Positions 1-58,816 of a stretch of DNA of 58,816 nucleotides are shown here, piece by piece; position 1 is the first letter of the stretch; every line of letters begins with the position of its first letter. The notes beneath the pieces were generated by a model. That model was not told the origin of the DNA and made no database searches. It saw nothing but the letters and a program-made list of their open reading frames with translations. Source of the stretch: Treponema sp. UBA4319. GTDB lineage: Bacteria > Spirochaetota > Spirochaetia > Treponematales > Treponemataceae. A program made the position numbers and the translations under genes. The stretch lies in NCBI GenBank assembly GCA_002393865.1, contig DGUD01000196.1:1-58816 (forward strand), given 5' to 3'.

Positions 1-2
1 GT

Positions 3-92
3 GACTGCATTGCGTGCGGCAAGTGCGAGAAGGCCTGCCCGCAGCACCTTCCCGTCATCACGCTGCTCAAAGCGTGCAGGAGCATGGAATAG
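3..92 (+). CDS. C-terminal end of a 4Fe-4S aldo/keto reductase (partial)
   Basis: Only the last 29 codons are in the window, open at the left edge and ending in TAG. They encode a C-x2-C-x2-C-x3-C-P ferredoxin-type cluster motif (CIACGKCEKACPQ) followed by a short tail. This is the usual C-terminus of predicted aldo/keto reductases that carry an extra 4Fe-4S domain. The catalytic barrel lies outside the window, so the substrate cannot be judged. The next gene is a flavodoxin-type reductase, which fits a redox neighbourhood. The family call rests on the cluster motif and its position at the very end of the protein. Confidence 0.6.
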   Translation, partial: DCIACGKCEKACPQHLPVITLLKACRSME

Positions 93-203
93 TGGAGCCG
101 GCGCCGTGTTCCTGCACGGGCGTGATAGCGGCATAAGAGCCAGGTAAGGAGCCTCTGGAAGAATTCGCTTTTTGGCGGCTCCTGGGAGTAAAAAGGAAAA
201 CCT

Positions 204-839
204 ATGAAAGTTCTTCTTGTAAACGGAAGCCCGCATAAATCGGGCTGCACGTATACCGCGCTCTCGGAGATTGCGGACACGCTCCGCGAGGAGGGCATAG
301 ACCATGATATTTTCTGGATTGGGAACAAGCCGGTCGGCGGCTGCACCGGCTGTAATACATGCAGCAAGAAAAAACAGTGCGTCTTTGACGACATTGTGAA
401 CGCCTTTACCAAGATTGCGGCTGCCTATGACGCTTTTGTCTTTGCTTCGCCCGTCTATTACGCCGGGATGAACGGCTCGCTGAAAAGCTTTATGGACAGG
501 GTGTTTTACTCCGCATCGGCGCAGGAGCCCAATCCCTTTATGCTTAAGCCCGCGGCTGCGGTCGTGTCGGCGCGCCGGGCGGGCACAACGGCTACCCTTG
601 AGCAAATCAATAAGTATTTTATGATTCAGCAGATGCCCGTCATATCGTCGCGCTATTGGAACATGGTGCACGGGAATACACCTGACGAGGTACGGCAGGA
701 CGCGGAGGGGCTGCAGATTATGCGCGTGCTTGCCCGGAACATGGCATGGTTCCTGCGCCTGAAAGAAGCCGGTGCCCGTGCGGGGGTTCCCCTTCCCCGG
801 CAGGAAGAGACTCGCTGCGTGACGAATTTTATCCGCTGA
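204..839 (+). CDS. Flavodoxin-family NAD(P)H-dependent FMN oxidoreductase
   Basis: A 211-residue protein of the NADPH-dependent FMN reductase / iron-sulfur flavoprotein group. The N-terminus has the FMN phosphate loop (NGSPHKSGCT, residues 7-16). A four-cysteine stretch follows (Cys47, 50, 53, 59), and then the flavodoxin-like ASPVYYAGMNGSLKSFMDR segment (81-99). The Cys spacing resembles members that carry a metal or Fe-S site, but I cannot say whether a cluster is bound. A good ribosome site (AAAAAGGAAAA) precedes ATG 204. Soluble cytoplasmic flavoenzyme; the electron acceptor is unknown. The DUF362 gene follows 17 nt after the stop and is probably co-transcribed. Confidence 0.85.
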   Translation: MKVLLVNGSPHKSGCTYTALSEIADTLREEGIDHDIFWIGNKPVGGCTGCNTCSKKKQCVFDDIVNAFTKIAAAYDAFVFASPVYYAGMNGSLKSFMDRVFYSASAQEPNPFMLKPAAAVVSARRAGTTATLEQINKYFMIQQMPVISSRYWNMVHGNTPDEVRQDAEGLQIMRVLARNMAWFLRLKEAGARAGVPLPRQEETRCVTNFIR

Positions 840-856
840 GACAAGGAGGTTCCCGT

Positions 857-1921
857 ATGAGGACAAAATCATTTTTTGCTACAGCCGCCGTCCTGCTGCT
901 GCTTTCGCTTGCTACAGCCGCCGCGCTTTTTGCGAAGGGGGCGTCCTCGCGCAGGACAGCTGAGGACGCTCCTTCCGTGGTGCAGCAGATTGCGCTGGAC
1001 AAGCTTGCGCACCGCACGGATGATGGAGCCGCACCGGTCGTTTACTTTACGCGTGACATCTCGGCGACCGGGATGCTCCGGCTCTACGACGCGCTCGGCT
1101 GGGATGCGGCCGGAAAGACCGGCGTCAAAATCAGCACGGGGGAACCGCCTGCGTCAAATTACCTCCGCCCGGCACTTATCAAAGATACCGTTCAGAAAGT
1201 GAGAGGCACGATTGTGGAGTGCAATACCGCATACGGGGGCAGCCGCGCGTCGAACGCGATGCATAAGCGCGTCGCAAAAGATCACGGCTTTTTGGATATC
1301 GCGGATTTTGACCTGCTGGATGAGGACGGGGTCATGACGATTCCTGTCTCCGGCGGATTGCGCCTGAAAGAAGATTACGTCGGTTCGCACTTCAGGAATT
1401 ATGACTCGTTCCTTATAATCTCCCATTTCAAAGGCCACTCGATGGCGGGCTTCGGCGGCGCAATCAAGAATATCTCCATCGGTTTTGGCAGCGGCACTTC
1501 GAGCGGAAAATCCGGCAAGGCGTGGATTCATTCCGGCGGCAAGAGCCTCTCGAACCCGTGGGGCGGCCAGCAGCTCGCCTTCTGCGAGGCAATGGCGGAC
1601 GCTGCAAAAGGCGTATGCGCCTCCTTGGGTATGTACGGGAACGGCCCGCAGCATATCGCTTTCATCAACGTGCTGAACCGCCTGAGCGTAGACTGTGATT
1701 GCGACGGCAACCCTGCCGAGCCCGACATGCACGATATCGGCATTGTGGCGAGCCTTGACCCGCTTGCGATTGACCAGGCTTCCGTCGACATGATATACAT
1801 CGCGCCGGACTCTGCCTCGCTCCGGAGGCGCATCGAATCCCGGCAGGGGATGCATACGCTGGAGGCTGGTGCGCAGATAGGGCTCGGAAGCAGAAGCTAC
1901 CGGCTTGTGGAAATACCGTGA
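857..1921 (+). CDS. DUF362 domain protein, exported
   Basis: 354 residues from ATG 857, chosen because AAGGAGG lies just upstream and because this start gives a clean signal peptide (hydrophobic residues about 7-26, ending near FAKG). An upstream in-frame ATG at 746 would lie inside the previous gene and bury the signal. The mature part matches DUF362, including the conserved glycine-rich GFGGAIKNISIGFGSG region. DUF362 proteins are often linked to ferredoxins and have no firmly assigned reaction. The signal peptide points to a periplasmic location. The stop overlaps the start of the downstream permease, so the two are translationally coupled. Confidence 0.8.
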   Translation: MRTKSFFATAAVLLLLSLATAAALFAKGASSRRTAEDAPSVVQQIALDKLAHRTDDGAAPVVYFTRDISATGMLRLYDALGWDAAGKTGVKISTGEPPASNYLRPALIKDTVQKVRGTIVECNTAYGGSRASNAMHKRVAKDHGFLDIADFDLLDEDGVMTIPVSGGLRLKEDYVGSHFRNYDSFLIISHFKGHSMAGFGGAIKNISIGFGSGTSSGKSGKAWIHSGGKSLSNPWGGQQLAFCEAMADAAKGVCASLGMYGNGPQHIAFINVLNRLSVDCDCDGNPAEPDMHDIGIVASLDPLAIDQASVDMIYIAPDSASLRRRIESRQGMHTLEAGAQIGLGSRSYRLVEIP

Positions 1922-2826
1922 TGCCCGATGCCATACTGCGGGAGGCGACGTACTTCTGGTACTATTTTGACCTCCAGCTCCGCCAGATTTTCTGGTACTG
2001 GGTGGCCGGTATCATCATAGGCTCGTGTGTCTCCGTGTTCGCAAAGAACTGGATTCATGCGGCGGCGGAAAAAATCGGGCGGCGGCTTCCCGGTATCGCC
2101 GGGCTGCTGTTTGCGAGCGCGCTTGGCATCGCGTCCCCGCTGTGCATGTACGGCACCATCCCTATCTGCGCGGCGTTTTCGCGCAAGGGGCTCCGGGATG
2201 ATTTTCTTGCGGCGTTTATGATGAGCTCCATCCTCCTGAACCCGCAGCTGATTGTCTACAGCACGGCACTGGGACTGCCCCTGCTGAGCGTGCGCATCGT
2301 GTCCTGCTTTCTCTGCGGAATCGCGGCGGGCGTGCTCGTGCGCATTTTTTTCCGCAAAAAGCCCTACTTTGATTTCTCTTCGTTCGACGGGCCGCACAAT
2401 CACGATACCGACCCGAATCTCTTCCTGCGGCTGGCAAAGAATATCTGGCGGAACATACGGGCTACCGGCCTCTGGTTCCTGCTTGGCGTCGCGCTCTCCG
2501 CCCTGTTCCAGCGCTACGTGCCGTCCGAGGCGATGGCGCGTCTCTTCGGAAAAGAGCATGAGGGCTTCGGTGTGCTGATGGCGGCGACAATCGGCGTTCC
2601 GCTGTACGTCTGCGGCGGAGGGACGATACCGCTCATACTGCAGTGGCTTGCTGACGGTATGAGCGCGGGGAGCGCGGCTGCTTTTATGATTACCGGCCCG
2701 GCGACAAAAATCACCAACCTCGGCGCGCTTAAGATTGCGCTCGGCCTGAGGAATTTTCTGGTCTACATTGCCTTTGTCCTTGTGTACTCGCTTGTGACGG
2801 GAATAGTCGTGAATATAGGATTCTGA
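1921..2826 (+). CDS. UPF0718/DUF318 (ArsP-like) permease
   Basis: 301 residues from ATG 1921 (a GTG at 1918 is the alternative), overlapping the TGA of the DUF362 gene. It is strongly hydrophobic with about eight membrane segments. Two internal repeats each carry a Cys followed by GTIP (SPLCMYGTIP near residue 77; YVCGGGTIP near 236), the hallmark of the permease family that includes ArsP and the SO_0444-type Cu/Zn exporters. The paired Cys-GTIP motifs suggest a metal or metalloid path through the membrane. The substrate cannot be read from sequence. Translational coupling to DUF362 suggests joint function at the inner membrane. Confidence 0.8.
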   Translation: MPDAILREATYFWYYFDLQLRQIFWYWVAGIIIGSCVSVFAKNWIHAAAEKIGRRLPGIAGLLFASALGIASPLCMYGTIPICAAFSRKGLRDDFLAAFMMSSILLNPQLIVYSTALGLPLLSVRIVSCFLCGIAAGVLVRIFFRKKPYFDFSSFDGPHNHDTDPNLFLRLAKNIWRNIRATGLWFLLGVALSALFQRYVPSEAMARLFGKEHEGFGVLMAATIGVPLYVCGGGTIPLILQWLADGMSAGSAAAFMITGPATKITNLGALKIALGLRNFLVYIAFVLVYSLVTGIVVNIGF

Positions 2827-2955
2827 GGCACAGGCTGCCGCGTGGGTACGGGACTGGAGTCCGCAGGTGCTGCGGCAGCTGCTGCGCCGGGATGCCCGTT
2901 TTTTCTTTTTTTGAGGGACAGTGGGCGGGAATAATGTACAAAACGGCCAAAATTA

Positions 2956-2964
2956 TGCTATGAT
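2956..2964 (+). promoter_or_regulatory. Extended -10 promoter, near-leaderless start of the permease-cyclase gene
   Basis: TGC-TATGAT ends 8 nt before ATG 2973. TGTACA at 2935-2940 could act as a -35 (18-nt spacer). Transcription would begin about 2 nt before the ATG, and no Shine-Dalgarno is visible. Confidence 0.45.
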
Positions 2965-2972
2965 AGCGTATC

Positions 2973-5426
2973 ATGGATACCTCCCCGGAGAATAGACTCT
3001 CTGAATCTGACTCACATTTTTCCGCCACGTCCGCATGGGCGATTTCATTCGGCTGTATCATAGGCTGGGGTTCTTTCCTTATGCCGGGAACCACCTTCAT
3101 TCCTCTTGCGGGTGTCGGTGGGACTACCATCGCAATGATGATTGGCATCGCGGTTATGATTGTGTTCGCGCGGCTCTTCCACATTCTGCTGAACCGCACG
3201 GAAGCCCATGCCGGCGGGGCGCTGTTCGGCGTGCGCAAGCTCTTCGGCTACGACCATCTCTTTATCTGCGTCTGGACGCTGTCGCTCGCATATATATCGC
3301 TTATCTGGGCAAACGCGTCCGCATTCATCGTCATCATCCGTTACCTGTTCGGCGGTGTCTTGCAGTGGGGCTTCCATTACTCTGTCATGGGCTTTGAGGT
3401 CTGGGGCGGGGAAGTCCTTGCCACGCTCATCATCATCGCCTTGTACGGGCTGGCGAGCATGCTGCCGCTCGGCCTGATGCGCACCGTCTACCGGATTCTT
3501 GCCGTGGGGCTGCTCGCCGGGGTCGTGGGCTGCTTCTGCCTCGTGGTGGCACGGAGCGGAATCCGGCTCCCGGATATCGGCCCCTGCTTCGGGCTGACGC
3601 CAAAGGCGCAGTCGGTCTCCCCCGCTGTGCAGGTGCTCAACATAATCGGCCTTATCCCATGGGCATTCTCTGGCTGCGAGTCCATAACGCTCTCGTCCGA
3701 CGAGCCGGGCTTTCCCAAGCGCAAGACATTCTACTTCCTTGTGGCGGCAATCATCTGCGGCGGGCTTGTGTACATCATCCTGACGCTGCAGGCTTCGTTT
3801 GCGCTGAACGGGCCGGAGGGCTCCATTCCTGTGTTCGAGGCGGCGGCTTCCGCGCTGGGATCCGCCGGAACGGTGCTGATGGCCGCGACCATATTCTGCA
3901 CGCTTTCGACCAGTCTGCTGGGCTTCTACCGGGGAGCGGGAAAAATCTTGTATGCAAAGGCGCAGGACGGGGTGTTCCCTAAATGGTTCGGAATCACCAA
4001 CAAGAACGGAAAGCCGAAGAACGCGATTCTGTTCATCATGGCCGTCTCGTTCTTCATTCCTTTCTTTGGCCGCACCTCGCTGTCGTGGCTCACCGATATA
4101 AGCACCGTGAGCATGACGATTGTGTACGCGTATGTCGCCGCATGCGGAATCAGAATCGGACGCTCGGAGGGCAGAGCGTCATTCAGGATACTTGGCTATA
4201 TCGGCATGGCGGTGGCGGCCGTCTGTTTCCTGTTCCCCCTCATCCCGAACCAGTGGACGCTGGATAATCTGGCTACCGGTTCCTATGCCATGCTCATCGC
4301 GTGGAGTTTCGGCGGCTTCCTGCTCTACCGCTCCATCTTTCAGCATGACAAAGACCATCACTTTGGCAGCATTGCCGTTATGTTCTTCCTGCTCTTCCTG
4401 ATTTGCTTCTCTTCCACCATGTGGATGAAGCAGCTGACGCAGTCGGAGGTGGATGGCGCGATGGAGGATATCCTTGGGCATTACACGACGGAGCTTGAGC
4501 GCCATAGCCAGGTCGATGCCGCCGCGATACAGGCGGAAGAGCGCCTCTATCTGGCAGACCAGCTTGAGAATATCCACGCTTCGGTGTTCATAAACAGCGT
4601 GGTTCAGCTTCTTATTATCACCATTACGCTTTTCCTCCTGTCCAATATTCTTTCCACGCTCAAGAAGCGCGAGAAGCAGATGGCGCTGGAGACGAGCCTT
4701 GCGGTGGAGAAGGCGCACCGATTTGAGATAGAGCTGCTGGAGCGCTATAAGGCTGAGCTTGAGCGGACTGTCGAGGAGCGCACGCGGGATTTGAAGCGGG
4801 AGAAGGAGAAGTCGGAGCAGCTGCTTCTGAACATCCTCCCTGCGGAGGTGGCGAAGGAGCTGGGCGAGCACCCCGGACGCACTATCGCCCAGCACTTCCC
4901 CAACGTGACGGTGCTCTTTACCGACATCGTCGGCTTTACCAAGATAAGCGGCGACATGAGCGCGGAGGAAGTGGTCTCCATGCTGAACAAGATGGTTACC
5001 TTCTTTGACGAGCGTACCAAGCGCGAGGGCATAGAAAAGATAAAGACAATCGGCGACGCGTACATGGCGGCGGCTGGGCTTTGTGAGGAAGCCGACAACG
5101 ACGGCGCGGAGCGGATGGTTCGCTTTGCGCAGGGGCTGCTGGAGGATGTGCGGAAATTCAACGAGGGCTCAGAGGTACAGATTCAGATTAGAATCGGGAT
5201 AAACACGGGAGACCTTGTGGCGGGCGTCATCGGAAAAGCCAAATTCATCTACGATGTCTGGGGTGATACCGTAAACGTCGCCAGCCGCATGGAAAGCACC
5301 GGCAGACCGATGAAAATCCATGTGACCGAGGCGACCTTCGCGCAGACAAAAGGGGTGTTCTCCTACAGCGAGGACGTGGATCTTGAGGTAAAGGGCAAGG
5401 GTACGATGAAGACCTACTACCTGTAG
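2973..5426 (+). CDS. APC amino-acid permease fused to a class III adenylate cyclase
   Basis: An 817-residue fusion. Residues about 20-455 are an APC-superfamily amino-acid/polyamine permease with a glycine-rich first helix (SFGCIIGWGSFLMPG). Residues 466-486 form another membrane span, 487-538 an extracytoplasmic helical segment, 539-560 a last span, and about 563-620 a charged coiled coil. The C-terminus (about 640-817) is a class III cyclase with both metal aspartates (Asp651 in FTDIVGF, Asp695 in TIGDAY). Lys691 and Asp761 favour ATP, and the transition-state residues Asn768 and Arg772 are present, so the cyclase looks active. ATG 2973 has no ribosome site but an extended -10 element lies 8 nt upstream. 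Likely a transporter-sensor making cAMP; the ligand is unknown. Confidence 0.9.
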   Translation: MDTSPENRLSESDSHFSATSAWAISFGCIIGWGSFLMPGTTFIPLAGVGGTTIAMMIGIAVMIVFARLFHILLNRTEAHAGGALFGVRKLFGYDHLFICVWTLSLAYISLIWANASAFIVIIRYLFGGVLQWGFHYSVMGFEVWGGEVLATLIIIALYGLASMLPLGLMRTVYRILAVGLLAGVVGCFCLVVARSGIRLPDIGPCFGLTPKAQSVSPAVQVLNIIGLIPWAFSGCESITLSSDEPGFPKRKTFYFLVAAIICGGLVYIILTLQASFALNGPEGSIPVFEAAASALGSAGTVLMAATIFCTLSTSLLGFYRGAGKILYAKAQDGVFPKWFGITNKNGKPKNAILFIMAVSFFIPFFGRTSLSWLTDISTVSMTIVYAYVAACGIRIGRSEGRASFRILGYIGMAVAAVCFLFPLIPNQWTLDNLATGSYAMLIAWSFGGFLLYRSIFQHDKDHHFGSIAVMFFLLFLICFSSTMWMKQLTQSEVDGAMEDILGHYTTELERHSQVDAAAIQAEERLYLADQLENIHASVFINSVVQLLIITITLFLLSNILSTLKKREKQMALETSLAVEKAHRFEIELLERYKAELERTVEERTRDLKREKEKSEQLLLNILPAEVAKELGEHPGRTIAQHFPNVTVLFTDIVGFTKISGDMSAEEVVSMLNKMVTFFDERTKREGIEKIKTIGDAYMAAAGLCEEADNDGAERMVRFAQGLLEDVRKFNEGSEVQIQIRIGINTGDLVAGVIGKAKFIYDVWGDTVNVASRMESTGRPMKIHVTEATFAQTKGVFSYSEDVDLEVKGKGTMKTYYL

Positions 5427-5440
5427 AAGCCGCCCGCGCG

Positions 5441-6391
5441 TTACAATCCCAGCAGGGGCTGCGCTTCGCTGGCAGTGTCCCGTAGGCTTTGCTGCCGCGC
5501 ACGGTGCGTTTTGTCTCCCGCAGCCGCATCGCCGAGCAGAAAGCTTGAGTCCGGGCGGTGGCGGGCGACGTTTTTTTTGACGAGGGCGGCGTCGTAATTT
5601 GCGTAGCAGTATCTGCACAGGTGCGGGCACGAATTGTAGGCGCCGATGTCGCTGAGCGGAAGACAGGCGCATGCGCTGCGGAGCCTCTGGACGCCCGGAT
5701 TCCTGACGATTTTTATCCTGCATGCCTGCTCGATGACGCTTCTGCTGATGCAGGCGCCTTGGGCGATTCCGTAGGCGCTCAAATCTATGCGCTCCGCGCA
5801 GGTCTCAATCCTGATGCCGCGTCCGGCGCCAATCTTCCCGAACCGCTCCGCCAGCAGGCGCTGCTGGCTTTCGCTCACTTCCGTCACTCCGGAAAAATTG
5901 CGCAGGGTCTTTTTGTACAAATCGATAAAGCTGATGATGCAGCGCTCCGTCTTTCCTTTCAGTTCGTCCGACATTGCGGAAAAAGCCCGCTCGTGGTATT
6001 CGCATGAATACTTGCTGCTTACAAAAATCGGGTCGTAGCGCCAGCATACGCAGCCGCTTCCCAGCGAATCAGAAAGCTCTCGGAAGCTGCTAAGCAGCTG
6101 GTGCTTGTCCGGCACCCCCGGCTCGATGTCGCGGCCGTAGGGCGTGATTGTGACAAAGAAGTATACGCCGAAGCCCCGCGCCCTGAGTTCCCCGATGAAG
6201 GGAATCATAGGACGGGGATTTTTTGTGCAGAATACAAGGCAGTCCACTGCATCCGGGGCAAGCCGGTAGCGGGAGACCTGCTCCGGAAAATACGGGTTCC
6301 GCACATCCACATATCCCGCGCGGATTCGCTTCATGAACCATTCTGAGTAGAATGCGGGAATGTCGGTGCGGCCGCTCGCAAAAATCAGCAT
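5441..6391 (-). CDS. DUF1848 family protein
   Basis: 316 residues from ATG 6391 on the minus strand, full length for DUF1848. The N-terminus (ASGRTDIPAFYSEWF) and the VFCTKNPRPM motif near residue 75 are typical of this family. The C-terminal half holds a cysteine cluster, CPHLCRYCYANY (near residue 250), which suggests an Fe-S or metal site; the fold is thought to resemble radical-SAM/photolyase-like proteins. The reaction is unknown. It is convergent with the permease-cyclase gene, with 14 nt between stops. It sits upstream on the same strand of no obvious partner: the flavodoxin gene (6396-6881) ends just 4 nt before this gene begins, so the nitroreductase, flavodoxin and DUF1848 genes form one minus-strand operon. 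Confidence 0.8.
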   Translation of the reverse strand: MLIFASGRTDIPAFYSEWFMKRIRAGYVDVRNPYFPEQVSRYRLAPDAVDCLVFCTKNPRPMIPFIGELRARGFGVYFFVTITPYGRDIEPGVPDKHQLLSSFRELSDSLGSGCVCWRYDPIFVSSKYSCEYHERAFSAMSDELKGKTERCIISFIDLYKKTLRNFSGVTEVSESQQRLLAERFGKIGAGRGIRIETCAERIDLSAYGIAQGACISRSVIEQACRIKIVRNPGVQRLRSACACLPLSDIGAYNSCPHLCRYCYANYDAALVKKNVARHRPDSSFLLGDAAAGDKTHRARQQSLRDTASEAQPLLGL

Positions 6392-6395
6392 GCTG

Positions 6396-6881
6396 CTACT
6401 TTATTTTTTCTGCGAAGCTCCTGACTTTTTCAAGGCTTATGTCCGGGTGCTTCGCGGCGTTTGTGAACGACTCGCTGGCTACCGCTTCCCCGCCTTTTTT
6501 CTTTGCGGCATCAAGCATCATCGCCAGTGCCTTGTCGCCGTTGCCGCCGGCGCTGGATGTAAAGGCAAAGACTTTTTTGCCGCTCAAATCGGCCTGTCCC
6601 AGAAAGGTGTTTATCGGGGCTGCCGGTTTCCCCGCCCATACGGGGGCGGCGATGACCACCTTTGCGTAGGGGGCTGTGTCCGGGAGCGCCGTCTTGAGCG
6701 CGGGCTTCAGGCCTGCGACGGCATCTTTGCCGCCGTGGAAGAATTTGAGGAGCCCTTTCTTGGGGTATTCCTTTTCTGTCTCAAGCCTGCACAGGTCTGC
6801 GTCCAGCTCCTTTGCGAGCGCCCGCGCGACAAAATCGACGTTTCCTTCCAGCGAATAAAAAACGATGAGCGTGTCTGCCAT
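6396..6881 (-). CDS. Flavodoxin
   Basis: 161 residues from ATG 6881, preceded by GGAGGG at a good distance. The longer frame (start 6899) is less likely because its ATG lacks such a site. The N-terminus (VFYSLEGNVDFVA) is the FMN-phosphate loop, followed by a middle APVWAGKPAAPINTFL segment and a SSAGGNGDKAL segment, as in the long flavodoxin-like proteins of the flavodoxin_4 type. Soluble electron carrier using FMN. It lies between the nitroreductase and DUF1848 genes on the same strand, suggesting that the three work in one redox process. Confidence 0.85.
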   Translation of the reverse strand: MADTLIVFYSLEGNVDFVARALAKELDADLCRLETEKEYPKKGLLKFFHGGKDAVAGLKPALKTALPDTAPYAKVVIAAPVWAGKPAAPINTFLGQADLSGKKVFAFTSSAGGNGDKALAMMLDAAKKKGGEAVASESFTNAAKHPDISLEKVRSFAEKIK

Positions 6882-6901
6882 GTTGTTTCCCTCCGGCAAT
6901 G

Positions 6902-7429
6902 TCAGCGGTACCAGTAGACGTTCTCTTTGCGGTCGGCGGCGCTGGCGGGCTCCCCGTCCCGGTAGCCGAGGGCAACGTGACCGATTCCCTCAAAATCCCC
7001 CTCGATGCCCAGGTCTTTGAGGATTTTCTTGCCGAAGTCCGAATCGAATTCCTCTTTTGCGCGGTGAATCCAGATGTTCGCGATACCGAGACTTTCTGCC
7101 GCGTTCATCAGGTTGCCCATCACAAGGGAGCCGTCGTACAGATATGTCGGCGCGGATTTGTCGGCAAGCACAATCAGGATGACCGGGGCGCCGTAGAACG
7201 GGTCGAATTCCGCACCTTTGCCCATGACGCGGGCATTTTCCGCGCTGATTGCGTCGCGGAGCGTTTTGTTTGTGACCGCGATGATTTTTACCGGCTGGCG
7301 GCCCATGCCACTTGGCGCGAATGTACCGGCGCGGATGATTGCCTGTATGTCTGCTTCCGGCGGCACTTTCCCCGGAATAAATTTCCTGCAGCTCCTGCGA
7401 TTCTCAAGGATTCTTAAAGTCTCGTTCAT
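6902..7429 (-). CDS. Nitroreductase family flavoprotein
   Basis: 175 residues from ATG 7429, chosen because AAAGGGGG precedes it and the longer frame (to 7492) adds a non-conserved tail. The N-terminus (ILENRRSCRKF) is the typical FMN-binding arginine-rich start of the nitroreductase family, followed by the APSGMGRQP motif and the C-terminal GIGHVALGY segment. These enzymes use FMN and NAD(P)H to reduce nitro compounds, quinones or flavins; the natural substrate is not evident. First gene of the minus-strand operon with flavodoxin (20 nt apart) and DUF1848. Confidence 0.85.
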   Translation of the reverse strand: MNETLRILENRRSCRKFIPGKVPPEADIQAIIRAGTFAPSGMGRQPVKIIAVTNKTLRDAISAENARVMGKGAEFDPFYGAPVILIVLADKSAPTYLYDGSLVMGNLMNAAESLGIANIWIHRAKEEFDSDFGKKILKDLGIEGDFEGIGHVALGYRDGEPASAADRKENVYWYR

Positions 7430-7582
7430 GCTATTCCCCCTTTCTCGGCGTCCGCTGGTTGGCGCGTGGCTCGGATATGCCGGCGCTGCCAATCGCGCAG
7501 CTCTGATTGTACTTCTTTGCGGGCGCCAGTGTCAATGTTCCTGCGCAGGGGGCGGCTGGTGCTACACCAAGGGCATGCTTTG

Positions 7583-7591
7583 TGCTATACT
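7583..7591 (+). promoter_or_regulatory. Extended -10 promoter, leaderless start
   Basis: TGC-TATACT ends 6 nt before ATG 7598, so the predicted transcription start falls at the start codon. No ribosome site is visible. Confidence 0.5.
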
Positions 7592-7597
7592 TTTGCC

Positions 7598-8674
7598 ATG
7601 AGACGGAATCTTTTTATCGTCGTTCCGGCTGTGATTGCCGGCGGTGTCCTTTTGTTTGTCGCCCTGTTTTTTCTCTTCCTTACTATTGTAGAGTACAGGC
7701 CGGAGGCTGTGGAGGATGTTCCTTTTAGCAGCGGGGATGTGCGGCTTGAGAAAAATCAGCCTGTCACCCTGCTCAGCTGGAACATCGGTTATGCGGGTCT
7801 GGGGAAGGACGAGGACTTTTTTATGGACGGAGGAAAGAAAGTCCGTCCGGACTCAAAAGAGGTTGTCGGCTCGTATTTCAGCGGAATCAAGGAGACCATC
7901 GGCGCGCATCCTACCGACATTATTTTTATACAGGAAATCGATATAAAATCAAAGCGCACGTGGAAGATGGATCAGTTTGCGGCGCTCAAGGATTTTACGG
8001 GCAAGGCCGGCTCCTTTGCGTACAATTATAAGTGTGCGTATGTCCCCTTCCCGCTGCCGACAATCGGGCATATAGAGAGCGGACTTGCGGTTCTTACGGA
8101 TTATGAGACGGCTGCTGCCCAGCGGCGCTCGCTCCCGGTGCCTTTCCGCTGGCCGGTGCGCCTCGCGAACCTGAAGCGCTGCATTCTTGCGGTGCGCATC
8201 CCTGTCTACGAGCGCGGTCTTGCAAGCGGCCGGGAGCTTGTGCTTGCGGATTTCCATCTGGAGGCTTTTGACAGCGGCGAGGGAAAAATCGCGCAGACAA
8301 AGGCGCTCAAGGAATTCATCGATGCCGAGTATGCGAAGGGGAACTATGTCATCGCGGGTGGCGATTTTAACCAGCGCTTTCCTGGTTCGGATGCTTTTCC
8401 GCCGCTGTGGACGGACGGCTGGCTGCCCGGCCAGCTTGAGGCCTCTATGCTCGACGAGGGCTGGCAGTTCGTGTTCGACGACTCAAAGCCGACCTGCCGC
8501 TCGAATTCTCGTACGTACAACGATGACGACGCCAGGGCGCACCGCTGGCAGTACCACGTAATCGACGGCTTTATCATCTCTCCGAATGTAGAGAAGCTTT
8601 CTATGGATGTCATCGATGAGGACTTCCAGAATTCTGACCATAATCCCGTGTTCATGAGCTTTGCCCTGCGCTGA
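7598..8674 (+). CDS. Endonuclease/exonuclease/phosphatase (EEP) family membrane-anchored protein
   Basis: 358 residues from ATG 7598. The in-frame ORF extends 44 codons upstream, but this ATG gives a clean N-terminal anchor (residues 6-27) and fits a leaderless promoter. The rest is an EEP-fold metal-dependent phosphodiesterase: LLSWNIGYAG (metal-binding Asn), FIQEID (catalytic Glu), GGDFNQRF (Asp/Asn), and the terminal NSDHNPVF with the catalytic His. All key residues are present. The anchor suggests that the enzyme acts in the periplasm on nucleic acid, phospholipid or another phosphodiester; sequence alone does not decide. It stands alone, divergent from the nitroreductase operon. Confidence 0.85.
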   Translation: MRRNLFIVVPAVIAGGVLLFVALFFLFLTIVEYRPEAVEDVPFSSGDVRLEKNQPVTLLSWNIGYAGLGKDEDFFMDGGKKVRPDSKEVVGSYFSGIKETIGAHPTDIIFIQEIDIKSKRTWKMDQFAALKDFTGKAGSFAYNYKCAYVPFPLPTIGHIESGLAVLTDYETAAAQRRSLPVPFRWPVRLANLKRCILAVRIPVYERGLASGRELVLADFHLEAFDSGEGKIAQTKALKEFIDAEYAKGNYVIAGGDFNQRFPGSDAFPPLWTDGWLPGQLEASMLDEGWQFVFDDSKPTCRSNSRTYNDDDARAHRWQYHVIDGFIISPNVEKLSMDVIDEDFQNSDHNPVFMSFALR

Positions 8675-8711
8675 GCAGTCGACGCTGCCACTTTTGCGGC
8701 AGTCCGGGCTC

Positions 8712-8740
8712 TTGACAGCTTTTAAGAATTAGTATACTAT
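8712..8740 (+). promoter_or_regulatory. Sigma-70-type promoter of the first feo operon
   Basis: TTGACA at 8712-8717 is a perfect -35. TATACT (8733-8738) or TACTAT (8735-8740, 17-nt spacer) serves as -10. It is followed at once by an operator-like box and a 9-bp inverted repeat, and then feoA. Confidence 0.7.
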
Positions 8741-8743
8741 AAC

Positions 8744-8759
8744 CTTAGTAAATATTATG
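8744..8759 (+). promoter_or_regulatory. Operator-like box at the first feo promoter
   Basis: CTTAGTAAATATTATG lies just downstream of the -10. It is an imperfect palindrome within CC...GG and resembles the GTTAGTTTATGCTAAC box at 17289-17304. A metal-responsive repressor site is an inference. Confidence 0.35.
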
Positions 8760-8760
8760 G

Positions 8761-8791
8761 TACTTTTAGAAGCTTTTATGTACTAAAAGTA
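8761..8791 (+). promoter_or_regulatory. 9-bp inverted repeat in the feoA leader
   Basis: TACTTTTAG (8761-8769) is repeated inverted as CTAAAAGTA (8783-8791) with a 13-nt loop, in the 5' leader of feoA. It is AT-rich with no T-run after it, so an operator or RNA element is likelier than a terminator. Confidence 0.5.
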
Positions 8792-8874
8792 TCTCTGTCT
8801 GGCTGTCAGCAGTGTGTATAGCTGCCGCTGATGTATATGATTTGTGGAGCTACGGCATCCAAGGAGCGCAGATT

Positions 8875-9087
8875 ATGCCTTTGTCATTCTCTAAGACTGG
8901 TGATGTGGTTCAGGTTTCCAGAATAAACGGAAATGAGTCCGTCAAAAAGCATTTGTCGGACTTGGGCTTTGTTGTGGGAGAAAAGGTGTCGGTGATATCT
9001 GCGATAGGCAACGGGAATATAATCGTCAAGGTAAAGGATTCCCGCGTCGCTATAGACAGATTGCTGGCAGACAAGATTATCGTTTGA
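8875..9087 (+). CDS. feoA: FeoA-domain protein (first copy)
   Basis: 70 residues from ATG 8875, preceded by AAGGAG. It is a single SH3-like FeoA domain (LSDLGFVVGEKVSVIS... then VKVKDSRVAIDRLLADKIIV), the expected length for FeoA. FeoA is a small cytosolic partner of the ferrous-iron permease FeoB. The start was chosen over 8812 because the upstream residues are not FeoA-like and the ribosome site lies here. It is followed by a second FeoA (9306) and feoB (9531), after a 218-nt gap that holds a hairpin. Two FeoA genes in one operon are common in anaerobes. Confidence 0.85.
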   Translation: MPLSFSKTGDVVQVSRINGNESVKKHLSDLGFVVGEKVSVISAIGNGNIIVKVKDSRVAIDRLLADKIIV

Positions 9088-9103
9088 CATGTTGCTTTTC
9101 TTA

Positions 9104-9129
9104 CGGGGAGGTGTTTTCTGTTCTCCCCG
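9104..9129 (+). terminator. Hairpin between the two feoA genes (attenuator or weak terminator)
   Basis: CGGGGAG (9104-9110) pairs with CTCCCCG (9123-9129) across a 12-nt loop. The tail is CCCTCCTTTTG, so termination would be partial. Confidence 0.4.
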
Positions 9130-9274
9130 CCCTCCTTTTGTGTGTTTATCAGTTTTTTTATAGCTTGCGTGTCAGCGTAGGAAATTGCCATGCCCGTGGT
9201 GGTGCTGAGGCGCTTTCCGCATTCGCCTTGAAAAAATCTCTGCGATGGGGTTTTTGTAAGTAGGGTCAGAAGAA

Positions 9275-9293
9275 GCAGGTTTTTGAGGCCTGC
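9275..9293 (+). repeat. Small hairpin repeat, copy 1
   Basis: A 19-nt GCAGG...CCTGC hairpin unit lies just ahead of the second feoA. A copy differing at one base lies at 11760-11778 ahead of the Cys-rich gene. Confidence 0.5.
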
Positions 9294-9305
9294 TCAGGAG
9301 TTTAT

Positions 9306-9527
9306 ATGAAGTCTTTGAAAGATGCTGCCGTCGGAACGACGGTAAAAGTAAAACGACTTGCTGGCGAGGGGGCGCTTCGCCGTCGTCTTATGGATATGGG
9401 GTTTACGAATGGCTGTGAGGTTTTTATCAGGAAAGTTGCTCCGCTTGGCGACCCCGTTGAGGTCACTGTCCGCGGATATGAGCTCAGCGTCCGCAAAGCG
9501 GATGCGGAATGTATAGAGGTGGAGTAA
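9306..9527 (+). CDS. feoA: FeoA (second copy, next to feoB)
   Basis: 73 residues, a complete single FeoA domain (RRLMDMGFTNGCEVFIRKVAPLGDP, then VRGYELSVRKADAECIEVE). AGGAG lies just upstream of ATG 9306. It ends 3 nt before feoB, so the pair is almost certainly co-translated. Known role: cytosolic partner needed for full FeoB activity. It matches the FeoA consensus better than the first copy (it keeps the LRR-MDMG core), so this is probably the main FeoA and the first copy an accessory one. Confidence 0.92.
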   Translation: MKSLKDAAVGTTVKVKRLAGEGALRRRLMDMGFTNGCEVFIRKVAPLGDPVEVTVRGYELSVRKADAECIEVE

Positions 9528-9530
9528 TCT

Positions 9531-11708
9531 ATGGCTAAGATTAAAATTGCGCTTGCGGGAAACCCGAACTGCGGAAAGACGACGATGTTCAATTCCCTGA
9601 CGGGTGCCGCGCAGTATGTCGGCAACTGGCCGGGAGTCACTGTAGAGAAGAAGGAGGGAAATCTGAAGGGCGACAAGGATATTGCCGTGACGGATCTTCC
9701 CGGTATCTATTCGCTCTCTCCGTATACGAACGAGGAAGTCGTGAGCCGCGATTATCTTGCGAGCAAAGAGCCGTCTTCCGTCCTTAATATCGTTGACGCT
9801 ACCAATATCGAGCGTAACCTGTACCTTACGACGCAGATTCTTGAGCTCGGCAAGCCGGTCGTCATCGCGCTGAACATGGTCGATGCCATGCGCAAGTCCG
9901 GCGCCAAGATTGACGTGAAGAAGCTGTCTGAGCGCCTCGGCTGCAAAATCGTGGAGACCGTTGCCCTGCATGGCGACGGCGTAAAGGAAGCGGCTCAGGC
10001 TGCCGCTGACGAGGCGCGCAAGGCGTCAGTGCGTGTTCCGGGCGCATGTTTTGCTTCCGATGTGGAGGCGGTGATTTCCGAGATGGAAGGGCTGCTGCCT
10101 TCCTCCGTGGAGAACCATCTGAAACGCTGGACTGCGATAAAGGTGCTTGAGCGGGATTCTGTTGTCCTCGCGCGCCTTGCGCTGTCTGCTGATAGCTCTG
10201 CAAAGGCTGAGGCGCTTACAAAGAAGCTTGAGTCTGCAAAGGATGATGACATTGAGTCCATCATCACGAACGAGCGTTACAATTATATCACGGGCTTGCT
10301 GAAGGGAATCCTTGTAAAGCCGAAGGAAAAGATGACTGTCTCCGACAAGATAGACAGCATCGTTACGAATCGTATTCTCGGTATCCCGATTTTCATACTG
10401 GTCATGTGGTTCGTCTACTGGGTCGCGGTATCCACGGTCGGTACGATGGCTACGGACTGGGCGAACGACTCCTTTGTCGGTGGCATACAGGGCTGGGTAG
10501 AGGAAGCCCTTGGCAATGCGGGCGCAAATGAAATCCTCGTTGACTGTATCGTGAACGGTGTAATCGGTGGTTTGGGCGCTATTTTTGGCTTCCTGCCGCA
10601 GATGGCGATTCTCTTTCTGCTGCTCTCTATCCTTGAGGACTGCGGCTACATGGTCCGCATCGCGTTCGTCATGGACAGGCTGTTCCGGCATTTCGGGCTT
10701 TCCGGCAAATCCTTTATCCCGCTGCTGATTTCTTCCGGCTGCGGCATTCCCGGTATCATGGCGAGCCGTACCATAGAGAATGACAACGACCGCCGTATGA
10801 CTATCATGACGACGACGTGGATTCCCTGCGGCGCAAAGCTGCCTGTCATCGCCCTGCTGGCGGCGGTCATCGGTTCCAAGCTTACCGGCGGGGATGCATC
10901 CTTTATCGCTCCGCTCATGTACCTTATCGGCATTGCCGCGGTGCTGGTTGCGGCCGTCTGCCTTAAAAAGACAAAGCCGTTCCACGGGCCTGCGGCTCCC
11001 TTCGTCATGGAGCTGCCCCAGTACCATATCCCGCAGGTAAAGACTGTTCTTCTGCATACGTGGGAGCGCGTCAAGAGCTTTATCATAAAGGCTGGTACTA
11101 TCCTGTTTATCGCATGTCTTATCATGTGGTTCCTCTCAAGCTATGGCTTTGGTGAGGATGGATTTGGTCTTGTTGACCCCAACGATTCAATCCTTGCAAA
11201 GATTGGTGGTGTAATCCGCTATATCTTTATCCCGCTTGGCTTTGGTGGTGCTGAAGGCGGCTGGCAGGCTGCGGCCGCATCTCTTTCCGGCTTCTCCGCA
11301 AAAGAGGCGATTGTCTCTACGATGGGTGTTCTTGCGAACGTGGATCCCGATGTCGCCGAGGCGGCGCTGGAGGAAGAGGAGGCAATCTCTACGGTGGTCG
11401 GTGCCGTGGGCTCATGGTTCCCGACGGGAATCGCGGCGTTCAGCTTCCTGCTGTTCAACCTGCTGGATTCGCCGTGTCTTGCGGCCATTGCCACGATGGC
11501 AAACGAGCTGAACGACCGCAAGTGGTTCTGGTTTGCCATTCTGTTCCAGAATCTCTGCGCGTATGCCGTGACTTTGATTGTGTTCCAGTTGGGAATGCTT
11601 TTTGTGCACGGAGTCTTTGGCGTGTGGACGGTCATCGCGTTCTTGCTGCTGGCATTCATTCTGTTCGCCTTGTTCAGAAGGAATCCTTATAAGAGCATGA
11701 AGGCGTAA
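9531..11708 (+). CDS. feoB: FeoB ferrous iron transporter (first system)
   Basis: 725 residues. The N-terminal G domain shows G1 GNPNCGKTT (10-18), G2 around GVTVEKKEG, G3 DLPG (about 55-58) and G4 NMVD (about 117-120), then a guanine-dissociation-inhibitor-like helical region. The C-terminal two thirds are membrane spans with conserved Cys and gate motifs (for example ISSGCGIPGIMASR and WIPCGAKLP). Inner-membrane Fe(II) uptake driven or gated by nucleotide hydrolysis. It is 51 residues longer than the second FeoB in this window (22527). A strong terminator-like hairpin follows at 11716, but the operon may read through into the Cys-rich gene and the RND genes. Confidence 0.95.
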   Translation: MAKIKIALAGNPNCGKTTMFNSLTGAAQYVGNWPGVTVEKKEGNLKGDKDIAVTDLPGIYSLSPYTNEEVVSRDYLASKEPSSVLNIVDATNIERNLYLTTQILELGKPVVIALNMVDAMRKSGAKIDVKKLSERLGCKIVETVALHGDGVKEAAQAAADEARKASVRVPGACFASDVEAVISEMEGLLPSSVENHLKRWTAIKVLERDSVVLARLALSADSSAKAEALTKKLESAKDDDIESIITNERYNYITGLLKGILVKPKEKMTVSDKIDSIVTNRILGIPIFILVMWFVYWVAVSTVGTMATDWANDSFVGGIQGWVEEALGNAGANEILVDCIVNGVIGGLGAIFGFLPQMAILFLLLSILEDCGYMVRIAFVMDRLFRHFGLSGKSFIPLLISSGCGIPGIMASRTIENDNDRRMTIMTTTWIPCGAKLPVIALLAAVIGSKLTGGDASFIAPLMYLIGIAAVLVAAVCLKKTKPFHGPAAPFVMELPQYHIPQVKTVLLHTWERVKSFIIKAGTILFIACLIMWFLSSYGFGEDGFGLVDPNDSILAKIGGVIRYIFIPLGFGGAEGGWQAAAASLSGFSAKEAIVSTMGVLANVDPDVAEAALEEEEAISTVVGAVGSWFPTGIAAFSFLLFNLLDSPCLAAIATMANELNDRKWFWFAILFQNLCAYAVTLIVFQLGMLFVHGVFGVWTVIAFLLLAFILFALFRRNPYKSMKA

Positions 11709-11715
11709 ACTGTGG

Positions 11716-11750
11716 AACCGGGGGCACATTACCCCCGGTTTTGTTTTTTA
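11716..11750 (+). terminator. Rho-independent terminator after feoB
   Basis: AACCGGGGG (11716-11724) pairs with CCCCCGGTT (11732-11740) across a 7-nt loop, followed by a T-rich tail (TTGTTTTTT). Confidence 0.8.
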
Positions 11751-11759
11751 TACGGGGCT

Positions 11760-11778
11760 GCAGGTTTTTGCGGCCTGC
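11760..11778 (+). repeat. Small hairpin repeat, copy 2
   Basis: GCAGG...CCTGC hairpin, identical to 9275-9293 except for one base in the loop, upstream of the FeoB-associated Cys-rich gene. Confidence 0.5.
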
Positions 11779-11821
11779 TGATTGCGGATCTTCGTCCCTG
11801 ATTTTTTTATAGGAGTTTTTT

Positions 11822-11998
11822 ATGGCTGCGACGGTCTTGTGTTCTGTATTGTTGCTTTCTTATACTGGCTATGTCATCTATCGCTGTGTGGATTCTGTGC
11901 GAAGGGCAAAGAAAACCGGTCAGCCTATCCAGTGCTGCGGCTGCTCTGCCTGCAAAACAGGGAACTGCGCCTGCCGTCAGAAGGAGATGCAATCATGA
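11822..11998 (+). CDS. FeoB-associated Cys-rich membrane protein
   Basis: A 58-residue protein read directly from the sequence. It starts at ATG 11822 after AGGAG and ends at TGA 11996-11998. Residues 3-21 form a membrane span (VLCSVLLLSYTGYVIYRCV), then a basic linker, then a Cys-rich tail with CCGCSAC and NCAC motifs (seven Cys in about 16 residues). This is the standard layout of FeoB-associated Cys-rich membrane proteins, which lie just downstream of feoB in many bacteria and may bind metal as it enters. Its stop overlaps the ATG of the RND exporter by 4 nt (ATGA), so the two are translationally coupled, which is unusual. Confidence 0.85.
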   Translation: MAATVLCSVLLLSYTGYVIYRCVDSVRRAKKTGQPIQCCGCSACKTGNCACRQKEMQS

Positions 11999-14373
11999 AA
12001 GTTTCTGCTATCAACAAAGTCTTTGCGAAAATCGGCGCCTGGCAGATAGCGCACCGCTGGCAGATTCTTATATGCACGATTGTGGTTACAATCCTCGGCT
12101 GCCTTGGGCTTCCGCGCCTGAGCCTGTCTGCGAACGAGGAGGACTGGTTCGATGATGCCGACCAGATAAGCTTGGACGCAGACCGCTTTGAGGAGAAGTT
12201 CGGGAGCGATGATTCTTTTATGGTGCTTGTCCGTGCGGACGATGTGTTTGCACCTGAAGTCCTTGGGGCTATAGAGCGCCTGAGCAAGCGGCTTGAGGAC
12301 GAGGTTCCCTATGCGAGCAAGGTGACTTCTCTGACCCAGCTTTCTGTGCCCAAGGAGGACGAGGAGGGCTTTGAGGTCATAAATCCTTTTGAGGACGGCA
12401 TTCCCTCTGACCCGTCCGAGCTTTTGGAGAAGAAGGAATTCATCCTTTCCCGTGAGTCGCTGGTGAACAACCTTGTCTCCGATGATTGCAAGGAGGCGTG
12501 GGTTATCCTCGCCTTTGAGCCGTACGAAGGCGGAATCAGTTTTGCCGAGCAGAACATCGCTCCGTTTGCGCGCGACGTAGTCCTTTCGGATGAATTTCAG
12601 AGCGATGCTTATAGATTCCTTCCTACCGGTATGAGCTACACGGAGATGGAGGAAGGCGAGGTTTGTGCGCAGGAGATTGCGATTCGTGTCGGCGTCGGCT
12701 TCCTTGTGATGATTTTCTGCCTCATACTGTTTGTCCGTTCCCTCCGCGGCATTATAGTGCCGACTATCGCGACGGTGGGCGGAATCGGTACAACGCTGGG
12801 GATAAGCGCATGGCTTGGCATCGAAGGCCAGGATACCATGGTTGCTCTGCCTATCCTTTTGGGAATGGCGCTTTCGGTCGGATACTCAATCCACTATATC
12901 AATTCTTTCAGGATGCATTTCCGCATCACCGGCAACAGAAAGGACTCTGTCGTGAATGCGGTGGAGGAGACCGGCTGGCCGATTCTGTTTACCGTGATAA
13001 CGACCGTCGCCTCCTTGATTTCGTTCCTCTTTGCCGGTATTGTCCCGATTCGCTGGGTCGGCGGTATTTCCGCAGCGATAGTCTTCTCTGTCTACCTGTA
13101 TGTCATCATATTTATTCCCATTCTTATGAGCTTTGGGAAAGACAAGTCGCCGGATGCTCAAGCGGCGACGGTCAAGGGTGCCACAAAGGCAGACCTCTGC
13201 TTTGAGAAAGCCGGCGGCATTGTCTGCAAGCGGGCAGGAATTATCGCCGTGTGCGTTACCATTCTGATGGCGGTGCAGGTGCCGGGCATGCTCCGCATGG
13301 AAGTGAACATGGACTATACCAAAACGATGGGACTCAAGATTCCCTATATCGCCCGCCTTATCGACATGCTCAGCGGCAAGCTCGGCAGCTTGTACAGCTT
13401 TAACCTGATGGTGGAATTTGACGAGGAGGGCGCGCTCAAGAATCCTGAGAATATGAAGCGTATTGAAAAGATGGAGGAGGAATGCGCGAAGCTCCGGCTT
13501 GTCAAACATTCCGGCAACAAGCCCCGTGTCACGTCCGTTATCCAGATGATAAAAGAGATGAACCGCACGCTGAACGATGGTAAGAGTGAGTTCTATACGG
13601 TTCCTGACGATGCCGATATGCTCACGCAGCTCATGTTCGTATACGAGATTTCCGGCGACGATCTTTTTGACTGGATTGACGAGGATTATAAGTCCACCTA
13701 TATCCATATAGAGCTTTCCGGCTACGATGCGAATGCGATTGTCGCCGACCTGGAGGACGTAAAGCGTTCCGCCGCCGCCATTTTCCCGGACGTAAAGACA
13801 TCGGTCGTTGGCGAGGTGGTGAATTATGCGGAGATGAACGGCAAGCTGGTGACCGGTCTGTTGAAATCTTTTTTTGGCTCGTTTGTTATAATTGCGGTGC
13901 TCATGATACTTGCGTTCGGAAGCATTGGGACGGGGCTCATCGGTATGATTCCGAACATCGCGCCGGTCCTGCTGATTGGCGGTGTGATGGGGTATTTCAA
14001 GATGCCGCTTGATATGATTACGATGATTGTTATGCCGATGATACTTGGTATCGCCGTCGATGACACAATCCACATGACGAATCATGTCAAGTACGGGCTT
14101 GAGAAAACCGGGAGCTACAAAGATGCTATCATGCTTTCGTTCCGGGAAATCGGGAAATCCATGGGCATGACGACATTCATCTTGTGTGCGATGTTCGTCG
14201 TGTTCATCTTTAGCCCGATGGGAGCGCTGAAAAATGTCGGCCTGCTTTCTGTCGTCGGTCTCGGCTCAGCTTTGCTTGCTGACTATACCTTGACGCCTGC
14301 GCTGATTTACCTCTGCAAGCCTTTCGGCTCGGAGGAAAAAATCCGTGCATGGAATGCAATGGAGAAGCGCTGA
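11995..14373 (+). CDS. RND-superfamily (MMPL-type) exporter
   Basis: 792 residues from ATG 11995, chosen because AAGGAG precedes it and because the longer frame (to 11782) overlaps the Cys-rich gene. One N-terminal membrane span (about 18-40) leads to a large periplasmic domain, then a block of five or six spans, a second periplasmic domain and a second block of spans near the C-terminus (VMPMILGIAVDDTIHM). This is the two-fold MMPL layout used for lipids, hopanoids and other hydrophobic cargo, as opposed to the 1,000-residue drug pumps. The next two genes encode a LolA-like protein and a beta-barrel protein, which together would span the envelope. Energy probably comes from the proton gradient. 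Confidence 0.88.
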   Translation: MKVSAINKVFAKIGAWQIAHRWQILICTIVVTILGCLGLPRLSLSANEEDWFDDADQISLDADRFEEKFGSDDSFMVLVRADDVFAPEVLGAIERLSKRLEDEVPYASKVTSLTQLSVPKEDEEGFEVINPFEDGIPSDPSELLEKKEFILSRESLVNNLVSDDCKEAWVILAFEPYEGGISFAEQNIAPFARDVVLSDEFQSDAYRFLPTGMSYTEMEEGEVCAQEIAIRVGVGFLVMIFCLILFVRSLRGIIVPTIATVGGIGTTLGISAWLGIEGQDTMVALPILLGMALSVGYSIHYINSFRMHFRITGNRKDSVVNAVEETGWPILFTVITTVASLISFLFAGIVPIRWVGGISAAIVFSVYLYVIIFIPILMSFGKDKSPDAQAATVKGATKADLCFEKAGGIVCKRAGIIAVCVTILMAVQVPGMLRMEVNMDYTKTMGLKIPYIARLIDMLSGKLGSLYSFNLMVEFDEEGALKNPENMKRIEKMEEECAKLRLVKHSGNKPRVTSVIQMIKEMNRTLNDGKSEFYTVPDDADMLTQLMFVYEISGDDLFDWIDEDYKSTYIHIELSGYDANAIVADLEDVKRSAAAIFPDVKTSVVGEVVNYAEMNGKLVTGLLKSFFGSFVIIAVLMILAFGSIGTGLIGMIPNIAPVLLIGGVMGYFKMPLDMITMIVMPMILGIAVDDTIHMTNHVKYGLEKTGSYKDAIMLSFREIGKSMGMTTFILCAMFVVFIFSPMGALKNVGLLSVVGLGSALLADYTLTPALIYLCKPFGSEEKIRAWNAMEKR

Positions 14374-14563
14374 GAAGAACAGGGCGCCTGACCGGAAGCA
14401 GCCGTTTCCGGTCAGCCCTGCGCGCAGCGCTTTTGGCAACGCCCGCTTTGTGGAAAGCGGAAAGCGTGCCCGGAATCGGAGGAATAGACCTGCCGGGCAT
14501 GCGTGAGGCAGTTTCAAAGCACATCGGCTTTTGGGACTTGCCTATATATCTATAGGAGTGTGT

Positions 14564-15364
14564 ATGAAAAGAGGAATAAAGGCCGCAGCCTGTGCCCTTT
14601 TGGGAGCTCTGCTCTGTTCCGCGCTTGTTGCGCAGGAGATGAGCGCGTATGAAATCATAAAGAAGTCGGACGAGGTGCCTTCTGCCGATACAAGCTCGTA
14701 CAAGGCGACGATGACGCTTACGAACAAGAAGGGGCAGAAGCGCGTGCGCGAGGTTCTGATGCGCTCAAAGGACGACGGCTCTGTGACCAAGACGGTCATC
14801 GTCTTTACGACGCCGAAGGATGTTGCCGGAGTCGGCTACCTTATGCATGAGTATGCTAAAAAGGCAGACGGCACGACCCCTGAGAGCGACAACTGGCTCT
14901 ATATGCCCGCGCTGAAAAAGGTCAGGCGCATCAGCGGCGCAGGAAAAGCGGACGACTTTATGGGCACCGACTTTACCTATGAGGACATGGGTGACCGTGA
15001 CATTGACAAAGACAACTACACCTTGCTTGGCTCGGAGACGGTGGACGGCGTGGACTGCTGGAAGATTGAATGCCTTGCAAAGGATACGACGGAGAAAAAT
15101 CCGCGCCGCATCGTCTGGATACGCAAGGACAATTATATACTCCAGAAGGGCGAATTCTATGACAAGCAGAATAATCTGCAGCGCGAGCTGACGTGCAGCG
15201 GCATCCATCTGCAGGACGGCTTCTGGACGACGGACACGATGCTGATGAAGAATGTCCTCACGAACCATTCTACGGTGCTTGAGATGAAGGACGTAAAATA
15301 TAATCTGGCTGTTGACGACAATATGCTTACCGTCTCAGCCCTTGAGAGGGGAATCATCCGATGA
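14564..15364 (+). CDS. LolA-like outer-membrane lipoprotein-sorting family protein
   Basis: 266 residues from ATG 14564 (TAGGAG just upstream; the frame is open to 14531 but that start has no ribosome site). A signal peptide runs to about ALVAQEM. The mature part matches the LolA-like family annotated 'outer membrane lipoprotein-sorting protein': YEDMGDRDIDKDNYTLLGSE and RRIVWIRKDNYILQKGEFYD segments. It is likely a periplasmic carrier with a half-barrel lipid pocket. The family regularly sits beside an MMPL exporter and a beta-barrel protein, as here. The stop overlaps the next start (ATGA), so the pair is coupled. Confidence 0.85.
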   Translation: MKRGIKAAACALLGALLCSALVAQEMSAYEIIKKSDEVPSADTSSYKATMTLTNKKGQKRVREVLMRSKDDGSVTKTVIVFTTPKDVAGVGYLMHEYAKKADGTTPESDNWLYMPALKKVRRISGAGKADDFMGTDFTYEDMGDRDIDKDNYTLLGSETVDGVDCWKIECLAKDTTEKNPRRIVWIRKDNYILQKGEFYDKQNNLQRELTCSGIHLQDGFWTTDTMLMKNVLTNHSTVLEMKDVKYNLAVDDNMLTVSALERGIIR

Positions 15365-16818
15365 CGATGCCGGGCAGGCCTTTCAGCGGGAAGGCGGGAT
15401 TTTACGGATGGCTGCGTCCTTGTATCGGAGCTGCCGCAAAAGGCTTTTGCTGCCTCGTTGCGGGTCTGCTGGCAATGTTTTCGGCCGGAGCGCAGGAAAT
15501 CCAGTTCTCCGGGGATGCGGAGACCCTGCTGGGGGTCGCCCTTCCATATACGGACAACGCATGGGATTTTGTTGTCGCCCAGCTGAAGCTGAACGGCGTG
15601 ATCGATGTCTTTGCGGATGAGAGCACGCTGCATGTTTCGGCCGGGGGAATCTTTGACGGGCTGCAGGGGCAGTCAACTGACGATGTGCTTTCCGTTACCG
15701 CGGGCGACGGAGCTTTTTCCGCCCGCCTGAAGGAAGCCTATTTTGATTATAACGGCGGCATCTGGTCTGTACGGCTGGGGCGGCAGATTTCTGCATGGGG
15801 AAAGGCTGACGGCCTGACCGTCACGGACATCCTGTGCCCCAAAGACATGACGAACCTGTTTGCCGGCGATTACAGCGACAGCTCCCTTGGAATCGATGCG
15901 CTCCGCGTCTCTCTGAATCTGATGAGCTTTGTCTGTGACGCCTACTGGATTCCTGTGTTCACGCCGAGCTCGCTGCCGCTTGCGGAAGGAAACCCGCTCC
16001 GCAAGGTGCTCTTGCCTTCCTCCGTATCATCAAACGGCTTCACCTTGGATATCGCGCTTGGCGATTTAGTCAAGCCGGAGCTTGAGCTGCAGAACGGGGA
16101 ATATGCCCTGAAGCTTGCGGCCTATTTGCCGTTCGCGGATTTCAGCGCCTATGCCTTCTACGGATGGGACGATGTTCCTGTCATGACCTATGCGCTGACG
16201 GATGCGTCGGGGAAAAAGCTTGATTTCTCCAATCCAATGCAGTTCCTGCTGCTGCCGACAGCGCAGGTAAGAGTCGGAGGCGAATACAAGCGGATGGCGA
16301 TGTTCGGTGCGGATGCCGCCGTGCCCGCGGGGCCGTTTACGATACGGCTTGAGGGAGCCTTTTTCCCGCAGCGCTACTTTGCCACGACCGCAGAAAAGCA
16401 GATTGCCGCGCAAGTCAATGTCTCTGTGGAAGACTCCTTTGTCCAGCGCAACCAGCTTGCGCTGATGGCTGGCCTTGACTGGATGCCGGGCAGCTGGACG
16501 CTTACCGCCCAGTATTATCTGGATGCCGTGCTCGGAGATTTGGATGATATAGACCGGGAGGAGCGCGTTGCCCATAAAGCGACGCTGAGCGTTTCCAGAA
16601 GCTTTCTGGGAGGAAACCTGGAGCTTTCCGCCCAAGGAATTCTGGGACTGAACGATTTTGACGCCGCCGTTATACCGAGCGTGTCATACGCCCTTTCCGA
16701 CCAGATTTCGCTCTCTTTGTCCGGGAACTTTTTTATCCCCGGTCCTGACAATGACGGGGAATACGGGGCGTATAAGGATTTGAGCAGCGTCACTTTCAGC
16801 GGAAAATTCTCATTCTGA
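15361..16818 (+). CDS. Outer-membrane beta-barrel protein (DUF1302-like)
   Basis: 485 residues from ATG 15361, overlapping the previous stop. Signal peptide within residues about 25-45 (LVAGLLAMFSAGAQ). The rest alternates hydrophobic and polar residues as in beta strands and ends in SFSGKFSF-type strands with a terminal Phe, as expected for an outer-membrane barrel. No named domain is certain from sequence alone. By context it resembles the DUF1302-type partner of RND plus LolA-like systems, in which the barrel and the soluble carrier move lipid-like cargo across the envelope. The 3' end overlaps the minus-strand HMA gene by 9 nt. Confidence 0.7.
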   Translation: MTMPGRPFSGKAGFYGWLRPCIGAAAKGFCCLVAGLLAMFSAGAQEIQFSGDAETLLGVALPYTDNAWDFVVAQLKLNGVIDVFADESTLHVSAGGIFDGLQGQSTDDVLSVTAGDGAFSARLKEAYFDYNGGIWSVRLGRQISAWGKADGLTVTDILCPKDMTNLFAGDYSDSSLGIDALRVSLNLMSFVCDAYWIPVFTPSSLPLAEGNPLRKVLLPSSVSSNGFTLDIALGDLVKPELELQNGEYALKLAAYLPFADFSAYAFYGWDDVPVMTYALTDASGKKLDFSNPMQFLLLPTAQVRVGGEYKRMAMFGADAAVPAGPFTIRLEGAFFPQRYFATTAEKQIAAQVNVSVEDSFVQRNQLALMAGLDWMPGSWTLTAQYYLDAVLGDLDDIDREERVAHKATLSVSRSFLGGNLELSAQGILGLNDFDAAVIPSVSYALSDQISLSLSGNFFIPGPDNDGEYGAYKDLSSVTFSGKFSF

Positions 16819-17196
16819 GCCGCCAGCTGCCATCGTGATAAGCGTGTATCCTGCGTCGGAGAGGGCTTTGTCAAAGCTTTCTCTTGCGACAGGCTGCTTG
16901 CTGAGCACGGCGGCGCTTTTCTTCTCAAGGCTGACACGTCCCCATACGCCCTCCATGCTGTTCAGCGCGTTCTCTACGGCGCGGGCGCAGTTTCCGCAGT
17001 GCATGCCGTCAATCTGCAGCGTGTAGCTGTGCGGGTAATGCGAGGTGTCTTTGTCTTTGACCCTGATTTTTTTTGCGGGGGCGTCCTTTGCGCCGCAGCA
17101 GGACGAGCCGTAGCGTATCCTGTGGACAATGCTTTTTACCGCAAGCGCGACCGCTGCGACCAGAAGGACGATGATTATCGCTGATGCTGATGTCAT
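16810..17196 (-). CDS. Membrane-anchored HMA (heavy-metal-associated) domain protein
   Basis: 128 residues from ATG 17196 (AAGGAGG upstream). An N-terminal span (4-22) is followed by a basic stretch, a GSSCCG motif (Cys33, 34), a linker, and an HMA domain with GMHCGNC (Cys67 and Cys70) and a ferredoxin-like fold to residue 128. It would bind soft or transition metal at the cytoplasmic face, as a chaperone or sensor. It is divergent from the DUF3793-led operon and shares its control region, where operator-like boxes sit at both promoters. Iron context suggests a role in iron or copper handling; the metal is not decided by sequence. Confidence 0.85.
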   Translation of the reverse strand: MTSASAIIIVLLVAAVALAVKSIVHRIRYGSSCCGAKDAPAKKIRVKDKDTSHYPHSYTLQIDGMHCGNCARAVENALNSMEGVWGRVSLEKKSAAVLSKQPVARESFDKALSDAGYTLITMAAGGSE

Positions 17197-17210
17197 TGGA
17201 AGACCTCCTT

Positions 17211-17236
17211 GCTAATAAACGTTAGTAAAAAACAAC
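17211..17236 (-). promoter_or_regulatory. Operator-like boxes at the HMA gene promoter
   Basis: GCTAATAAACGTTAGT (17211-17226) is a palindrome (CTAA-N6-TTAG). The overlapping GTTAGTAAAAAACAAC (17221-17236) resembles the box at 17289. On the minus strand a TTGACA (complement of 17246-17241) lies just upstream, so the boxes overlap the -10 region. Confidence 0.45.
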
Positions 17237-17253
17237 TTTTTTGTCAATGATGC

Positions 17254-17282
17254 TTGACAGCACGAAAAAGAGAAGATATACT
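17254..17282 (+). promoter_or_regulatory. Strong sigma-70 promoter of the DUF3793/flavodoxin/ATPase operon
   Basis: TTGACA (17254-17259), a 17-nt spacer, then TATACT (17277-17282). An exact palindromic box begins 7 nt downstream. Confidence 0.8.
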
Positions 17283-17288
17283 ACTTTT

Positions 17289-17304
17289 GTTAGTTTATGC
17301 TAAC
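17289..17304 (+). promoter_or_regulatory. Palindromic operator GTTAG-N6-CTAAC
   Basis: GTTAGTTTATGCTAAC is a perfect inverted repeat with 5-bp arms at the predicted transcription start. The TTAG/CTAA arms recall DtxR/MntR-type sites. Binding by an iron-responsive repressor is an inference. Confidence 0.6.
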
Positions 17305-17321
17305 TATTTGCGGGGTTTGTT

Positions 17322-17909
17322 GTGGGCTTTGACCAGACATTGCTCTATTTCGGGGCGCCAGCGCTTTGCGGCCTGAAGGCGGCGAATCTCGTTTCTGTTG
17401 CGGACGAGCTTGCGGATGCCAACGGGCAGAATATCCTCGCAATCAACGAGGAGCTTGCGCAGAGCGGCAGGAAGATTGTGCGGATAAAACGGGGTGGTGG
17501 CAGGACGCTTTTTTTCCTGTATGACAGGAATATGCTGGGGCTGGCCGTTTCAAAAAAAAATGTGCAGCGTTATCTTGCGAAAAAAAACTATCCTGTTTAT
17601 AATGGCTTGGATGCAATTCTTGCAGAGCTTCTTCGCAGGCTTTCGAGTCAGACAGATTTTCCGCACGAGATAGGCATATTCCTTGGTTACCCGCTGGCAG
17701 ACGTCATTCTTTTTGAGAAATCAAAAGGAAAGGGCTGCCTGTATTCGGGATTGTGGAAGGTGTACGGGAACGTTCAGGAATCTGTCTGCAAGATGACCTT
17801 GTACAGGAACTGCTGCGTGAGGTGCAGCCGCCTTTTTGAGCGCGGCATGAAACTCACGGACATCAGCAGGAACTATAATAAGATTGCGGGGCTGCCGGAA
17901 CCGGTATGA
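17322..17909 (+). CDS. DUF3793 family protein
   Basis: 195 residues with a GTG start at 17322. It matches DUF3793: an N-terminal CAPAL-like GAPALCGLKAANLVS (11-25), a central LFFLYDRNML motif, and a C-terminal GIFLGYPLADVILF with Cys-rich CLYSGLWKVYGN and CCVRCSRLFERG segments. Soluble, function unknown. The family is often found next to flavodoxins and Feo genes in anaerobes, exactly as here. First gene of a plus-strand operon whose promoter carries a perfect palindromic box, so it is probably iron-regulated. Confidence 0.85.
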   Translation: MGFDQTLLYFGAPALCGLKAANLVSVADELADANGQNILAINEELAQSGRKIVRIKRGGGRTLFFLYDRNMLGLAVSKKNVQRYLAKKNYPVYNGLDAILAELLRRLSSQTDFPHEIGIFLGYPLADVILFEKSKGKGCLYSGLWKVYGNVQESVCKMTLYRNCCVRCSRLFERGMKLTDISRNYNKIAGLPEPV

Positions 17910-17935
17910 CTATGGCGTCCCGCCATGGAGGAAAC

Positions 17936-18352
17936 ATGAAGAAGGCTGTGGTCTATGCATCGACGACGGGCAATACGGAGGCAATGGCGCTTGCTGTCGC
18001 TGAGGGAGCAAAGGATTCTGGTGCGGATGTCGTGCTTGCGACGGCGGACACCGCGGATGCCGCGGACGTGCTCTCTGCCGACGTGCTCTTCCTTGGAAGC
18101 CCTGCCATGGGTGACGAGGTGCTTGAGGATTCCATGGAGGAATTCTTCACGAAGATTGAGGGAAGTATCAGCGGAAAGAAGGTTGCCCTTTTTGGTTCCT
18201 ATGACTGGGGCGACGGGCAGTGGCTCCGGGATTGGGCGGGACGCGTCTCTTCTCAGGGCGCGACCGTAATCAACGGTGAAGGCCTGAAGCTGCATCTTGC
18301 GCCGGAGGCCGATGGCCTTGAGGAATGCAAGAAGCTTGGTGCTCAGAATTAA
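17936..18352 (+). CDS. Flavodoxin (short-chain)
   Basis: 138 residues from ATG 17936, preceded by GGAGG. The FMN phosphate loop YASTTGNTEAMA is at 6-17, followed by the acidic ATADTADAADVLSADVLFLGSPAMGDEVLEDS region and the C-terminal GSYDWGDGQWLRDW flavin-contact segment. It is a short-chain flavodoxin of usual length. Flavodoxin replaces ferredoxin under iron shortage in many bacteria, which fits its place in an apparently iron-controlled operon, 26 nt after the DUF3793 stop. Confidence 0.9.
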   Translation: MKKAVVYASTTGNTEAMALAVAEGAKDSGADVVLATADTADAADVLSADVLFLGSPAMGDEVLEDSMEEFFTKIEGSISGKKVALFGSYDWGDGQWLRDWAGRVSSQGATVINGEGLKLHLAPEADGLEECKKLGAQN

Positions 18353-18410
18353 GCCTGCACATGTGGCTGTGTGTGGTTAATTATATATTAATACATAAGG
18401 AGATGTCAGT

Positions 18411-18620
18411 ATGACGGAAGGCACAAAAAAATTTTTGTGGGGCGTGGCTGCAGGGCTTGCTGCTGCAGTGGTCATCAAGTCTGATCCGTTCCGCAAGGGC
18501 TGCGCACGGGTCATAGCCGGAGGAATCCAGCTGAAGGATGATGCCAAAGAGTATTTTGAGACAATCAAAGAAGATGCCGAGGACGTAAAAGCGGAGAACG
18601 ACGCCAAGGCAAAAGCGTAA
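18411..18620 (+). CDS. Small glycine-rich membrane-anchor protein (DUF6110/FezA-like candidate)
   Basis: 69 residues from ATG 18411, preceded by AAGGAG. Residues 8-22 form a short hydrophobic, glycine- and alanine-rich segment (WGVAAGLAAAVVIKS). The rest is a charged amphipathic helix rich in Lys, Asp and Glu. No catalytic motif. The gene lies 70 nt before a heavy-metal P-type ATPase. Small proteins of this shape beside such ATPases are annotated DUF6110, and ferrosome clusters carry a comparable small membrane protein. I recall this link without being able to test it here, so the family name is tentative. Confidence 0.6.
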   Translation: MTEGTKKFLWGVAAGLAAAVVIKSDPFRKGCARVIAGGIQLKDDAKEYFETIKEDAEDVKAENDAKAKA

Positions 18621-18690
18621 GGGGATGCCGGATGATTCGCGCGCGGATTGTCCGGCTTTCCTATAATCTCAGGGTACAAGGTATCTATAT

Positions 18691-20796
18691 ATGGAATTTA
18701 CAGTAAAGCATTCTCTTCCGGGCAGAATCCGGGTTGCTTACAATAAGAGGCGTATAACTAAGCGGCAGGCTGCTTTGGCTCAGAGTCTGCTTTCTGTGCA
18801 AGAAGGAATGGACGATGTCACGGTGAATTATGTGACAGGAACATTCCTTTTGTATTATGACACGGCAGTCCTTTCCGAGAAAAAAATCAAGGCGTATTTT
18901 ATGGCGCTTTCGGACAAGTATCTGGATGACCGTGAGCTGCTCAACTCCGTCGATGAGCCGCAGGAGCAGGACAACCTGCTCTTTGACCTTACGATGATGG
19001 TAATCGGGCATTACGGCAAGCTGCTGCTGCCGCCGCCGCTGCGCCTGCTGCTGCGCGTGTGGTCGCTGGCTCCCCGTATCGTCAAGGGAATGCAGCATGT
19101 CGCGCAGGGGAATCTTTTTAAGTCAGAGGTGCTCGATGCGACTGCCATCGGTATGGCTCTGCTGACCGGCGACACAAAGACAGCCTCGAACATCAATTTC
19201 CTGCTGAACATCGGCGACACGATAGAAGAATTCACCAAGAAAAAATCTTATAGCGACCTTGCGGACAGGCTCTTGTCCCAGAATGACCAGGTGCAGCTGG
19301 TGCAGGGTAATACGGAAAAGACCGTAAGGCTCGCGATGCTCAAGCAGGATGATGTCGTGGTCGTGCGTACAGGGGGCATGATTCCGGCGGACGGTGATAT
19401 TATCCGTGGCGAAGGCCTCGTGAACCAGGCATCGATAACAGGGGAGCCGCTTGCGGTGGAAAAGCGGACCGGGCTGACCGTTTTTGCGGGGACGATAGTG
19501 CAGGAGGGCGAGCTCTATATCCATGTGCGCGCCGTCGGAAGCCAGACGAAAGTCCAGAATATCCTTGCGATGATTGACAAATCCCAGCAGCTCAAAGTCT
19601 CTTCCCAGGTGCGCTCCGAGCTCCTTGCCGACCAGCTGGTAAAGTACAACTTCCTCCTTTCCCTCGTGGTCTTTCTTGCTACGCGGAACGTCACAAAGGT
19701 AATGGCGACCCTGATGGTGGACTATTCCTGCGCGATGAAGCTTGCCGCCCCGATTGCGGTTCTGAGCGCCATGAAGGAGGCGAGCGATTACGGCATAATC
19801 GTAAAGGGCGGAAAATTCCTTGAGGATGTCTCCCGCGCGGACACGGTTGTCTTTGACAAGACCGGGACGCTGACCGCCGCAGTTCCCCGGCTTTCCCGTA
19901 TCATCGCCTTCGGGGGGCGCAGCGAGGACGACGTGCTGCGGACAGCCGCCTGCCTGGAGGAGCATTTTGCCCATCCTGTGGCCAATGCCATCGTGCATGC
20001 CGCAAAGGAGCGCGGCATCGAGCACCCTGAGGAGCATGCGAAGGTCGAATACATTGTTGCCCACGGTATCGCCACCGAACTGAACGGAAAGCGCCTGCTG
20101 ATTGGCAGCTACCATTTTGTCTTTGAGGATGAGAAGACGCAGCTTCCGGAGCACTTCGATGAGCTCAAGAAAACAGCGATAGAGCGGGGCGAGTCCTTGC
20201 TCTACCTTGCGGAGGAGCGGCAGCTGGTAGGGGTGTTTGCGATTAACGATCCCGTGCGGGACAACGCGGCTGATATCATCCAGCGCCTGCATGAGAGCGG
20301 CATAAAGAACTGCACGATGATTACGGGCGACGACGAGGGCGCCGCAAAAACGGCCGCCAAGCTGACGCATATTGACCATTATATTTCTCAGGCTCTGCCG
20401 GAGGACAAGGTTGCATATATCAAGAAGCAGCAGAAAAAAGGCCATAAGGTCATCATGATTGGGGACGGCATAAACGATGCGCCTGCGCTTGTTGCGGCCG
20501 AGACCGGCATTGCCATGGGTGACTGCGCCGCGATTACAGGCGAGACGGCGGATATAGTCCTGAACGCTGATGACGGGCTTGCCGGACTGTACCGTACCAG
20601 AGTCATGGGGCTGCGGCTGCTGGATAAAATCGATACGAATAACCGGAGCATCGTAAAAGTCAACACGGCGCTCATGATGGCGGGGCTTTTTGGCTTTGTG
20701 AGCCCCTCGCTTGCCGCTGTGCTGCATAACGCCTCTACGATTTTGTTCTGCGCAAAATCAGCGCGGCCGCTGCTGGAGCCTTCCCATGCAGTATAA
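18691..20796 (+). CDS. Heavy-metal P1B-type ATPase with atypical metal motif (FezB-like candidate)
   Basis: 701 residues. Residues 1-90 resemble an HMA_2 domain (LPGRIRV at 9-15) without the CxxC pair. The ATPase core is complete: TGE (250-252), phosphorylation loop DKTGT (Asp389), HP (428-429), TGD and GDGIND (591-596). The membrane motif that is normally CPC, SPC or TPC is replaced by SCA (346-348, in DYSCAMKLAAP). The final spans hold the HN-S-T and ARPL residues typical of P1B pumps. The SCA variant and degenerate HMA_2 domain recall the P1B-6 subgroup that includes the ferrosome ATPase FezB. Likely moves iron across the inner or an internal membrane. It overlaps the next gene by 11 nt. 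Confidence 0.8.
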   Translation: MEFTVKHSLPGRIRVAYNKRRITKRQAALAQSLLSVQEGMDDVTVNYVTGTFLLYYDTAVLSEKKIKAYFMALSDKYLDDRELLNSVDEPQEQDNLLFDLTMMVIGHYGKLLLPPPLRLLLRVWSLAPRIVKGMQHVAQGNLFKSEVLDATAIGMALLTGDTKTASNINFLLNIGDTIEEFTKKKSYSDLADRLLSQNDQVQLVQGNTEKTVRLAMLKQDDVVVVRTGGMIPADGDIIRGEGLVNQASITGEPLAVEKRTGLTVFAGTIVQEGELYIHVRAVGSQTKVQNILAMIDKSQQLKVSSQVRSELLADQLVKYNFLLSLVVFLATRNVTKVMATLMVDYSCAMKLAAPIAVLSAMKEASDYGIIVKGGKFLEDVSRADTVVFDKTGTLTAAVPRLSRIIAFGGRSEDDVLRTAACLEEHFAHPVANAIVHAAKERGIEHPEEHAKVEYIVAHGIATELNGKRLLIGSYHFVFEDEKTQLPEHFDELKKTAIERGESLLYLAEERQLVGVFAINDPVRDNAADIIQRLHESGIKNCTMITGDDEGAAKTAAKLTHIDHYISQALPEDKVAYIKKQQKKGHKVIMIGDGINDAPALVAAETGIAMGDCAAITGETADIVLNADDGLAGLYRTRVMGLRLLDKIDTNNRSIVKVNTALMMAGLFGFVSPSLAAVLHNASTILFCAKSARPLLEPSHAV

Positions 20797-21121
20797 TTAT
20801 TTTCCCGGCAGGCTGCGCGTGCGCGATTCCGTATTCAGGGTGGAAGAAATCCGCGCTGCCGCTATCCGTGCGGTGCGTCTGCTTGCCGATGACGTGCAGA
20901 TACAGTACAACGAAAAAACATCGAGCATCCTTGCGGTATATGACGCGTCAAAGCTCAATGTCGATGACCTGCGCCCGCTGCTTCCCTATCTCCTTAAGAT
21001 TGAGCCGAAGGTCAGGTTCTATACGCCTGCCAAAAAACAGGATATCCTTGACGGCATTCAGGAGATTGAGCGGCGGATAGCGCAGGGCTTGTCCGGAAAA
21101 CAGCAGCCGCGGCAGCAATAG
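20786..21121 (+). CDS. Stand-alone HMA_2-like protein
   Basis: 111 residues from ATG 20786 (GGAG upstream), overlapping the ATPase stop, so translation is coupled. The N-terminus FPGRLRVRD repeats the LPGRIRV pattern of the ATPase N-terminal domain, with the same lack of a CxxC pair. The rest reads as a ferredoxin-like fold (VQIQYNEKTSSILAVYD) and a charged helical tail. It could be a partner of the ATPase and may match the HMA-like member (FezC-type) of ferrosome clusters. No enzymatic motif is seen. Confidence 0.65.
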   Translation: MQYNYFPGRLRVRDSVFRVEEIRAAAIRAVRLLADDVQIQYNEKTSSILAVYDASKLNVDDLRPLLPYLLKIEPKVRFYTPAKKQDILDGIQEIERRIAQGLSGKQQPRQQ

Positions 21122-21149
21122 CGCCGTTTTTTGCCGCCGGAAGCCGAAG

Positions 21150-22130
21150 ATGAATCTGTCCGATTTTTTTGCTCAGCTGTACAGCCGCGGCGTATCGGGG
21201 AACGGGATAGAGCGTTTCTTCTGCAGCGACGACGGGAAGAGCTCCCTCTACTTTTCCTCTCCTTTCCGCGGCGTGTTCTGCTGGGTAAACGATATTTTCT
21301 GCAGGGAAATCCCGATGGACGTGCAGGGGGATTTCTCCGGCTTCTCCCTTAATTTTTGCCAGGAAGGTGCCTGCGAGGTTTCGCTCCTCAACGGGAATTT
21401 CGTCTATGTCTCAAAGGGTGTGCTGAGCATGGATACCAGCATGGTAAAGAGTGGGCATTACTATCCTTCGTCGCGCTACCGGGGGCTGGAGCTTGTGTTT
21501 GATTTGTCGGCCATCGCCGCAGACGGCGGGGAGCTTGCCCGCTTTGGTTTTGACCCCTTTGCATTCGAGCGGCTTCTGTACAAAGAGGCGGCGAGCGGCA
21601 GCCTTATGGTGATGCCGTCTCCTGCATGGCAGCGGAAAGCCGCTTTCCTTGCGGACAAGATGGCATCCTTTTCCGTCTCTATGGCAGAAATCCGTTTTTA
21701 TGTGATGGAGCTGCTTTTTCTGCTTGCGCATGATTCCGGAAACAGAAAGTCGCTGCATCTGCCGAGCCTTACGAAGGGGCAGCGGCTGCTTGCCACGGAG
21801 GCCGAGCGGCTGCTTTCCGCTGATTTGTCCAGACATCTTACGGTTGAGCAGCTTTCCGCTATGCTTGGGGTGAGCCCGTCTTCGCTCAAGAAATATTTTT
21901 CGCAGTGCTATGGGGAATGCATTTCCGTGTACCTGCACAGAAAGCGGATGGAGCATGCCGCCCGTCTGCTGGCGCAGGGGAGTCTTTCCGTGGGAAAAAT
22001 CGGCGAGGCGGTGGGCTACCAGAATCAGGGCAAATTCGGCATGGCCTTTAAGGAATTTTTTGGCGAGACACCTTTGGAGTACAGGCGCTGCCATAACTCG
22101 CCGGATACAAGATTTTCAGGACAGTTTTAG
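21150..22130 (+). CDS. AraC-family transcriptional regulator
   Basis: 326 residues. The C-terminal about 100 residues contain two helix-turn-helix motifs of the AraC type (LTVEQLSAMLGVSPSSLKKYFSQCYG and VGKIGEAVGYQNQGKFGMAFKEFFGETPLEYRR). The N-terminal 215 residues have no recognised domain and could sense a metal or siderophore-like ligand, as in the AraC regulators of iron uptake. It lies at the end of the ATPase block and just before the second feo operon, so it may control one or both. A terminator follows at 22164. Confidence 0.88.
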   Translation: MNLSDFFAQLYSRGVSGNGIERFFCSDDGKSSLYFSSPFRGVFCWVNDIFCREIPMDVQGDFSGFSLNFCQEGACEVSLLNGNFVYVSKGVLSMDTSMVKSGHYYPSSRYRGLELVFDLSAIAADGGELARFGFDPFAFERLLYKEAASGSLMVMPSPAWQRKAAFLADKMASFSVSMAEIRFYVMELLFLLAHDSGNRKSLHLPSLTKGQRLLATEAERLLSADLSRHLTVEQLSAMLGVSPSSLKKYFSQCYGECISVYLHRKRMEHAARLLAQGSLSVGKIGEAVGYQNQGKFGMAFKEFFGETPLEYRRCHNSPDTRFSGQF

Positions 22131-22163
22131 TTTGGTGGGATTGCTGTAAGTCCCGCGTCTCAC

Positions 22164-22194
22164 GGCGCCCGTTTGGGAGCGGCGCCTTTTTTTT
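22164..22194 (+). terminator. Rho-independent terminator after the AraC gene
   Basis: Two copies of self-complementary GGCGCC (22164-22169 and 22181-22186) form the stem, followed by eight T (22187-22194). Confidence 0.8.
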
Positions 22195-22256
22195 GCATGC
22201 CAGCAGGAGCAAAAAAATACCGGAGGGGATAGAAAAAAAGTTCCTTTTTGTATAGA

Positions 22257-22272
22257 GTTGTTTATATTTAAC
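22257..22272 (+). promoter_or_regulatory. Operator-like box upstream of the second feo operon
   Basis: GTTGTTTATATTTAAC shares the GTT...TAAC outer arms and TTTAT core with the palindrome at 17289-17304. It lies 23 nt ahead of feoA in an AT-rich promoter region. Confidence 0.4.
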
Positions 22273-22294
22273 TTGTGTAAATAAGAGGTTATGT

Positions 22295-22516
22295 ATGAAA
22301 ACGTTAACTGACCTTGCGAAGGATGCGAAAGGCGTCGTTGCCTCGGTGAGCGGGGATTCCCGTTTTGTGAGCCGGATAACATCCATCGGGATTACCCCTG
22401 GCTGCGAAGTAGTGATGGTTAAGAACGAAAAGCACCGTCCGCTTCTGGTGTACGCCAGGGATACGATGATTGCGCTGAACCGCAACGAATGCAGGAATAT
22501 TTTGATTGAGGGCTGA
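22295..22516 (+). CDS. feoA: FeoA (third copy, second feo operon)
   Basis: 73 residues, a single FeoA domain (SRITSIGITPGCEVVMVKNEKHRPLLVYARDTMIALNRNECRNILIEG). Leading AGAGG ribosome site. It departs from the consensus more than the copy at 9306 but keeps the fold-defining GITPG and ALNRNE pattern. The stop lies 10 nt before the FeoB start, which is preceded by GAGGAG. Partner of the second FeoB. Confidence 0.85.
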   Translation: MKTLTDLAKDAKGVVASVSGDSRFVSRITSIGITPGCEVVMVKNEKHRPLLVYARDTMIALNRNECRNILIEG

Positions 22517-22526
22517 GGAGTCTGTT

Positions 22527-24551
22527 ATGAACAAGGATACGGAAAAAGTAATCGCGCTGCTCGGTCAGCCGAATTCAGGAAAATCGACGCTGTTCAATGC
22601 GCTTACCGGGCTGAAGCAGCATGTCGGCAACTGGCCGGGAAAAACGGTCGAAAAAAAAGAAGGGCATTTTGAGCATGGCGGCGTAAAGTATCTGGTTGCC
22701 GACCTGCCCGGCACCTACAGCCTTTCTGCAAATTCCGACGAGGAGATGATAACGCGTGACTACATCGCGGGCGGAACCGCCGATGTGGTCTGCATCCTTG
22801 CGGACAGCTCCCAGCTGCAGCGCAGCCTGTACATGCTTGCGGATTACGCGGGTATCTCCGTGCCGGTCTTCCTTGTGCTGAACATGAGCGATGTCGCCGC
22901 CGAGCAGGGAAAGAAAATCGACGCCGATGCGATTTCCGCAAAGCTGGGGATTCCCGTGGTGCTTTTTTCCGCGCAGGATACCAAGCACTACGACGGCTTT
23001 TTTGCCGCGCTTGAGACCGCGCTGTCCAAAAAGACGGTGCTGGATGCATCTGCACTCGCCGCAAAATACGAGCAGATTGCGTCGTACCGGGAATTAAAGG
23101 GGCTTGTGCCGGATAATGTGATACCGGGATATTCTTCTGTGTGGCTTGCGGCAAAGGCGCTGGAAGGCGATGCCCCTGTCCGCGCGAAAATCCGATCCGC
23201 GCTGGACAGCGGTAAACGCTCTGCCTTTGACAAGGCTGTCGCGGCGGAAGAGAAAGGCATGCTTCTTACGGGCGAGCGGAAATTTGCATGGATTGACGAG
23301 GTCTTGCAGGGAAGCCTGAGCAGCAAAAAAGAACGCCGCTCTCTTGGTTCCTTTGACCGCCTGATAACGCATCGTGTCTGGGGCAAGCCGGTTGTCGTGC
23401 TTACTGTTCTGTTGGGGCTTATCGCATCCTTTATTCCGGCGCTTCCTTTCATGGGGATTGGCAGTGCCTTTGGTGCTTTGATAAATCCTGTCAGCTCCCT
23501 GCTGAACAATATAGGCTGCCCTGCGATTATTACTGCGATTCTTTGTGATGTCGTAATAAATTCTCTAAGCTTTATCCTGAAAATGCTGGGCTTTGTCTTT
23601 GGTGTCACGCTTGTATTCGGACTTCTGGAAGAGGTCGGCGTGATGGCTCGGATCTCTTATGTCTTTGATAATACAATGGCAAAGCTGGGGCTTCAGGGAA
23701 AATCCGTTATGCCTTTCCTTGTAAGCTTTGGCTGTACAATGGGCGGAGCTGCCGGCGCCCGCGTCATTGATAACTGGGGACAGAAGGTTCTGACAATTGC
23801 GCTGGCTTGGGCTATTCCTTGTGGTGCGGCATGGTCTGTTGTGCCGATGCTTTCGTCAGTCTGGTTCGGTGCAGGTGCGCCCCTTGTGATTGTCGCAATC
23901 CTTGCGGTAATGATTCTCCACATGTGGCTTACTTCAAAGCTTTTTGGCCGCTCTCTCGTAAAAAAAGAAGACCGCTACGGGATGATTATGGAGCTTCCTC
24001 CGTATCACAAGCCGAAGTGGGGCGCACTTTTCAGATACGTTCTTGGCCGGACAAAAGATACATTCTTCCGGGTACTGAAGGTTGTGCTTCTTGTTTCCTT
24101 TGTCTTCTGGCTTCTTACCTTTACGACAAGCGGCTCTATGGACAATTCAGTCCTGTATAAGGTCGGAAAGTTTATTGAGCCTGTAACCAAGATTTTTGGT
24201 CTGGGCTGGAAAACCTTCATGGCCTTTATCGCTTCTTCAATCGGAAAGGAAGGTGCCATCGGCGTTTTAAGTACAATCTTTACGGATCACAGCATGCTGA
24301 CGGTCGGCGGTACGGTTGCAGGTGGCGCAGTTGCGAATATCAATGAGCTCCTTGTCGCAAATGTAGCAAAGCCTGAGGCGCTGGCCTTTATCTTTGCGAT
24401 TACCTTCAACATGCCGTGCATCGTCGCCCTTGCCGCGACGTATCAGGAGACGCATTCCGCAAAGTGGACGGCTATCATCGCGTTGTACTACACGGCGCTT
24501 GCGCTGGTGCTGGCCTGCATTGCCTATCACATCGGGCTGCTTATCTGGTAG
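22527..24551 (+). CDS. feoB: FeoB ferrous iron transporter (second system)
   Basis: 674 residues from ATG 22527 (chosen over 22506 for its GAGGAG site and FeoB-like N-terminus). G1 GQPNSGKST (11-19), G3 DLPG, G4 NMSD; then the membrane part with SFGCTMGGAAGAR and AIPCGAAWS Cys motifs. It is shorter than the first FeoB and replaces the canonical GNPNCGKTT loop by GQPNSGKST, so the two are clearly distinct paralogues. Inner-membrane Fe(II) uptake. Followed by a FeoC-like gene, which the first system lacks. Confidence 0.93.
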   Translation: MNKDTEKVIALLGQPNSGKSTLFNALTGLKQHVGNWPGKTVEKKEGHFEHGGVKYLVADLPGTYSLSANSDEEMITRDYIAGGTADVVCILADSSQLQRSLYMLADYAGISVPVFLVLNMSDVAAEQGKKIDADAISAKLGIPVVLFSAQDTKHYDGFFAALETALSKKTVLDASALAAKYEQIASYRELKGLVPDNVIPGYSSVWLAAKALEGDAPVRAKIRSALDSGKRSAFDKAVAAEEKGMLLTGERKFAWIDEVLQGSLSSKKERRSLGSFDRLITHRVWGKPVVVLTVLLGLIASFIPALPFMGIGSAFGALINPVSSLLNNIGCPAIITAILCDVVINSLSFILKMLGFVFGVTLVFGLLEEVGVMARISYVFDNTMAKLGLQGKSVMPFLVSFGCTMGGAAGARVIDNWGQKVLTIALAWAIPCGAAWSVVPMLSSVWFGAGAPLVIVAILAVMILHMWLTSKLFGRSLVKKEDRYGMIMELPPYHKPKWGALFRYVLGRTKDTFFRVLKVVLLVSFVFWLLTFTTSGSMDNSVLYKVGKFIEPVTKIFGLGWKTFMAFIASSIGKEGAIGVLSTIFTDHSMLTVGGTVAGGAVANINELLVANVAKPEALAFIFAITFNMPCIVALAATYQETHSAKWTAIIALYYTALALVLACIAYHIGLLIW

Positions 24552-24596
24552 GCCGGGACTTTCCCTTGCGTTCTTGGGCTGTGCCGGGAGGCTTGT

Positions 24597-24881
24597 ATGG
24601 AAGCATTGCTTGATTTGTTGAAAGACGGTACTTCCCGTTCCGTGGAGCTGCTTGCGGTTGAGCTGCATACCACAACGGAGGACGTGCGGCGCCAGATGGA
24701 GTTTCTGGAGCGGGCGGGCTATATCCGCCGCGTCCTCAATACGGGGGCTGACTGCGGGAATGGGGGCTGCGCCGGGTGCAGCGCTCATGCAAAGTCCGGA
24801 AAGACCTGCTCCGGCTGTCTCCCGGATGGCGGCTTTGCCCACATGGGCGAGATGTGGGAGTTTGTGCGCCGCCCTTCCTGA
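24597..24881 (+). CDS. FeoC-like winged-helix Fe-S protein
   Basis: 94 residues from ATG 24597 (GGGAGG upstream). The first 45 residues form a winged helix (SRSVELLAVELHTTTEDVRRQMEFLERAGYIRRV). A loop with five Cys follows (DCGNGGCAGCSAH and KTCSGC), as in FeoC-type proteins that bind a 4Fe-4S cluster in the wing. FeoC may sense oxygen or iron and protect FeoB. Last gene of the second feo operon, 45 nt after feoB, followed by a strong terminator. Confidence 0.8.
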   Translation: MEALLDLLKDGTSRSVELLAVELHTTTEDVRRQMEFLERAGYIRRVLNTGADCGNGGCAGCSAHAKSGKTCSGCLPDGGFAHMGEMWEFVRRPS

Positions 24882-24901
24882 CGGCGTTGCCGGAGACAGA
24901 A

Positions 24902-24940
24902 AAACGCCAGCTTCCGGCAGGAGGCTGGCGTTTGTTTTTT
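24902..24940 (+). terminator. Strong bidirectional terminator
   Basis: A 14-bp stem with one wobble pair and a GGCA loop (24902-24915 with 24920-24933), flanked by A-run and T-run. It would stop feoC transcription rightward and metQ transcription leftward. Confidence 0.92.
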
Positions 24941-25079
24941 GGTGTGCGGGGGGCAGGTTGCGGGGCGCCTGGCTCAGAAATCTGCCCGCTGGAAATGAGC
25001 GTTGCAAGCGGCGTTATGGGAGCTGCTTGCAAGTTTCAGGAGCCGCGGAATGCCTCCGGAGGAGACGTTCCGGCTTTTC

Positions 25080-25877
25080 TTAGAATACCGCGATGACGTC
25101 GCCGTTCGGGTATTTCTTCTGAATCCAATCCTTGACTTTCTGGCTCTCCAGCGCTTTGACCAGTGCCTGGATGCGCGGGTCATTCTCATTGCCCTGCTTT
25201 ACGGCAACGACGTTCACGTAGGGGGAATCCTTGCCTTCTACAAAGAGCCCGTCCTTGGAGGCATTCAGGCCGGCCGGGATGGCGTAGTTGCCGTTGATGA
25301 TGGCGGCATCCACGTCCTGCAGCACGCGGGGCAGGGAGGCAGCCTCAATCTCCTTGAACTTGAGGTTCTTGCTGTTGGATGCGATGTCAAGCGGTGTTGC
25401 CGTGATTCCGGCAGATTCCTTGAGGGTCAGCAGCCCGGCGGACTGGAGCAGCAGCAGCGCGCGGCCTTCGTTCGTGGGGTCGTTCGGAATTGCGATTGTG
25501 GCTCCTGCCGGAATCTCTGCCAGCGCCTTGTACTTTGCGGAGTACAGGGCAATCGGCTCGATGTGGATGCCGGCCGCGCTCGCAAGGTGCGTGCCCTGCT
25601 CCTCGTTGAATGACTCCAGGTAGGGAAGGTGCTGGAAGTAGTTTGCGTCTATCTCGCCGTCCTCAAGCGCCTTGTTCGGCGTCACGTAGTCTGTGAATTC
25701 CACAACCTTGAGCTTGATGCCCTGCTTCTTGAGGTCATCCTTCACGAGGTTCAGGATTTCTGCGTGCGGCTCCGGTGTGGCACCGACGGAAAGCGTGTTG
25801 TTCTTTTTCTTTGTCTTTGCAGAGGCGACGGTCAGGACTGCGGCCAGTGCGAATACTGTTGCGATAATCTTTTTCAT
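25080..25877 (-). CDS. metQ: Methionine ABC transporter substrate-binding protein (NlpA/MetQ family)
   Basis: 265 residues from ATG 25877 (AAGGAG upstream). Signal peptide (residues 1-20, ...LTVASA) then the NlpA/MetQ fold: SVGATPEPHAEIL, VEFTDYVTPNKALEDGEIDANYFQHLPYL, and IAIPNDPTNEGRALLLL. Captures D/L-methionine or a related ligand in the periplasm for MetN/MetI. Unusually, no lipobox Cys follows the signal peptide (AKTKKK instead), so it looks like a free periplasmic protein. It has its own promoter and lies 158 nt after metI on the same strand. Confidence 0.88.
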   Translation of the reverse strand: MKKIIATVFALAAVLTVASAKTKKKNNTLSVGATPEPHAEILNLVKDDLKKQGIKLKVVEFTDYVTPNKALEDGEIDANYFQHLPYLESFNEEQGTHLASAAGIHIEPIALYSAKYKALAEIPAGATIAIPNDPTNEGRALLLLQSAGLLTLKESAGITATPLDIASNSKNLKFKEIEAASLPRVLQDVDAAIINGNYAIPAGLNASKDGLFVEGKDSPYVNVVAVKQGNENDPRIQALVKALESQKVKDWIQKKYPNGDVIAVF

Positions 25878-25950
25878 GTGTCTGCTCCTTGCAGGATATG
25901 CGCGGCGCTCACTTTTACGCCGCCGTTTCCTACTAAACTACTATGATTAT

Positions 25951-25979
25951 CTTATACCGTTAATTACCTAGTTTGTCAA
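25951..25979 (-). promoter_or_regulatory. Sigma-70 promoter of metQ
   Basis: On the minus strand, TTGACA (25979-25974), a 17-nt spacer and TATAAG (25956-25951) precede metQ. Confidence 0.7.
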
Positions 25980-26035
25980 TAGGTTTTGCGATTTATTTTA
26001 CGGCCAGCCGCAAGCCGCTGCGCCTGGTGGCACGC

Positions 26036-26686
26036 TCAGCGTTTTGCGAGCAGGCCGGTGCTGATTTTGGTGCCGACGAGCTGGATTATCTCTACCATGA
26101 CGAGAATGACGATGACGGCCGCCGCCATAATCCCCGTCCGGAAGCGCTGGTAGCCGTAGCGGATGGCAAGGTCACCTAGGCCGCCTCCGCCGATTGCCCC
26201 TGCCATAGCCGAGTAGCCGATGAGGTTGATTATGGTGAGCGTGATTCCGTCCACGAGCGAGGGCATTGCTTCGGGGATAAGGACTTTCAGGATAATCTGC
26301 ATGTTTGTGGAGCCCATGGCCTTTGCGGCCTGTATCAGCTCAGGGTTCACCTCGTTGAGCGAGGATTCGATGATCCTCGCCACAAAGGGGGCTGCCGCGA
26401 TGGAGAGCGGGACGATGGTGGCCGCGGTACCGATGCTTGTGCCGACGATAATCCTTGAAAGCGGGAAGAGCACAATCATCAGTATGATGAAGGGAAAAGA
26501 GCGCAGTATGTTGACGATGCGGCTGAGCACCTGGTTCAGCACGGGTTTGGGCGTGATGCCGTTCGGGTCGGTGACGCACAGCAGCACGCCGAGCGGGAAT
26601 CCGAGCAGCAGTGAGAATATAGTAGAAAAAAATACCATTATGAGGGTCTGGAGCGTTGCGCTCCCCACGAGATAGAGCGAATTCAT
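26036..26686 (-). CDS. metI: Methionine ABC transporter permease
   Basis: 216 residues from ATG 26686. The longer frame (to 26842) overlaps metN in another frame and adds nothing conserved. Five predicted spans and the BPD permease loop (GSTNMQIILKVLIPEAMPSLVDG) that contacts the ATPase, with the MetI-like IIQLVGTKISTGLLAKR end. The start overlaps the stop of metN by 4 nt. Known role: inner-membrane channel of the MetNIQ importer. Confidence 0.93.
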   Translation of the reverse strand: MNSLYLVGSATLQTLIMVFFSTIFSLLLGFPLGVLLCVTDPNGITPKPVLNQVLSRIVNILRSFPFIILMIVLFPLSRIIVGTSIGTAATIVPLSIAAAPFVARIIESSLNEVNPELIQAAKAMGSTNMQIILKVLIPEAMPSLVDGITLTIINLIGYSAMAGAIGGGGLGDLAIRYGYQRFRTGIMAAAVIVILVMVEIIQLVGTKISTGLLAKR

Positions 26687-27687
26687 GTGTTTTCCTCCAC
26701 GGTGACTCCGTTGCGGTTCAGCTCTGCGATGGCCTGCCGGATATCCTGCTCCTCCCCGTTCAGGTCGATGAGCATGGTGCCTATGTCCTGATCCGGCAGG
26801 TGCTGGATGCCTGCCGCTCGGATGTTGAAGCTGACGTTGCATGATTTTGCGAGGGCGCTCAGTACCGGCTGCCCCGTGCTGTCCCCGATGAAGTGCAGGA
26901 CGTATTTGCCCCCATCATGGGACCAGCGCACCATACCCCTTCCGTCCGTCGTGATATGCGACAGGAAGTCCTTTGTGACCGCCGTCCGGGGATGCGCAAA
27001 AATGTCTTTTACGCTGCCCTGCTCCACGACTTTGCCACCATCTATGACGGCGACCTGCTCGCAGGCGTCCCGGACGACCTCCATCTGGTGGGTAATCATG
27101 ACGACCGTGAGGTTCATCTTTGCCTGCAGCTCCCTGATGAGCGCGATGATGGCGTGTGTCGTCTGCGGGTCAAGGGCGCTTGTCGCCTCGTCGCAGAAAA
27201 GGATGTCCGGCTTTGGTGCGAGCGCGCGGGCAATGGCGATGCGCTGTTTCTGGCCGCCGGAAAGCGTGCTTATCGGCGCGTCTCCCCGGTCTTCAAGCCC
27301 CACCAGGCGGAGCATCTCCTGTACGCGCGGCTGTATCTCCGCTGACGGCATACCGCAGATTTCCAGCGGGTACGCGATGTTCTTTGCCGCCGTGCGGGAC
27401 GCAAAGAGGTTGAAGTTCTGGAAAATCATGCCGAGTTTGCGGCGTTCCTGTATCAGGGCGGCTTTGGGCAGGTTGTCCACGCGGCGCCCGTCGTAATAGA
27501 CGGCACCTGCATCCGGCGCCTCCAGCAGGCTCATCAGCCGCACCAGGGACGATTTTCCGGCGCCGCTTTTGCCGATGATACCGAAGATTGTGTTTTCCGG
27601 TATATCCAGCGAATTTCCGTCCACCGCCTCTATGATTCCGTCCGGCGTCCGGTATGTTTTTTTGAGGTTCTCAAGTCTGATGTGCAT
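26683..27687 (-). CDS. metN: Methionine ABC transporter ATP-binding protein
   Basis: 334 residues from ATG 27687. Walker A (GKSGAGKSSL, near 39-48), Q-loop, signature LSGGQKQRIAIARAL, Walker B (LFCDEATSALDP) and H-loop (VITHQ) are complete. Residues about 262-334 form the NIL domain (SFNIRAAGIQHLPDQDIGTMLIDL) that binds methionine and trans-inhibits the pump, which supports the MetN call. The start was preferred over 27738 because the protein begins MHIRLENLKKTY, as in MetN. The ribosome site is weak. A hairpin lies in its leader. Confidence 0.93.
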   Translation of the reverse strand: MHIRLENLKKTYRTPDGIIEAVDGNSLDIPENTIFGIIGKSGAGKSSLVRLMSLLEAPDAGAVYYDGRRVDNLPKAALIQERRKLGMIFQNFNLFASRTAAKNIAYPLEICGMPSAEIQPRVQEMLRLVGLEDRGDAPISTLSGGQKQRIAIARALAPKPDILFCDEATSALDPQTTHAIIALIRELQAKMNLTVVMITHQMEVVRDACEQVAVIDGGKVVEQGSVKDIFAHPRTAVTKDFLSHITTDGRGMVRWSHDGGKYVLHFIGDSTGQPVLSALAKSCNVSFNIRAAGIQHLPDQDIGTMLIDLNGEEQDIRQAIAELNRNGVTVEENT

Positions 27688-27697
27688 GATTGCCAAT

Positions 27698-27727
27698 CCT
27701 GCCTGCCGGCGGCAATGCGCAGGCAGG
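27698..27727 (-). promoter_or_regulatory. Hairpin in the metN leader
   Basis: CCTGCCTGC (27698-27706) pairs with GCAGGCAGG (27719-27727), 11 nt before the metN start. No T-run. It could block the ribosome or mark an attenuator; no known riboswitch class is recognised. Confidence 0.4.
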
Positions 27728-27805
27728 TCTGCGTGCATTTTTTATGGAAGCCCGGAAAGCGCACCGAAGGCGTCTTTTTTCGGGCTCGTATCTGCGCAGC
27801 CGGCT

Positions 27806-28003
27806 TTATGCAAGCTCGCAGATGGTGAAATTCCCGCGGGTCTCCTTAATTTTATCTGCACCTGCGGTCTCGCGGGTATTGCAGTCCATAAAATAGAAGG
27901 CATCTTCTTTTGAATGGAACACAGCCTTCTTTTCCTCTGCTACCGGTTTGAAGTTAAAATCGACGGGTTTTCCGCTGCCCTTGTCAACAACAAAATAGTA
28001 CAT
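27806..28003 (-). CDS. Small hypothetical protein
   Basis: 65 residues from ATG 28003 (GAGG upstream), with a clear promoter at 28067-28039 (minus strand). It reads as a compact soluble domain (YYFVVDKGSGKPVDFNFKP ... KEDAFYFMDCNTRETAGADKI). No signal peptide, no membrane segment, two Cys. I do not recognise a family. It ends 118 nt before metN but has no obvious tie to it; read-through would be possible as no terminator is clear. Confidence 0.6.
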   Translation of the reverse strand: MYYFVVDKGSGKPVDFNFKPVAEEKKAVFHSKEDAFYFMDCNTRETAGADKIKETRGNFTICELA

Positions 28004-28038
28004 AGCAAACCTCTTGTCTAAAGTTTCCGAACGAGTTT

Positions 28039-28067
28039 ATTATAGCAAGATTGGGAGGCAATGGCAA
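28039..28067 (-). promoter_or_regulatory. Promoter of the 65-residue gene
   Basis: On the minus strand TTGCCA (28067-28062), a 17-nt spacer, TATAAT (28044-28039). Confidence 0.65.
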
Positions 28068-28184
28068 GTTTCATTTTGGGAAGCCTTTAAAAACTCTGCT
28101 TTTCAGGGCTTTTCTTTACGGGGCAGCTTTAAAAGTCCATGCCTTGCAAAACTGTCCCTTAAAACTTATTCTTAAAGTGCCGAT

Positions 28185-30605
28185 ATGAGGATTATGCGAA
28201 GAACCGTTTTAAAATTGTGCTTATTGTTGCATATCATGCTGTACGCCGCTTTTGATGCGGTTGCCCAGTCCCAGCCCCTGTACCGTTTGCCGGAGACCTT
28301 GCCCGCGCGGAATTCCGCGGATTCCGGGACGCCGTTCCTGCTTGGCACGGAAAAAGGGCTGTACCGGCTGCTTTCTGGTGGCCGGGCTGAAGCCTTGTGG
28401 ACTGAAGGCCGGGTTGAGCGCATACTGAAGACAAAGACAAAATGGTATTTCCTGACGGAGAAAGGCGTGCTGGTCTCCTCTGATCTGAGCACATTCGCGG
28501 AATGCAATGAGGGGCTTCCCGTGCTGACCATCAAGACCTATGACGGCGAGAAGCGGGAGCTGGTAAAGCAGTCTCCGTTGCTGAAGGATATCTGCGCGGA
28601 TCCCTTTGACGAGAATATTCTGGTAACGGCCACCAAGGATGCCGTGTACCTGACGCGCGACGGCGGTGCCAGCTGGAAATCCATCGGCTCCATGAGCAAG
28701 GGCACTGCCGGCATGAAGGCCGTGGCCTGCGCGCACATGCCCATATATGCAAAGGACGGCTCGTATGCGGGCAGCGAGCTGGTGGTGTTTATGTCGCACC
28801 CCATCTACGGCTTCAGCTATTACCGTGCGGATGCCGTCCGCCCCCAGTGGAACGATGTGAGCGCGGGCTTTGGCGCCATGCGTAGCCTGACTCAGCCCGA
28901 CGAGATAAGCGATATTCTTCCGGTGCTCGTAAAGGATAGCGACGGTACGCTTTATACGGAAATCTACCTCGCCAATTCCTTCCTTCCCAATATGTACCGC
29001 TTTGACTGGCGCAAGAAGACTGCCGTCAAGATATATCACGGCAGCGAGGCCGCCGATACTATAGACGGCCTGTGCCAGAGCAACGGGCTCATCGTGTTCT
29101 CTTCGCTGGGGAAGATTTCTTCCGTATCGCTGGATGACGGTTCGCTGCAGGAGCTGCCGGCCGCCCAGTACGAGCGCTGGACCCGCAGGATTCTGGCCTC
29201 CGACGCGCAGGTGCATAGCGCCTATATCCCTTCTTCTGAAACGGGGCTTAAAACGTCGCTCCAGCTGAGCGAGCTCTGGCTCCTGACGCCCGATACCCCG
29301 CTCTCTCCGTGGGGCAGCACGGCGACAGGCAAAAAGGCGGTGTATGCCTCCGCATACCAGATGCAGAACATGAAGGGCATAGAGAAATACCGGAAAATCC
29401 TTGAGGACAACAAGCTGAACGCGATTGTCGTCGATATGAAGGACGATTACGGTCTGCTGCGCTTTGAGCCGAACAGCCCGCTGCTCAAGCAGAAGGGAAA
29501 AGTCACGCAGTACAAGATAGACCTTGACACCTTTGTCTCCGAATACAAAAAGAGCGGCATCTATTTAATAGGAAGAATTGTGGTCTTTAAAGACCGGAAC
29601 CTTGCCTCGTATGACAAGCAGCAGTATGCCGTCTGGGACAAGAAGAACAATATGCCCTGGATTGGCATAAAGGGCGTGACCACAGTGACTGACGAAGAAG
29701 GACAGGTGACCGGCTCCAAGGTGAACTATTATGACGAGAACTGGGTTGACCCCTACAGCGAGGAAGTGTGGGAATACAACGTGGAGATTGCGAAGGAGCT
29801 GATAGAGCGCGGCTTTGACGAGATTCAGTTTGATTATATACGGTTCCCGACCGACGGCACGAATATGGGCGACGCGAGTTTCCGCTGGAAGAGCAAGGGC
29901 ATGGACAAAGAGAGCGCCCTCATTTCCTTCCTTTCCTATGCGCGGAAGAATATCGCCGCTCCTATCGGCATAGATATCTATGGCGCGAACGGCTGGTACC
30001 GTTCGGGAACGCGTACGGGGCAGGATGTGGAGCTGATGAGCCATTATGTCGATGTCATCTGCCCGATGTACTATCCGTCGCACTTTGAGCAGGACTTCCT
30101 TGAATATACGCCCGTCATCGAACGCCCCTACCGCATTTATTTTTACGGCTCGTATCGCAATACCGTCATCGGGCGGAACCGCATCATCGTGCGGCCGTGG
30201 GTGCAGGCCTTTTACATGGGCGTGCGCTTTGATCGCGCCTACTACAACAAGGATTATGTGCGGCGCGAGATTTTTGGCGTGCGCGACGGCCTGAACCGCG
30301 GCTATATGTACTGGAACAATTCCGGCGGCTACTACGAGGATATCAGCCCTGATGTGGCGGACGACGAGGTTTCTCCGTGGGCGGAGAACGAGACCCAGCT
30401 GCAGCAGCGGCTCCCCGCATTCAGCGGTGGCAGCGGCTCCGCCAGCGGGGAAGCTGCGGCTGCCGCTGCACGGGAGCGCCGCAAGGACATGATTTCAATC
30501 CTTGACAGCGCCCTTGATCTGGAGGACATGACGGAGACGTCCGCCCCTCAGCCCGTGGGACTCAAGCTGCTGCACATAGAGCCGTTCGGGACGCTGCAAA
30601 AATGA
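28185..30605 (+). CDS. DUF4015 putative glycoside hydrolase, exported, with N-terminal propeller-like region
   Basis: 806 residues from ATG 28185 (28194 is an alternative). Signal peptide to about AFDAVAQ. Residues about 45-370 have repeated strand patterns and a BNR-like YLTRDGGASWKSIG, suggesting a beta-propeller. Residues about 385-720 are the DUF4015 putative glycosidase barrel, with the VVDMKDDYG, DEIQFDYIRFPTDG and ICPMYYPSHF motifs; the Asp-rich strands hold the likely catalytic carboxylates. Outer-envelope or periplasmic, polysaccharide substrate unknown. The tail (about 740-806) is low-complexity Gly/Ser/Ala and acidic. The stop overlaps mnmE. Confidence 0.8.
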   Translation: MRIMRRTVLKLCLLLHIMLYAAFDAVAQSQPLYRLPETLPARNSADSGTPFLLGTEKGLYRLLSGGRAEALWTEGRVERILKTKTKWYFLTEKGVLVSSDLSTFAECNEGLPVLTIKTYDGEKRELVKQSPLLKDICADPFDENILVTATKDAVYLTRDGGASWKSIGSMSKGTAGMKAVACAHMPIYAKDGSYAGSELVVFMSHPIYGFSYYRADAVRPQWNDVSAGFGAMRSLTQPDEISDILPVLVKDSDGTLYTEIYLANSFLPNMYRFDWRKKTAVKIYHGSEAADTIDGLCQSNGLIVFSSLGKISSVSLDDGSLQELPAAQYERWTRRILASDAQVHSAYIPSSETGLKTSLQLSELWLLTPDTPLSPWGSTATGKKAVYASAYQMQNMKGIEKYRKILEDNKLNAIVVDMKDDYGLLRFEPNSPLLKQKGKVTQYKIDLDTFVSEYKKSGIYLIGRIVVFKDRNLASYDKQQYAVWDKKNNMPWIGIKGVTTVTDEEGQVTGSKVNYYDENWVDPYSEEVWEYNVEIAKELIERGFDEIQFDYIRFPTDGTNMGDASFRWKSKGMDKESALISFLSYARKNIAAPIGIDIYGANGWYRSGTRTGQDVELMSHYVDVICPMYYPSHFEQDFLEYTPVIERPYRIYFYGSYRNTVIGRNRIIVRPWVQAFYMGVRFDRAYYNKDYVRREIFGVRDGLNRGYMYWNNSGGYYEDISPDVADDEVSPWAENETQLQQRLPAFSGGSGSASGEAAAAAARERRKDMISILDSALDLEDMTETSAPQPVGLKLLHIEPFGTLQK

Positions 30606-31990
30606 GCGCGCCCGGCTACACTCCGGAGGAACCGATTGCTGCGATTGCGACGGCGCTGGCTCCGGGGGCAATCGGGATTGTCCGGGTGTCCGGCACGGGC
30701 TGCATCGCCCTGATGGAGCCCCTGTTCTCCCGCCCCGCCGCGCTGCGGGGTGCTGCGGGCAATTCCCTTGTCCACGGCTGGATAACGGTTCCTGAGAGCG
30801 GCGAGCGCCTTGACGAGGTTATGCTGGGCGTGTACCGCAGCCCCAAGTCCTTTACGGGCGAGGACATGGTGGAGATTTTCTGCCATGGCGGGCTTGCCGT
30901 CGTCTCTGCCATACAGCGTCTGCTGCTGGCGCACGGCTTCCGGCAGGCGGAACGCGGCGAATTTACCTTCCGCTCGTACATCAACGGCAAAAACGACCTG
31001 ACAAAGGCTGAGGCGGTAAAAGAAATCATAGACAGCCGCACGGACGAATCGCGGGGCAAAGCTGCGGGGCGGCTTGCCGGAAATCTCTTTGCCGAAATCG
31101 ATGCCATAAAGAAGCTTGTGGTGGACACACTTGCCTCCATCGAGGTCGAGATTGAGTACCCTGAGGACGAGGAGACCGTGGCGGACAGTTTTGACCGGAC
31201 GGCGCTCGCGCAGGCGGAGTCGCGCCTGTCTTCCCTTGTGCATTCCTGGAAGAGCGAGAAGCTCTATCAGGACGGGGCGCGGCTTGTGCTCTGCGGCAGG
31301 ACGAACGCAGGAAAATCCAGCCTTTTCAATGCGCTGCTCAAGGAAGACCGCTCCATCGTGAGCGACGTGGAGGGAACGACCCGTGACTGGCTGGAAAGCT
31401 GGGCTTCGTTCGACGGGATTCCGGTGCGCCTCTTTGACACCGCCGGTCTGCGCCGCACTGACGACCTTGTGGAGGCGGAGGGCGTGGAGCGTACCCGCAG
31501 CCTGAGCTCCATGGCGGATCTTATCCTCTATGTGGTGGATGCCGGGGGCGGTCTGTCTGCCGACGACGAGACCTTTCTTGCGTCGCAGCAGGAGATTCCG
31601 GCCGTGCTTGTGTGGAACAAGTGCGACAAGGCGGACGCATTGCCCCTGCCGCCTGACAACGCCGCGTGGAAGGCCGCTATAGCGCTCTCTGCATGGAACG
31701 GCAGCGGCATAGGGGCGCTGGTGTCGGCGGTGAAGTCCCTGCTGACGGAGGACGCCGGGGGCAGCCGCAGCGGGGCGGCGCTCGGCTCGGAGCGGCAGCG
31801 GCTTGCTGTCTCGGAGGCGCTGGAGCGGGTTTCCCATGCGCTGCGTATCTCCCGGAACCATGCTTATGGGCTCGATGCCGTGGTGCAGGATCTGGAGGAT
31901 TCCCTTGTGTCCTTGGGCGAGGTGACGGGCGAGGTGACGCCCGACGACGTGCTGGGCAGCATTTTCAGCCGCTTCTGCGTGGGAAAGTAG
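30602..31990 (+). CDS. mnmE: tRNA modification GTPase MnmE
   Basis: 462 residues, starting at the ATGA overlap with the DUF4015 gene. N-terminal tetrahydrofolate-binding domain (APGAIGIVRVSGTG), helical domain, and a G domain with G1 GRTNAGKSS, G2 EGTTRD, G3 DTAGLR and G4 NKCD. The C-terminus ends FCVGK, the family's CxGK motif (usually CIGK). With MnmG it makes 5-carboxymethylaminomethyl uridine at wobble U34 of tRNA. mnmG is not in the window. Co-transcription with a glycosidase is probably incidental. Confidence 0.95.
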   Translation: MSAPGYTPEEPIAAIATALAPGAIGIVRVSGTGCIALMEPLFSRPAALRGAAGNSLVHGWITVPESGERLDEVMLGVYRSPKSFTGEDMVEIFCHGGLAVVSAIQRLLLAHGFRQAERGEFTFRSYINGKNDLTKAEAVKEIIDSRTDESRGKAAGRLAGNLFAEIDAIKKLVVDTLASIEVEIEYPEDEETVADSFDRTALAQAESRLSSLVHSWKSEKLYQDGARLVLCGRTNAGKSSLFNALLKEDRSIVSDVEGTTRDWLESWASFDGIPVRLFDTAGLRRTDDLVEAEGVERTRSLSSMADLILYVVDAGGGLSADDETFLASQQEIPAVLVWNKCDKADALPLPPDNAAWKAAIALSAWNGSGIGALVSAVKSLLTEDAGGSRSGAALGSERQRLAVSEALERVSHALRISRNHAYGLDAVVQDLEDSLVSLGEVTGEVTPDDVLGSIFSRFCVGK

Positions 31991-32008
31991 CGCGTGGCGG
32001 AGCGTGGC

Positions 32009-32920
32009 TCAGCTTGCCCCGAAATTGCGGTATTTGAGCGGCGTCATGCCCTTATAGCGCTTGAACATCTTGATGAAATAGCTGAAATCGTTGAATCCGC
32101 AGGCCTCCGCTATCTCGGAAAGCTTGTCGTTTGTCTCGCGGAGCATGGTGCACGACTGGTTGATACGGTACCAGTTGAGGTATTCCACGGGGGTGTGCTC
32201 CGTCGCCTCGCGGAAAATGCGGCAGAAATACTTGGGGGAAAGCCCGGCGGTATCGGCCATCAGCTCCAGCGTTATGTCTTCGGCATAGCGTTTCCTGATA
32301 AGGTTTATGACGGATTCAAGCTGTTCCGCCTGCTTGCGCTTATTTGAGGGGATAATCTGCCGTTCGATGTACAGGTGCTGCCGTTTGAGCGCCCCAAGAA
32401 ATATGAGCAGGTAGCCGGAGACTTCCAGCTCGTATCCTTCCGCGGAATCCTGAAGACTCTCAAAAAGCTTCTGCGCGATGCCGCTGACGGCCTCGTTACT
32501 GCGGGGAATGCGCTCGTCAAGTATGATGCTGCCCGTTATGATGGCGTTTATAAAGCTGTCCGGCAGGTAGCCGTGCTGGCGGATGAGCTCTATGTCAAAG
32601 ACGACGGATTCATAAAGCGCCTGCCCCTTGTTCTGCGCGTCGCCGTGCAGCGTTTTTCCGGGGATAAAGCAGAGGTCGCCCTGCTCCAGCCTGATATTCC
32701 TGTCTTTTATAAAGACGGTGTATGCCCCGGACTGGACGTGCAGCAGCTCGAATTCCGTGTGCCAGTGGATAGGCAGGTCGTACGACGGGTCGGAGGTGTC
32801 GTTCAGGTAGTACTGCAAGGGAAAGAGCACCGTGCCCCGCTGGAATTTCTCCTGACCGTTCTGTTTTTGGGGCGTCCGCTTTGAGACGGAGGAATACTGG
32901 TTGACTAATACTTTTGTCAT
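32009..32920 (-). CDS. AraC-family regulator with cupin sensor (GH31 neighbour)
   Basis: 303 residues from ATG 32920. The N-terminal half is a cupin-like sugar-sensing domain (PIHWHTEFELLHVQSGAYTVFI ... GDLCFIPGKTLHG). The C-terminal 100 residues hold two AraC HTH motifs (ITLELMADTAGLSPKYFCRIFREATEHTPVEYLN and LSEIAEACGFNDFSYFIKMFKRYKGMTPLKYR). It is divergent from the GH31 gene, 57 nt apart, so it probably controls it in response to a sugar. No ribosome site precedes ATG 32920. Confidence 0.9.
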   Translation of the reverse strand: MTKVLVNQYSSVSKRTPQKQNGQEKFQRGTVLFPLQYYLNDTSDPSYDLPIHWHTEFELLHVQSGAYTVFIKDRNIRLEQGDLCFIPGKTLHGDAQNKGQALYESVVFDIELIRQHGYLPDSFINAIITGSIILDERIPRSNEAVSGIAQKLFESLQDSAEGYELEVSGYLLIFLGALKRQHLYIERQIIPSNKRKQAEQLESVINLIRKRYAEDITLELMADTAGLSPKYFCRIFREATEHTPVEYLNWYRINQSCTMLRETNDKLSEIAEACGFNDFSYFIKMFKRYKGMTPLKYRNFGAS

Positions 32921-32931
32921 AATTTATTGGA

Positions 32932-32961
32932 ATTATATCACTAGCAATAAATAAAATTCAA
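32932..32961 (-). promoter_or_regulatory. Promoter of the AraC gene, near-leaderless
   Basis: On the minus strand TTGAAT (32961-32956), an 18-nt spacer, TATAAT (32937-32932). The predicted start of transcription is about 5 nt before ATG 32920. Confidence 0.55.
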
Positions 32962-32964
32962 GAT

Positions 32965-32970
32965 TATAAT
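32965..32970 (+). promoter_or_regulatory. -10 element of the GH31 gene, leaderless
   Basis: TATAAT ends 7 nt before ATG 32978. The -35 is weak (TAGCAA, 32942-32947) and no ribosome site is present. Confidence 0.45.
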
Positions 32971-32977
32971 TATATAT

Positions 32978-35014
32978 ATGATTCAGAAATTTTCTTTTGG
33001 GGAACCTGTGGAGACAGGCGCGGTCGTTTGCGGAATGGAATGTATGCCGGAAGGAAGCCGCTTTCCGTTTGGTACGGTGGAGAGCTCGTTTCCTTTTAAG
33101 TGGATGTGCACGCTTGCTGGCGATGATTTTGTGTTCGGGCTGGGCGAGAGCATGCGCGGCATAAACAAGCGCGGCTTCCGCTATGAGAGCTGGTGCTCTG
33201 ATGTGCCGAACCAGAACGAATTCACCCGCTCCATGTACGGGGCGCACAACCTGGTGATTGTGTACAGCGCGGACGGAACGAAATGCTGCGCGCTTTTCTT
33301 TGACACCGCCTCCCGCGTGGCATTTGATATCGGTTTTACGGAATACAGTACCTTTACCGTGGAGACATCCGACACCGGCGTGGACGTGTATGTGGTGAGC
33401 GCGGACGAGGGCTCCGGCCGCACTGCCCTGCAGGATGTCGTGCACCAGTTCCGGGAGCTTATCGGGCAGAGCTATATTCCCCCGCGCTGGGCATTTGGCT
33501 TCCAGCAGAGCCGCTGGGGCTACAAGACGGAGGATGATGTCCGCAAAGTGGTCTCCCGCTACCGCAGCGCCGGTCTGCCGCTCGATGCCGTCTGCCTTGA
33601 CATAGACTATATGGATGCCTACAAGGATTTTACGGTGGACGAGCAGAAATTCCCCGATATGGGGGCGCTTGCTTCCGAGCTGAAGGCCGACGGCGTGCGC
33701 CTGGTGCCGATTATCGATGCCGGCGTCAAGGTTCAGCAGGGCTATGACGTCTATGAGGAAGGCTGCGACAACGACTATTTCTGCAAAAAGGAGGACGGCT
33801 CCGACTTTGTGGCGGGCGTGTGGCCGGGGCGCTCCTGCTTCCCTGATTTTATGAACCCCGCTGCCCGCGAGTGGTTCGGCGCCAAGTACGAGCGCCTGAC
33901 GCGGCTTGGCATAGAGGGCTTCTGGAATGACATGAACGAGCCCGCGATGTTCTATAGCGACGAGAGCCTTGAGGAGACGTTCCGCAAGCTGCTGTCTTAT
34001 CAGGGGCAGAACCTTGACGTGCAGAGCTTCTTTGAATTTACGCCGCTGAGCGGCAGCACGTTCAACCGCCTTGACGACTACCGGCGCTTTTTCCACCAGC
34101 TGCCCGGTAGCGGCACTTCCGCCCCGCAAAAAATCCGCCACGACCGCATCCATAATCTCTACGGGGCGAATATGACCCGCTCTGCCGCAGAGGCGCTGCG
34201 CAAGATTTCTCCGGACAAGCGCATGCTGCTCTATGCCCGCGCGTCCTGCGTCGGCTCCCACCGCTACGGCGGCATCTGGACGGGAGACAATGCGTCCTGC
34301 TGGGAGCACCTGAAGCAGGAGATAAAGATGCTCCCGTCGCTGAACATGGTCGGATTTTTGTATTCCGGCGCGGACATCGGCGGCTTCGGCGAGTCCACGA
34401 CGCGCGACCTGCTGCTGCGCTGGCTTGCGCTCGGTGCCTTTACGCCGCTCATGCGCAACCACTGCGCGTGGAACAACCGCAGCCAGGAATGCTACGCATT
34501 CGGGAATACCGATGATTTCAAGAGCCTGCTCGATTTCCGCTATGCGCTTGTGCCGTACATCTACAGCGAATTCGTAAAGGCTGCCGTCGGGAGCAGCATG
34601 TACATCCGCCCGCTCGGCTTTGACTTCCCCGCGGATATGCGCGCGCTGCGCACGGAGGACGAGCTGCTTGTGGGAGAGGGAATTCTGATTGCCCCTGTCT
34701 ACGAGCAGAACGCGGACGGGCGCTACGTCTACCTGCCGGAGGATATGACGAAGGTTGTCTGGTGCCGCGGGAATATCTCCACGGAAGAAAAGAAGCAGGG
34801 CTCCTACTATATCAGGATGCCCCTTGATTCCGTCACCTTCTTTGTGCGCAAGGACAGGCTTGTTCCGCTGTGCCGCCCCGCGCAGAGCACGGCCGCGCTG
34901 GATACCTCAACCTTTAGCTTTGTGGGGACGGGAGCCTCCTACGAGCTGTATGAGGACGACGGCTTTACCCGCTCCGTTACGCTTGAAGGGCACCTGCGCA
35001 CGCTGAGCCGTTAG
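32978..35014 (+). CDS. Glycoside hydrolase family 31 (alpha-glycosidase)
   Basis: 678 residues. The N-terminal beta-sandwich leads to a (beta/alpha)8 barrel with LDIDYMDAYKDFTVD (208-221), the nucleophile motif GFWNDMNEP (Asp318), and GGIWTGDNAS, where Asp is the likely acid/base. The C-terminal part is a beta-sandwich. No signal peptide, so it is cytoplasmic. GH31 covers alpha-glucosidase, alpha-xylosidase and related activities; the subtype is not decidable here. Controlled by the divergent AraC regulator. A terminator follows at 35040. Confidence 0.93.
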   Translation: MIQKFSFGEPVETGAVVCGMECMPEGSRFPFGTVESSFPFKWMCTLAGDDFVFGLGESMRGINKRGFRYESWCSDVPNQNEFTRSMYGAHNLVIVYSADGTKCCALFFDTASRVAFDIGFTEYSTFTVETSDTGVDVYVVSADEGSGRTALQDVVHQFRELIGQSYIPPRWAFGFQQSRWGYKTEDDVRKVVSRYRSAGLPLDAVCLDIDYMDAYKDFTVDEQKFPDMGALASELKADGVRLVPIIDAGVKVQQGYDVYEEGCDNDYFCKKEDGSDFVAGVWPGRSCFPDFMNPAAREWFGAKYERLTRLGIEGFWNDMNEPAMFYSDESLEETFRKLLSYQGQNLDVQSFFEFTPLSGSTFNRLDDYRRFFHQLPGSGTSAPQKIRHDRIHNLYGANMTRSAAEALRKISPDKRMLLYARASCVGSHRYGGIWTGDNASCWEHLKQEIKMLPSLNMVGFLYSGADIGGFGESTTRDLLLRWLALGAFTPLMRNHCAWNNRSQECYAFGNTDDFKSLLDFRYALVPYIYSEFVKAAVGSSMYIRPLGFDFPADMRALRTEDELLVGEGILIAPVYEQNADGRYVYLPEDMTKVVWCRGNISTEEKKQGSYYIRMPLDSVTFFVRKDRLVPLCRPAQSTAALDTSTFSFVGTGASYELYEDDGFTRSVTLEGHLRTLSR

Positions 35015-35039
35015 CGCCGCGCCATACTAAAAGCAGCAC

Positions 35040-35095
35040 GCGAATCAACGTACCCCGCTGTTCTGTGGAGGGCTTCGTTGATTCGCTTTTTTTTT
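35040..35095 (+). terminator. Rho-independent terminator after the GH31 gene
   Basis: GCGAATCAACG (35040-35050) pairs with CGTTGATTCGC (35076-35086) across a 25-nt loop, followed by nine T. Confidence 0.88.
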
Positions 35096-35106
35096 GCTTT
35101 CCCCGG

Positions 35107-35135
35107 TTGTAAAAAATGTCTGAAAACGCTATGCT
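35107..35135 (+). promoter_or_regulatory. Promoter of the D-2-hydroxyacid dehydrogenase gene
   Basis: TTGTAA (35107-35112), a 17-nt spacer, TATGCT (35130-35135), giving a leader of about 80 nt. Confidence 0.5.
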
Positions 35136-35220
35136 TATAGTGTGCTGCAGGAAATGCGCTTGAGGCTGCTGCCGGTGCATCCCCGCATTTTGCTGTGTTC
35201 CTACTTTCCGGAGGCTTCTT

Positions 35221-36231
35221 ATGTCATCACAACCCATGTCCATTGCTTTCTATGACGCTCATCCCTATGACCGGGATTCATTCTCGGAGGCGAACAAGCA
35301 GTTCCTGTACAATATCGATTTCTTTGACTTCCACCTTGACCGGAGGACGGTGCTCTCTGCAAAAGGCTATGACGTGGTATGCACCTTTGTGAACGACACG
35401 CTGGATGCGGATGTCATCGCCGCGCTCAAGGAATGCGGCGTGCAGCTGGTGGCGCTGCGCTGCGCGGGGTTCAACAACATTGACCTTGCGGCCGCCGCCG
35501 CCGAGGGTCTGAGGGTAGTCCGGGTTCCCGCCTATTCGCCGCATTCCGTGGCGGAGCATGCCATTGCGCTGCTGCTTTCCCTGACGCGCCGTATTCCCCA
35601 GGCCTATATGCGTACCCGCACGGGGAATTTTTCCATCAACGGCCTTACGGGGCGCGATTTGCACGGGCTGACGGCGGGCATTGTGGGTACGGGGCGCATC
35701 GGCAAGGTGTTTGCGGAGATGCTTTCGGGCTTCGGCATGAGAATCATCTGCTGCGATGTCTATCAGGACAAGGAATGGGCGACAAAGCACGGCTTTTCCT
35801 ACGTGCAGCTCGCGCAGATATTCCAGGGCGCGGACGTCATCAGCCTGCACTGTCCGCTCACCGCGGAGACAAAGCATATCGTCAACGAGAATTCCCTTGC
35901 GCTCATGAAGCGCGATGCCGTCATCGTGAATACCGGGCGCGGCGCGCTCATCGATGCAAAGGCGCTCGTCCATGCGCTCAAAAAGCAGGAGATTGGCGGG
36001 GCAGCGCTCGACGTGTACGAGGAGGAGAACAAGTATTTCTTTGACGACTGGTCGGTGGACGTCATAAAAGACGACACTCTTGCAAGGCTTCTGACATTCC
36101 CGAACGTCATCATCACTTCTCATCAGGCCTTCCTCACTACGAACGCGCTCAAGGCCATAGCCGAGACCACGTTGGGCAATATCCTTGCCTTCCAGTCCGG
36201 CGGCGAGCTGCTGAACGAGGTGAAGGCCTGA
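35221..36231 (+). CDS. ldhA: D-lactate dehydrogenase-type 2-hydroxyacid dehydrogenase
   Basis: 336 residues from ATG 35221 (GGAGG upstream). Catalytic domain plus Rossmann NAD domain with GTGRIGK (near 157-163). Active-site residues are present: Arg in NTGRGALID, Glu in DVYEEE and His in SHQAFLT. The DVYEEENKYFF motif and the length fit the LdhA clade, which reduces pyruvate to D-lactate with NADH in fermentation, rather than phosphoglycerate or glyoxylate enzymes. Cytoplasmic. It stands alone between a terminator and the UPF0210 gene. Confidence 0.88.
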   Translation: MSSQPMSIAFYDAHPYDRDSFSEANKQFLYNIDFFDFHLDRRTVLSAKGYDVVCTFVNDTLDADVIAALKECGVQLVALRCAGFNNIDLAAAAAEGLRVVRVPAYSPHSVAEHAIALLLSLTRRIPQAYMRTRTGNFSINGLTGRDLHGLTAGIVGTGRIGKVFAEMLSGFGMRIICCDVYQDKEWATKHGFSYVQLAQIFQGADVISLHCPLTAETKHIVNENSLALMKRDAVIVNTGRGALIDAKALVHALKKQEIGGAALDVYEEENKYFFDDWSVDVIKDDTLARLLTFPNVIITSHQAFLTTNALKAIAETTLGNILAFQSGGELLNEVKA

Positions 36232-36549
36232 TCAGGACCTCCTTCCCCTCACGCTTTTTTTGCCCCTGCGCGGGCGGCCGGACGCTGTTCCGCATTGGGT
36301 GGGGCACTGCTTAGCCATGTTAGTCAGGTTGCCTGGGTGAGGCTTGCGTTGCTGCGCCGGGGTTCCGGCGTACGAATTGAAACATTTTGCAATCTCATAT
36401 AGAATGAAGAGGCTGTTCCAGACCTGACAGGCTTCTGGAATGTGCCCCAGGGCTGGTTCGGAAAGCTGAAGATTCCGGGCGGCGCTGAAGGGGGCATCGC
36501 CGGTGCGCAGTGCGTTCCGGTGTACGATTTTGACGCACGAGGACGGACT
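36232..36549 (+). promoter_or_regulatory. Intergenic region with promoter and structured leader of the UPF0210 gene
   Basis: A promoter lies at 36377-36405: TTGAAA, 17-nt spacer, TAGAAT. The leader of about 138 nt is rich in pairing. TTCCAGA (36416-36422) pairs with TCTGGAA (36434-36440), enclosing a small CCT/AGG stem. TGCCCC (36442-36447) can pair with the GGGGCA ahead of 36500. No known riboswitch class is recognised. No gene in the upstream 36232-36376 part. Confidence 0.5.
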
Positions 36550-37911
36550 ATGATTTTTTCTCCGGTGGAAATCCAGGAAACAGTGAATATGTTTATGCGG
36601 CAGAAGCTCGATATCCGCTGCATTACCATGGGGATATCCCTGCTTGACTGCGCGGACAGCGACAGCGGTCGGGCGTGCCAGAAAATCTACGACAAGGTGA
36701 TGCGCTGCGCGGGAAACCTTGTGAAGGTAGGGCAGGATATAGAGAAGGAATTCGGCGTTCCCATCATAAACAAGCGGATTTCCGTTACGCCCATCGCGCT
36801 TGTTGCGGGGGCTAGCGGCGCCTCGTCTTATGTGGACTACTGCCGGACGCTCAACCGCTGCGCCAAGGAGCTGGGCGTGAATTTTATCGGCGGGTTCAGC
36901 GCGCTCGTGCAGAAAGGCATTACGCCCGCGGATAAAATCCTCATCGATTCCATTCCGGAGGCGCTCGCCGTTACGGATTACGTGTGCTCCTCGGTGAATG
37001 TCGGCACCACAAAGAACGGTATCAATATGAACGCCGTCAGGCTTATGGGCGAGACCATCAAAAAGACTTCCGAGGCATCAAAGGACTGCGCGGTGAACGG
37101 CTGCGCCAAGCTCGTCGTGTTTACCAACGCGCCGGAGGACAACCCGTTTATGGCGGGTGCCTTCCACGGGCCAGGCGAAGGCGATGCCGTCATCAACGTG
37201 GGAGTCTCCGGGCCGGGGGTCATCCTTGCTGCCGCAAAAGAATTCAAGGGCAGGCCGATAAACGAGCTTGCTGACGGTATAAAGAAAATGGCGTTCAAGA
37301 TTACGCGCATGGGGCAGCTGGTCGGCACCGAGGCTGCCCGCCGTCTGGGCGTAGATTTTGGTATCCTTGACCTTTCGCTTGCGCCGACCCCGGCGGTGGG
37401 GGATTCCGTCGCGCGGATTCTGGAGGAAATCGGGCTGGAAGGAGCTGGTGCGCCGGGAACGACCGCCGCGCTCGCCATGCTGACCGATATGGTCAAGAAA
37501 GGCGGTGTCATGGCATCCACAAACGTGGGCGGGCTCAGCGGCGCGTTCATCCCCGTCTCCGAGGACGAAGGAATGATAAACGCCGTCAAGCAGCACAGTA
37601 TCTGCCTTGAGAAGCTTGAGGCCATGACCTGCGTCTGCTCTGTGGGGCTGGACATGATTGCCATACCCGGCGATACCCCTGCCACTACCATCAGCGGCAT
37701 TATGGCGGACGAGATGGCAATCGGCATGGTGAACAACAAAACCACCGCCGTCCGGCTTATTCCGGTGCCGGGCAAAAAGGCCGGTGACTGGGTGGAATTC
37801 GGAGGACTGCTTGGTGGCGCCCCCGTCATGGAGGTCAGCCGCTTCAGCTGCGCGGATTTCATCAACCGGGGCGGCCGCATACCGGCGCCTATCCATTCCT
37901 TCAGGAATTAG
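36550..37911 (+). CDS. PFL/UPF0210 (DUF711) family protein
   Basis: 453 residues from ATG 36550 (GAGG upstream). The frame is open to 36442 but that N-terminus is not conserved. It is a complete UPF0210/DUF711 protein ([98 protein letters not shown]). The family is often paired with an ACT-domain protein, which is not present here. Structure in this family suggests a metal-dependent hydrolase-like or kinase-like role, unresolved. The stop overlaps the next GTG by 1 nt. Confidence 0.85.
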
Positions 37912-38825
37912 TGGCATATCGTATTGTTCCTGTGCAGGCGGAGCAGCAGTTCCTGCTTGCGAGGCAGTTTGTGCTGCCGTATGAGAAATATTGCTGCTCG
38001 CTCATGCAGAGAATCATTGCGCGGGAACGCTTTCTCTTTATCGTGAGCAGGACGGGGACTGCGCCTGCGTTTCGGGATGTCGCCGGGGTATTCTGCTATA
38101 CGGATGGCGAGCTGCTCTTGCCCTGCCTGCCAAGCCGCGATAGGCAGCTGCTGGCGGCGCTCTCATGTTTCTTTGCCCGGCGGGAGGTCTTCTGTATTTC
38201 AGGCGGGAGCCGTTCCGTCCATACGCTTATGGCTGTCCTGCGCAGGCGCGGCGGGCAGCAGATACGGGAAGAAAAGCGCCATCTCTTTATGGAATTTCAG
38301 GATGCTGCCGCAGGGCTGCGTGCGGGGATGCGGCAGGCAGGCGGCATAGACGGATGCACCGTGCAGCGCTGCTCGGCAAGGGATGCGGACGCGCTTATGC
38401 CTTTGCAGCTTTCGTACAAAGTGGAGGAAGTGCTGCCGGCCGGTGTGCCGGTGAGCCCCGCCGCGGAACGGCTGGAGCTTGACCGCACGCTCAAAGTCCA
38501 GACGGTCTTTGCCTTGCGGCGACCGGACGGCAGCTTTGCCGCAAAGGCGCAGACCAACGCGTGCTGCGAGCGCTATATGCAGATTGGCGGCGTGTTTACC
38601 CGCACGGATTGCAGGGGGCGCGGCTACGCAGCCTTCCTCGTGCGCTGCCTTGCCGCAGATATCGTCGGGCGGGGAAGAAAAGCCGTGCTCTTTGTAAACC
38701 GCAGGAACGCGGCCGCTATCCGCGCCTACCAGAATGCAGGCTTTGTCCGCTCCGGCAGCTACCTTGTTGTCTATTACGACGAATTCTCCCCCTGCGGGAC
38801 GGCCGCAAGCCAGGAGTGGCGCTAA
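37911..38825 (+). CDS. GNAT-family N-acetyltransferase
   Basis: 304 residues from GTG 37911, coupled to the UPF0210 stop. The C-terminal half is a GNAT domain: FTRTDCRGRGYAAFLVRCLA (acetyl-CoA pyrophosphate loop R/Q-x-x-G-x-G/A) and FVNRRNAAAIRAYQNAGFVRSGSY. The N-terminal 150 residues look like a second, degenerate GNAT-type or partner domain. The substrate is unknown. A hairpin terminator lies at 38846-38871 between this gene and the convergent ABC exporter. Confidence 0.8.
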   Translation: MAYRIVPVQAEQQFLLARQFVLPYEKYCCSLMQRIIARERFLFIVSRTGTAPAFRDVAGVFCYTDGELLLPCLPSRDRQLLAALSCFFARREVFCISGGSRSVHTLMAVLRRRGGQQIREEKRHLFMEFQDAAAGLRAGMRQAGGIDGCTVQRCSARDADALMPLQLSYKVEEVLPAGVPVSPAAERLELDRTLKVQTVFALRRPDGSFAAKAQTNACCERYMQIGGVFTRTDCRGRGYAAFLVRCLAADIVGRGRKAVLFVNRRNAAAIRAYQNAGFVRSGSYLVVYYDEFSPCGTAASQEWR

Positions 38826-38845
38826 GCCTGCGCTGCCTTAGTGCC

Positions 38846-38871
38846 CGAGCGGCGCTTTTGAACGCCGCTCG
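38846..38871. terminator. Bidirectional hairpin between convergent genes
   Basis: CGAGCGGCG (38846-38854) pairs with CGCCGCTCG (38863-38871) across an 8-nt loop. The T-rich tail is weak. Confidence 0.65.
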
Positions 38872-38874
38872 CCT

Positions 38875-40668
38875 TTAAGGCTGCCTCTCATCCGTTCTGC
38901 TCCATTCAGTCTGTTTTCTTACCATGGCGGCGTAGTTTCCGTCCAGCGCCATCAGCTCGCTGTGCGTGCCCCGCTCCACGATGCATCCGTGGTCAACAAA
39001 GAAGATGATGTCGCTGTTGCGGATGGTGGAGAGCCGGTGTGCAATGATGAATGATGTGCGCCCTTTGAGCAGCTCGCCCAGCCCCTTCTGCACGAGTTTT
39101 TCCGTGTGCGTGTCCACGGAAGACGTCGCCTCGTCAAGGATAAGGATGCGAGGGTCGGAGAGCAGCACGCGGGCAAAGCTGATGAGCTGCTTCTGCCCCT
39201 GCGAGAGCCCGCCGCCGTTTGCGGTGATAGTAGTTTTGTATCCGTCCGGGAAGGCTCTGATAAATTCGTCCGCCTGCACCAGTTTTGCGGCGGCTATGCA
39301 GTCCTCGTCGCTTGCGTCGAGCTTTCCGTAGCGGATGTTGTCCATAATCGTACCGCTGAACAGGAAGCTGTCCTGCAGCATGACGCCGACCTGCGCCCGG
39401 ATTGATTTTATCTTCAGCTCCTGGATGTCCATGCCGTCGATAAGAATCTGCCCGCCTTCCGGATTGTAGAACCTTGTGAGCAGGTTGACGATGGTTGTTT
39501 TTCCGGCTCCGGTGGGACCAACTATGGCGACCGACATACCGGGGGTGATGGTAAAGTCAACGTCCTTCAGGACGGGATTACCCTTCTCGTAGCTGAAATC
39601 GACGTGCGAGAAGCGGACGTGCCCGCGGATAGGCGGCAGGTCCTTCGCGTTTGGCCGGTCGCTGATATCCTCCGGCTCGTCCAGCAGCTCAAAGATACGC
39701 TCCACATAGGCGCCGGTCGTAACCATGGAATTGTAGAAGTTGCCGAGGTTCTGGATTGGCTGCCAGAAGCGCCAGATGTATCCCGCGAATGCGACCAGCG
39801 TACCGATGGTGACGCTTTTTCCCAGCGCCTGGATTCCCACAAAGTACACGAGCGCCACGCCGAGCGTAGAGAGGTTGTCCACCACCGGCCAGATGATATT
39901 GTTTATATTCACCGCCCGTATCCAGACGAGCTTGCATGTGTCGCACAGACCGTTGAATATGCCTTGGTTCACCTGCTGCCGCGCGAAGCTCTGGGTGACT
40001 TTCATGCCGTTCAGGCTTTCTGACAGGTATGCCGTCAGATTGGAGCGCTTGTAGCTTTCCTGCTTCCAGGCCTCGTGCTGCTTTTTCTTCATGGAGATGA
40101 GGACGACGAGCAGCACGGGGATGACCGCCATCGCGACGAGCGTCAGCTTTGCGTCAATGGACACCATAAAGCCTATGATGACGGCGAGCGTAAAGAGGTC
40201 GCTTATCAGCTGGATGATGCCGTTTGAAAGCAGCTCCGACAGCGAATTCACGTAGTTCACGACGCGGATGAGGATTTTTCCGTGGGGGCGGCTGTCAAAA
40301 TAGCTGAATGGCAGCGACTGCAGCTTGGTGAACACGTCGCGCCGTATCTCCACGATGATTTTCTGTGCGATGCGCGTCATGATTTTCAGCTTTTGCGCCA
40401 GCAGAATCCTGACGACGAATGTTGACAGCAGCAGGATTCCTGCCAGCACAATCAGCAAGCGCACGTCCTTTTTGGGGATGGCCTGGTCAATCGCCATGCG
40501 GATAAGCCACGGGCTGGTAAGCGATATGAGCGATGCCAGCAGCATGATGAGGCATGACAGCACCATTGCCCCCCGGTACGGCTTTATCCAGCGGAACAAG
40601 CGCATGACAATGTGCGGGTTAAAGCCGTGCTCTATCTCTTCGTCTGCGTCAAATTTATTTCTTGCCAT
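38875..40668 (-). CDS. ABC exporter half-transporter (permease-ATPase), subunit 2
   Basis: 597 residues from ATG 40668 (GAGG upstream; the longer frame to 40809 overlaps the partner gene). An N-terminal six-span exporter domain is followed by a full ATPase: Walker A GPTGAGKTT, signature LSQGQKQL, Walker B LILDEATSS, and H-loop IAHRLS. It lies directly after its partner (overlap 14 nt), so the two probably form a heterodimeric multidrug- or lipid-type exporter. The signature is LSQGQ in this subunit and LSGGQ in the other. Confidence 0.9.
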   Translation of the reverse strand: MARNKFDADEEIEHGFNPHIVMRLFRWIKPYRGAMVLSCLIMLLASLISLTSPWLIRMAIDQAIPKKDVRLLIVLAGILLLSTFVVRILLAQKLKIMTRIAQKIIVEIRRDVFTKLQSLPFSYFDSRPHGKILIRVVNYVNSLSELLSNGIIQLISDLFTLAVIIGFMVSIDAKLTLVAMAVIPVLLVVLISMKKKQHEAWKQESYKRSNLTAYLSESLNGMKVTQSFARQQVNQGIFNGLCDTCKLVWIRAVNINNIIWPVVDNLSTLGVALVYFVGIQALGKSVTIGTLVAFAGYIWRFWQPIQNLGNFYNSMVTTGAYVERIFELLDEPEDISDRPNAKDLPPIRGHVRFSHVDFSYEKGNPVLKDVDFTITPGMSVAIVGPTGAGKTTIVNLLTRFYNPEGGQILIDGMDIQELKIKSIRAQVGVMLQDSFLFSGTIMDNIRYGKLDASDEDCIAAAKLVQADEFIRAFPDGYKTTITANGGGLSQGQKQLISFARVLLSDPRILILDEATSSVDTHTEKLVQKGLGELLKGRTSFIIAHRLSTIRNSDIIFFVDHGCIVERGTHSELMALDGNYAAMVRKQTEWSRTDERQP

Positions 40669-42436
40669 ACTCTGAGTCCTCTTTGCTTGCGGGATTCTCC
40701 CCGCTTTCTTTTCCGCTTTGCTCCAGCCAGACATCCCGGTAATAACCGTCCGCCGCGGACAGCTCCTCGTGGCTCCCGCTCTGGACAATCTGCCCGTTCT
40801 GCAGGACAAGGATAACGTCGCAGTTCTCGAACGAAGAAATCCGGTGGCTTATGATGAACGTCGTGTGACCGCCGCTGCGGCTCTTTATCGACTGCCGTAT
40901 CTTGAGCTCCGTCTCATTGTCCACGGCAGAAGTCGTGTCGTCCAGAATCATGATTTTTGGGTTCGCAAGGAAGAGCCGTGCCAGGGCGATGCGCTGCTTC
41001 TGCCCGCCGGAAAGCCCTACGCCGCGTTCCCCTACGATAGTATCGTATCCGTCCGTCAGGTCGCCGATAAAATCCTTGACCCGCGCGAGCTCCGCCGCCT
41101 CCTCCACCAGCTCCATCGGGGCATCGGGATTCCCGAAGCAGATGTTGCCTTCCACGGTGTCGCTGAACAGGAATACTTCCTGCATGGTTATCCCCACGTT
41201 CTTGCGCAGGTAAGCGAGCGCGTAGTCCCTGACGTCCCGGTCATCCACAAGCACCTGCCCCCGGCTTGCGTCGTAGTAGCGGCACAAGAGCTGGGCCAGC
41301 GTCGATTTGCCGCTCCCCGTGGGGCCAAGGATACCGATTGTCATGCCGGGCTGGGCGACAAAGCTTACGTCTCTGAGCACCTCCGTCTCGTTGTAGGCAA
41401 AGCTCACGTGCCGGAATTCGACCTTGCCCTGCACCGGCTCGCCGGAAGAGAACGCTCCTTCTCTGTCGGCAATCTTGGGCTCGCTGCAGTGCAGCTCGTA
41501 CAGGCGCGCCGCGGATGCGTTGAAATTCTGAGTGTTGTCAACCAGCGTGCCGAACATATTGATGGGCTGGGTGAATGCCCACATGAGGCCGTTGAAGGTT
41601 ACGAGCTCGCCGATGGTCATCTCATCGCCGATGACGAGAAATCCGCCGAAGAGGATGAGGATGACGGGGAGAATGCCGCACAGCGCCTCTATCCACGGCG
41701 TGTAGCGGATTCTGACGTCCGCGTTCTCCACGGACACGTCGCGGAAGCGCTCGTTTTCCTTGTCGAAGAGCTGTATCTCGTGCGCTTCCCTGACGAACGC
41801 CTTTACGACGCGGTTGCCTTCGATGTTCTCCCCTACGCGTGTGTTGAGCACGGCGAACTGGTCGCGCACTTTCAGGTGGGAGGGGAGTATGTGAATCTTG
41901 AATTTATGGATGAGCAGCAGCACGAACGGCGCGATAATCATGAACGCCAGCGTCAGCTTCCAGTTGATTGCTGAGAGCGTCAGTATGGAAAAAACGTAAA
42001 TCAGTATGTTCTCCACAATCTGATACAGCACCCATGCCACAAAGTGCCGCACCTTGTCCAGATCGCTGGTAAGGAGCGTCATCACGTTCCCGGACGGAGA
42101 GTTGTCGTACCAGGAGAAATCAAGCTTCTGGATATGGGCGTACAAATCTTCCCGCAGCGCGCGGATGACGTTCTGGGAGGCGTGCTCAAAGATGACCTGG
42201 TAGGAATAGCGGAAGATTGCCTTGAGCAGCGTCGTTCCTACCATTATCAATGTTAGTTTCAGCAGCAGCTCGTGCTGCCCGTCCTTGATGACCTTATCGA
42301 CGATGGCTCCCGTTACGAGCGGGTTTATCATATTGAGGGCCGCGACAAGGATGCTGAGGCACAGGCCTCCCGCAATCCAGAAGCGGTATCTCCGCACGTA
42401 TGTCCAAATCCAAGCGAAAGCGCTTTTTGTTCTCAC
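40655..42436 (-). CDS. ABC exporter half-transporter (permease-ATPase), subunit 1
   Basis: 593 residues from GTG 42436, preceded by AAGGGGG. An in-frame ATG at 42508 is the alternative but has no such site. Six-span domain, then Walker A GPTGSGKST, signature LSGGQKQRIALARL, Walker B IMILDDTTSAVD. Here Asp replaces the usual catalytic Glu after Walker B, which marks the degenerate site typical of heterodimeric exporters (BmrC/TM287-type). Upstream and divergent is an AraC regulator at 42685. Confidence 0.9.
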   Translation of the reverse strand: MRTKSAFAWIWTYVRRYRFWIAGGLCLSILVAALNMINPLVTGAIVDKVIKDGQHELLLKLTLIMVGTTLLKAIFRYSYQVIFEHASQNVIRALREDLYAHIQKLDFSWYDNSPSGNVMTLLTSDLDKVRHFVAWVLYQIVENILIYVFSILTLSAINWKLTLAFMIIAPFVLLLIHKFKIHILPSHLKVRDQFAVLNTRVGENIEGNRVVKAFVREAHEIQLFDKENERFRDVSVENADVRIRYTPWIEALCGILPVILILFGGFLVIGDEMTIGELVTFNGLMWAFTQPINMFGTLVDNTQNFNASAARLYELHCSEPKIADREGAFSSGEPVQGKVEFRHVSFAYNETEVLRDVSFVAQPGMTIGILGPTGSGKSTLAQLLCRYYDASRGQVLVDDRDVRDYALAYLRKNVGITMQEVFLFSDTVEGNICFGNPDAPMELVEEAAELARVKDFIGDLTDGYDTIVGERGVGLSGGQKQRIALARLFLANPKIMILDDTTSAVDNETELKIRQSIKSRSGGHTTFIISHRISSFENCDVILVLQNGQIVQSGSHEELSAADGYYRDVWLEQSGKESGENPASKEDSEYGKK

Positions 42437-42684
42437 GTTCTGCCCCCTTCCGAATTCCTGCCGGATTCTGCTCCCGGAATTCTGCGACAATCGCAAAAAT
42501 AGTAGCATTTTACGCGGCTGCGTGGTATAAAAAAAGAAGTGATTTATTGTACGAATCTCTAGGGGCAGACCCAGAGGCGGGCGGCTTCCGGGGCTGCCGC
42601 CGGGGTACAGGCCTGCCGCCGGCATCTGTGTGCTGCCGGGCTGCGGGAGCCTGCATGTGCCCTGGTACGCAGAGGACGGGTAGT

Positions 42685-43545
42685 ATGGACGAACTTTTTG
42701 AGTATTCGGATATCCTGAACGCGCCTTTTCAGGCTTTTCCCGGCAACTGGAAGCGGGTCAAGCCGCACTGGCATTATTTTACGGAGATGGTCTATCTGGT
42801 GAGCGGAAAACTTGTCGCGGAGATTTCCGGCACAAGGTACGCGATGGCGCCCGGTGATATGATTATTTTCCACCCCAAGCAGATACATGCCTTTCTGGAC
42901 TATCCGGAACCGGCCGGAGACCTGCGTTTTTATGTGGTCAAATTCGACGAGATGATTCTTTCCAATACGACGCCCGGCTCCCCTAAGCTGCCCCGGCTGC
43001 TGGAGAACGCGGGCTCGCAGGGCAACCCCTACAACCTGATTACTGCCGCCGAGCTGCGCTACAACCCGGTCAAGCTCTTCTTTGAGAACTGTATCTGGGA
43101 GACGGAGCACAAGGAATTCGGCTATGACATCAAGGTCGCGTCCACTATCAGCCTGATAATCACGGAGCTTATCAGAATCTGGCTCCGGAAGGGCTTCCAT
43201 TTTTCCGGCCAGCACACCTTTGACCAGTTCAGCAGCAAGGATTTTTCCGTGCTGGAATACATAGACATGCATTCGGCGGAGCATATCAGCATCGAGATGC
43301 TCGCCCAGAAATGCGGGATGTGCTACTCAAATTTTGCGCGGCGCTTCAAGGCGCAGTTCGGGAAGACCTGCAAGGAATACATCGAATTTGTGCGGGTCTG
43401 CAAGGCCGACACGCTCCTCTTGTATACGGACAAGACCTTGGACTATATCAGCCAGGAGACCGGTTTCTCTGATTCCAGCCACTTTATACGCGTATACAAG
43501 AAAATAAAGGGCATGACCCCGAAGCAGCGCCGCATGGAGCTTTGA
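42685..43545 (+). CDS. AraC-family regulator with cupin domain (exporter neighbour)
   Basis: 286 residues from ATG 42685 (AGAGG upstream; the frame is open to 42400 but that part overlaps the divergent exporter gene). N-terminal cupin (KPHWHYFTEMVYLVSGKLVAEI ... PGDMIIFHPKQIHAF), C-terminal AraC HTH pair (ISIEMLAQKCGMCYSNFARRFKAQFGKTCKEYIE and LDYISQETGFSDSSHFIRVYKKIKGMTPKQRR). It probably responds to a sugar or exporter substrate. It lies divergent from the exporter and convergent with the GH5 gene. Confidence 0.9.
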   Translation: MDELFEYSDILNAPFQAFPGNWKRVKPHWHYFTEMVYLVSGKLVAEISGTRYAMAPGDMIIFHPKQIHAFLDYPEPAGDLRFYVVKFDEMILSNTTPGSPKLPRLLENAGSQGNPYNLITAAELRYNPVKLFFENCIWETEHKEFGYDIKVASTISLIITELIRIWLRKGFHFSGQHTFDQFSSKDFSVLEYIDMHSAEHISIEMLAQKCGMCYSNFARRFKAQFGKTCKEYIEFVRVCKADTLLLYTDKTLDYISQETGFSDSSHFIRVYKKIKGMTPKQRRMEL

Positions 43546-43635
43546 GCCGCTTTCAGAAAGCACAGTGCATCGCGCTGCCTGCCCGCAGCCCCGGCGTATG
43601 CGGCAAAGTCCGTCCGGGGCGTTTGCGGCTGAGCC

Positions 43636-44658
43636 TTAGATGCCTGTCATCAGTTTTATGAGCTCGCTGCGGATGGGCTCGTAGTGCCCGTCGTCTATGC
43701 CGAAATTCATCTGCCTGTATGTCCAGACCGCGTGCCCGATATCGTGCGCACGGAAGACCTTGTGGATATCCCGGAACCATGCGGCGGTGTCCGCGACGGG
43801 CGCGCCGTCGATGACGCCGTATTCCCCGCAGTACAGCCCGACTCCCGCTTTTTGTGCGGCGGCTGCGGCCTCGCAGACCATCTCCTCGATGATGGCGCTG
43901 CCGTCTATGGTGCTGTCCGTGTCGGTCACATCTTTGCCCTTGTAGCCGAGCACGAGGGATGCTTCCTTATAATACTGCAGGGAGCGCGGATAGAAGATGT
44001 CCTTGTGCGGATCCATGCCCGCTATCCAGTGCGCCTTCTGGTGGGTAAAGATGAGCGGCTCGTACATGTGGAACGTAAAGACGATGTTCTTGTCGACGGG
44101 TGCGTCCAGCAGCTTCAGCGTGCGGGCGCTGTTCCATTGGATGCCGCCGTAAATAATCGTTCCTTCCGGGCTGTGCTTTCTGATGGTGGCAACCGCCCTC
44201 CGTATCAGGCTGTTCCAACGGTCGGCGGCTTCTGCCTCGACCACCTCGTTCAGCAGCTCGAAGGCGACGTTGTGCGCCCCCGCATAGCGGGCGGACACCT
44301 TGTCCCAGAGCGCAAGGTATGTTTCCTGGAGCGCCGGCGAGGAGAATATGTTGTTCTTTCCTGCGTTGCCCGCATCGTTGAAGTCGTAGCCGGCCGCCTT
44401 GTGCAGGTCAAGGATGATGTTCAGCCCGTGCGTTTCGGCCAGCCGCACCGCCGTGTCCAGGCGGGCGAACCCTTCCTCCTTGAACTGGCCGTCGTCCTGC
44501 TGTATCAGCATGTAGTCGAACGGCAGGCGTATGTGGTCAAAGCCCCAGCGCGCTACCTGCGCAAAGTCTTTTTCCGTGATGAACGTGTCATAGCGTTCCT
44601 GCGAATGGTCGCACTGCGAATACCATCCCCCAAAATTGATGCCCTTCTTCAGTTCCAT
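43636..44658 (-). CDS. Glycoside hydrolase family 5 cellulase-type endoglucanase
   Basis: 340 residues from ATG 44658 (AAGGAG upstream; the frame is open to 45033 without a conserved N-terminus). GH5 barrel: KGINFGGWYSQCD at the N-terminus, DHIRLPFDY, the acid/base motif FELLNEV, and the nucleophile motif GEYGVID. No signal peptide, so it is probably cytoplasmic, acting on oligosaccharides that have been imported. GH5 includes endoglucanase, mannanase and others; the subfamily is not decided. It is divergent from an AraC regulator. Confidence 0.9.
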   Translation of the reverse strand: MELKKGINFGGWYSQCDHSQERYDTFITEKDFAQVARWGFDHIRLPFDYMLIQQDDGQFKEEGFARLDTAVRLAETHGLNIILDLHKAAGYDFNDAGNAGKNNIFSSPALQETYLALWDKVSARYAGAHNVAFELLNEVVEAEAADRWNSLIRRAVATIRKHSPEGTIIYGGIQWNSARTLKLLDAPVDKNIVFTFHMYEPLIFTHQKAHWIAGMDPHKDIFYPRSLQYYKEASLVLGYKGKDVTDTDSTIDGSAIIEEMVCEAAAAAQKAGVGLYCGEYGVIDGAPVADTAAWFRDIHKVFRAHDIGHAVWTYRQMNFGIDDGHYEPIRSELIKLMTGI

Positions 44659-44802
44659 ACGGTTCTCCTTGGAACGCAGGGGAAATCTGCGCTCCCGCTG
44701 TGCCGCCCGGCTTCGCGAGCAGGCCCGGTGCTTCTGCCTGCAAGCATAGCGCATGGTGGCACGGAATAATGTCATAAAATTCGTGCAAATAACATAAAAT
44801 TC

Positions 44803-44811
44803 TGCTAAAAT
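44803..44811 (+). promoter_or_regulatory. Extended -10 promoter, leaderless start
   Basis: TGC-TAAAAT ends 6 nt before ATG 44818. GGAGG (44812-44816) lies only 1 nt before the ATG, too close to act as a ribosome site. Confidence 0.45.
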
Positions 44812-44817
44812 GGAGGA

Positions 44818-45588
44818 ATGGAACAGGAATTTGACGAGAGCAGGCGCAAGCTTTCCGGCGCGCTCTATGACCAGCGGGAGGCCGGCATGTACCATCAGGC
44901 CTACCAGAAGGAGCTGGCCTTTTACGAGGCCGTGCAGCGCGGGGATCCCGGCGTGCTGGGCTTTTCCGGCGCTGCGGACGACGGGCAGCTGGGCAGGCTT
45001 TCCTCCAGCCCGCTCCGCAACCAGAAATACCACCTTATCATCATGACCGCGATGATAAGCCGCTTCTGTCTGAGGGGCGGGATGCCGCTTGAGACGGCCT
45101 TTACCCTGAGCGACCTGTACATCCGCCGCATAGACCTGCTGGGCGATGAGGAATCCCTTGCCGCCGTCCGCGACGAGATTGTCCGTGATTTTTCACGCCG
45201 GATGCGCGAGCTGCGGGAGACGCACCTCTACTCGAAATATACGTCGCGGGCGGTCGCCTTTATGCATGCCCATCTGCACGGAAGAATCACCCTGCAGCAG
45301 CTTGCCGGATACTGCGGCTGCAACAAGACCTATCTCTGCGCGCTGTTCAAGCGGGAGACCGGGCTGACTGCCGCAAAGTACATCGAGCGGCTCAAGGTGG
45401 AGGCCGCGGAGGAGATGCTGCTCTACAGCGGACGCTCATCGATGGACATCGGCGGCACGCTCGGTTTTTCCAGCCACAGCCACTTTATCAGCGTGTTCAG
45501 GAAGCACACTGGCATGACCCCAGCAAAGTACCGCCGTACGCACTGGAGCACCGTACTGGTGCCGACGGCGCCGGAGGAGGGGGCTTGA
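44818..45588 (+). CDS. AraC-family regulator (GH5 neighbour)
   Basis: 256 residues from ATG 44818, which matches a leaderless promoter. ATG 44887 is a possible internal start with GGAGG at a better distance. The N-terminal 150 residues are helical and not a cupin, unlike the other two regulators here. The C-terminal domain has the AraC HTH pair (ITLQQLAGYCGCNKTYLCALFKRETGLTAAKYIE and MDIGGTLGFSSHSHFISVFRKHTGMTPAKYR). It is likely to control the divergent GH5 gene. Confidence 0.85.
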   Translation: MEQEFDESRRKLSGALYDQREAGMYHQAYQKELAFYEAVQRGDPGVLGFSGAADDGQLGRLSSSPLRNQKYHLIIMTAMISRFCLRGGMPLETAFTLSDLYIRRIDLLGDEESLAAVRDEIVRDFSRRMRELRETHLYSKYTSRAVAFMHAHLHGRITLQQLAGYCGCNKTYLCALFKRETGLTAAKYIERLKVEAAEEMLLYSGRSSMDIGGTLGFSSHSHFISVFRKHTGMTPAKYRRTHWSTVLVPTAPEEGA

Positions 45589-46008
45589 GCGGAAGCCGCC
45601 GCCGCTTTTCCGCCGGGAACGCATTTTTTTTATGACGGAATCCTTTTCTTTTTCTTACCATAAAAGGAATTATGGAAGTCGGACGGCTTTTGGAATTCCC
45701 CTGCATTCTTGACAGCATTTTGATAAACAGTAAAATATCATCTGGGTATCTTTTGGAAGCGTTGCCGGCATGCGAGACGCAGGCCTGCGCATTCCCGCTA
45801 TCTCTCGTCATTCGTTTGGTCACGGTGGTTTACGCCGGATGGCTGCGTATGTGGTTCCGTTCTGGCTATCCGGTGTTTCCCTTGCAATCAGGACAAAAGG
45901 GATAGGGATGCTCCCCAATCCGGTCAAGGATTGGATTTTCTGGAGGGGCTGTTTCAAAAGTCTTCCGAGTTTTGAGACCTGTCCCGGATTTTCCACAAGG
46001 GGTTTTTT
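45589..46008 (+). other. Intergenic region without a recognised gene
   Basis: 420 nt. A 7-bp hairpin (CCAATCC 45915-45921, GGATTGG 45928-45934) lies ahead of a possible ribosome site. Short frames here are not conserved-looking and I call no gene. The region carries the leader of the lipoprotein at 46009. Confidence 0.5.
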
Positions 46009-47544
46009 ATGAAAAAAAGAGGAAGTACACATGGGGGTGCCGCGGCGCTGTGCGCGGTGGTGATGGCCGCGCTGCTGCCGGGCTGCGGTGGCAAGGAATC
46101 CCCTGCCGCGCAGGTAGATGACGGGACGCCGCTCAAAGTAAAGGAAGGCGGCAATCTTGTCTTTGGCGTGGCTACGGAACTGAACAACTTTGACCCGTTT
46201 ACGTCGCTTACCGCAGACGTGCGCGCCGTCAATTTCAATATATTCGAAGGGCTGCTGAAGGTTTCCGAGGACGGCGGTTTTGTTCCGGCGCTGGCCTCCA
46301 GCTACAAGGTTTCTCCTGATGCCCAGACCTATATATTTGTCATTCGCAAGGGCGTCAAATTCCACAACGGCAAAGAGATGACGGCGGAGGATGTCCGCTG
46401 GTCTGTGCAGAACGCAATAGACAAGAAGCTTTCCGGCTACAACAACATAGAGAGCTTTTCCATTGAGGGGGATACGCTTTCCGTGCATCTCAAGGAGCCG
46501 GATGCAGGCTTTACCGCGCGGATGACCGCCGCCATCGTTCCTGCGGGCTCTCAGGATCTTTCCCTGCATCCCGTGGGAACCGGGCCGTTCAAGTTTGCAG
46601 AATACGCGGAGCAGGATCATATCACGCTCGTCAGGAACGAGGACTACTGGGGCAGCCCCGCGCACCTTGATTCCGTGACGCTGAAATTTGAGGCGAGCCA
46701 GGCGGGGCTGGTGCTGAGCTTTCAGGCCGGAACGATAGACGGCTTCAATGCGAGCGCCGACACCGTAAGCCAGCTGGACGATAGCGCCACCAGAAAATAC
46801 CTGACGAATTCCAACACGGTGCAGCTGCTTGCCCTGAACAACGAATTTGAGCCGTTCAAGAACGCCGATGTTCGCCGTGCGCTCAGCTATCTGGTGAATT
46901 CCGAGGAAATCATCGCGATGGTCAACTATGGCTACGGCTCAAAGCTCGGCAGCGCCCTCATCCCCAATCTGGCAAAATATTACGATTCGTCGCTCTCCAG
47001 CGTTTATGACCGCGATGTGGACAAGGCAAAATCCCTGCTGGAGCAGGCCGGTTACGGCAAGGGCTTCAGCTTTACGATTACTGTGCCGTCCAACTACAAT
47101 GTGCACGTGCGGACGGCAGAGGTAATCGTAAACGAGCTGAGCTCCGCAGGAATCGATGCGAAAATCCGCCAGGTCGATTGGGCGACGTGGCTGCAGAATG
47201 TCTACAAGGGGCGCCAGTTCGAGGCGACGGTCATCTCGCTGGACGGCTCCATCGCGTATCCTTCGGCCTTCCTTTCCCGCTATGTCTCCACGTCCGAGAA
47301 GAATTTCATCAATTTCAAATCCGATGCCTATGACCGCGCCTACCTTGCGGCGGAGGAGAGCGTCGATGAGGCGGCGCAGATAGACGGCTTTAAAAAAGCG
47401 CAGCAGATACTGAACAGCGAGGCTGCCAGCGTCTGGATTCAGGACATCGCGGAATTCATCGTGTTCAACAAGAAATTCGCGGGCAACAGGCCGTACCCGC
47501 TCTACGTGACGGACTATTCCGCCATCTATCAGGTGGAGAACTGA
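46009..47544 (+). CDS. ABC transporter substrate-binding lipoprotein (SBP family 5, peptide-type)
   Basis: 511 residues (AAGGGG upstream). Signal peptide with lipobox LLPGC (Cys26), so it is lipidated and anchored. Family 5 substrate-binding fold: NLVFGVATELNNFDPF, YIFVIRKGVKFHNGKEMTAEDVRWSV, VGTGPFKFAEY. It binds oligopeptides, nickel or sugars in this family; the ligand is unknown. No permease or ATPase genes adjoin, so it must share them with another locus or act as an orphan. The stop overlaps pcrA (TGATG). Confidence 0.9.
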   Translation: MKKRGSTHGGAAALCAVVMAALLPGCGGKESPAAQVDDGTPLKVKEGGNLVFGVATELNNFDPFTSLTADVRAVNFNIFEGLLKVSEDGGFVPALASSYKVSPDAQTYIFVIRKGVKFHNGKEMTAEDVRWSVQNAIDKKLSGYNNIESFSIEGDTLSVHLKEPDAGFTARMTAAIVPAGSQDLSLHPVGTGPFKFAEYAEQDHITLVRNEDYWGSPAHLDSVTLKFEASQAGLVLSFQAGTIDGFNASADTVSQLDDSATRKYLTNSNTVQLLALNNEFEPFKNADVRRALSYLVNSEEIIAMVNYGYGSKLGSALIPNLAKYYDSSLSSVYDRDVDKAKSLLEQAGYGKGFSFTITVPSNYNVHVRTAEVIVNELSSAGIDAKIRQVDWATWLQNVYKGRQFEATVISLDGSIAYPSAFLSRYVSTSEKNFINFKSDAYDRAYLAAEESVDEAAQIDGFKKAQQILNSEAASVWIQDIAEFIVFNKKFAGNRPYPLYVTDYSAIYQVEN

Positions 47545-49733
47545 TGGCCGGCGGCGGGGGAATCCTTGACGGGCTGAACAAAGGCCAGCTGGAGGCCGTG
47601 CGCTCTACGGAAGGGCATGTCCGCGTGCTGGCCGGAGCCGGAACCGGCAAGACCCGCGCGCTCATCAGCCGCTATGCCTACCTCGTGCAGGAGCTGGGCA
47701 TTTCCCCCGCCAACATTCTCTGCGTTACCTTTACCAACCGCGCCGCGCAGGAGATGCAGCACCGCATCCGCGCGCTGCTCGGCGACCAGAACCTGAGCTA
47801 CATCTGCACGTTCCATGCATTCTGCACCATGCTCCTGCACGAGGATATCCACGTGCTCAACTACCCCAAGGATTTCGTCATCCTTGACAAAGAGGACTGG
47901 CGTGAAATCATGCTGCGGATTTTTGCGGACATGCATCTTACGCTCCGGGAGACCACCGTCCAGCAGAAGATAGACGAGGTGCTTGAGGGCAAGAAGCTCC
48001 GCGCGGACACCTACATCGACTATATCTACAAACTGAACAACGACGAGCTGCGTGCGCGCTTTTCCTCGCCGGACAAGCCCCTTGCGCAGAACGAGGAGAT
48101 TTTCCTCCGCTTTCTCTACGAGCAGAAAAAATGCTTCGGCGTGGATTTTAACGACCTCATCAATTTCGCCACCTACATATTGGAAAATTTTCCGGAGCTG
48201 CGGGAAAAGTGGCAGGAGCGTATGCAGTACGTCATGGTCGATGAGTTCCAGGATGTGAGCGCCAAGCAGTACCGCATCGCGCAGATTCTTTCCGCAAAGC
48301 ACAAGAACCTTTTTATCGTGGGGGATTCCGACCAGACCATCTACTCCTGGCGCGGAAGCCACGTGCGGCTCATCCTTGACTTTGACAAGGTGTACCCCGA
48401 CGCGCAGACCGTCCTGCTCACGGAGAACTACCGCAGCAGCCCCCAGATTGTGGCGGCCGGCAATACGCTTATCAGCAGGAATACCGTCCGCTACCCCAAG
48501 GAACTGCATGCCCTGCGGCCTTCCGGGGAAAAGCCGCTCTACTTCCACGCGGACAGCGACGAGAAGGAAGCCTCATGGATTTGCGCCCGCATAAAAGCGC
48601 TGGGCACGCCGTACCGGCGCACGGCGGTGCTGTACCGCTCCCATTACCAGACCCGTGCGCTGGAAGAAGCCTTCATCAAGAACGATATGCCCTACCGCAT
48701 CCTTGCCGGGACGGAATTCTACGGGCGGCGGGAAATCAAGGATATCGTATGCTACCTGCGGATGCTTACCGCCGCGGACGATGTCGCCTTTTTCCGTACC
48801 ATCAACATGCCTTCCCGCAAAATCGGCAGGACAAAGACCGCGCTCATACGGGACTATGCGGATTCGCACGGCATAAGCGCATACGCCGCGCTCAAGGAGC
48901 TTGCCTCCGGGCAGCCCTCGCTGTTCCGCGGAACCGGTGCCGGAGCCTATATCAGCGCGATAGAGAGTGTCCGCGATATGCTGCCGCACCCTGAGAGCAG
49001 CGCGCCTGTGCTGCACACGCAGGCAAAGCTCGGCGACATCCTGCAGGCGATTTTGGATCGCAGCGGCTACGAGGCCTTCCTGCGGACAGAGGCCGATCAG
49101 GACAGGCTGGACAATGTGGCGGAATTCAAGCGGAGCGTGAACGAGGCCGGTCTGGACGACGATGCGACGCTGGAGGGCTTTCTGCAGCACGTGGCGCTTT
49201 TTACCGACCTTGACCGGGAGGATTCCCTCGATTGCGTAAAGCTCCTTACCATCCATGCCGCAAAGGGCATGGAATTCCCGCATGTCTTTATCTGCGGCAT
49301 GAACGAGGGCGTGTTTCCGAGCAGGCGCGTGAGCACTCCGGACGATATGGAGGAAGAGCGCCGCATCGCTTACGTGGCGTTTACGCGGGCGCAGCGCCGC
49401 CTCTTTCTGAGCGATGCGGAAGGAAAGGCGAACGACGGGATTTTCAAGTATCCCAGCCGCTTTATCTTTGATGCCGGGGTGGAGAACCTTGAGCTTGAGC
49501 GCCCGCTGGACGAAGGTCTTGTGCGCCAGGCGCAGAAAATCATCGCCTGCGATGAGGCCCGGATGCGTGCGATGCGCTCCCTCTTTGCCGCCGGAGACCG
49601 CGTCCGGCATCCGGTGTTCGGGGACGGCACGGTTATCCTCGTAAACAGCACGGCCTCGTGCTACACCATCCAGTTTGATGGCATGGAGACCCAGCGGAGC
49701 ATCCAGTTTGCCGCAAAGCTCCAGAAGTTGTGA
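47544..49733 (+). CDS. pcrA: UvrD/PcrA-type superfamily 1 DNA helicase
   Basis: 729 residues, starting on the stop of the lipoprotein gene. All SF1A motifs are present: LNKGQLEAVRSTEGHVRVLAGAGTGKTR (Q-motif and Walker A), FTNRAAQEM, DEFQDVS (motif II), GDSDQTIYSWRG (III), LTENYR (IV), HAAKGMEF (V) and AYVAFTRAQ (VI). The C-terminus has the HPVFGDGTVI Tudor-like segment of PcrA. 3'-5' DNA unwinding in repair and replication-fork clearance. Confidence 0.92.
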   Translation: MAGGGGILDGLNKGQLEAVRSTEGHVRVLAGAGTGKTRALISRYAYLVQELGISPANILCVTFTNRAAQEMQHRIRALLGDQNLSYICTFHAFCTMLLHEDIHVLNYPKDFVILDKEDWREIMLRIFADMHLTLRETTVQQKIDEVLEGKKLRADTYIDYIYKLNNDELRARFSSPDKPLAQNEEIFLRFLYEQKKCFGVDFNDLINFATYILENFPELREKWQERMQYVMVDEFQDVSAKQYRIAQILSAKHKNLFIVGDSDQTIYSWRGSHVRLILDFDKVYPDAQTVLLTENYRSSPQIVAAGNTLISRNTVRYPKELHALRPSGEKPLYFHADSDEKEASWICARIKALGTPYRRTAVLYRSHYQTRALEEAFIKNDMPYRILAGTEFYGRREIKDIVCYLRMLTAADDVAFFRTINMPSRKIGRTKTALIRDYADSHGISAYAALKELASGQPSLFRGTGAGAYISAIESVRDMLPHPESSAPVLHTQAKLGDILQAILDRSGYEAFLRTEADQDRLDNVAEFKRSVNEAGLDDDATLEGFLQHVALFTDLDREDSLDCVKLLTIHAAKGMEFPHVFICGMNEGVFPSRRVSTPDDMEEERRIAYVAFTRAQRRLFLSDAEGKANDGIFKYPSRFIFDAGVENLELERPLDEGLVRQAQKIIACDEARMRAMRSLFAAGDRVRHPVFGDGTVILVNSTASCYTIQFDGMETQRSIQFAAKLQKL

Positions 49734-49826
49734 GCGCCCTTATCGCCCGGACCAGGTCGCGCCGCGTTCCAAAAGAAGCGCCTTTTGAGACCGGCCCGGT
49801 TCTTTTTGTGCCGCAGGCCTGGGCGC

Positions 49827-49846
49827 AGGCGGCCTTCCTGCCGCCT
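49827..49846. terminator. Hairpin between pcrA and yhhQ
   Basis: AGGCGGC (49827-49833) pairs with GCCGCCT (49840-49846), 6-nt loop. It lies directly at the stop of the minus-strand yhhQ. Confidence 0.6.
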
Positions 49847-50563
49847 CTAGCGTTCCAGCAGCTCCGGGTGCTTTTCTGCAAGGCGCCGCGCAAAGTAGAG
49901 GAACGGTGTGTCCATCAGCGATGTCACGATGAATATGGCGTAGCCGAAAACCAGAATCTGGATGATGACGGACGCCGGGAACACACCCCAGAATGCCATC
50001 AGGTTGAAGGTGACGACATTGATGAGCTGGCTTACGAGCGTAGAGCCGTTGTTGCGCAGCCACAAAAAGCGCTTCCGGTTGCCGGATTTGCGCGCCGTCC
50101 AGTCCCACAGGAAGTGGTATGCCCAGACATCGTAAATCTCGCAGATTGCGTAGGCGATAAGGCTTGAGAGCATGACCCGCGGCGTGTTCTGGAACACGGT
50201 GCGGATAGGTGCCGCCATCGTGTCGTCGGCTGCGGGCACGTAGAGGAACCAGCTTTGCGATATGATGATGAACGTGATGTTCGCCGCGATGCCGAGCTTG
50301 ACGCAGCGGTTTGCCTCTCGTTTGCCAAAAAGCTCACTCATGATGTCGGTGGCAAGGAATGACGATGCAAAGAGCACGTTGCCCAGTGTCGTGTCCATGC
50401 CGAATGCATGCACGAGGATGAGCACCTCTATGTTCGCGGCAATCGTGCAGATGACCGTCCATGCAAAGATACCGCTCTTTCCGAAGAGTCTGAAGAAAGC
50501 GACAAGCGCGCCAAAAAATACGAATACCGAGGCAATGAGAATAATCTCGTTCTGAAACTGCAT
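49847..50563 (-). CDS. yhhQ: Queuosine precursor transporter (YhhQ/VUT family)
   Basis: 238 residues from ATG 50563 (AAGGAG upstream). Six predicted membrane spans, with the family signature SSFLATDIMSELFGKREANRCVKLG and a central AYAICEIYDVWAYHFLWDW. It imports preQ0, preQ1 or queuine for tRNA modification. It lies 64 nt after queF on the same strand, so both are under the preQ1 riboswitch. Confidence 0.92.
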   Translation of the reverse strand: MQFQNEIILIASVFVFFGALVAFFRLFGKSGIFAWTVICTIAANIEVLILVHAFGMDTTLGNVLFASSFLATDIMSELFGKREANRCVKLGIAANITFIIISQSWFLYVPAADDTMAAPIRTVFQNTPRVMLSSLIAYAICEIYDVWAYHFLWDWTARKSGNRKRFLWLRNNGSTLVSQLINVVTFNLMAFWGVFPASVIIQILVFGYAIFIVTSLMDTPFLYFARRLAEKHPELLER

Positions 50564-50627
50564 AAAAATGCTCCTTTTCTGATGTGAATTTGAAAATGCT
50601 TCTATAGTGCTCTGTTCCGCGGGGAAT

Positions 50628-51113
50628 TCAGCGGTGGCTCACAGGGCGGCGGTCAACGGCGGCAAAGAGCCGTTCTTCCGCGATGCTTGCATAGCGCGTG
50701 CCTGCCCGCCCATAATTTGCGAAGGGATAGATGGAAATGCCGCCCCTCGGCGTAAAGATTCCTTCCACCTCAAGGTATTTCGGCTCCAATAGCCGCACAA
50801 GGTCTTTCATGATGATGTTCACGCAGTCCTCGTGGAAGTCCCCGTGGTTGCGGAAGGAAAACAGGTAGAGCTTGAGCGACTTTGATTCCACAAGGAAGCC
50901 GTCAGGAATGTAGTTGATGTGGATTTCCGCAAAATCCGGCTGCCCCGTCTTGGGGCAGAGCGACGTGAATTCCGGGCAGTTGAAGGTGACCATATAGTCA
51001 TTGACGGGATGCTTGTTCGGAAATTTCTCAAGAATTTCCGGCGAGTAGTCCGTAACGTACGTTGTGCTTCCGCCAAGCAGCGTTACGCCCTCAAGTTCTG
51101 ATGCTGAGCGCAT
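50628..51113 (-). CDS. queF: NADPH-dependent preQ0 reductase QueF
   Basis: 161 residues from ATG 51113, the short unimodular (B. subtilis-type) form. The catalytic Cys is in [15 protein letters not shown] (Cys53, with Asp60), followed by [22 protein letters not shown], the NADPH and substrate-binding segment. It reduces the nitrile of preQ0 to the amine preQ1 in queuosine synthesis. AGGAG lies at 51121-51125 (minus strand) within the riboswitch tail. Confidence 0.94.
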
Positions 51114-51120
51114 AGTGTGT

Positions 51121-51160
51121 CTCCTAGTTTTGTTTTAAGTCAGGATGGTCTCGAACTGAC
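51121..51160 (-). ncRNA. preQ1-I riboswitch candidate
   Basis: On the minus strand P1 pairs GTCAG (51160-51156) with CTGAC (51143-51139), enclosing a TTCGAGACCATC loop, followed by the A-rich tail TTAAAACAAAACTAGGAG. In the known preQ1-I fold the tail makes a pseudoknot with the loop; here CGAG/CTAG can pair with one G-A mismatch. The tail ends in the queF ribosome site, so ligand would hide it. Recognition is by pattern from memory of the class; no covariance search was possible. Confidence 0.75.
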
Positions 51161-51170
51161 CGGGCAATGT

Positions 51171-51214
51171 GCGCGGGATATGCCGCACGTGCCGCCCGCT
51201 TTGCATGCCCGCGC
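51171..51214 (-). promoter_or_regulatory. Second hairpin in the queF leader
   Basis: GCGCGGG (minus strand 51214-51208) pairs with CCCGCGC (51177-51171), just upstream of the riboswitch. Confidence 0.5.
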
Positions 51215-51216
51215 CT

Positions 51217-51245
51217 ATACTAGCGGAAATCCCCCTCTTTTGCAA
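51217..51245 (-). promoter_or_regulatory. Promoter of queF-yhhQ
   Basis: On the minus strand TTGCAA (51245-51240), 17-nt spacer, TAGTAT (51222-51217). Confidence 0.6.
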
Positions 51246-51603
51246 GAGCGCTGTCCGTGCCGTATCAACAGCAAGGAATCATATGCATCCTCGGCACTGT
51301 CCTGCAAAAAGAACGTGCGCCAAGGTGCTTGCGCAGATAGGTTTGCTCAAGAAGTCGATTCTGGAGGGGTCGCTCAGGGGGGGGGCAGTGATGCTTGTTT
51401 GTTCTATAATAAATGGCTCAAAGTATGATAAAGCAGAGGCGTGGATGTGATTGCGGCCTTGGATGAGAATGTTCCCGGTGTAAATCCGCAAGCTGCGGCG
51501 CAGAAAAAATCGAAGTGATGAAGAAGTTTTTGGAGCCTGTCGCACGGGGGGCTTCCGGAATTGTGCTTCGGGACAGGGGCTTTATCCCGGGCAGGTTCTC
51601 GCG
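51246..51603 (+). other. Intergenic stretch leading into a degraded cyclase gene
   Basis: No intact gene is visible. Several short frames are broken by stops. Apart from a TATAAT near 51403-51408 there is no clear control element. The last part (from about 51530) reads like the degraded 5' side of the cyclase fragment below. Confidence 0.4.
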
Positions 51604-51744
51604 GTGAACATCGGGGTGGCTAACCGTATGGACTACACCGTCATCGGCGACACCGTGAACACCGCGAGCCGCATAGAGGGCCTGTGCAAGACCTACCAGA
51701 AGGATTTGCTCGTTTCACAAAGCGCCGTGGAGCGGATACGGCGG
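51604..51744 (+). pseudogene. Class III cyclase C-terminal remnant
   Basis: The frame around 51604-51744 encodes a NIGVANRMDYTVIGDTVNTASRIEGLCK segment, the end of a class III adenylate/guanylate cyclase catalytic domain (Arg/Asn of the transition-state site preserved). The first catalytic half is missing and the frame soon becomes nonsense. It is a different gene from the permease-cyclase at 2973. No active product is expected. Confidence 0.6.
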
Positions 51745-51803
51745 AGCGCGGCGGAAGGTGAACGGATTGGTGGCGGCACACGTAACAATGCGGACTGTAG
51801 CGC

Positions 51804-51852
51804 GGTGGTTGAGCCTGCGGTCACTGAGCCTTGTCGAAATGGCGAAACCACC
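51804..51852 (+). repeat. Palindromic intergenic repeat
   Basis: GGTGGTT (51804-51810) and AACCACC (51846-51852) flank a stretch holding CACTGAGCCTTGTCGAAATG. The arms and the GAGCC-TTGTCGAA core look like widespread REP-type palindromes. Confidence 0.5.
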
Positions 51853-52035
51853 GATGGGGAATCAGAAATCCGCGGGCGCACGGGGAAAATCAGGCTGCGG
51901 ACGAGGTGAAGGATTTTGTAATGTCCTTAAATCCACAGCTTTATGGCATACAAGCACCAAATCAAAAGACTCATCTGCATTTTTCAAGGAATTCATCTTA
52001 TAATTACATCGATCGAGGAGATATAACTGAATAAA

Positions 52036-52523
52036 ATGAACATCACATTCGGCACGGCGACAGAGGTTGACATCAGCGAACTTATACGCCTGCGTCTTTT
52101 GTACATAAAAGAAGATTTCGGCGCAATCTCGGAGCGCGAAAGGGAATGTATGAAAAAACAGCTTTATGACTATTTTTCCCGCAAGCTTGGAACGGAGCTG
52201 ATTGCGTTCGTGGCGCGTGACGGCGAAAGAATTGTCTCAACGGCGTACCTTCTCATCATAGAGATGCCGGCGAACCCGAATATGCTGAGCGGACTCTGAG
52301 GCGAAGTCCTGAGCGTTTTTACCGAGCCTTCGTATCGCGGAAAGGGCTTTGCACACAGCTTATGAAAAATCTGATTGAATGCGCTAAGAAGAGAGGCCTT
52401 TTCCGCATCGACCTGAGCGCGACCGCCGAGGGCTTTCCCATTTATGAAAAACTCGACTTTAAGGAAAAGCAAAACCATTACCGCGACATGCGGATTGTGC
52501 TTTATACAATGGAGCACAGATAA
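52036..52523 (+). pseudogene. GNAT acetyltransferase pseudogene
   Basis: From ATG 52036 the frame runs 87 codons as a GNAT N-terminus, then hits a TGA at 52297-52299. Translation of the following frame, GEVLSVFTEPSYRGKGFA, continues the same domain. A frameshift near 52360 then leads to QLMKNLIECAKKRGLFRIDLSATAEGFPIYEKLDF in another frame, ending at TAA 52521-52523. One stop and one frameshift, so it is broken. Confidence 0.8.
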
Positions 52524-52542
52524 AAAGGGGAATATACTCTGC

Positions 52543-53301
52543 TCATCTCCAGAAATCCGATGTGTTTGTAAAGATTATGTCGTACCTTCCGTCATCAATC
52601 TCATAGCCGGGCGGGATAAGGGCGGCGTAGCTGTCCGGCAGGGTGCGCTTCCCTTCAAGGTCAAAGTCCATCGTCGTGTGCATGGCAAACCTGTAAAGAT
52701 TTTTCGCCCAGTATGCGCGCATGTATTCTTTTCCATAATCGGTTTCCACTCACGAATCCTCAAAGCCCGGAAGCGTGTTGATTACCATCTCTTTCCCGCT
52801 TATAAAAAAGTCGCGCATTTCTTGAAGCGAAAGCACGTTGCCGTTTTTGTCCGTGACGAACTCGGTCATGTCGCTGTCAAGCATTGCCCATTTTTTGCTC
52901 TCGGGAAGATACACGATATTAACGACGTGGCAGTCGCCGTCAAACTAGTCCTCCGGCAGGCAGGTTACGAAGCGGTTTTCAATCCCCACGGAAAGCAGAA
53001 GCTCACTCAAAAGCGTGGCATGCCAGCGGCAGTTGAAGCCCGTAGGAATACGGCGCGAATACTCCCAGAGAGTGATTGCGTTCCGTTCGTCGAGCCACTC
53101 CTTCTGATTGTCGTGCGGAATGTTCTTGGCTACAAAAATCGCAAGCCCCACTGCTTTTTCCCATGTTGATTTTTGCTCTGCCGCAATCGCATCCAAATCA
53201 AGATTTGCGACATTCTGCTCGTAATTTTTTGTGATGTAACTATCGGAGTTGGAGGCGCACGAAGAAAGGCAGAGCACGGCAATAAAAAAACTCGGCGCCA
53301 A
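52543..53301 (-). pseudogene. Transglutaminase-like lipoprotein, broken by two in-frame stops
   Basis: Minus strand, same frame throughout. The N-terminus has a lipobox (LCLSSC) and the domain carries a Cys-His-Asp triad pattern: FNCRWHA, DCHVVN and MLDSDM. It is interrupted by TAG at 52945-52947 and TGA at 52750-52752, each fitting a single base change (for example AAG to TAG, TGG to TGA). The first codon appears to be TTG, so the true start is lost or non-standard. Transglutaminase-like fold, function unknown. Confidence 0.75.
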
Positions 53302-53407
53302 AAAGACCGATTATAATATAAGTCATCATGTTTTTTGATGCGCGGATGGCAAGGCGCAGGAATAACAAAGGTCTCCGCGCGGGGAAGGTTTAAAAAATCA
53401 ATAAAAG

Positions 53408-53416
53408 TGATATAAT
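53408..53416 (+). promoter_or_regulatory. Extended -10 promoter, leaderless start
   Basis: TGA-TATAAT ends 6 nt before ATG 53423, with no ribosome site. Confidence 0.55.
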
Positions 53417-53422
53417 ACTCCT

Positions 53423-53953
53423 ATGGAAATTTTTGACTTATACACGGATGAGCGCGAAAAGACAGGGCGGACTATGGTTCGCGGCGAGGCTACGCCGGAG
53501 GGCTTTTACAGGCTTGTCATTCACGTCTGCATTTTTAATGACAGGGGCGAAATGCTGATTCAAAAGCGGCAGCCGTTCAAGAAAAGCTGGGCTGGGCTTT
53601 GGGATGTGAGCGTGGGAGGCCATGCGGACAGCGGGGAGACAAGCAGACAGACTGCGGAACGCGAGCTGAAAGAGGAGCTGGGACTTTGCGTAGACTTTTC
53701 TTCAATCCGCCCTGCGATTACGGTTCACTGGGAAAACGGCTTTGATGATTTTTACGTCCTCACAAAAAATTTGGAACCTGACTCGCTCACGCTCCAAACG
53801 GATGAGGTTCAGGAAGCAAAATGGGCATCCGAGCGTGAGGTCAAAAAAATGATTGACGACGGAACCTTCATCCCCTACGAAAAAGGACTGATAGAATATC
53901 TGTTTTTCAGAAGGAACCACGCAAGCGCGCACACAAGAAAGGATGCAAGATAG
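53423..53953 (+). CDS. NUDIX hydrolase
   Basis: 176 residues, intact in an otherwise decaying stretch. The Nudix box is complete: GGHADSGETSRQTAERELKEELGL (G-x5-E-x7-RE-x2-EE-x-GL, near residues 71-94). These enzymes hydrolyse nucleoside diphosphate-linked substrates with Mg. The substrate is not known. The leaderless promoter sits 6 nt before its ATG. It is followed by a small frame at 53987. Confidence 0.9.
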   Translation: MEIFDLYTDEREKTGRTMVRGEATPEGFYRLVIHVCIFNDRGEMLIQKRQPFKKSWAGLWDVSVGGHADSGETSRQTAERELKEELGLCVDFSSIRPAITVHWENGFDDFYVLTKNLEPDSLTLQTDEVQEAKWASEREVKKMIDDGTFIPYEKGLIEYLFFRRNHASAHTRKDAR

Positions 53954-53986
53954 CGGCAGGAAAGACGCTCTTGGTGAAAGTGAAAA

Positions 53987-54109
53987 ATGAGCAGAGCGAA
54001 TTTTGACGACATAAAAATTGTCAGTGAGTCGGATATGCCCAAAACATATTCGCACGAACTTTTTGAAAAGTATAAGAGCGAATTACCTTTGATGGAGAGA
54101 CATAAATGA
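53987..54109 (+). CDS. 40-residue open frame, unknown
   Basis: ATG 53987 to TGA 54109, 40 codons (SRANFDDIKIVSESDMPKTY...). It overlaps the next ATG by 4 nt. I recognise no family. It could be a truncated gene, and I treat it as doubtful. Confidence 0.3.
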   Translation: MSRANFDDIKIVSESDMPKTYSHELFEKYKSELPLMERHK

Positions 54110-54369
54110 ACGTATTGGAGAATATTGCGAAACTTTGCACGACACCGATGGGGGTTGATAGAATACGAAAAAATATCGGCCTTGGCGATGTGGATGTGGT
54201 TGAATATTGCAAGAGCATTATTCAAAATCTAAATTGCGTGATTTACTGTCAGGGTAAAAATTGGTACTGTGAACTTGACGGCGAGCGGATTACCGTGAAC
54301 GCCAAAAGTTTTACTATAGATAGGGAAAATTCCCAATCTCTTTACAATCTCTTTGGACCCTCTTGTTGA
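54106..54369 (+). CDS. DUF3781 domain protein
   Basis: 87 residues from ATG 54106. It matches DUF3781: TTPMGVDRIRKNIGLGDVDVVEYCKSII ... VIYCQGKNWYCELDGERITVNAKSFTI. The last 12 residues (SQSLYNLFGPSC) do not look like the family end and coincide with the AT-rich patch, so the 3' end may have been replaced by an insertion or deletion. Function unknown. Confidence 0.65.
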   Translation: MNVLENIAKLCTTPMGVDRIRKNIGLGDVDVVEYCKSIIQNLNCVIYCQGKNWYCELDGERITVNAKSFTIDRENSQSLYNLFGPSC

Positions 54370-54419
54370 CCCCTTCTTGGAGTTACAGACCGTAAGGGTG
54401 TAAGTGGAGGTAAAGAGTT

Positions 54420-54911
54420 ATGGAGTATGCAAAGGTTAAAGCTGAAAAAATGGCTGCAAATGAAACAAAGACAAGAGCTTTTGTGTTAGTTGGAACTATT
54501 TGCAGTAACTTTGTAATGCATAATATGCCGATTGTTTTGAGTAAACTGAAGGTTAATAGAGGTGCTTCGGTTAAAGATTGGAAGAAAGAGCTTAGAGATT
54601 GGGAGAAAGAGTGTTGGGTTAGTTTGAAAAAAAAGGGAAAAAGAGCTTGAGAATTTTTGGAGCACAAAAGATATTTGTAAGAGTAAAGAAGAGCTTCAGT
54701 GTAGAAAAAAGGAATGGCTTTTTCAATAATAGTTTTGAATGATGTTTTGGAGGATTTAAAGGAGGGAAAAGCAGAACTTGAAAGAGAAGATCAGACGTTT
54801 CATAACTTTGGAGTAGAACCTCCAATGGAGGTATTCAATGAATTTGAGAAATTCATAACTTCTTGGCAAAAAAAGATGCATGAAGAGTACAAATTAAACT
54901 TTGGTAACTAA
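54420..54911 (+). pseudogene. AT-rich patch with frameshifted small genes, foreign-looking
   Basis: Two short open frames (54420-54650 and 54714-54911) in markedly AT-rich DNA compared with the neighbours. The first frame would continue after a shift in an A-run near 54630 (KELENFWSTKDICKSKEELQ...). Lys- and Glu-rich, probably helical, no family recognised. Low GC and broken frame suggest horizontally acquired, decaying DNA. Confidence 0.5.
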
Positions 54912-54915
54912 GTTC

Positions 54916-54942
54916 CAATATAACTGCGCATAAAATGGAGAA
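54916..54942 (+). repeat. 28-nt leader repeat, copy 1
   Basis: CAATATAACTGCGCATAAAATGGAGAA precedes the HEAT-repeat gene. A near copy (one gap, one to two changes) lies at 55590-55617. Confidence 0.55.
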
Positions 54943-54947
54943 GCGAT

Positions 54948-55598
54948 ATGGAAGTCGGCAATAAAAATTTTTCAGAGACTGAATTGTATAAGGAGCTTGG
55001 CAGACTGACGAAGGGAAAAGGCGAATGGGAAGAAAGCATTCCGTATGTCCGTTCGCTGCTTGAATACGACTCCGTGAAAATCAAGGCGAAAGCATTATGG
55101 CTGCTCGGTGAGGTGGGGCTGAAATATCCCCACGCCGTTGCAGAATGCGTTCCTTCGATTGCTGATTTTCTGAATGCGCAGGATTCCGTTCTGCGCGAGC
55201 GGGCAATCAACGCGCTCGGGAGAATAGGTCGGTCGGATTTTAACTTAATCAAGCCGTACTGGAAAGATTTGTTTCGCTTTTCAAATGATTCCGATGCGAA
55301 GGTCCGCCTGAGTTTCATCTGGGCTTCGGAAAACATCGCAACGAACAATCCGAATATCTATGCGGATTATATGAATGTTTTCGCCTCGCTTCTTGATGAC
55401 GGCGATGACAAGGTGCGCATGGAGTCCCCGAAAATTTTCCGTGTCCTCGGCAAGCGGAATCCTGACTTGACAAAGCCCTACCTTGACCTTCTTGCAAAAA
55501 TCGCCGATAGTGACGGAAACAGGGGTGTCAGAATCCATGCCTTGGGGGCGATAAAGGCGGGCGGATTACCGTTACCGCAGAAAGCTTTACAATTATAA
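54948..55598 (+). CDS. HEAT-repeat protein
   Basis: 216 residues from ATG 54948. Repeated helical units of about 35-40 residues: VKIKAKALWLLGEVGLKYPHAVAECVPSIADFLNA, VLRERAINALGRIGRSDFNLIKPYWKDLF, AKVRLSFIWASENIATNNPNIYADYMNVFASLL, and a fourth. HEAT repeats usually scaffold protein contacts; no enzyme site is seen. It stands in a string of small accessory genes. Confidence 0.75.
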   Translation: MEVGNKNFSETELYKELGRLTKGKGEWEESIPYVRSLLEYDSVKIKAKALWLLGEVGLKYPHAVAECVPSIADFLNAQDSVLRERAINALGRIGRSDFNLIKPYWKDLFRFSNDSDAKVRLSFIWASENIATNNPNIYADYMNVFASLLDDGDDKVRMESPKIFRVLGKRNPDLTKPYLDLLAKIADSDGNRGVRIHALGAIKAGGLPLPQKALQL

Positions 55599-55617
55599 CG
55601 GCGCATAAAATGGAGAA
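55590..55617 (+). repeat. 28-nt leader repeat, copy 2
   Basis: CAATTATAACGGCGCATAAAATGGAGAA overlaps the end of the HEAT gene and leads into the GyrI-like pseudogene. It matches 54916-54942 apart from one extra base and one or two substitutions. Confidence 0.55.
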
Positions 55618-55621
55618 AAAT

Positions 55622-56256
55622 ATGGCATTTGATTTTAAGAAAGAATACAAGGAATTTTATCTTCCTAAAAACAAGCCCGAAATCATTAGTGTTCCCAAGA
55701 TGAATTACATTGCGGTGCGCGGCAAGGGCAATCCCAACGAGAGGGCGGCGCGTACAAGGCGGCCGTCGGCGTTCTGTATGCGGTGGCGTACACGCTCAAA
55801 ATGAGTTACAAGACTGATTACAAAATCGACGGATTCTTTGAGTATGTCGTTCCGCCGCTCGAAGGCTTTTGGTGGCAGGACGGAATCATCGGCGTGGATT
55901 ATTCACAAAAGGATTCGTTCAACTGGATTTCGGCAATCAGACTGCCCGATTTTGTTTCGCAAAAGGATTTTGTGTGGGCTGTGGAAACCGCATCGAAAAA
56001 GAAAAATTTGGATTGCTCCGCCGCAGAATTTTTGACGGTTGACGAAGGCTTGTGCGTTCAGATTATGCACGTCGGCTCATACGATAGCGAGCCTGAGAGC
56101 GTGAAACTTATGGACGAGTTTATCGCCGCGAACGGCTACGAAAATGATTTCAGCGATGTGCGGCTTCATCACGAAATCTGTCTTTCCGATCCGCGAAAAA
56201 CGACGGCAGAAAAGTGGAAGACGGTGATACGGCATCCGATAAGGAAGAAAATATAA
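55622..56256 (+). pseudogene. GyrI-like small-molecule-binding domain protein, frameshifted
   Basis: The start at 55622 (MAFDFKKEYKEFYLPKNKPEIISVPKMNYIAVRGKGNPNE) runs to a one-base shift near 55741, after which the same protein continues in another frame (GGAYKAAVGVLYAVAYTLKMSYKTDYKIDGFFEYVVPPLEGFWWQ...). The combined product of about 210 residues matches GyrI-like domain proteins. As it stands it is broken; a sequencing error cannot be excluded. Confidence 0.75.
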
Positions 56257-56272
56257 AAATGAGCAGGAGGAT

Positions 56273-56662
56273 ATGAAAATGATGCTGATTTTACTTGGAA
56301 TACAATTTGTATTTTATTTTCTCACATTTATTCTTAAAACAAAAAAGAACCTTGCCAGGAAAAGAAACATTTTGTTTGCGCTTATTCAGATAATCATATT
56401 TTATTTTTCGCTCTTGATTATCGTAAAAATTATAGACCTCCAACTTGAAAAAGAATTATACAGTTTTGACTTAAACGGCGACGGGATTTTTAGTGGGGAC
56501 GAAATAACCCCTGAGCAGGAAAAAGCCATGCGGAATTATATAGGAGATGCAGGCAGGACTCTCGCACCTATAACAGGGGCAGTTTACAGCCTGCTTTATT
56601 TTCCGATTGCTATAGGAATAGAATTTTTGATAGATTGGATTGTAAAGAAAATAAAAGCCTAA
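56273..56662 (+). CDS. Small membrane protein with an EF-hand-like loop
   Basis: 129 residues from ATG 56273 (AGGAGG upstream). Two hydrophobic segments at about 1-20 and 32-52, a central EF-hand calcium-loop pattern (DLNGDGIFSGDEI: D-x-N-x-D-G-x-x-x-x-D-E, residues about 65-77), and a third span near 102-122. The loop would face one side of the membrane between spans two and three. No known family. Coding looks intact. Confidence 0.55.
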   Translation: MKMMLILLGIQFVFYFLTFILKTKKNLARKRNILFALIQIIIFYFSLLIIVKIIDLQLEKELYSFDLNGDGIFSGDEITPEQEKAMRNYIGDAGRTLAPITGAVYSLLYFPIAIGIEFLIDWIVKKIKA

Positions 56663-56676
56663 GCGTTCGGAAACGC
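56663..56676 (+). repeat. GCGTT-AACGC mini-palindrome
   Basis: GCGTT-N4-AACGC, similar to GCGTT-N3-AACGC at 57596-57608. Both lie at gene boundaries in the accessory zone. Confidence 0.35.
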
Positions 56677-56719
56677 GGTGGAAAAGTATATTTGTTTACG
56701 GGTAGCAAAAGGAAATATC

Positions 56720-57513
56720 ATGGCAATAATCAACAAAGATTTTGACAACGGAAAGCCCTTCGACTTCGGGAAAACTTCCGCCGACTACGCAAAGTTCCGC
56801 GACATTTACCCTGCGGAATTTTATGAAAAGCTTGCCGAACTGAAAATCGGAACGGCAGGGGCAGAAAATCCTTGACCTCGGAACGGGAACCGGCACGCTT
56901 CCGCGGAATATGTACCGGTTCGGCGGCGGCTGGACAGGCGCGGACATTTCGGAAAAATCAGATTCAGTTTGTGCGTGAACTGAGCGGAAAGGCGGGAATG
57001 AAAATCGACTACATCATTTCGTCCGCGGAAAGCCTTGATTTCGGCGCGGAATCGTTTGATGTGGTGACAGCCTGCCAGTGCTTCATGTATTCTGAAAAGA
57101 GCGTGATTCTTCCGAAAATCCACCGGTGGCTCAAAAAGGGCGGGCATTTTGCGGTGCTGTTCATGGCGTGGATTCCTGCCGACAGCGAGATTGCGACAAA
57201 AAGCGAGGAGCTTGTCCTGAAATACAATCCCGACTGGAGCGGCGGCGGCTGGAAGCGCAACCGCGTAACTATGCCCGACTGGGCAGAGCCGTACTTTGCG
57301 CTTGAGGATACGCTCGGCTTTGACATTCCCGTTTCCTTTACGCGCAAGACCTGGAACGGACGGATAAAATCCTGCCGCGGAATCGGAGCGTCGTCCCTGA
57401 GCGCACAGGAAATCGCCGCATGGGAAAAGGAGCATTTGACATACCTTGCGACCGTGCCGGAGACATTCGACATTCCGCATTGGGTGACGATTTTGAATTT
57501 GAGGAAGAAATAG
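56720..57513 (+). pseudogene. Class I SAM-dependent methyltransferase, frameshifted
   Basis: Start 56720 (MAIINKDFDNGKPFDFGKTSADYAKFRDIYPAEFYEK...). After about 56850 a shift is needed to read the SAM motif QKILDLGTGTGTLPRNMYRFGGGWTGADISE, and a second shift near 56950 leads to the remaining frame (QIQFVRELSGKAGMK ... FDVVTACQCFMYSEK). Typical class I methyltransferase; two frameshifts, so broken or misread. An upstream ATG at 56678 has no ribosome site. Confidence 0.75.
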
Positions 57514-57514
57514 C

Positions 57515-57667
57515 ATGGCATCGTCAAAGGAATATCTGGATTCTGTCCTCGACCAGCTTTCGCTCGCGGGCGGACTTGCCCGAAACAGAGAAAAAGCGTT
57601 AAGAACGCGGAGTCTTGCGGACACTTATGAGACTGAAAGCCATAGAATACGGCAGGGAGAAACATGA
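57515..57667 (+). pseudogene. TfoX N-terminal fragment fused to unrelated sequence
   Basis: 50 codons. Residues 1-20 (MASSKEYLDSVLDQLSLAGG) match the start of TfoX N-terminal domain proteins; the rest (LARNREKALRTRSLADTYETES...) does not. The join near 57575 lies by a GCGTT-AACGC palindrome. Probably a truncated gene. The stop overlaps the next ATG. Confidence 0.5.
57596..57608 (+). repeat. GCGTT-AACGC mini-palindrome, second copy
   Basis: GCGTT-AAG-AACGC, within the TfoX fragment. A related GCGTTAGGAATACGG lies at 58050-58064. Confidence 0.35.
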
Positions 57668-57981
57668 CTGGAACTGAATATCAGAAAAAAGCGATGCGGA
57701 CGTGCACAGAGCCGGACATAAATCACGCGGTTTTCGGGCTTGCTTCGGAGGCGGGAGAAGTCGCGGGAATAATGCAGAAACAGCTGCAGGGGCACGGCTT
57801 TGACCAGGAGCACATGAAAAAGGAACTGGGAGATTGCCTCTGGATGATTGCGGAGGTATGTGCGGCATTGGACTTGAATCTTGACGATGTGATGGAATGT
57901 AATATCCGAAAGCTGGAAGCGCGCTATCCGAACGGCTTTGAAGTCGAACGGAGCGTGAACCGCGTGGCGGGGGATATGTAG
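57664..57981 (+). CDS. MazG-like nucleotide pyrophosphohydrolase
   Basis: 105 residues from ATG 57664 (GGGAG upstream). Matches the MazG-like fold: NHAVFGLASEAGEVAGIMQKQLQG and KKELGDCLWMIAEVCAALDLNLDDVMECNIRKLEARYP, with the metal-binding E-x2-E and E-x2-D pattern. It hydrolyses NTPs, probably as a housecleaning enzyme. Appears intact. No known neighbour function. Confidence 0.85.
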   Translation: MTGTEYQKKAMRTCTEPDINHAVFGLASEAGEVAGIMQKQLQGHGFDQEHMKKELGDCLWMIAEVCAALDLNLDDVMECNIRKLEARYPNGFEVERSVNRVAGDM

Positions 57982-58323
57982 GGTCACTTCTGCCTATAAG
58001 AAATCATGAACTGCGCGATGAGTATGGAATTACCTGCGGCAAAGAGAAAGCGTTAGGAATACGGAAGGCGGCGTAGTCGTTCCGAATCGAGCAATGCGAG
58101 CGTAGGAATGAAGCGATAGCGGAACGCGCAAACGGTAATGCCGTTTGTGTACGAGTTCGCAAAGCGAACTCGCTAGTAGCCCGACCCGAATGAAGTGAGG
58201 GTAACGCCCGTATGCGAGTTTTGCTTGCAAAACTCGGTAAGCATAACCATAGCAGGTGCGTCTGGTTGTGGTAGGTTGCGACGAACGCCCGAATAAAAAA
58301 CAAAAGGAGACGGACACAAAATT
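57982..58323 (+). repeat. Intergenic palindrome cluster
   Basis: No gene in 342 nt, but dense inverted repeats: CAAACGG/CCGTTTG (58129-58147), CGAGTTCGC/GCGAACTCG (58152-58172, 3-nt loop) and CGAGTTTTGC/GCAAAACTCG (58215-58236, 2-nt loop). The last two share GAGTT arms and look related. Probably a repeat family. Confidence 0.6.
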
Positions 58324-58437
58324 ATGAAGAGGGTTCTTATACTGGACGGCTCGCCGAGGAAAAACGGGAAGATGTCGCAGGTTCTGCGCGCGATGGAAAA
58401 ATCAAGGCTCTTGATGAAAGATGATGTAAGCCTATGA
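58324..58437 (+). pseudogene. Truncated flavodoxin-type FMN reductase
   Basis: 37 codons from ATG 58324. The N-terminus MKRVLILDGSPRKNGKMSQ is the FMN-phosphate loop of NADPH-dependent FMN reductases, similar to the gene at 204. The frame then stops at 58437, where a transposase begins, so it was probably cut by the insertion. Confidence 0.7.
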
Positions 58438-58816
58438 AATGCAAGAGATTAATCGGTCAAAAAATCAATAAGATTCTACGATGTTTTTGTGCGGACATAA
58501 CGGCGACCGCCTGCGCGAAAATCACGGGCGTAAATCGCAACACCGTGAACAGTTTGTACAGCGATTTCCGCCACAGAATCATGCTGCTGGTTCTTGCGGA
58601 AACAAGGACAGGGAGCGGGGAATTCGAGCTTGATGAGTCATATTTCGGAGTGCGGCGCATGCGGGGAAACGAGGGGCGGCCGGCAAAACTCCGGTCGTCG
58701 GGCTCCTCAAACGCGGCGGAAAGGTTATCGTGCGCATCGTCCCTGACTGCTCGGAGGCTCGGCAATCCGTTCCGACGGCTGGGCGGCTTACGACGGCTTG
58801 ATTCTCAACGGCTACG
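58434..58816 (+). mobile_element. IS1595/ISXO2-type transposase, degraded and cut by the window edge
   Basis: From ATG 58434 the frame encodes an HTH-like N-terminus (TGVNRNTVNSLYSDFRHRI) and the first part of the DDE domain (FELDESYFGVRRMRGNEG). A shift near 58690 leads to GKTPVVGLLKRGGKVIVRIVPDCSE in another frame, and after a gap the next block, SAIRSDGWAAYDGLILNGY, in a third. The order matches the IS1595 family. It is frameshifted and probably inactive. Terminal inverted repeats are not found within the window. Confidence 0.7.

Follow-up and report, generated by a model that had tools for sequence, protein, structure and literature searches.

Multi-gene fez-like clusters include the operons tested in S. 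putrefaciens and in R. palustris, and P1B-6 ATPases are marked by an SCA-type motif in TM4. In C. difficile, ferrosome formation depends on both FezA and FezB, which are repressed by Fur (excerpt of PMC12574912), the corresponding fezAB genes being CD630_05910-05920 (excerpt of PMC11651100). The FezC protein of D. magneticus is a DUF4405-like haem cytochrome (excerpt of PMC11334425). An HN pair is given as a feature of P1B6 ATPases (excerpt of PMC9374683) and Fe(II) is listed for P1B-6 in a review table (excerpt of PMC7558416). The window analyzed here, a stretch of 58,816 nucleotides from a Treponema MAG that is 84% complete, probably carries a ferrosome-type iron storage locus. All the parts named in the original prediction were found in the window by domain searches and ORF reading, and its candidate fez-type locus is supported by the grouping of the ATPase with FezB and P1B-6, by the TM4 and TM6 residues and by a FezA homologue. 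The predicted locus thus joins the known ferrosome systems, with a recurrent third component, and would add a spirochaete branch to ferrosome biology. No paper pairing 'ferrosome' with 'Treponema' or 'spirochaet' was retrieved in a literature search, outside of which stand two Nature ferrosome papers that may list spirochaete FezB.

The genes of interest are arranged on the plus strand behind one sigma-70-like promoter (TTGACA-N17-TATACT, 17254..17282, 11 of 12 consensus matches) and one dyad, GTTAGTTTATGCTAAC, which reads GTTAG-N6-CTAAC (17289..17304), stands six bases past the -10 hexamer and is a candidate operator for a metal regulator. The run comprises a DUF3793 protein (17322..17909, Pfam E 9e-42), a short-chain flavodoxin (17936..18352, TIGR01753 above cut-off), the fezA homologue (18411..18620), the fezB homologue (18691..20796), a stand-alone HMA_2-like protein (20786..21121) and an AraC-family regulator identified with Pfam (21150..22130), 28 nt behind this third fez gene. 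On the minus strand, and divergent from the dyad, lies a gene for an HMA-domain (CopZ-like) protein with a FeoB_associated-like N-terminus (16810..17196; E 0.004, under cut-off).

The fezB homologue encodes a P1B-6-type ATPase of 701 aa, assigned from its domains, its residues and its position in a tree. As had been predicted, it is of P1B type with an SCA motif and an HMA_2-like N-terminus lacking CxxC: the E1-E2_ATPase domain is matched at E 6e-35, HMA_2 at E 5e-7 over residues 4-69, and Cys is absent from the first 80 residues. The catalytic motifs are intact (DKTGT 389, TGE 250, HP 428, GDGIND 591) and the metal-site residues are SCA 346 in TM4 (DYSCAMK) and HN 679 in TM6. The TM4 pattern D[YF]SCA[MLI]K is shared by all 41 spirochaete loci and both C. 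difficile loci. SCA is present in 47 of 48 FezB-type ATPases (the exception, from Deinococcus, displays SCV) and all 48 carry HN within their last 60 residues; the 11 comparison ATPases all have CPC in TM4. Both C. difficile genomes (HC132 and CD160) contain a single strong match, of 551 and 549 bits where the runner-up reaches 208 and 205. A DUF6110 gene lies upstream of it (Pfam E 1.5e-23 and 2e-23), separated by 43 nt in HC132 and by about 580 nt in CD160, and we infer that these pairs are the experimentally studied fezAB. In the tree proposed as a check in the original prediction, the window ATPase groups with C. difficile FezB and is split from nine CPC-type ATPases with an SH-aLRT of 100; this tree holds 54 rows, was obtained by a quick search with long branches flagged, and takes as its reference the HC132 and CD160 proteins, presumed equivalents of the tested FezB. 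The structure model of FezB has a pLDDT of 76 and a pTM of 0.60.

The small glycine-rich 'anchor' of the original prediction is a FezA homologue, a DUF6110 protein of 69 aa with an N-terminal hydrophobic helix containing GxxxG and a charged C-terminal part. Pfam alone barely detects it (DUF6110 at E 7e-4, below cut-off) and its identification became possible with a family profile, which matches it clearly. A FezA profile built from 28 same-genus sequences detects both C. difficile partners, with E-values of 6e-10 and 2e-9 that are the best outside Spirochaetota among 1648 ORFs. Among the 41 spirochaete loci, the fezA partner is found upstream in 39 and the third gene is likewise present in 39, contig ends accounting for three of the four missing partners. 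The order of the three genes is found again in spirochaete relatives and is therefore not due to chance.

The third gene encodes the HMA_2-like protein announced as coupled to the ATPase. Its likely start is ATG 20786, giving an 11-nt overlap with the fezB stop (the mechanical ORF list placed it at TTG 20711), and its product has 111 aa with neither Cys nor His. Pfam HMA_2 matches this product only at E 0.051 and the family profile does so clearly. Its structure model (pLDDT 73) displays a beta-alpha-beta-beta-alpha order; Foldseek run with this model gave no match under E 0.001, a metallochaperone and MerP appearing at E of about 0.5-0.6. The same-genus profile of the third gene detects CopA N-termini (E 7e-4 to 3.5e-3) with a success similar to that for spirochaete FezB N-termini (2e-4 to 0.7). 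The kinship of the protein to FezB in particular is therefore drawn from an iterated profile and from the PGR[IL]R motif, seen here as a PGRLR resembling that of FezB N-termini, and not from the same-genus profile test. Accessory proteins of the HMA_2 type are encountered repeatedly, in different phyla.

The main rival explanation is an efflux platform comparable to PacL/CtpC, in which the DUF6110 protein would cluster and stabilize an ATPase of the plasma membrane and the pair would export Fe, Zn or Mn in the absence of any compartment. The resemblance is real: M. tuberculosis PacL1-CtpC likewise combines a small membrane protein bearing a glycine motif with a P1B ATPase having HN in TM6, as given in the excerpts consulted. 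PacL1 (DUF1490) is needed for CtpC zinc resistance, both proteins form foci, and DUF6110 proteins are related to it and typically encoded with P1B6 ATPases (excerpt of PMC9374683). The conserved residues of the PacL helix, including two glycines, are needed for functional clusters (excerpt of PMC13043812), and GxxxG is found in all 47 FezA-family sequences counted, the interrupted L016 being left out. PacL1-CtpC nevertheless differs, in the same excerpts, by a CPC in TM4, a DUF1490 partner with a metal-binding tail and induction by zinc. The window shows neither a DUF1490 partner with a metal-binding motif, DUF6110 standing in its place, nor CPC, TM4 carrying SCA; with no His and one Cys, its FezA has no PacL-type tail. 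FezA and FezB moreover make ferrosomes in C. difficile (excerpt of PMC12574912), which counts against efflux if, as we infer, the C. difficile pair compared here is the same. The promoter signals described below bear on the same question, and this explanation is considered unlikely overall.

A scan for sigma-70-like promoters returned four in the window versus a shuffle mean of 4.9, i.e. no excess overall. The dyad, in contrast with simulated windows, stands out by its matrix score (23.8; best of 30 simulations 15.6). With one mismatch allowed, the window shows no enrichment of it, 2 matches being found versus 3.05 expected. In the 39 fezA upstream regions collected, TTAG-N6-CTAA was found at 15 sites distributed over 10 regions (shuffle mean 0.16, maximum 2) and none was found with spacers of 4, 5, 7 or 8; the exact dyad is absent from 29 of these regions. 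Dyad sites cluster around fez. In the relatives G015 and G032, the dyad is also found ahead of flavodoxin and of HMA-feoA-feoB operons headed by an HMA-domain gene similar to that at 16810..17196. In the window it stands before DUF3793 and not directly before fezA, the flavodoxin-fezA gap scoring -0.8, and no good site was found at the feoA promoter (score -0.6). What is new is a fez run predicted to lie behind one promoter and a candidate dyad, which relatives have ahead of fezA as well as ahead of feo operons. Export induced alongside import would be futile; such putative co-control would therefore favor storage over efflux, and the candidate operator makes testable the claim that ferrosomes are made with, and not against, iron import. 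The T. denticola regulator TroR was rejected, its 18-bp operator (TTTTGATATATCAAAA type, taken from oligonucleotides in an excerpt of PMC2628430) differing from GTTAG-N6-CTAAC. DtxR-family genes occur near fez in G003 and, in G015, on the contig that carries fez, with one elsewhere in G000, which also has two FUR-family matches.

Dyads in relatives also precede enolase and a histidine-phosphatase-family protein taken as phosphoglycerate mutase, one lies 274 nt from an MntP exporter gene, and further dyad-led genes were read as xylose isomerase-like (no Pfam match at 1e-5) and MATE-like. Several of these genes are not obviously linked to iron, and the signal could therefore be Mn or another metal. 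Proximity to MntP and to metal-dependent glycolytic enzymes would suit a P1B-6 pair devoted to Mn or Zn within a general metal regulon and linked to ferrosomes by ancestry only, P1B-6 ATPases having been described as biochemically unexamined as of 2016 (excerpt of PMC4932525). This is however very improbable, as the flavodoxin, Feo and DUF3793 genes found nearby or led by the same dyad speak for iron and the metal-site residues match those of C. difficile FezB. An ordinary Cu, Zn or Co exporter with unrelated neighbors, as suggested by the best NCBIfam models (generic heavy-metal and cadmium-family ATPases) and by the nearest solved structures (Cd, Cu and Zn ATPases), can practically be dismissed in view of the FezB clade in the tree, the SCA and HN residues, the conserved DUF6110 and HMA_2 partners and the two separate CPC ATPases already encoded by the same genome.

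The surroundings of the putative storage locus proved less conserved. Genes for ferrous iron uptake follow on the plus strand (22295..24881): FeoA (22295-22516), FeoB (22527-24551) and a FeoC-like protein (24597-24881; E 0.0017, under cut-off), all recognized by domain matches. A second Feo set lies upstream on the same strand (8872..11708), with FeoA at 8872-9087 and 9306-9527 and FeoB at 9531-11708. Two Feo sets are therefore present as predicted, and the locus lies between them only loosely: 5.6 kb, occupied by MMPL, LolA-like, DUF1302 and the minus-strand HMA-domain gene, separate the upstream set from DUF3793. FeoB occurs in 2 of 18 larger spirochaete regions; since Feo adjacency is not conserved, the double-Feo setting is placed outside the fez system and was rejected as a defining feature. 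The predicted AraC regulator is present and, not being conserved at other fez loci, is probably not a core part of fez. Replacement of ferritin was also considered as support and dropped as largely a between-family effect: a strong ferritin (E <= 1e-20) and FezB occur together in 1 of 59 genomes, own included (Fisher p 0.002), exclusivity is not seen among the 36 genomes of the genus (p 0.35), and a looser ferritin cut-off (E <= 1e-13) gives p 0.039 and 1, respectively. The window genome has a weak PF00210 match only (E 1.6e-4).

The storage reading can be pictured as follows. A metal-loaded repressor bound to GTTAG-N6-CTAAC would keep the operon silent as long as metal is abundant. Upon starvation, Feo import, flavodoxin and the Fez proteins would be made together, flavodoxin replacing an iron-sulfur ferredoxin. 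The GxxxG helix of FezA would gather FezB and shape a membrane compartment, into which FezB would move cytosolic Fe(II) for storage as a mineral; upon the return of iron, this compartment would buffer and bank it. The third protein, resembling the N-terminal domain of FezB, would probably dock on the same partner surface in order to regulate or load FezB. A broader proposal is put forward only tentatively: fezA, fezB and HMA_2 may form a three-part ferrosome kit whose third member is related to the N-terminal domain of the pump but detached from it, a metal regulator acting on the dyad may place ferrosomes and Feo import under common control with flavodoxin and glycolytic metalloenzymes, in a single clustered regulon, and the ferrosome may substitute for ferritin where the latter is missing.

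Compared with the known systems, the locus shares a P1B-6 FezB with D. magneticus fezABC, and a scan of 16 window proteins (8872-24881) gave no DUF4405 (D. magneticus-type FezC). In Azospirillum (L046), Vibrio (L047) and Arcobacter (L049), a YtxH/DUF6110-like protein directly precedes the ATPase and HMA_2-type small proteins are present, as in Treponema; relative to these fez-like clusters of Proteobacteria and Campylobacterota, Treponema has fewer genes and its HMA_2 gene follows the ATPase instead of preceding it. In the 11-12 kb examined in C. difficile, and unlike in Treponema, fezB is not followed by an HMA_2 gene and nothing matches Feo, DUF3793 or flavodoxin; the C. difficile FezA is nearly twice as long, and control is exerted by Fur, against a putative dyad-binding regulator in Treponema. 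Both organisms nevertheless share a P1B-6-type ATPase gene preceded by one for a DUF6110 protein (HC132 and CD160), the same TM4 motif, identities of 39-41% for FezA and 41-42% for FezB, and a likeness of the FezB N-terminal domain, which carries GRIR in C. difficile.

The locus lies on one contig (C175) of a metagenome-assembled genome of 2.76 Mb in 225 contigs that is 84% complete. The two protein clusters nearest to its ATPase share 99 and 88% identity with it, the nearest named ones (71-74% identity) are labelled Treponema sp., Spirochaetaceae or Spirochaetales, and we infer a Treponema host from these matches. A run of closely spaced forward-strand genes starts with DUF3793 (17322-17909), followed by a flavodoxin (17936-18352), a 69-aa DUF6110 protein (18411-18620), a P1B ATPase (18691-20796), a 111-aa HMA_2-like protein (20786-21121) whose frame shares 11 nt with the end of the ATPase gene, and AraC (21150-22130). 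FeoA, FeoB and a FeoC-like gene follow on the same strand 164 nt beyond AraC, and a second Feo set, comprising two FeoA and one FeoB, is located upstream of the run (8872-11708). The parts named in the original prediction, namely the ATPase, the stand-alone HMA_2-like protein, the small protein, AraC and two Feo sets, are present. The reverse strand encodes at 16810-17196 an HMA-domain protein with a FeoB_associated-like N-terminus; in two compared genomes, G015 and G032, a similar gene is the first of a feoA-feoB operon.

The ATPase displays DYSCAMK in TM4 and HN in TM6, the latter given as a P1B6 feature in the available part of PMC9374683. Among 48 FezB-type ATPases (41 spirochaete, two from C. 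difficile, Azospirillum, Vibrio, Arcobacter, Deinococcus and one faecal contig), SCA is found in 47, Deinococcus having SCV, and HN in all; the 11 comparison ATPases all carry CPC. A tree of 54 sequences was computed with a quick IQ-TREE run, using SH-aLRT as the only support and omitting near-copies (L056, L060) and partial rows (L017, L018, L085). The original prediction had proposed a clade check, and its outcome is favorable: all 38 spirochaete rows, the window ATPase included, and seven other FezB-type rows are separated at 100 from nine CPC ATPases, two of which come from the window's own genome. A group at 95 contains 37 spirochaete rows, C. difficile, Deinococcus and the faecal contig, with the spirochaete row L019 just outside, and the IQ-TREE long-branch warning covers Deinococcus, Vibrio, Azospirillum, Arcobacter, L019 and CPC rows, among others. 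Judged by motifs and tree, the ATPase is FezB-like.

Pfam DUF6110 matches the 69-aa protein under cut-off (E 7e-4). We searched 1648 ORFs, a set that counts the C. difficile stretches twice, with a FezA profile built from 28 same-genus sequences. The profile picks up the gene preceding FezB in other spirochaetes, the partners in C. difficile CD160 and HC132 (E 6e-10 and 2e-9) and then those of the faecal contig, Deinococcus, Vibrio and Azospirillum (3e-6 to 4e-5); it misses Arcobacter's partner (0.62), and the top match among CPC control loci is 0.0036. Both C. difficile partner genes are DUF6110 in Pfam (E about 2e-23). By profile similarity the small protein is FezA-like. Such ORFs were found in 39 of the 41 spirochaete loci (flanks up to 1.5 kb), the exceptions (L017, L018) being on contigs that start inside or too near the ATPase. 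The fezA frame of L016 (genome G021) is broken by an in-frame TGA, and that of its close relative L078 is unbroken. The fezA-fezB gap holds a 13-bp hairpin (18627-18656) that could result in different amounts of the two proteins; it is not conserved in genome G003, since the gap there is only about 13 nt.

HMA_2-like ORFs are also present in 39/41 spirochaete loci within the same flanks; L009 is cut by a contig end, and in L085, whose ATPase itself has a stop, none follows. A same-genus HMA profile matches proteins in the Azospirillum (E 2e-9), Vibrio (1e-7) and Arcobacter (3e-4) clusters. Its matches to FezB N-termini are weak (2e-4 or worse) and about equal to those obtained with CopA N-termini (7e-4 to 3.5e-3); the iterated profile finds FezB N-termini too, at 2e-8 in the best spirochaete case. 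YxPGRLRxR is kept in all 27 aligned third-gene proteins, and GR[IVLM]R in most FezB N-termini displayed, Arcobacter's lacking it. By these matches and motifs, the third protein resembles the N-terminal domain of the pump. It is not a classical metallochaperone because it contains neither Cys nor His; a fold search with it returned nothing informative.

The original prediction also included Feo adjacency and AraC, and neither proved conserved in 18 larger spirochaete regions, several of which end at contig ends: two of the fetched stretches contain a FeoB match (G003, G017) and two an AraC match, several kb away (G015, G024). DUF3793 and/or flavodoxin were found inside seven of these stretches. 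The ATPase is detected at E <= 1e-90 in 17 of 59 genomes (own included), and in 16/36 within the genus. Sampling the phylum gave matches at E <= 1e-80 in 35 of 295 genomes, 32 of them reaching at least 400 bits and the other three showing 31-32% identity. Within the genus, the data do not bear out the idea that the ferrosome replaces ferritin.

A promoter-like sequence (TTGACA, 17-nt spacer, TATACT) is located at 17254-17282, and the dyad GTTAGTTTATGCTAAC at 17289-17304, six bases past TATACT. The 130 nt preceding fezA were scanned in 39 spirochaete loci, with start codons chosen by script and perhaps wrong in some cases. Ten of these regions hold 15 TTAG-N6-CTAA sites between them (shuffle mean 0.16, maximum 2), and spacers of 4, 5, 7 or 8 do not occur. 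Related genomes not being independent, this count is evidence and not a number of events; it is strong sequence evidence that the dyad before fezA is a real site. GTTAG-N6-CTAAC is found 11 times in the window's genome versus 0 for the reversed control, and 36, 9, 7, 37, 37, 6, 9, 7 and 2 times in nine further genomes versus 2, 0, 2, 3, 0, 0, 1, 1 and 1, respectively. Among the matches listed, 7/9 sites in G015 are on the 106-kb fez contig and 6/6 in genome G254 are on the fez contig, at most 36 kb from fez. Also among the matches listed, Pfam identified behind dyads HMA-FeoA-FeoB and flavodoxin (both in G015 and G032), DUF3793, an ABC exporter, an MMPL transporter, enolase and a histidine-phosphatase-family protein, read as phosphoglycerate mutase, with MntP 274 nt off; some genes are xylose isomerase-like or MATE-like in our own reading only. 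Genes at the other ten dyads of the window's genome, inspected by eye, are mixed, with an ABC-rich cluster on C3 and others without evident iron link. Dyads were noted at window 17289-17304, on C3, C88, C127 and C131 of the same genome, and on C12 (G015), C20 (G254), C45 and C65 (G032). With a matrix from 33 dyad sites, 17289 is the sole window site above null, and the flavodoxin-fezA and AraC-feoA gaps have none. Allowing one mismatch gives the pattern no excess across the window. The dyad may mark a clustered Treponema regulon mixing iron uptake, flavodoxin, ABC pairs and metal-dependent metabolic enzymes. DtxR-family genes occur in the G003 fez neighbourhood and on the G015 fez contig; TroR was rejected as the regulator, the T. 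denticola TroR operator being a different sequence.

Export through a platform of the M. tuberculosis PacL/CtpC type, as presented in the available parts of PMC9374683 and PMC13043812, is the serious rival to storage because DUF6110 is related to DUF1490 and GxxxG is kept by all 47 FezA-family sequences counted. However, the window ATPase has SCA and not CPC, FezA is devoid of a metal-binding tail and, in relatives, the dyad is common to fez and import genes, which would also argue against export. The locus is almost certainly a fez cluster, and this cluster probably makes iron-filled compartments.

The primary ferrosome papers are those of Grant (2022) and Pi (2023). We equate the DUF6110-ATPase pair of C. 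difficile HC132 and CD160 with the published fezAB: no other match in either genome comes close, and the partner gene precedes the ATPase, by 43 nt in HC132 and by about 580 nt in CD160; these strains provided the reference sequences, and we infer their identity with fezAB of strain 630. In the available parts of the sources, ferrosomes require FezA and FezB, both Fur-repressed (PMC12574912), and fezAB is CD630_05910-05920 (PMC11651100). The faecal contig (L045, MT835525.1, 'Bacteriophage sp.', human faeces), possibly a misfiled bacterial contig, carries a fezA-fezB pair close to that of C. difficile in the tree. This kind of system has already been described, and no report was found for the lineage; a recurrent third protein accompanies the fez pair here, and we know of no earlier description of the candidate operator. 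In the C. difficile locus a DUF6110 gene likewise precedes the ATPase, and no HMA_2 match was obtained after fezB in either HC132 or CD160.
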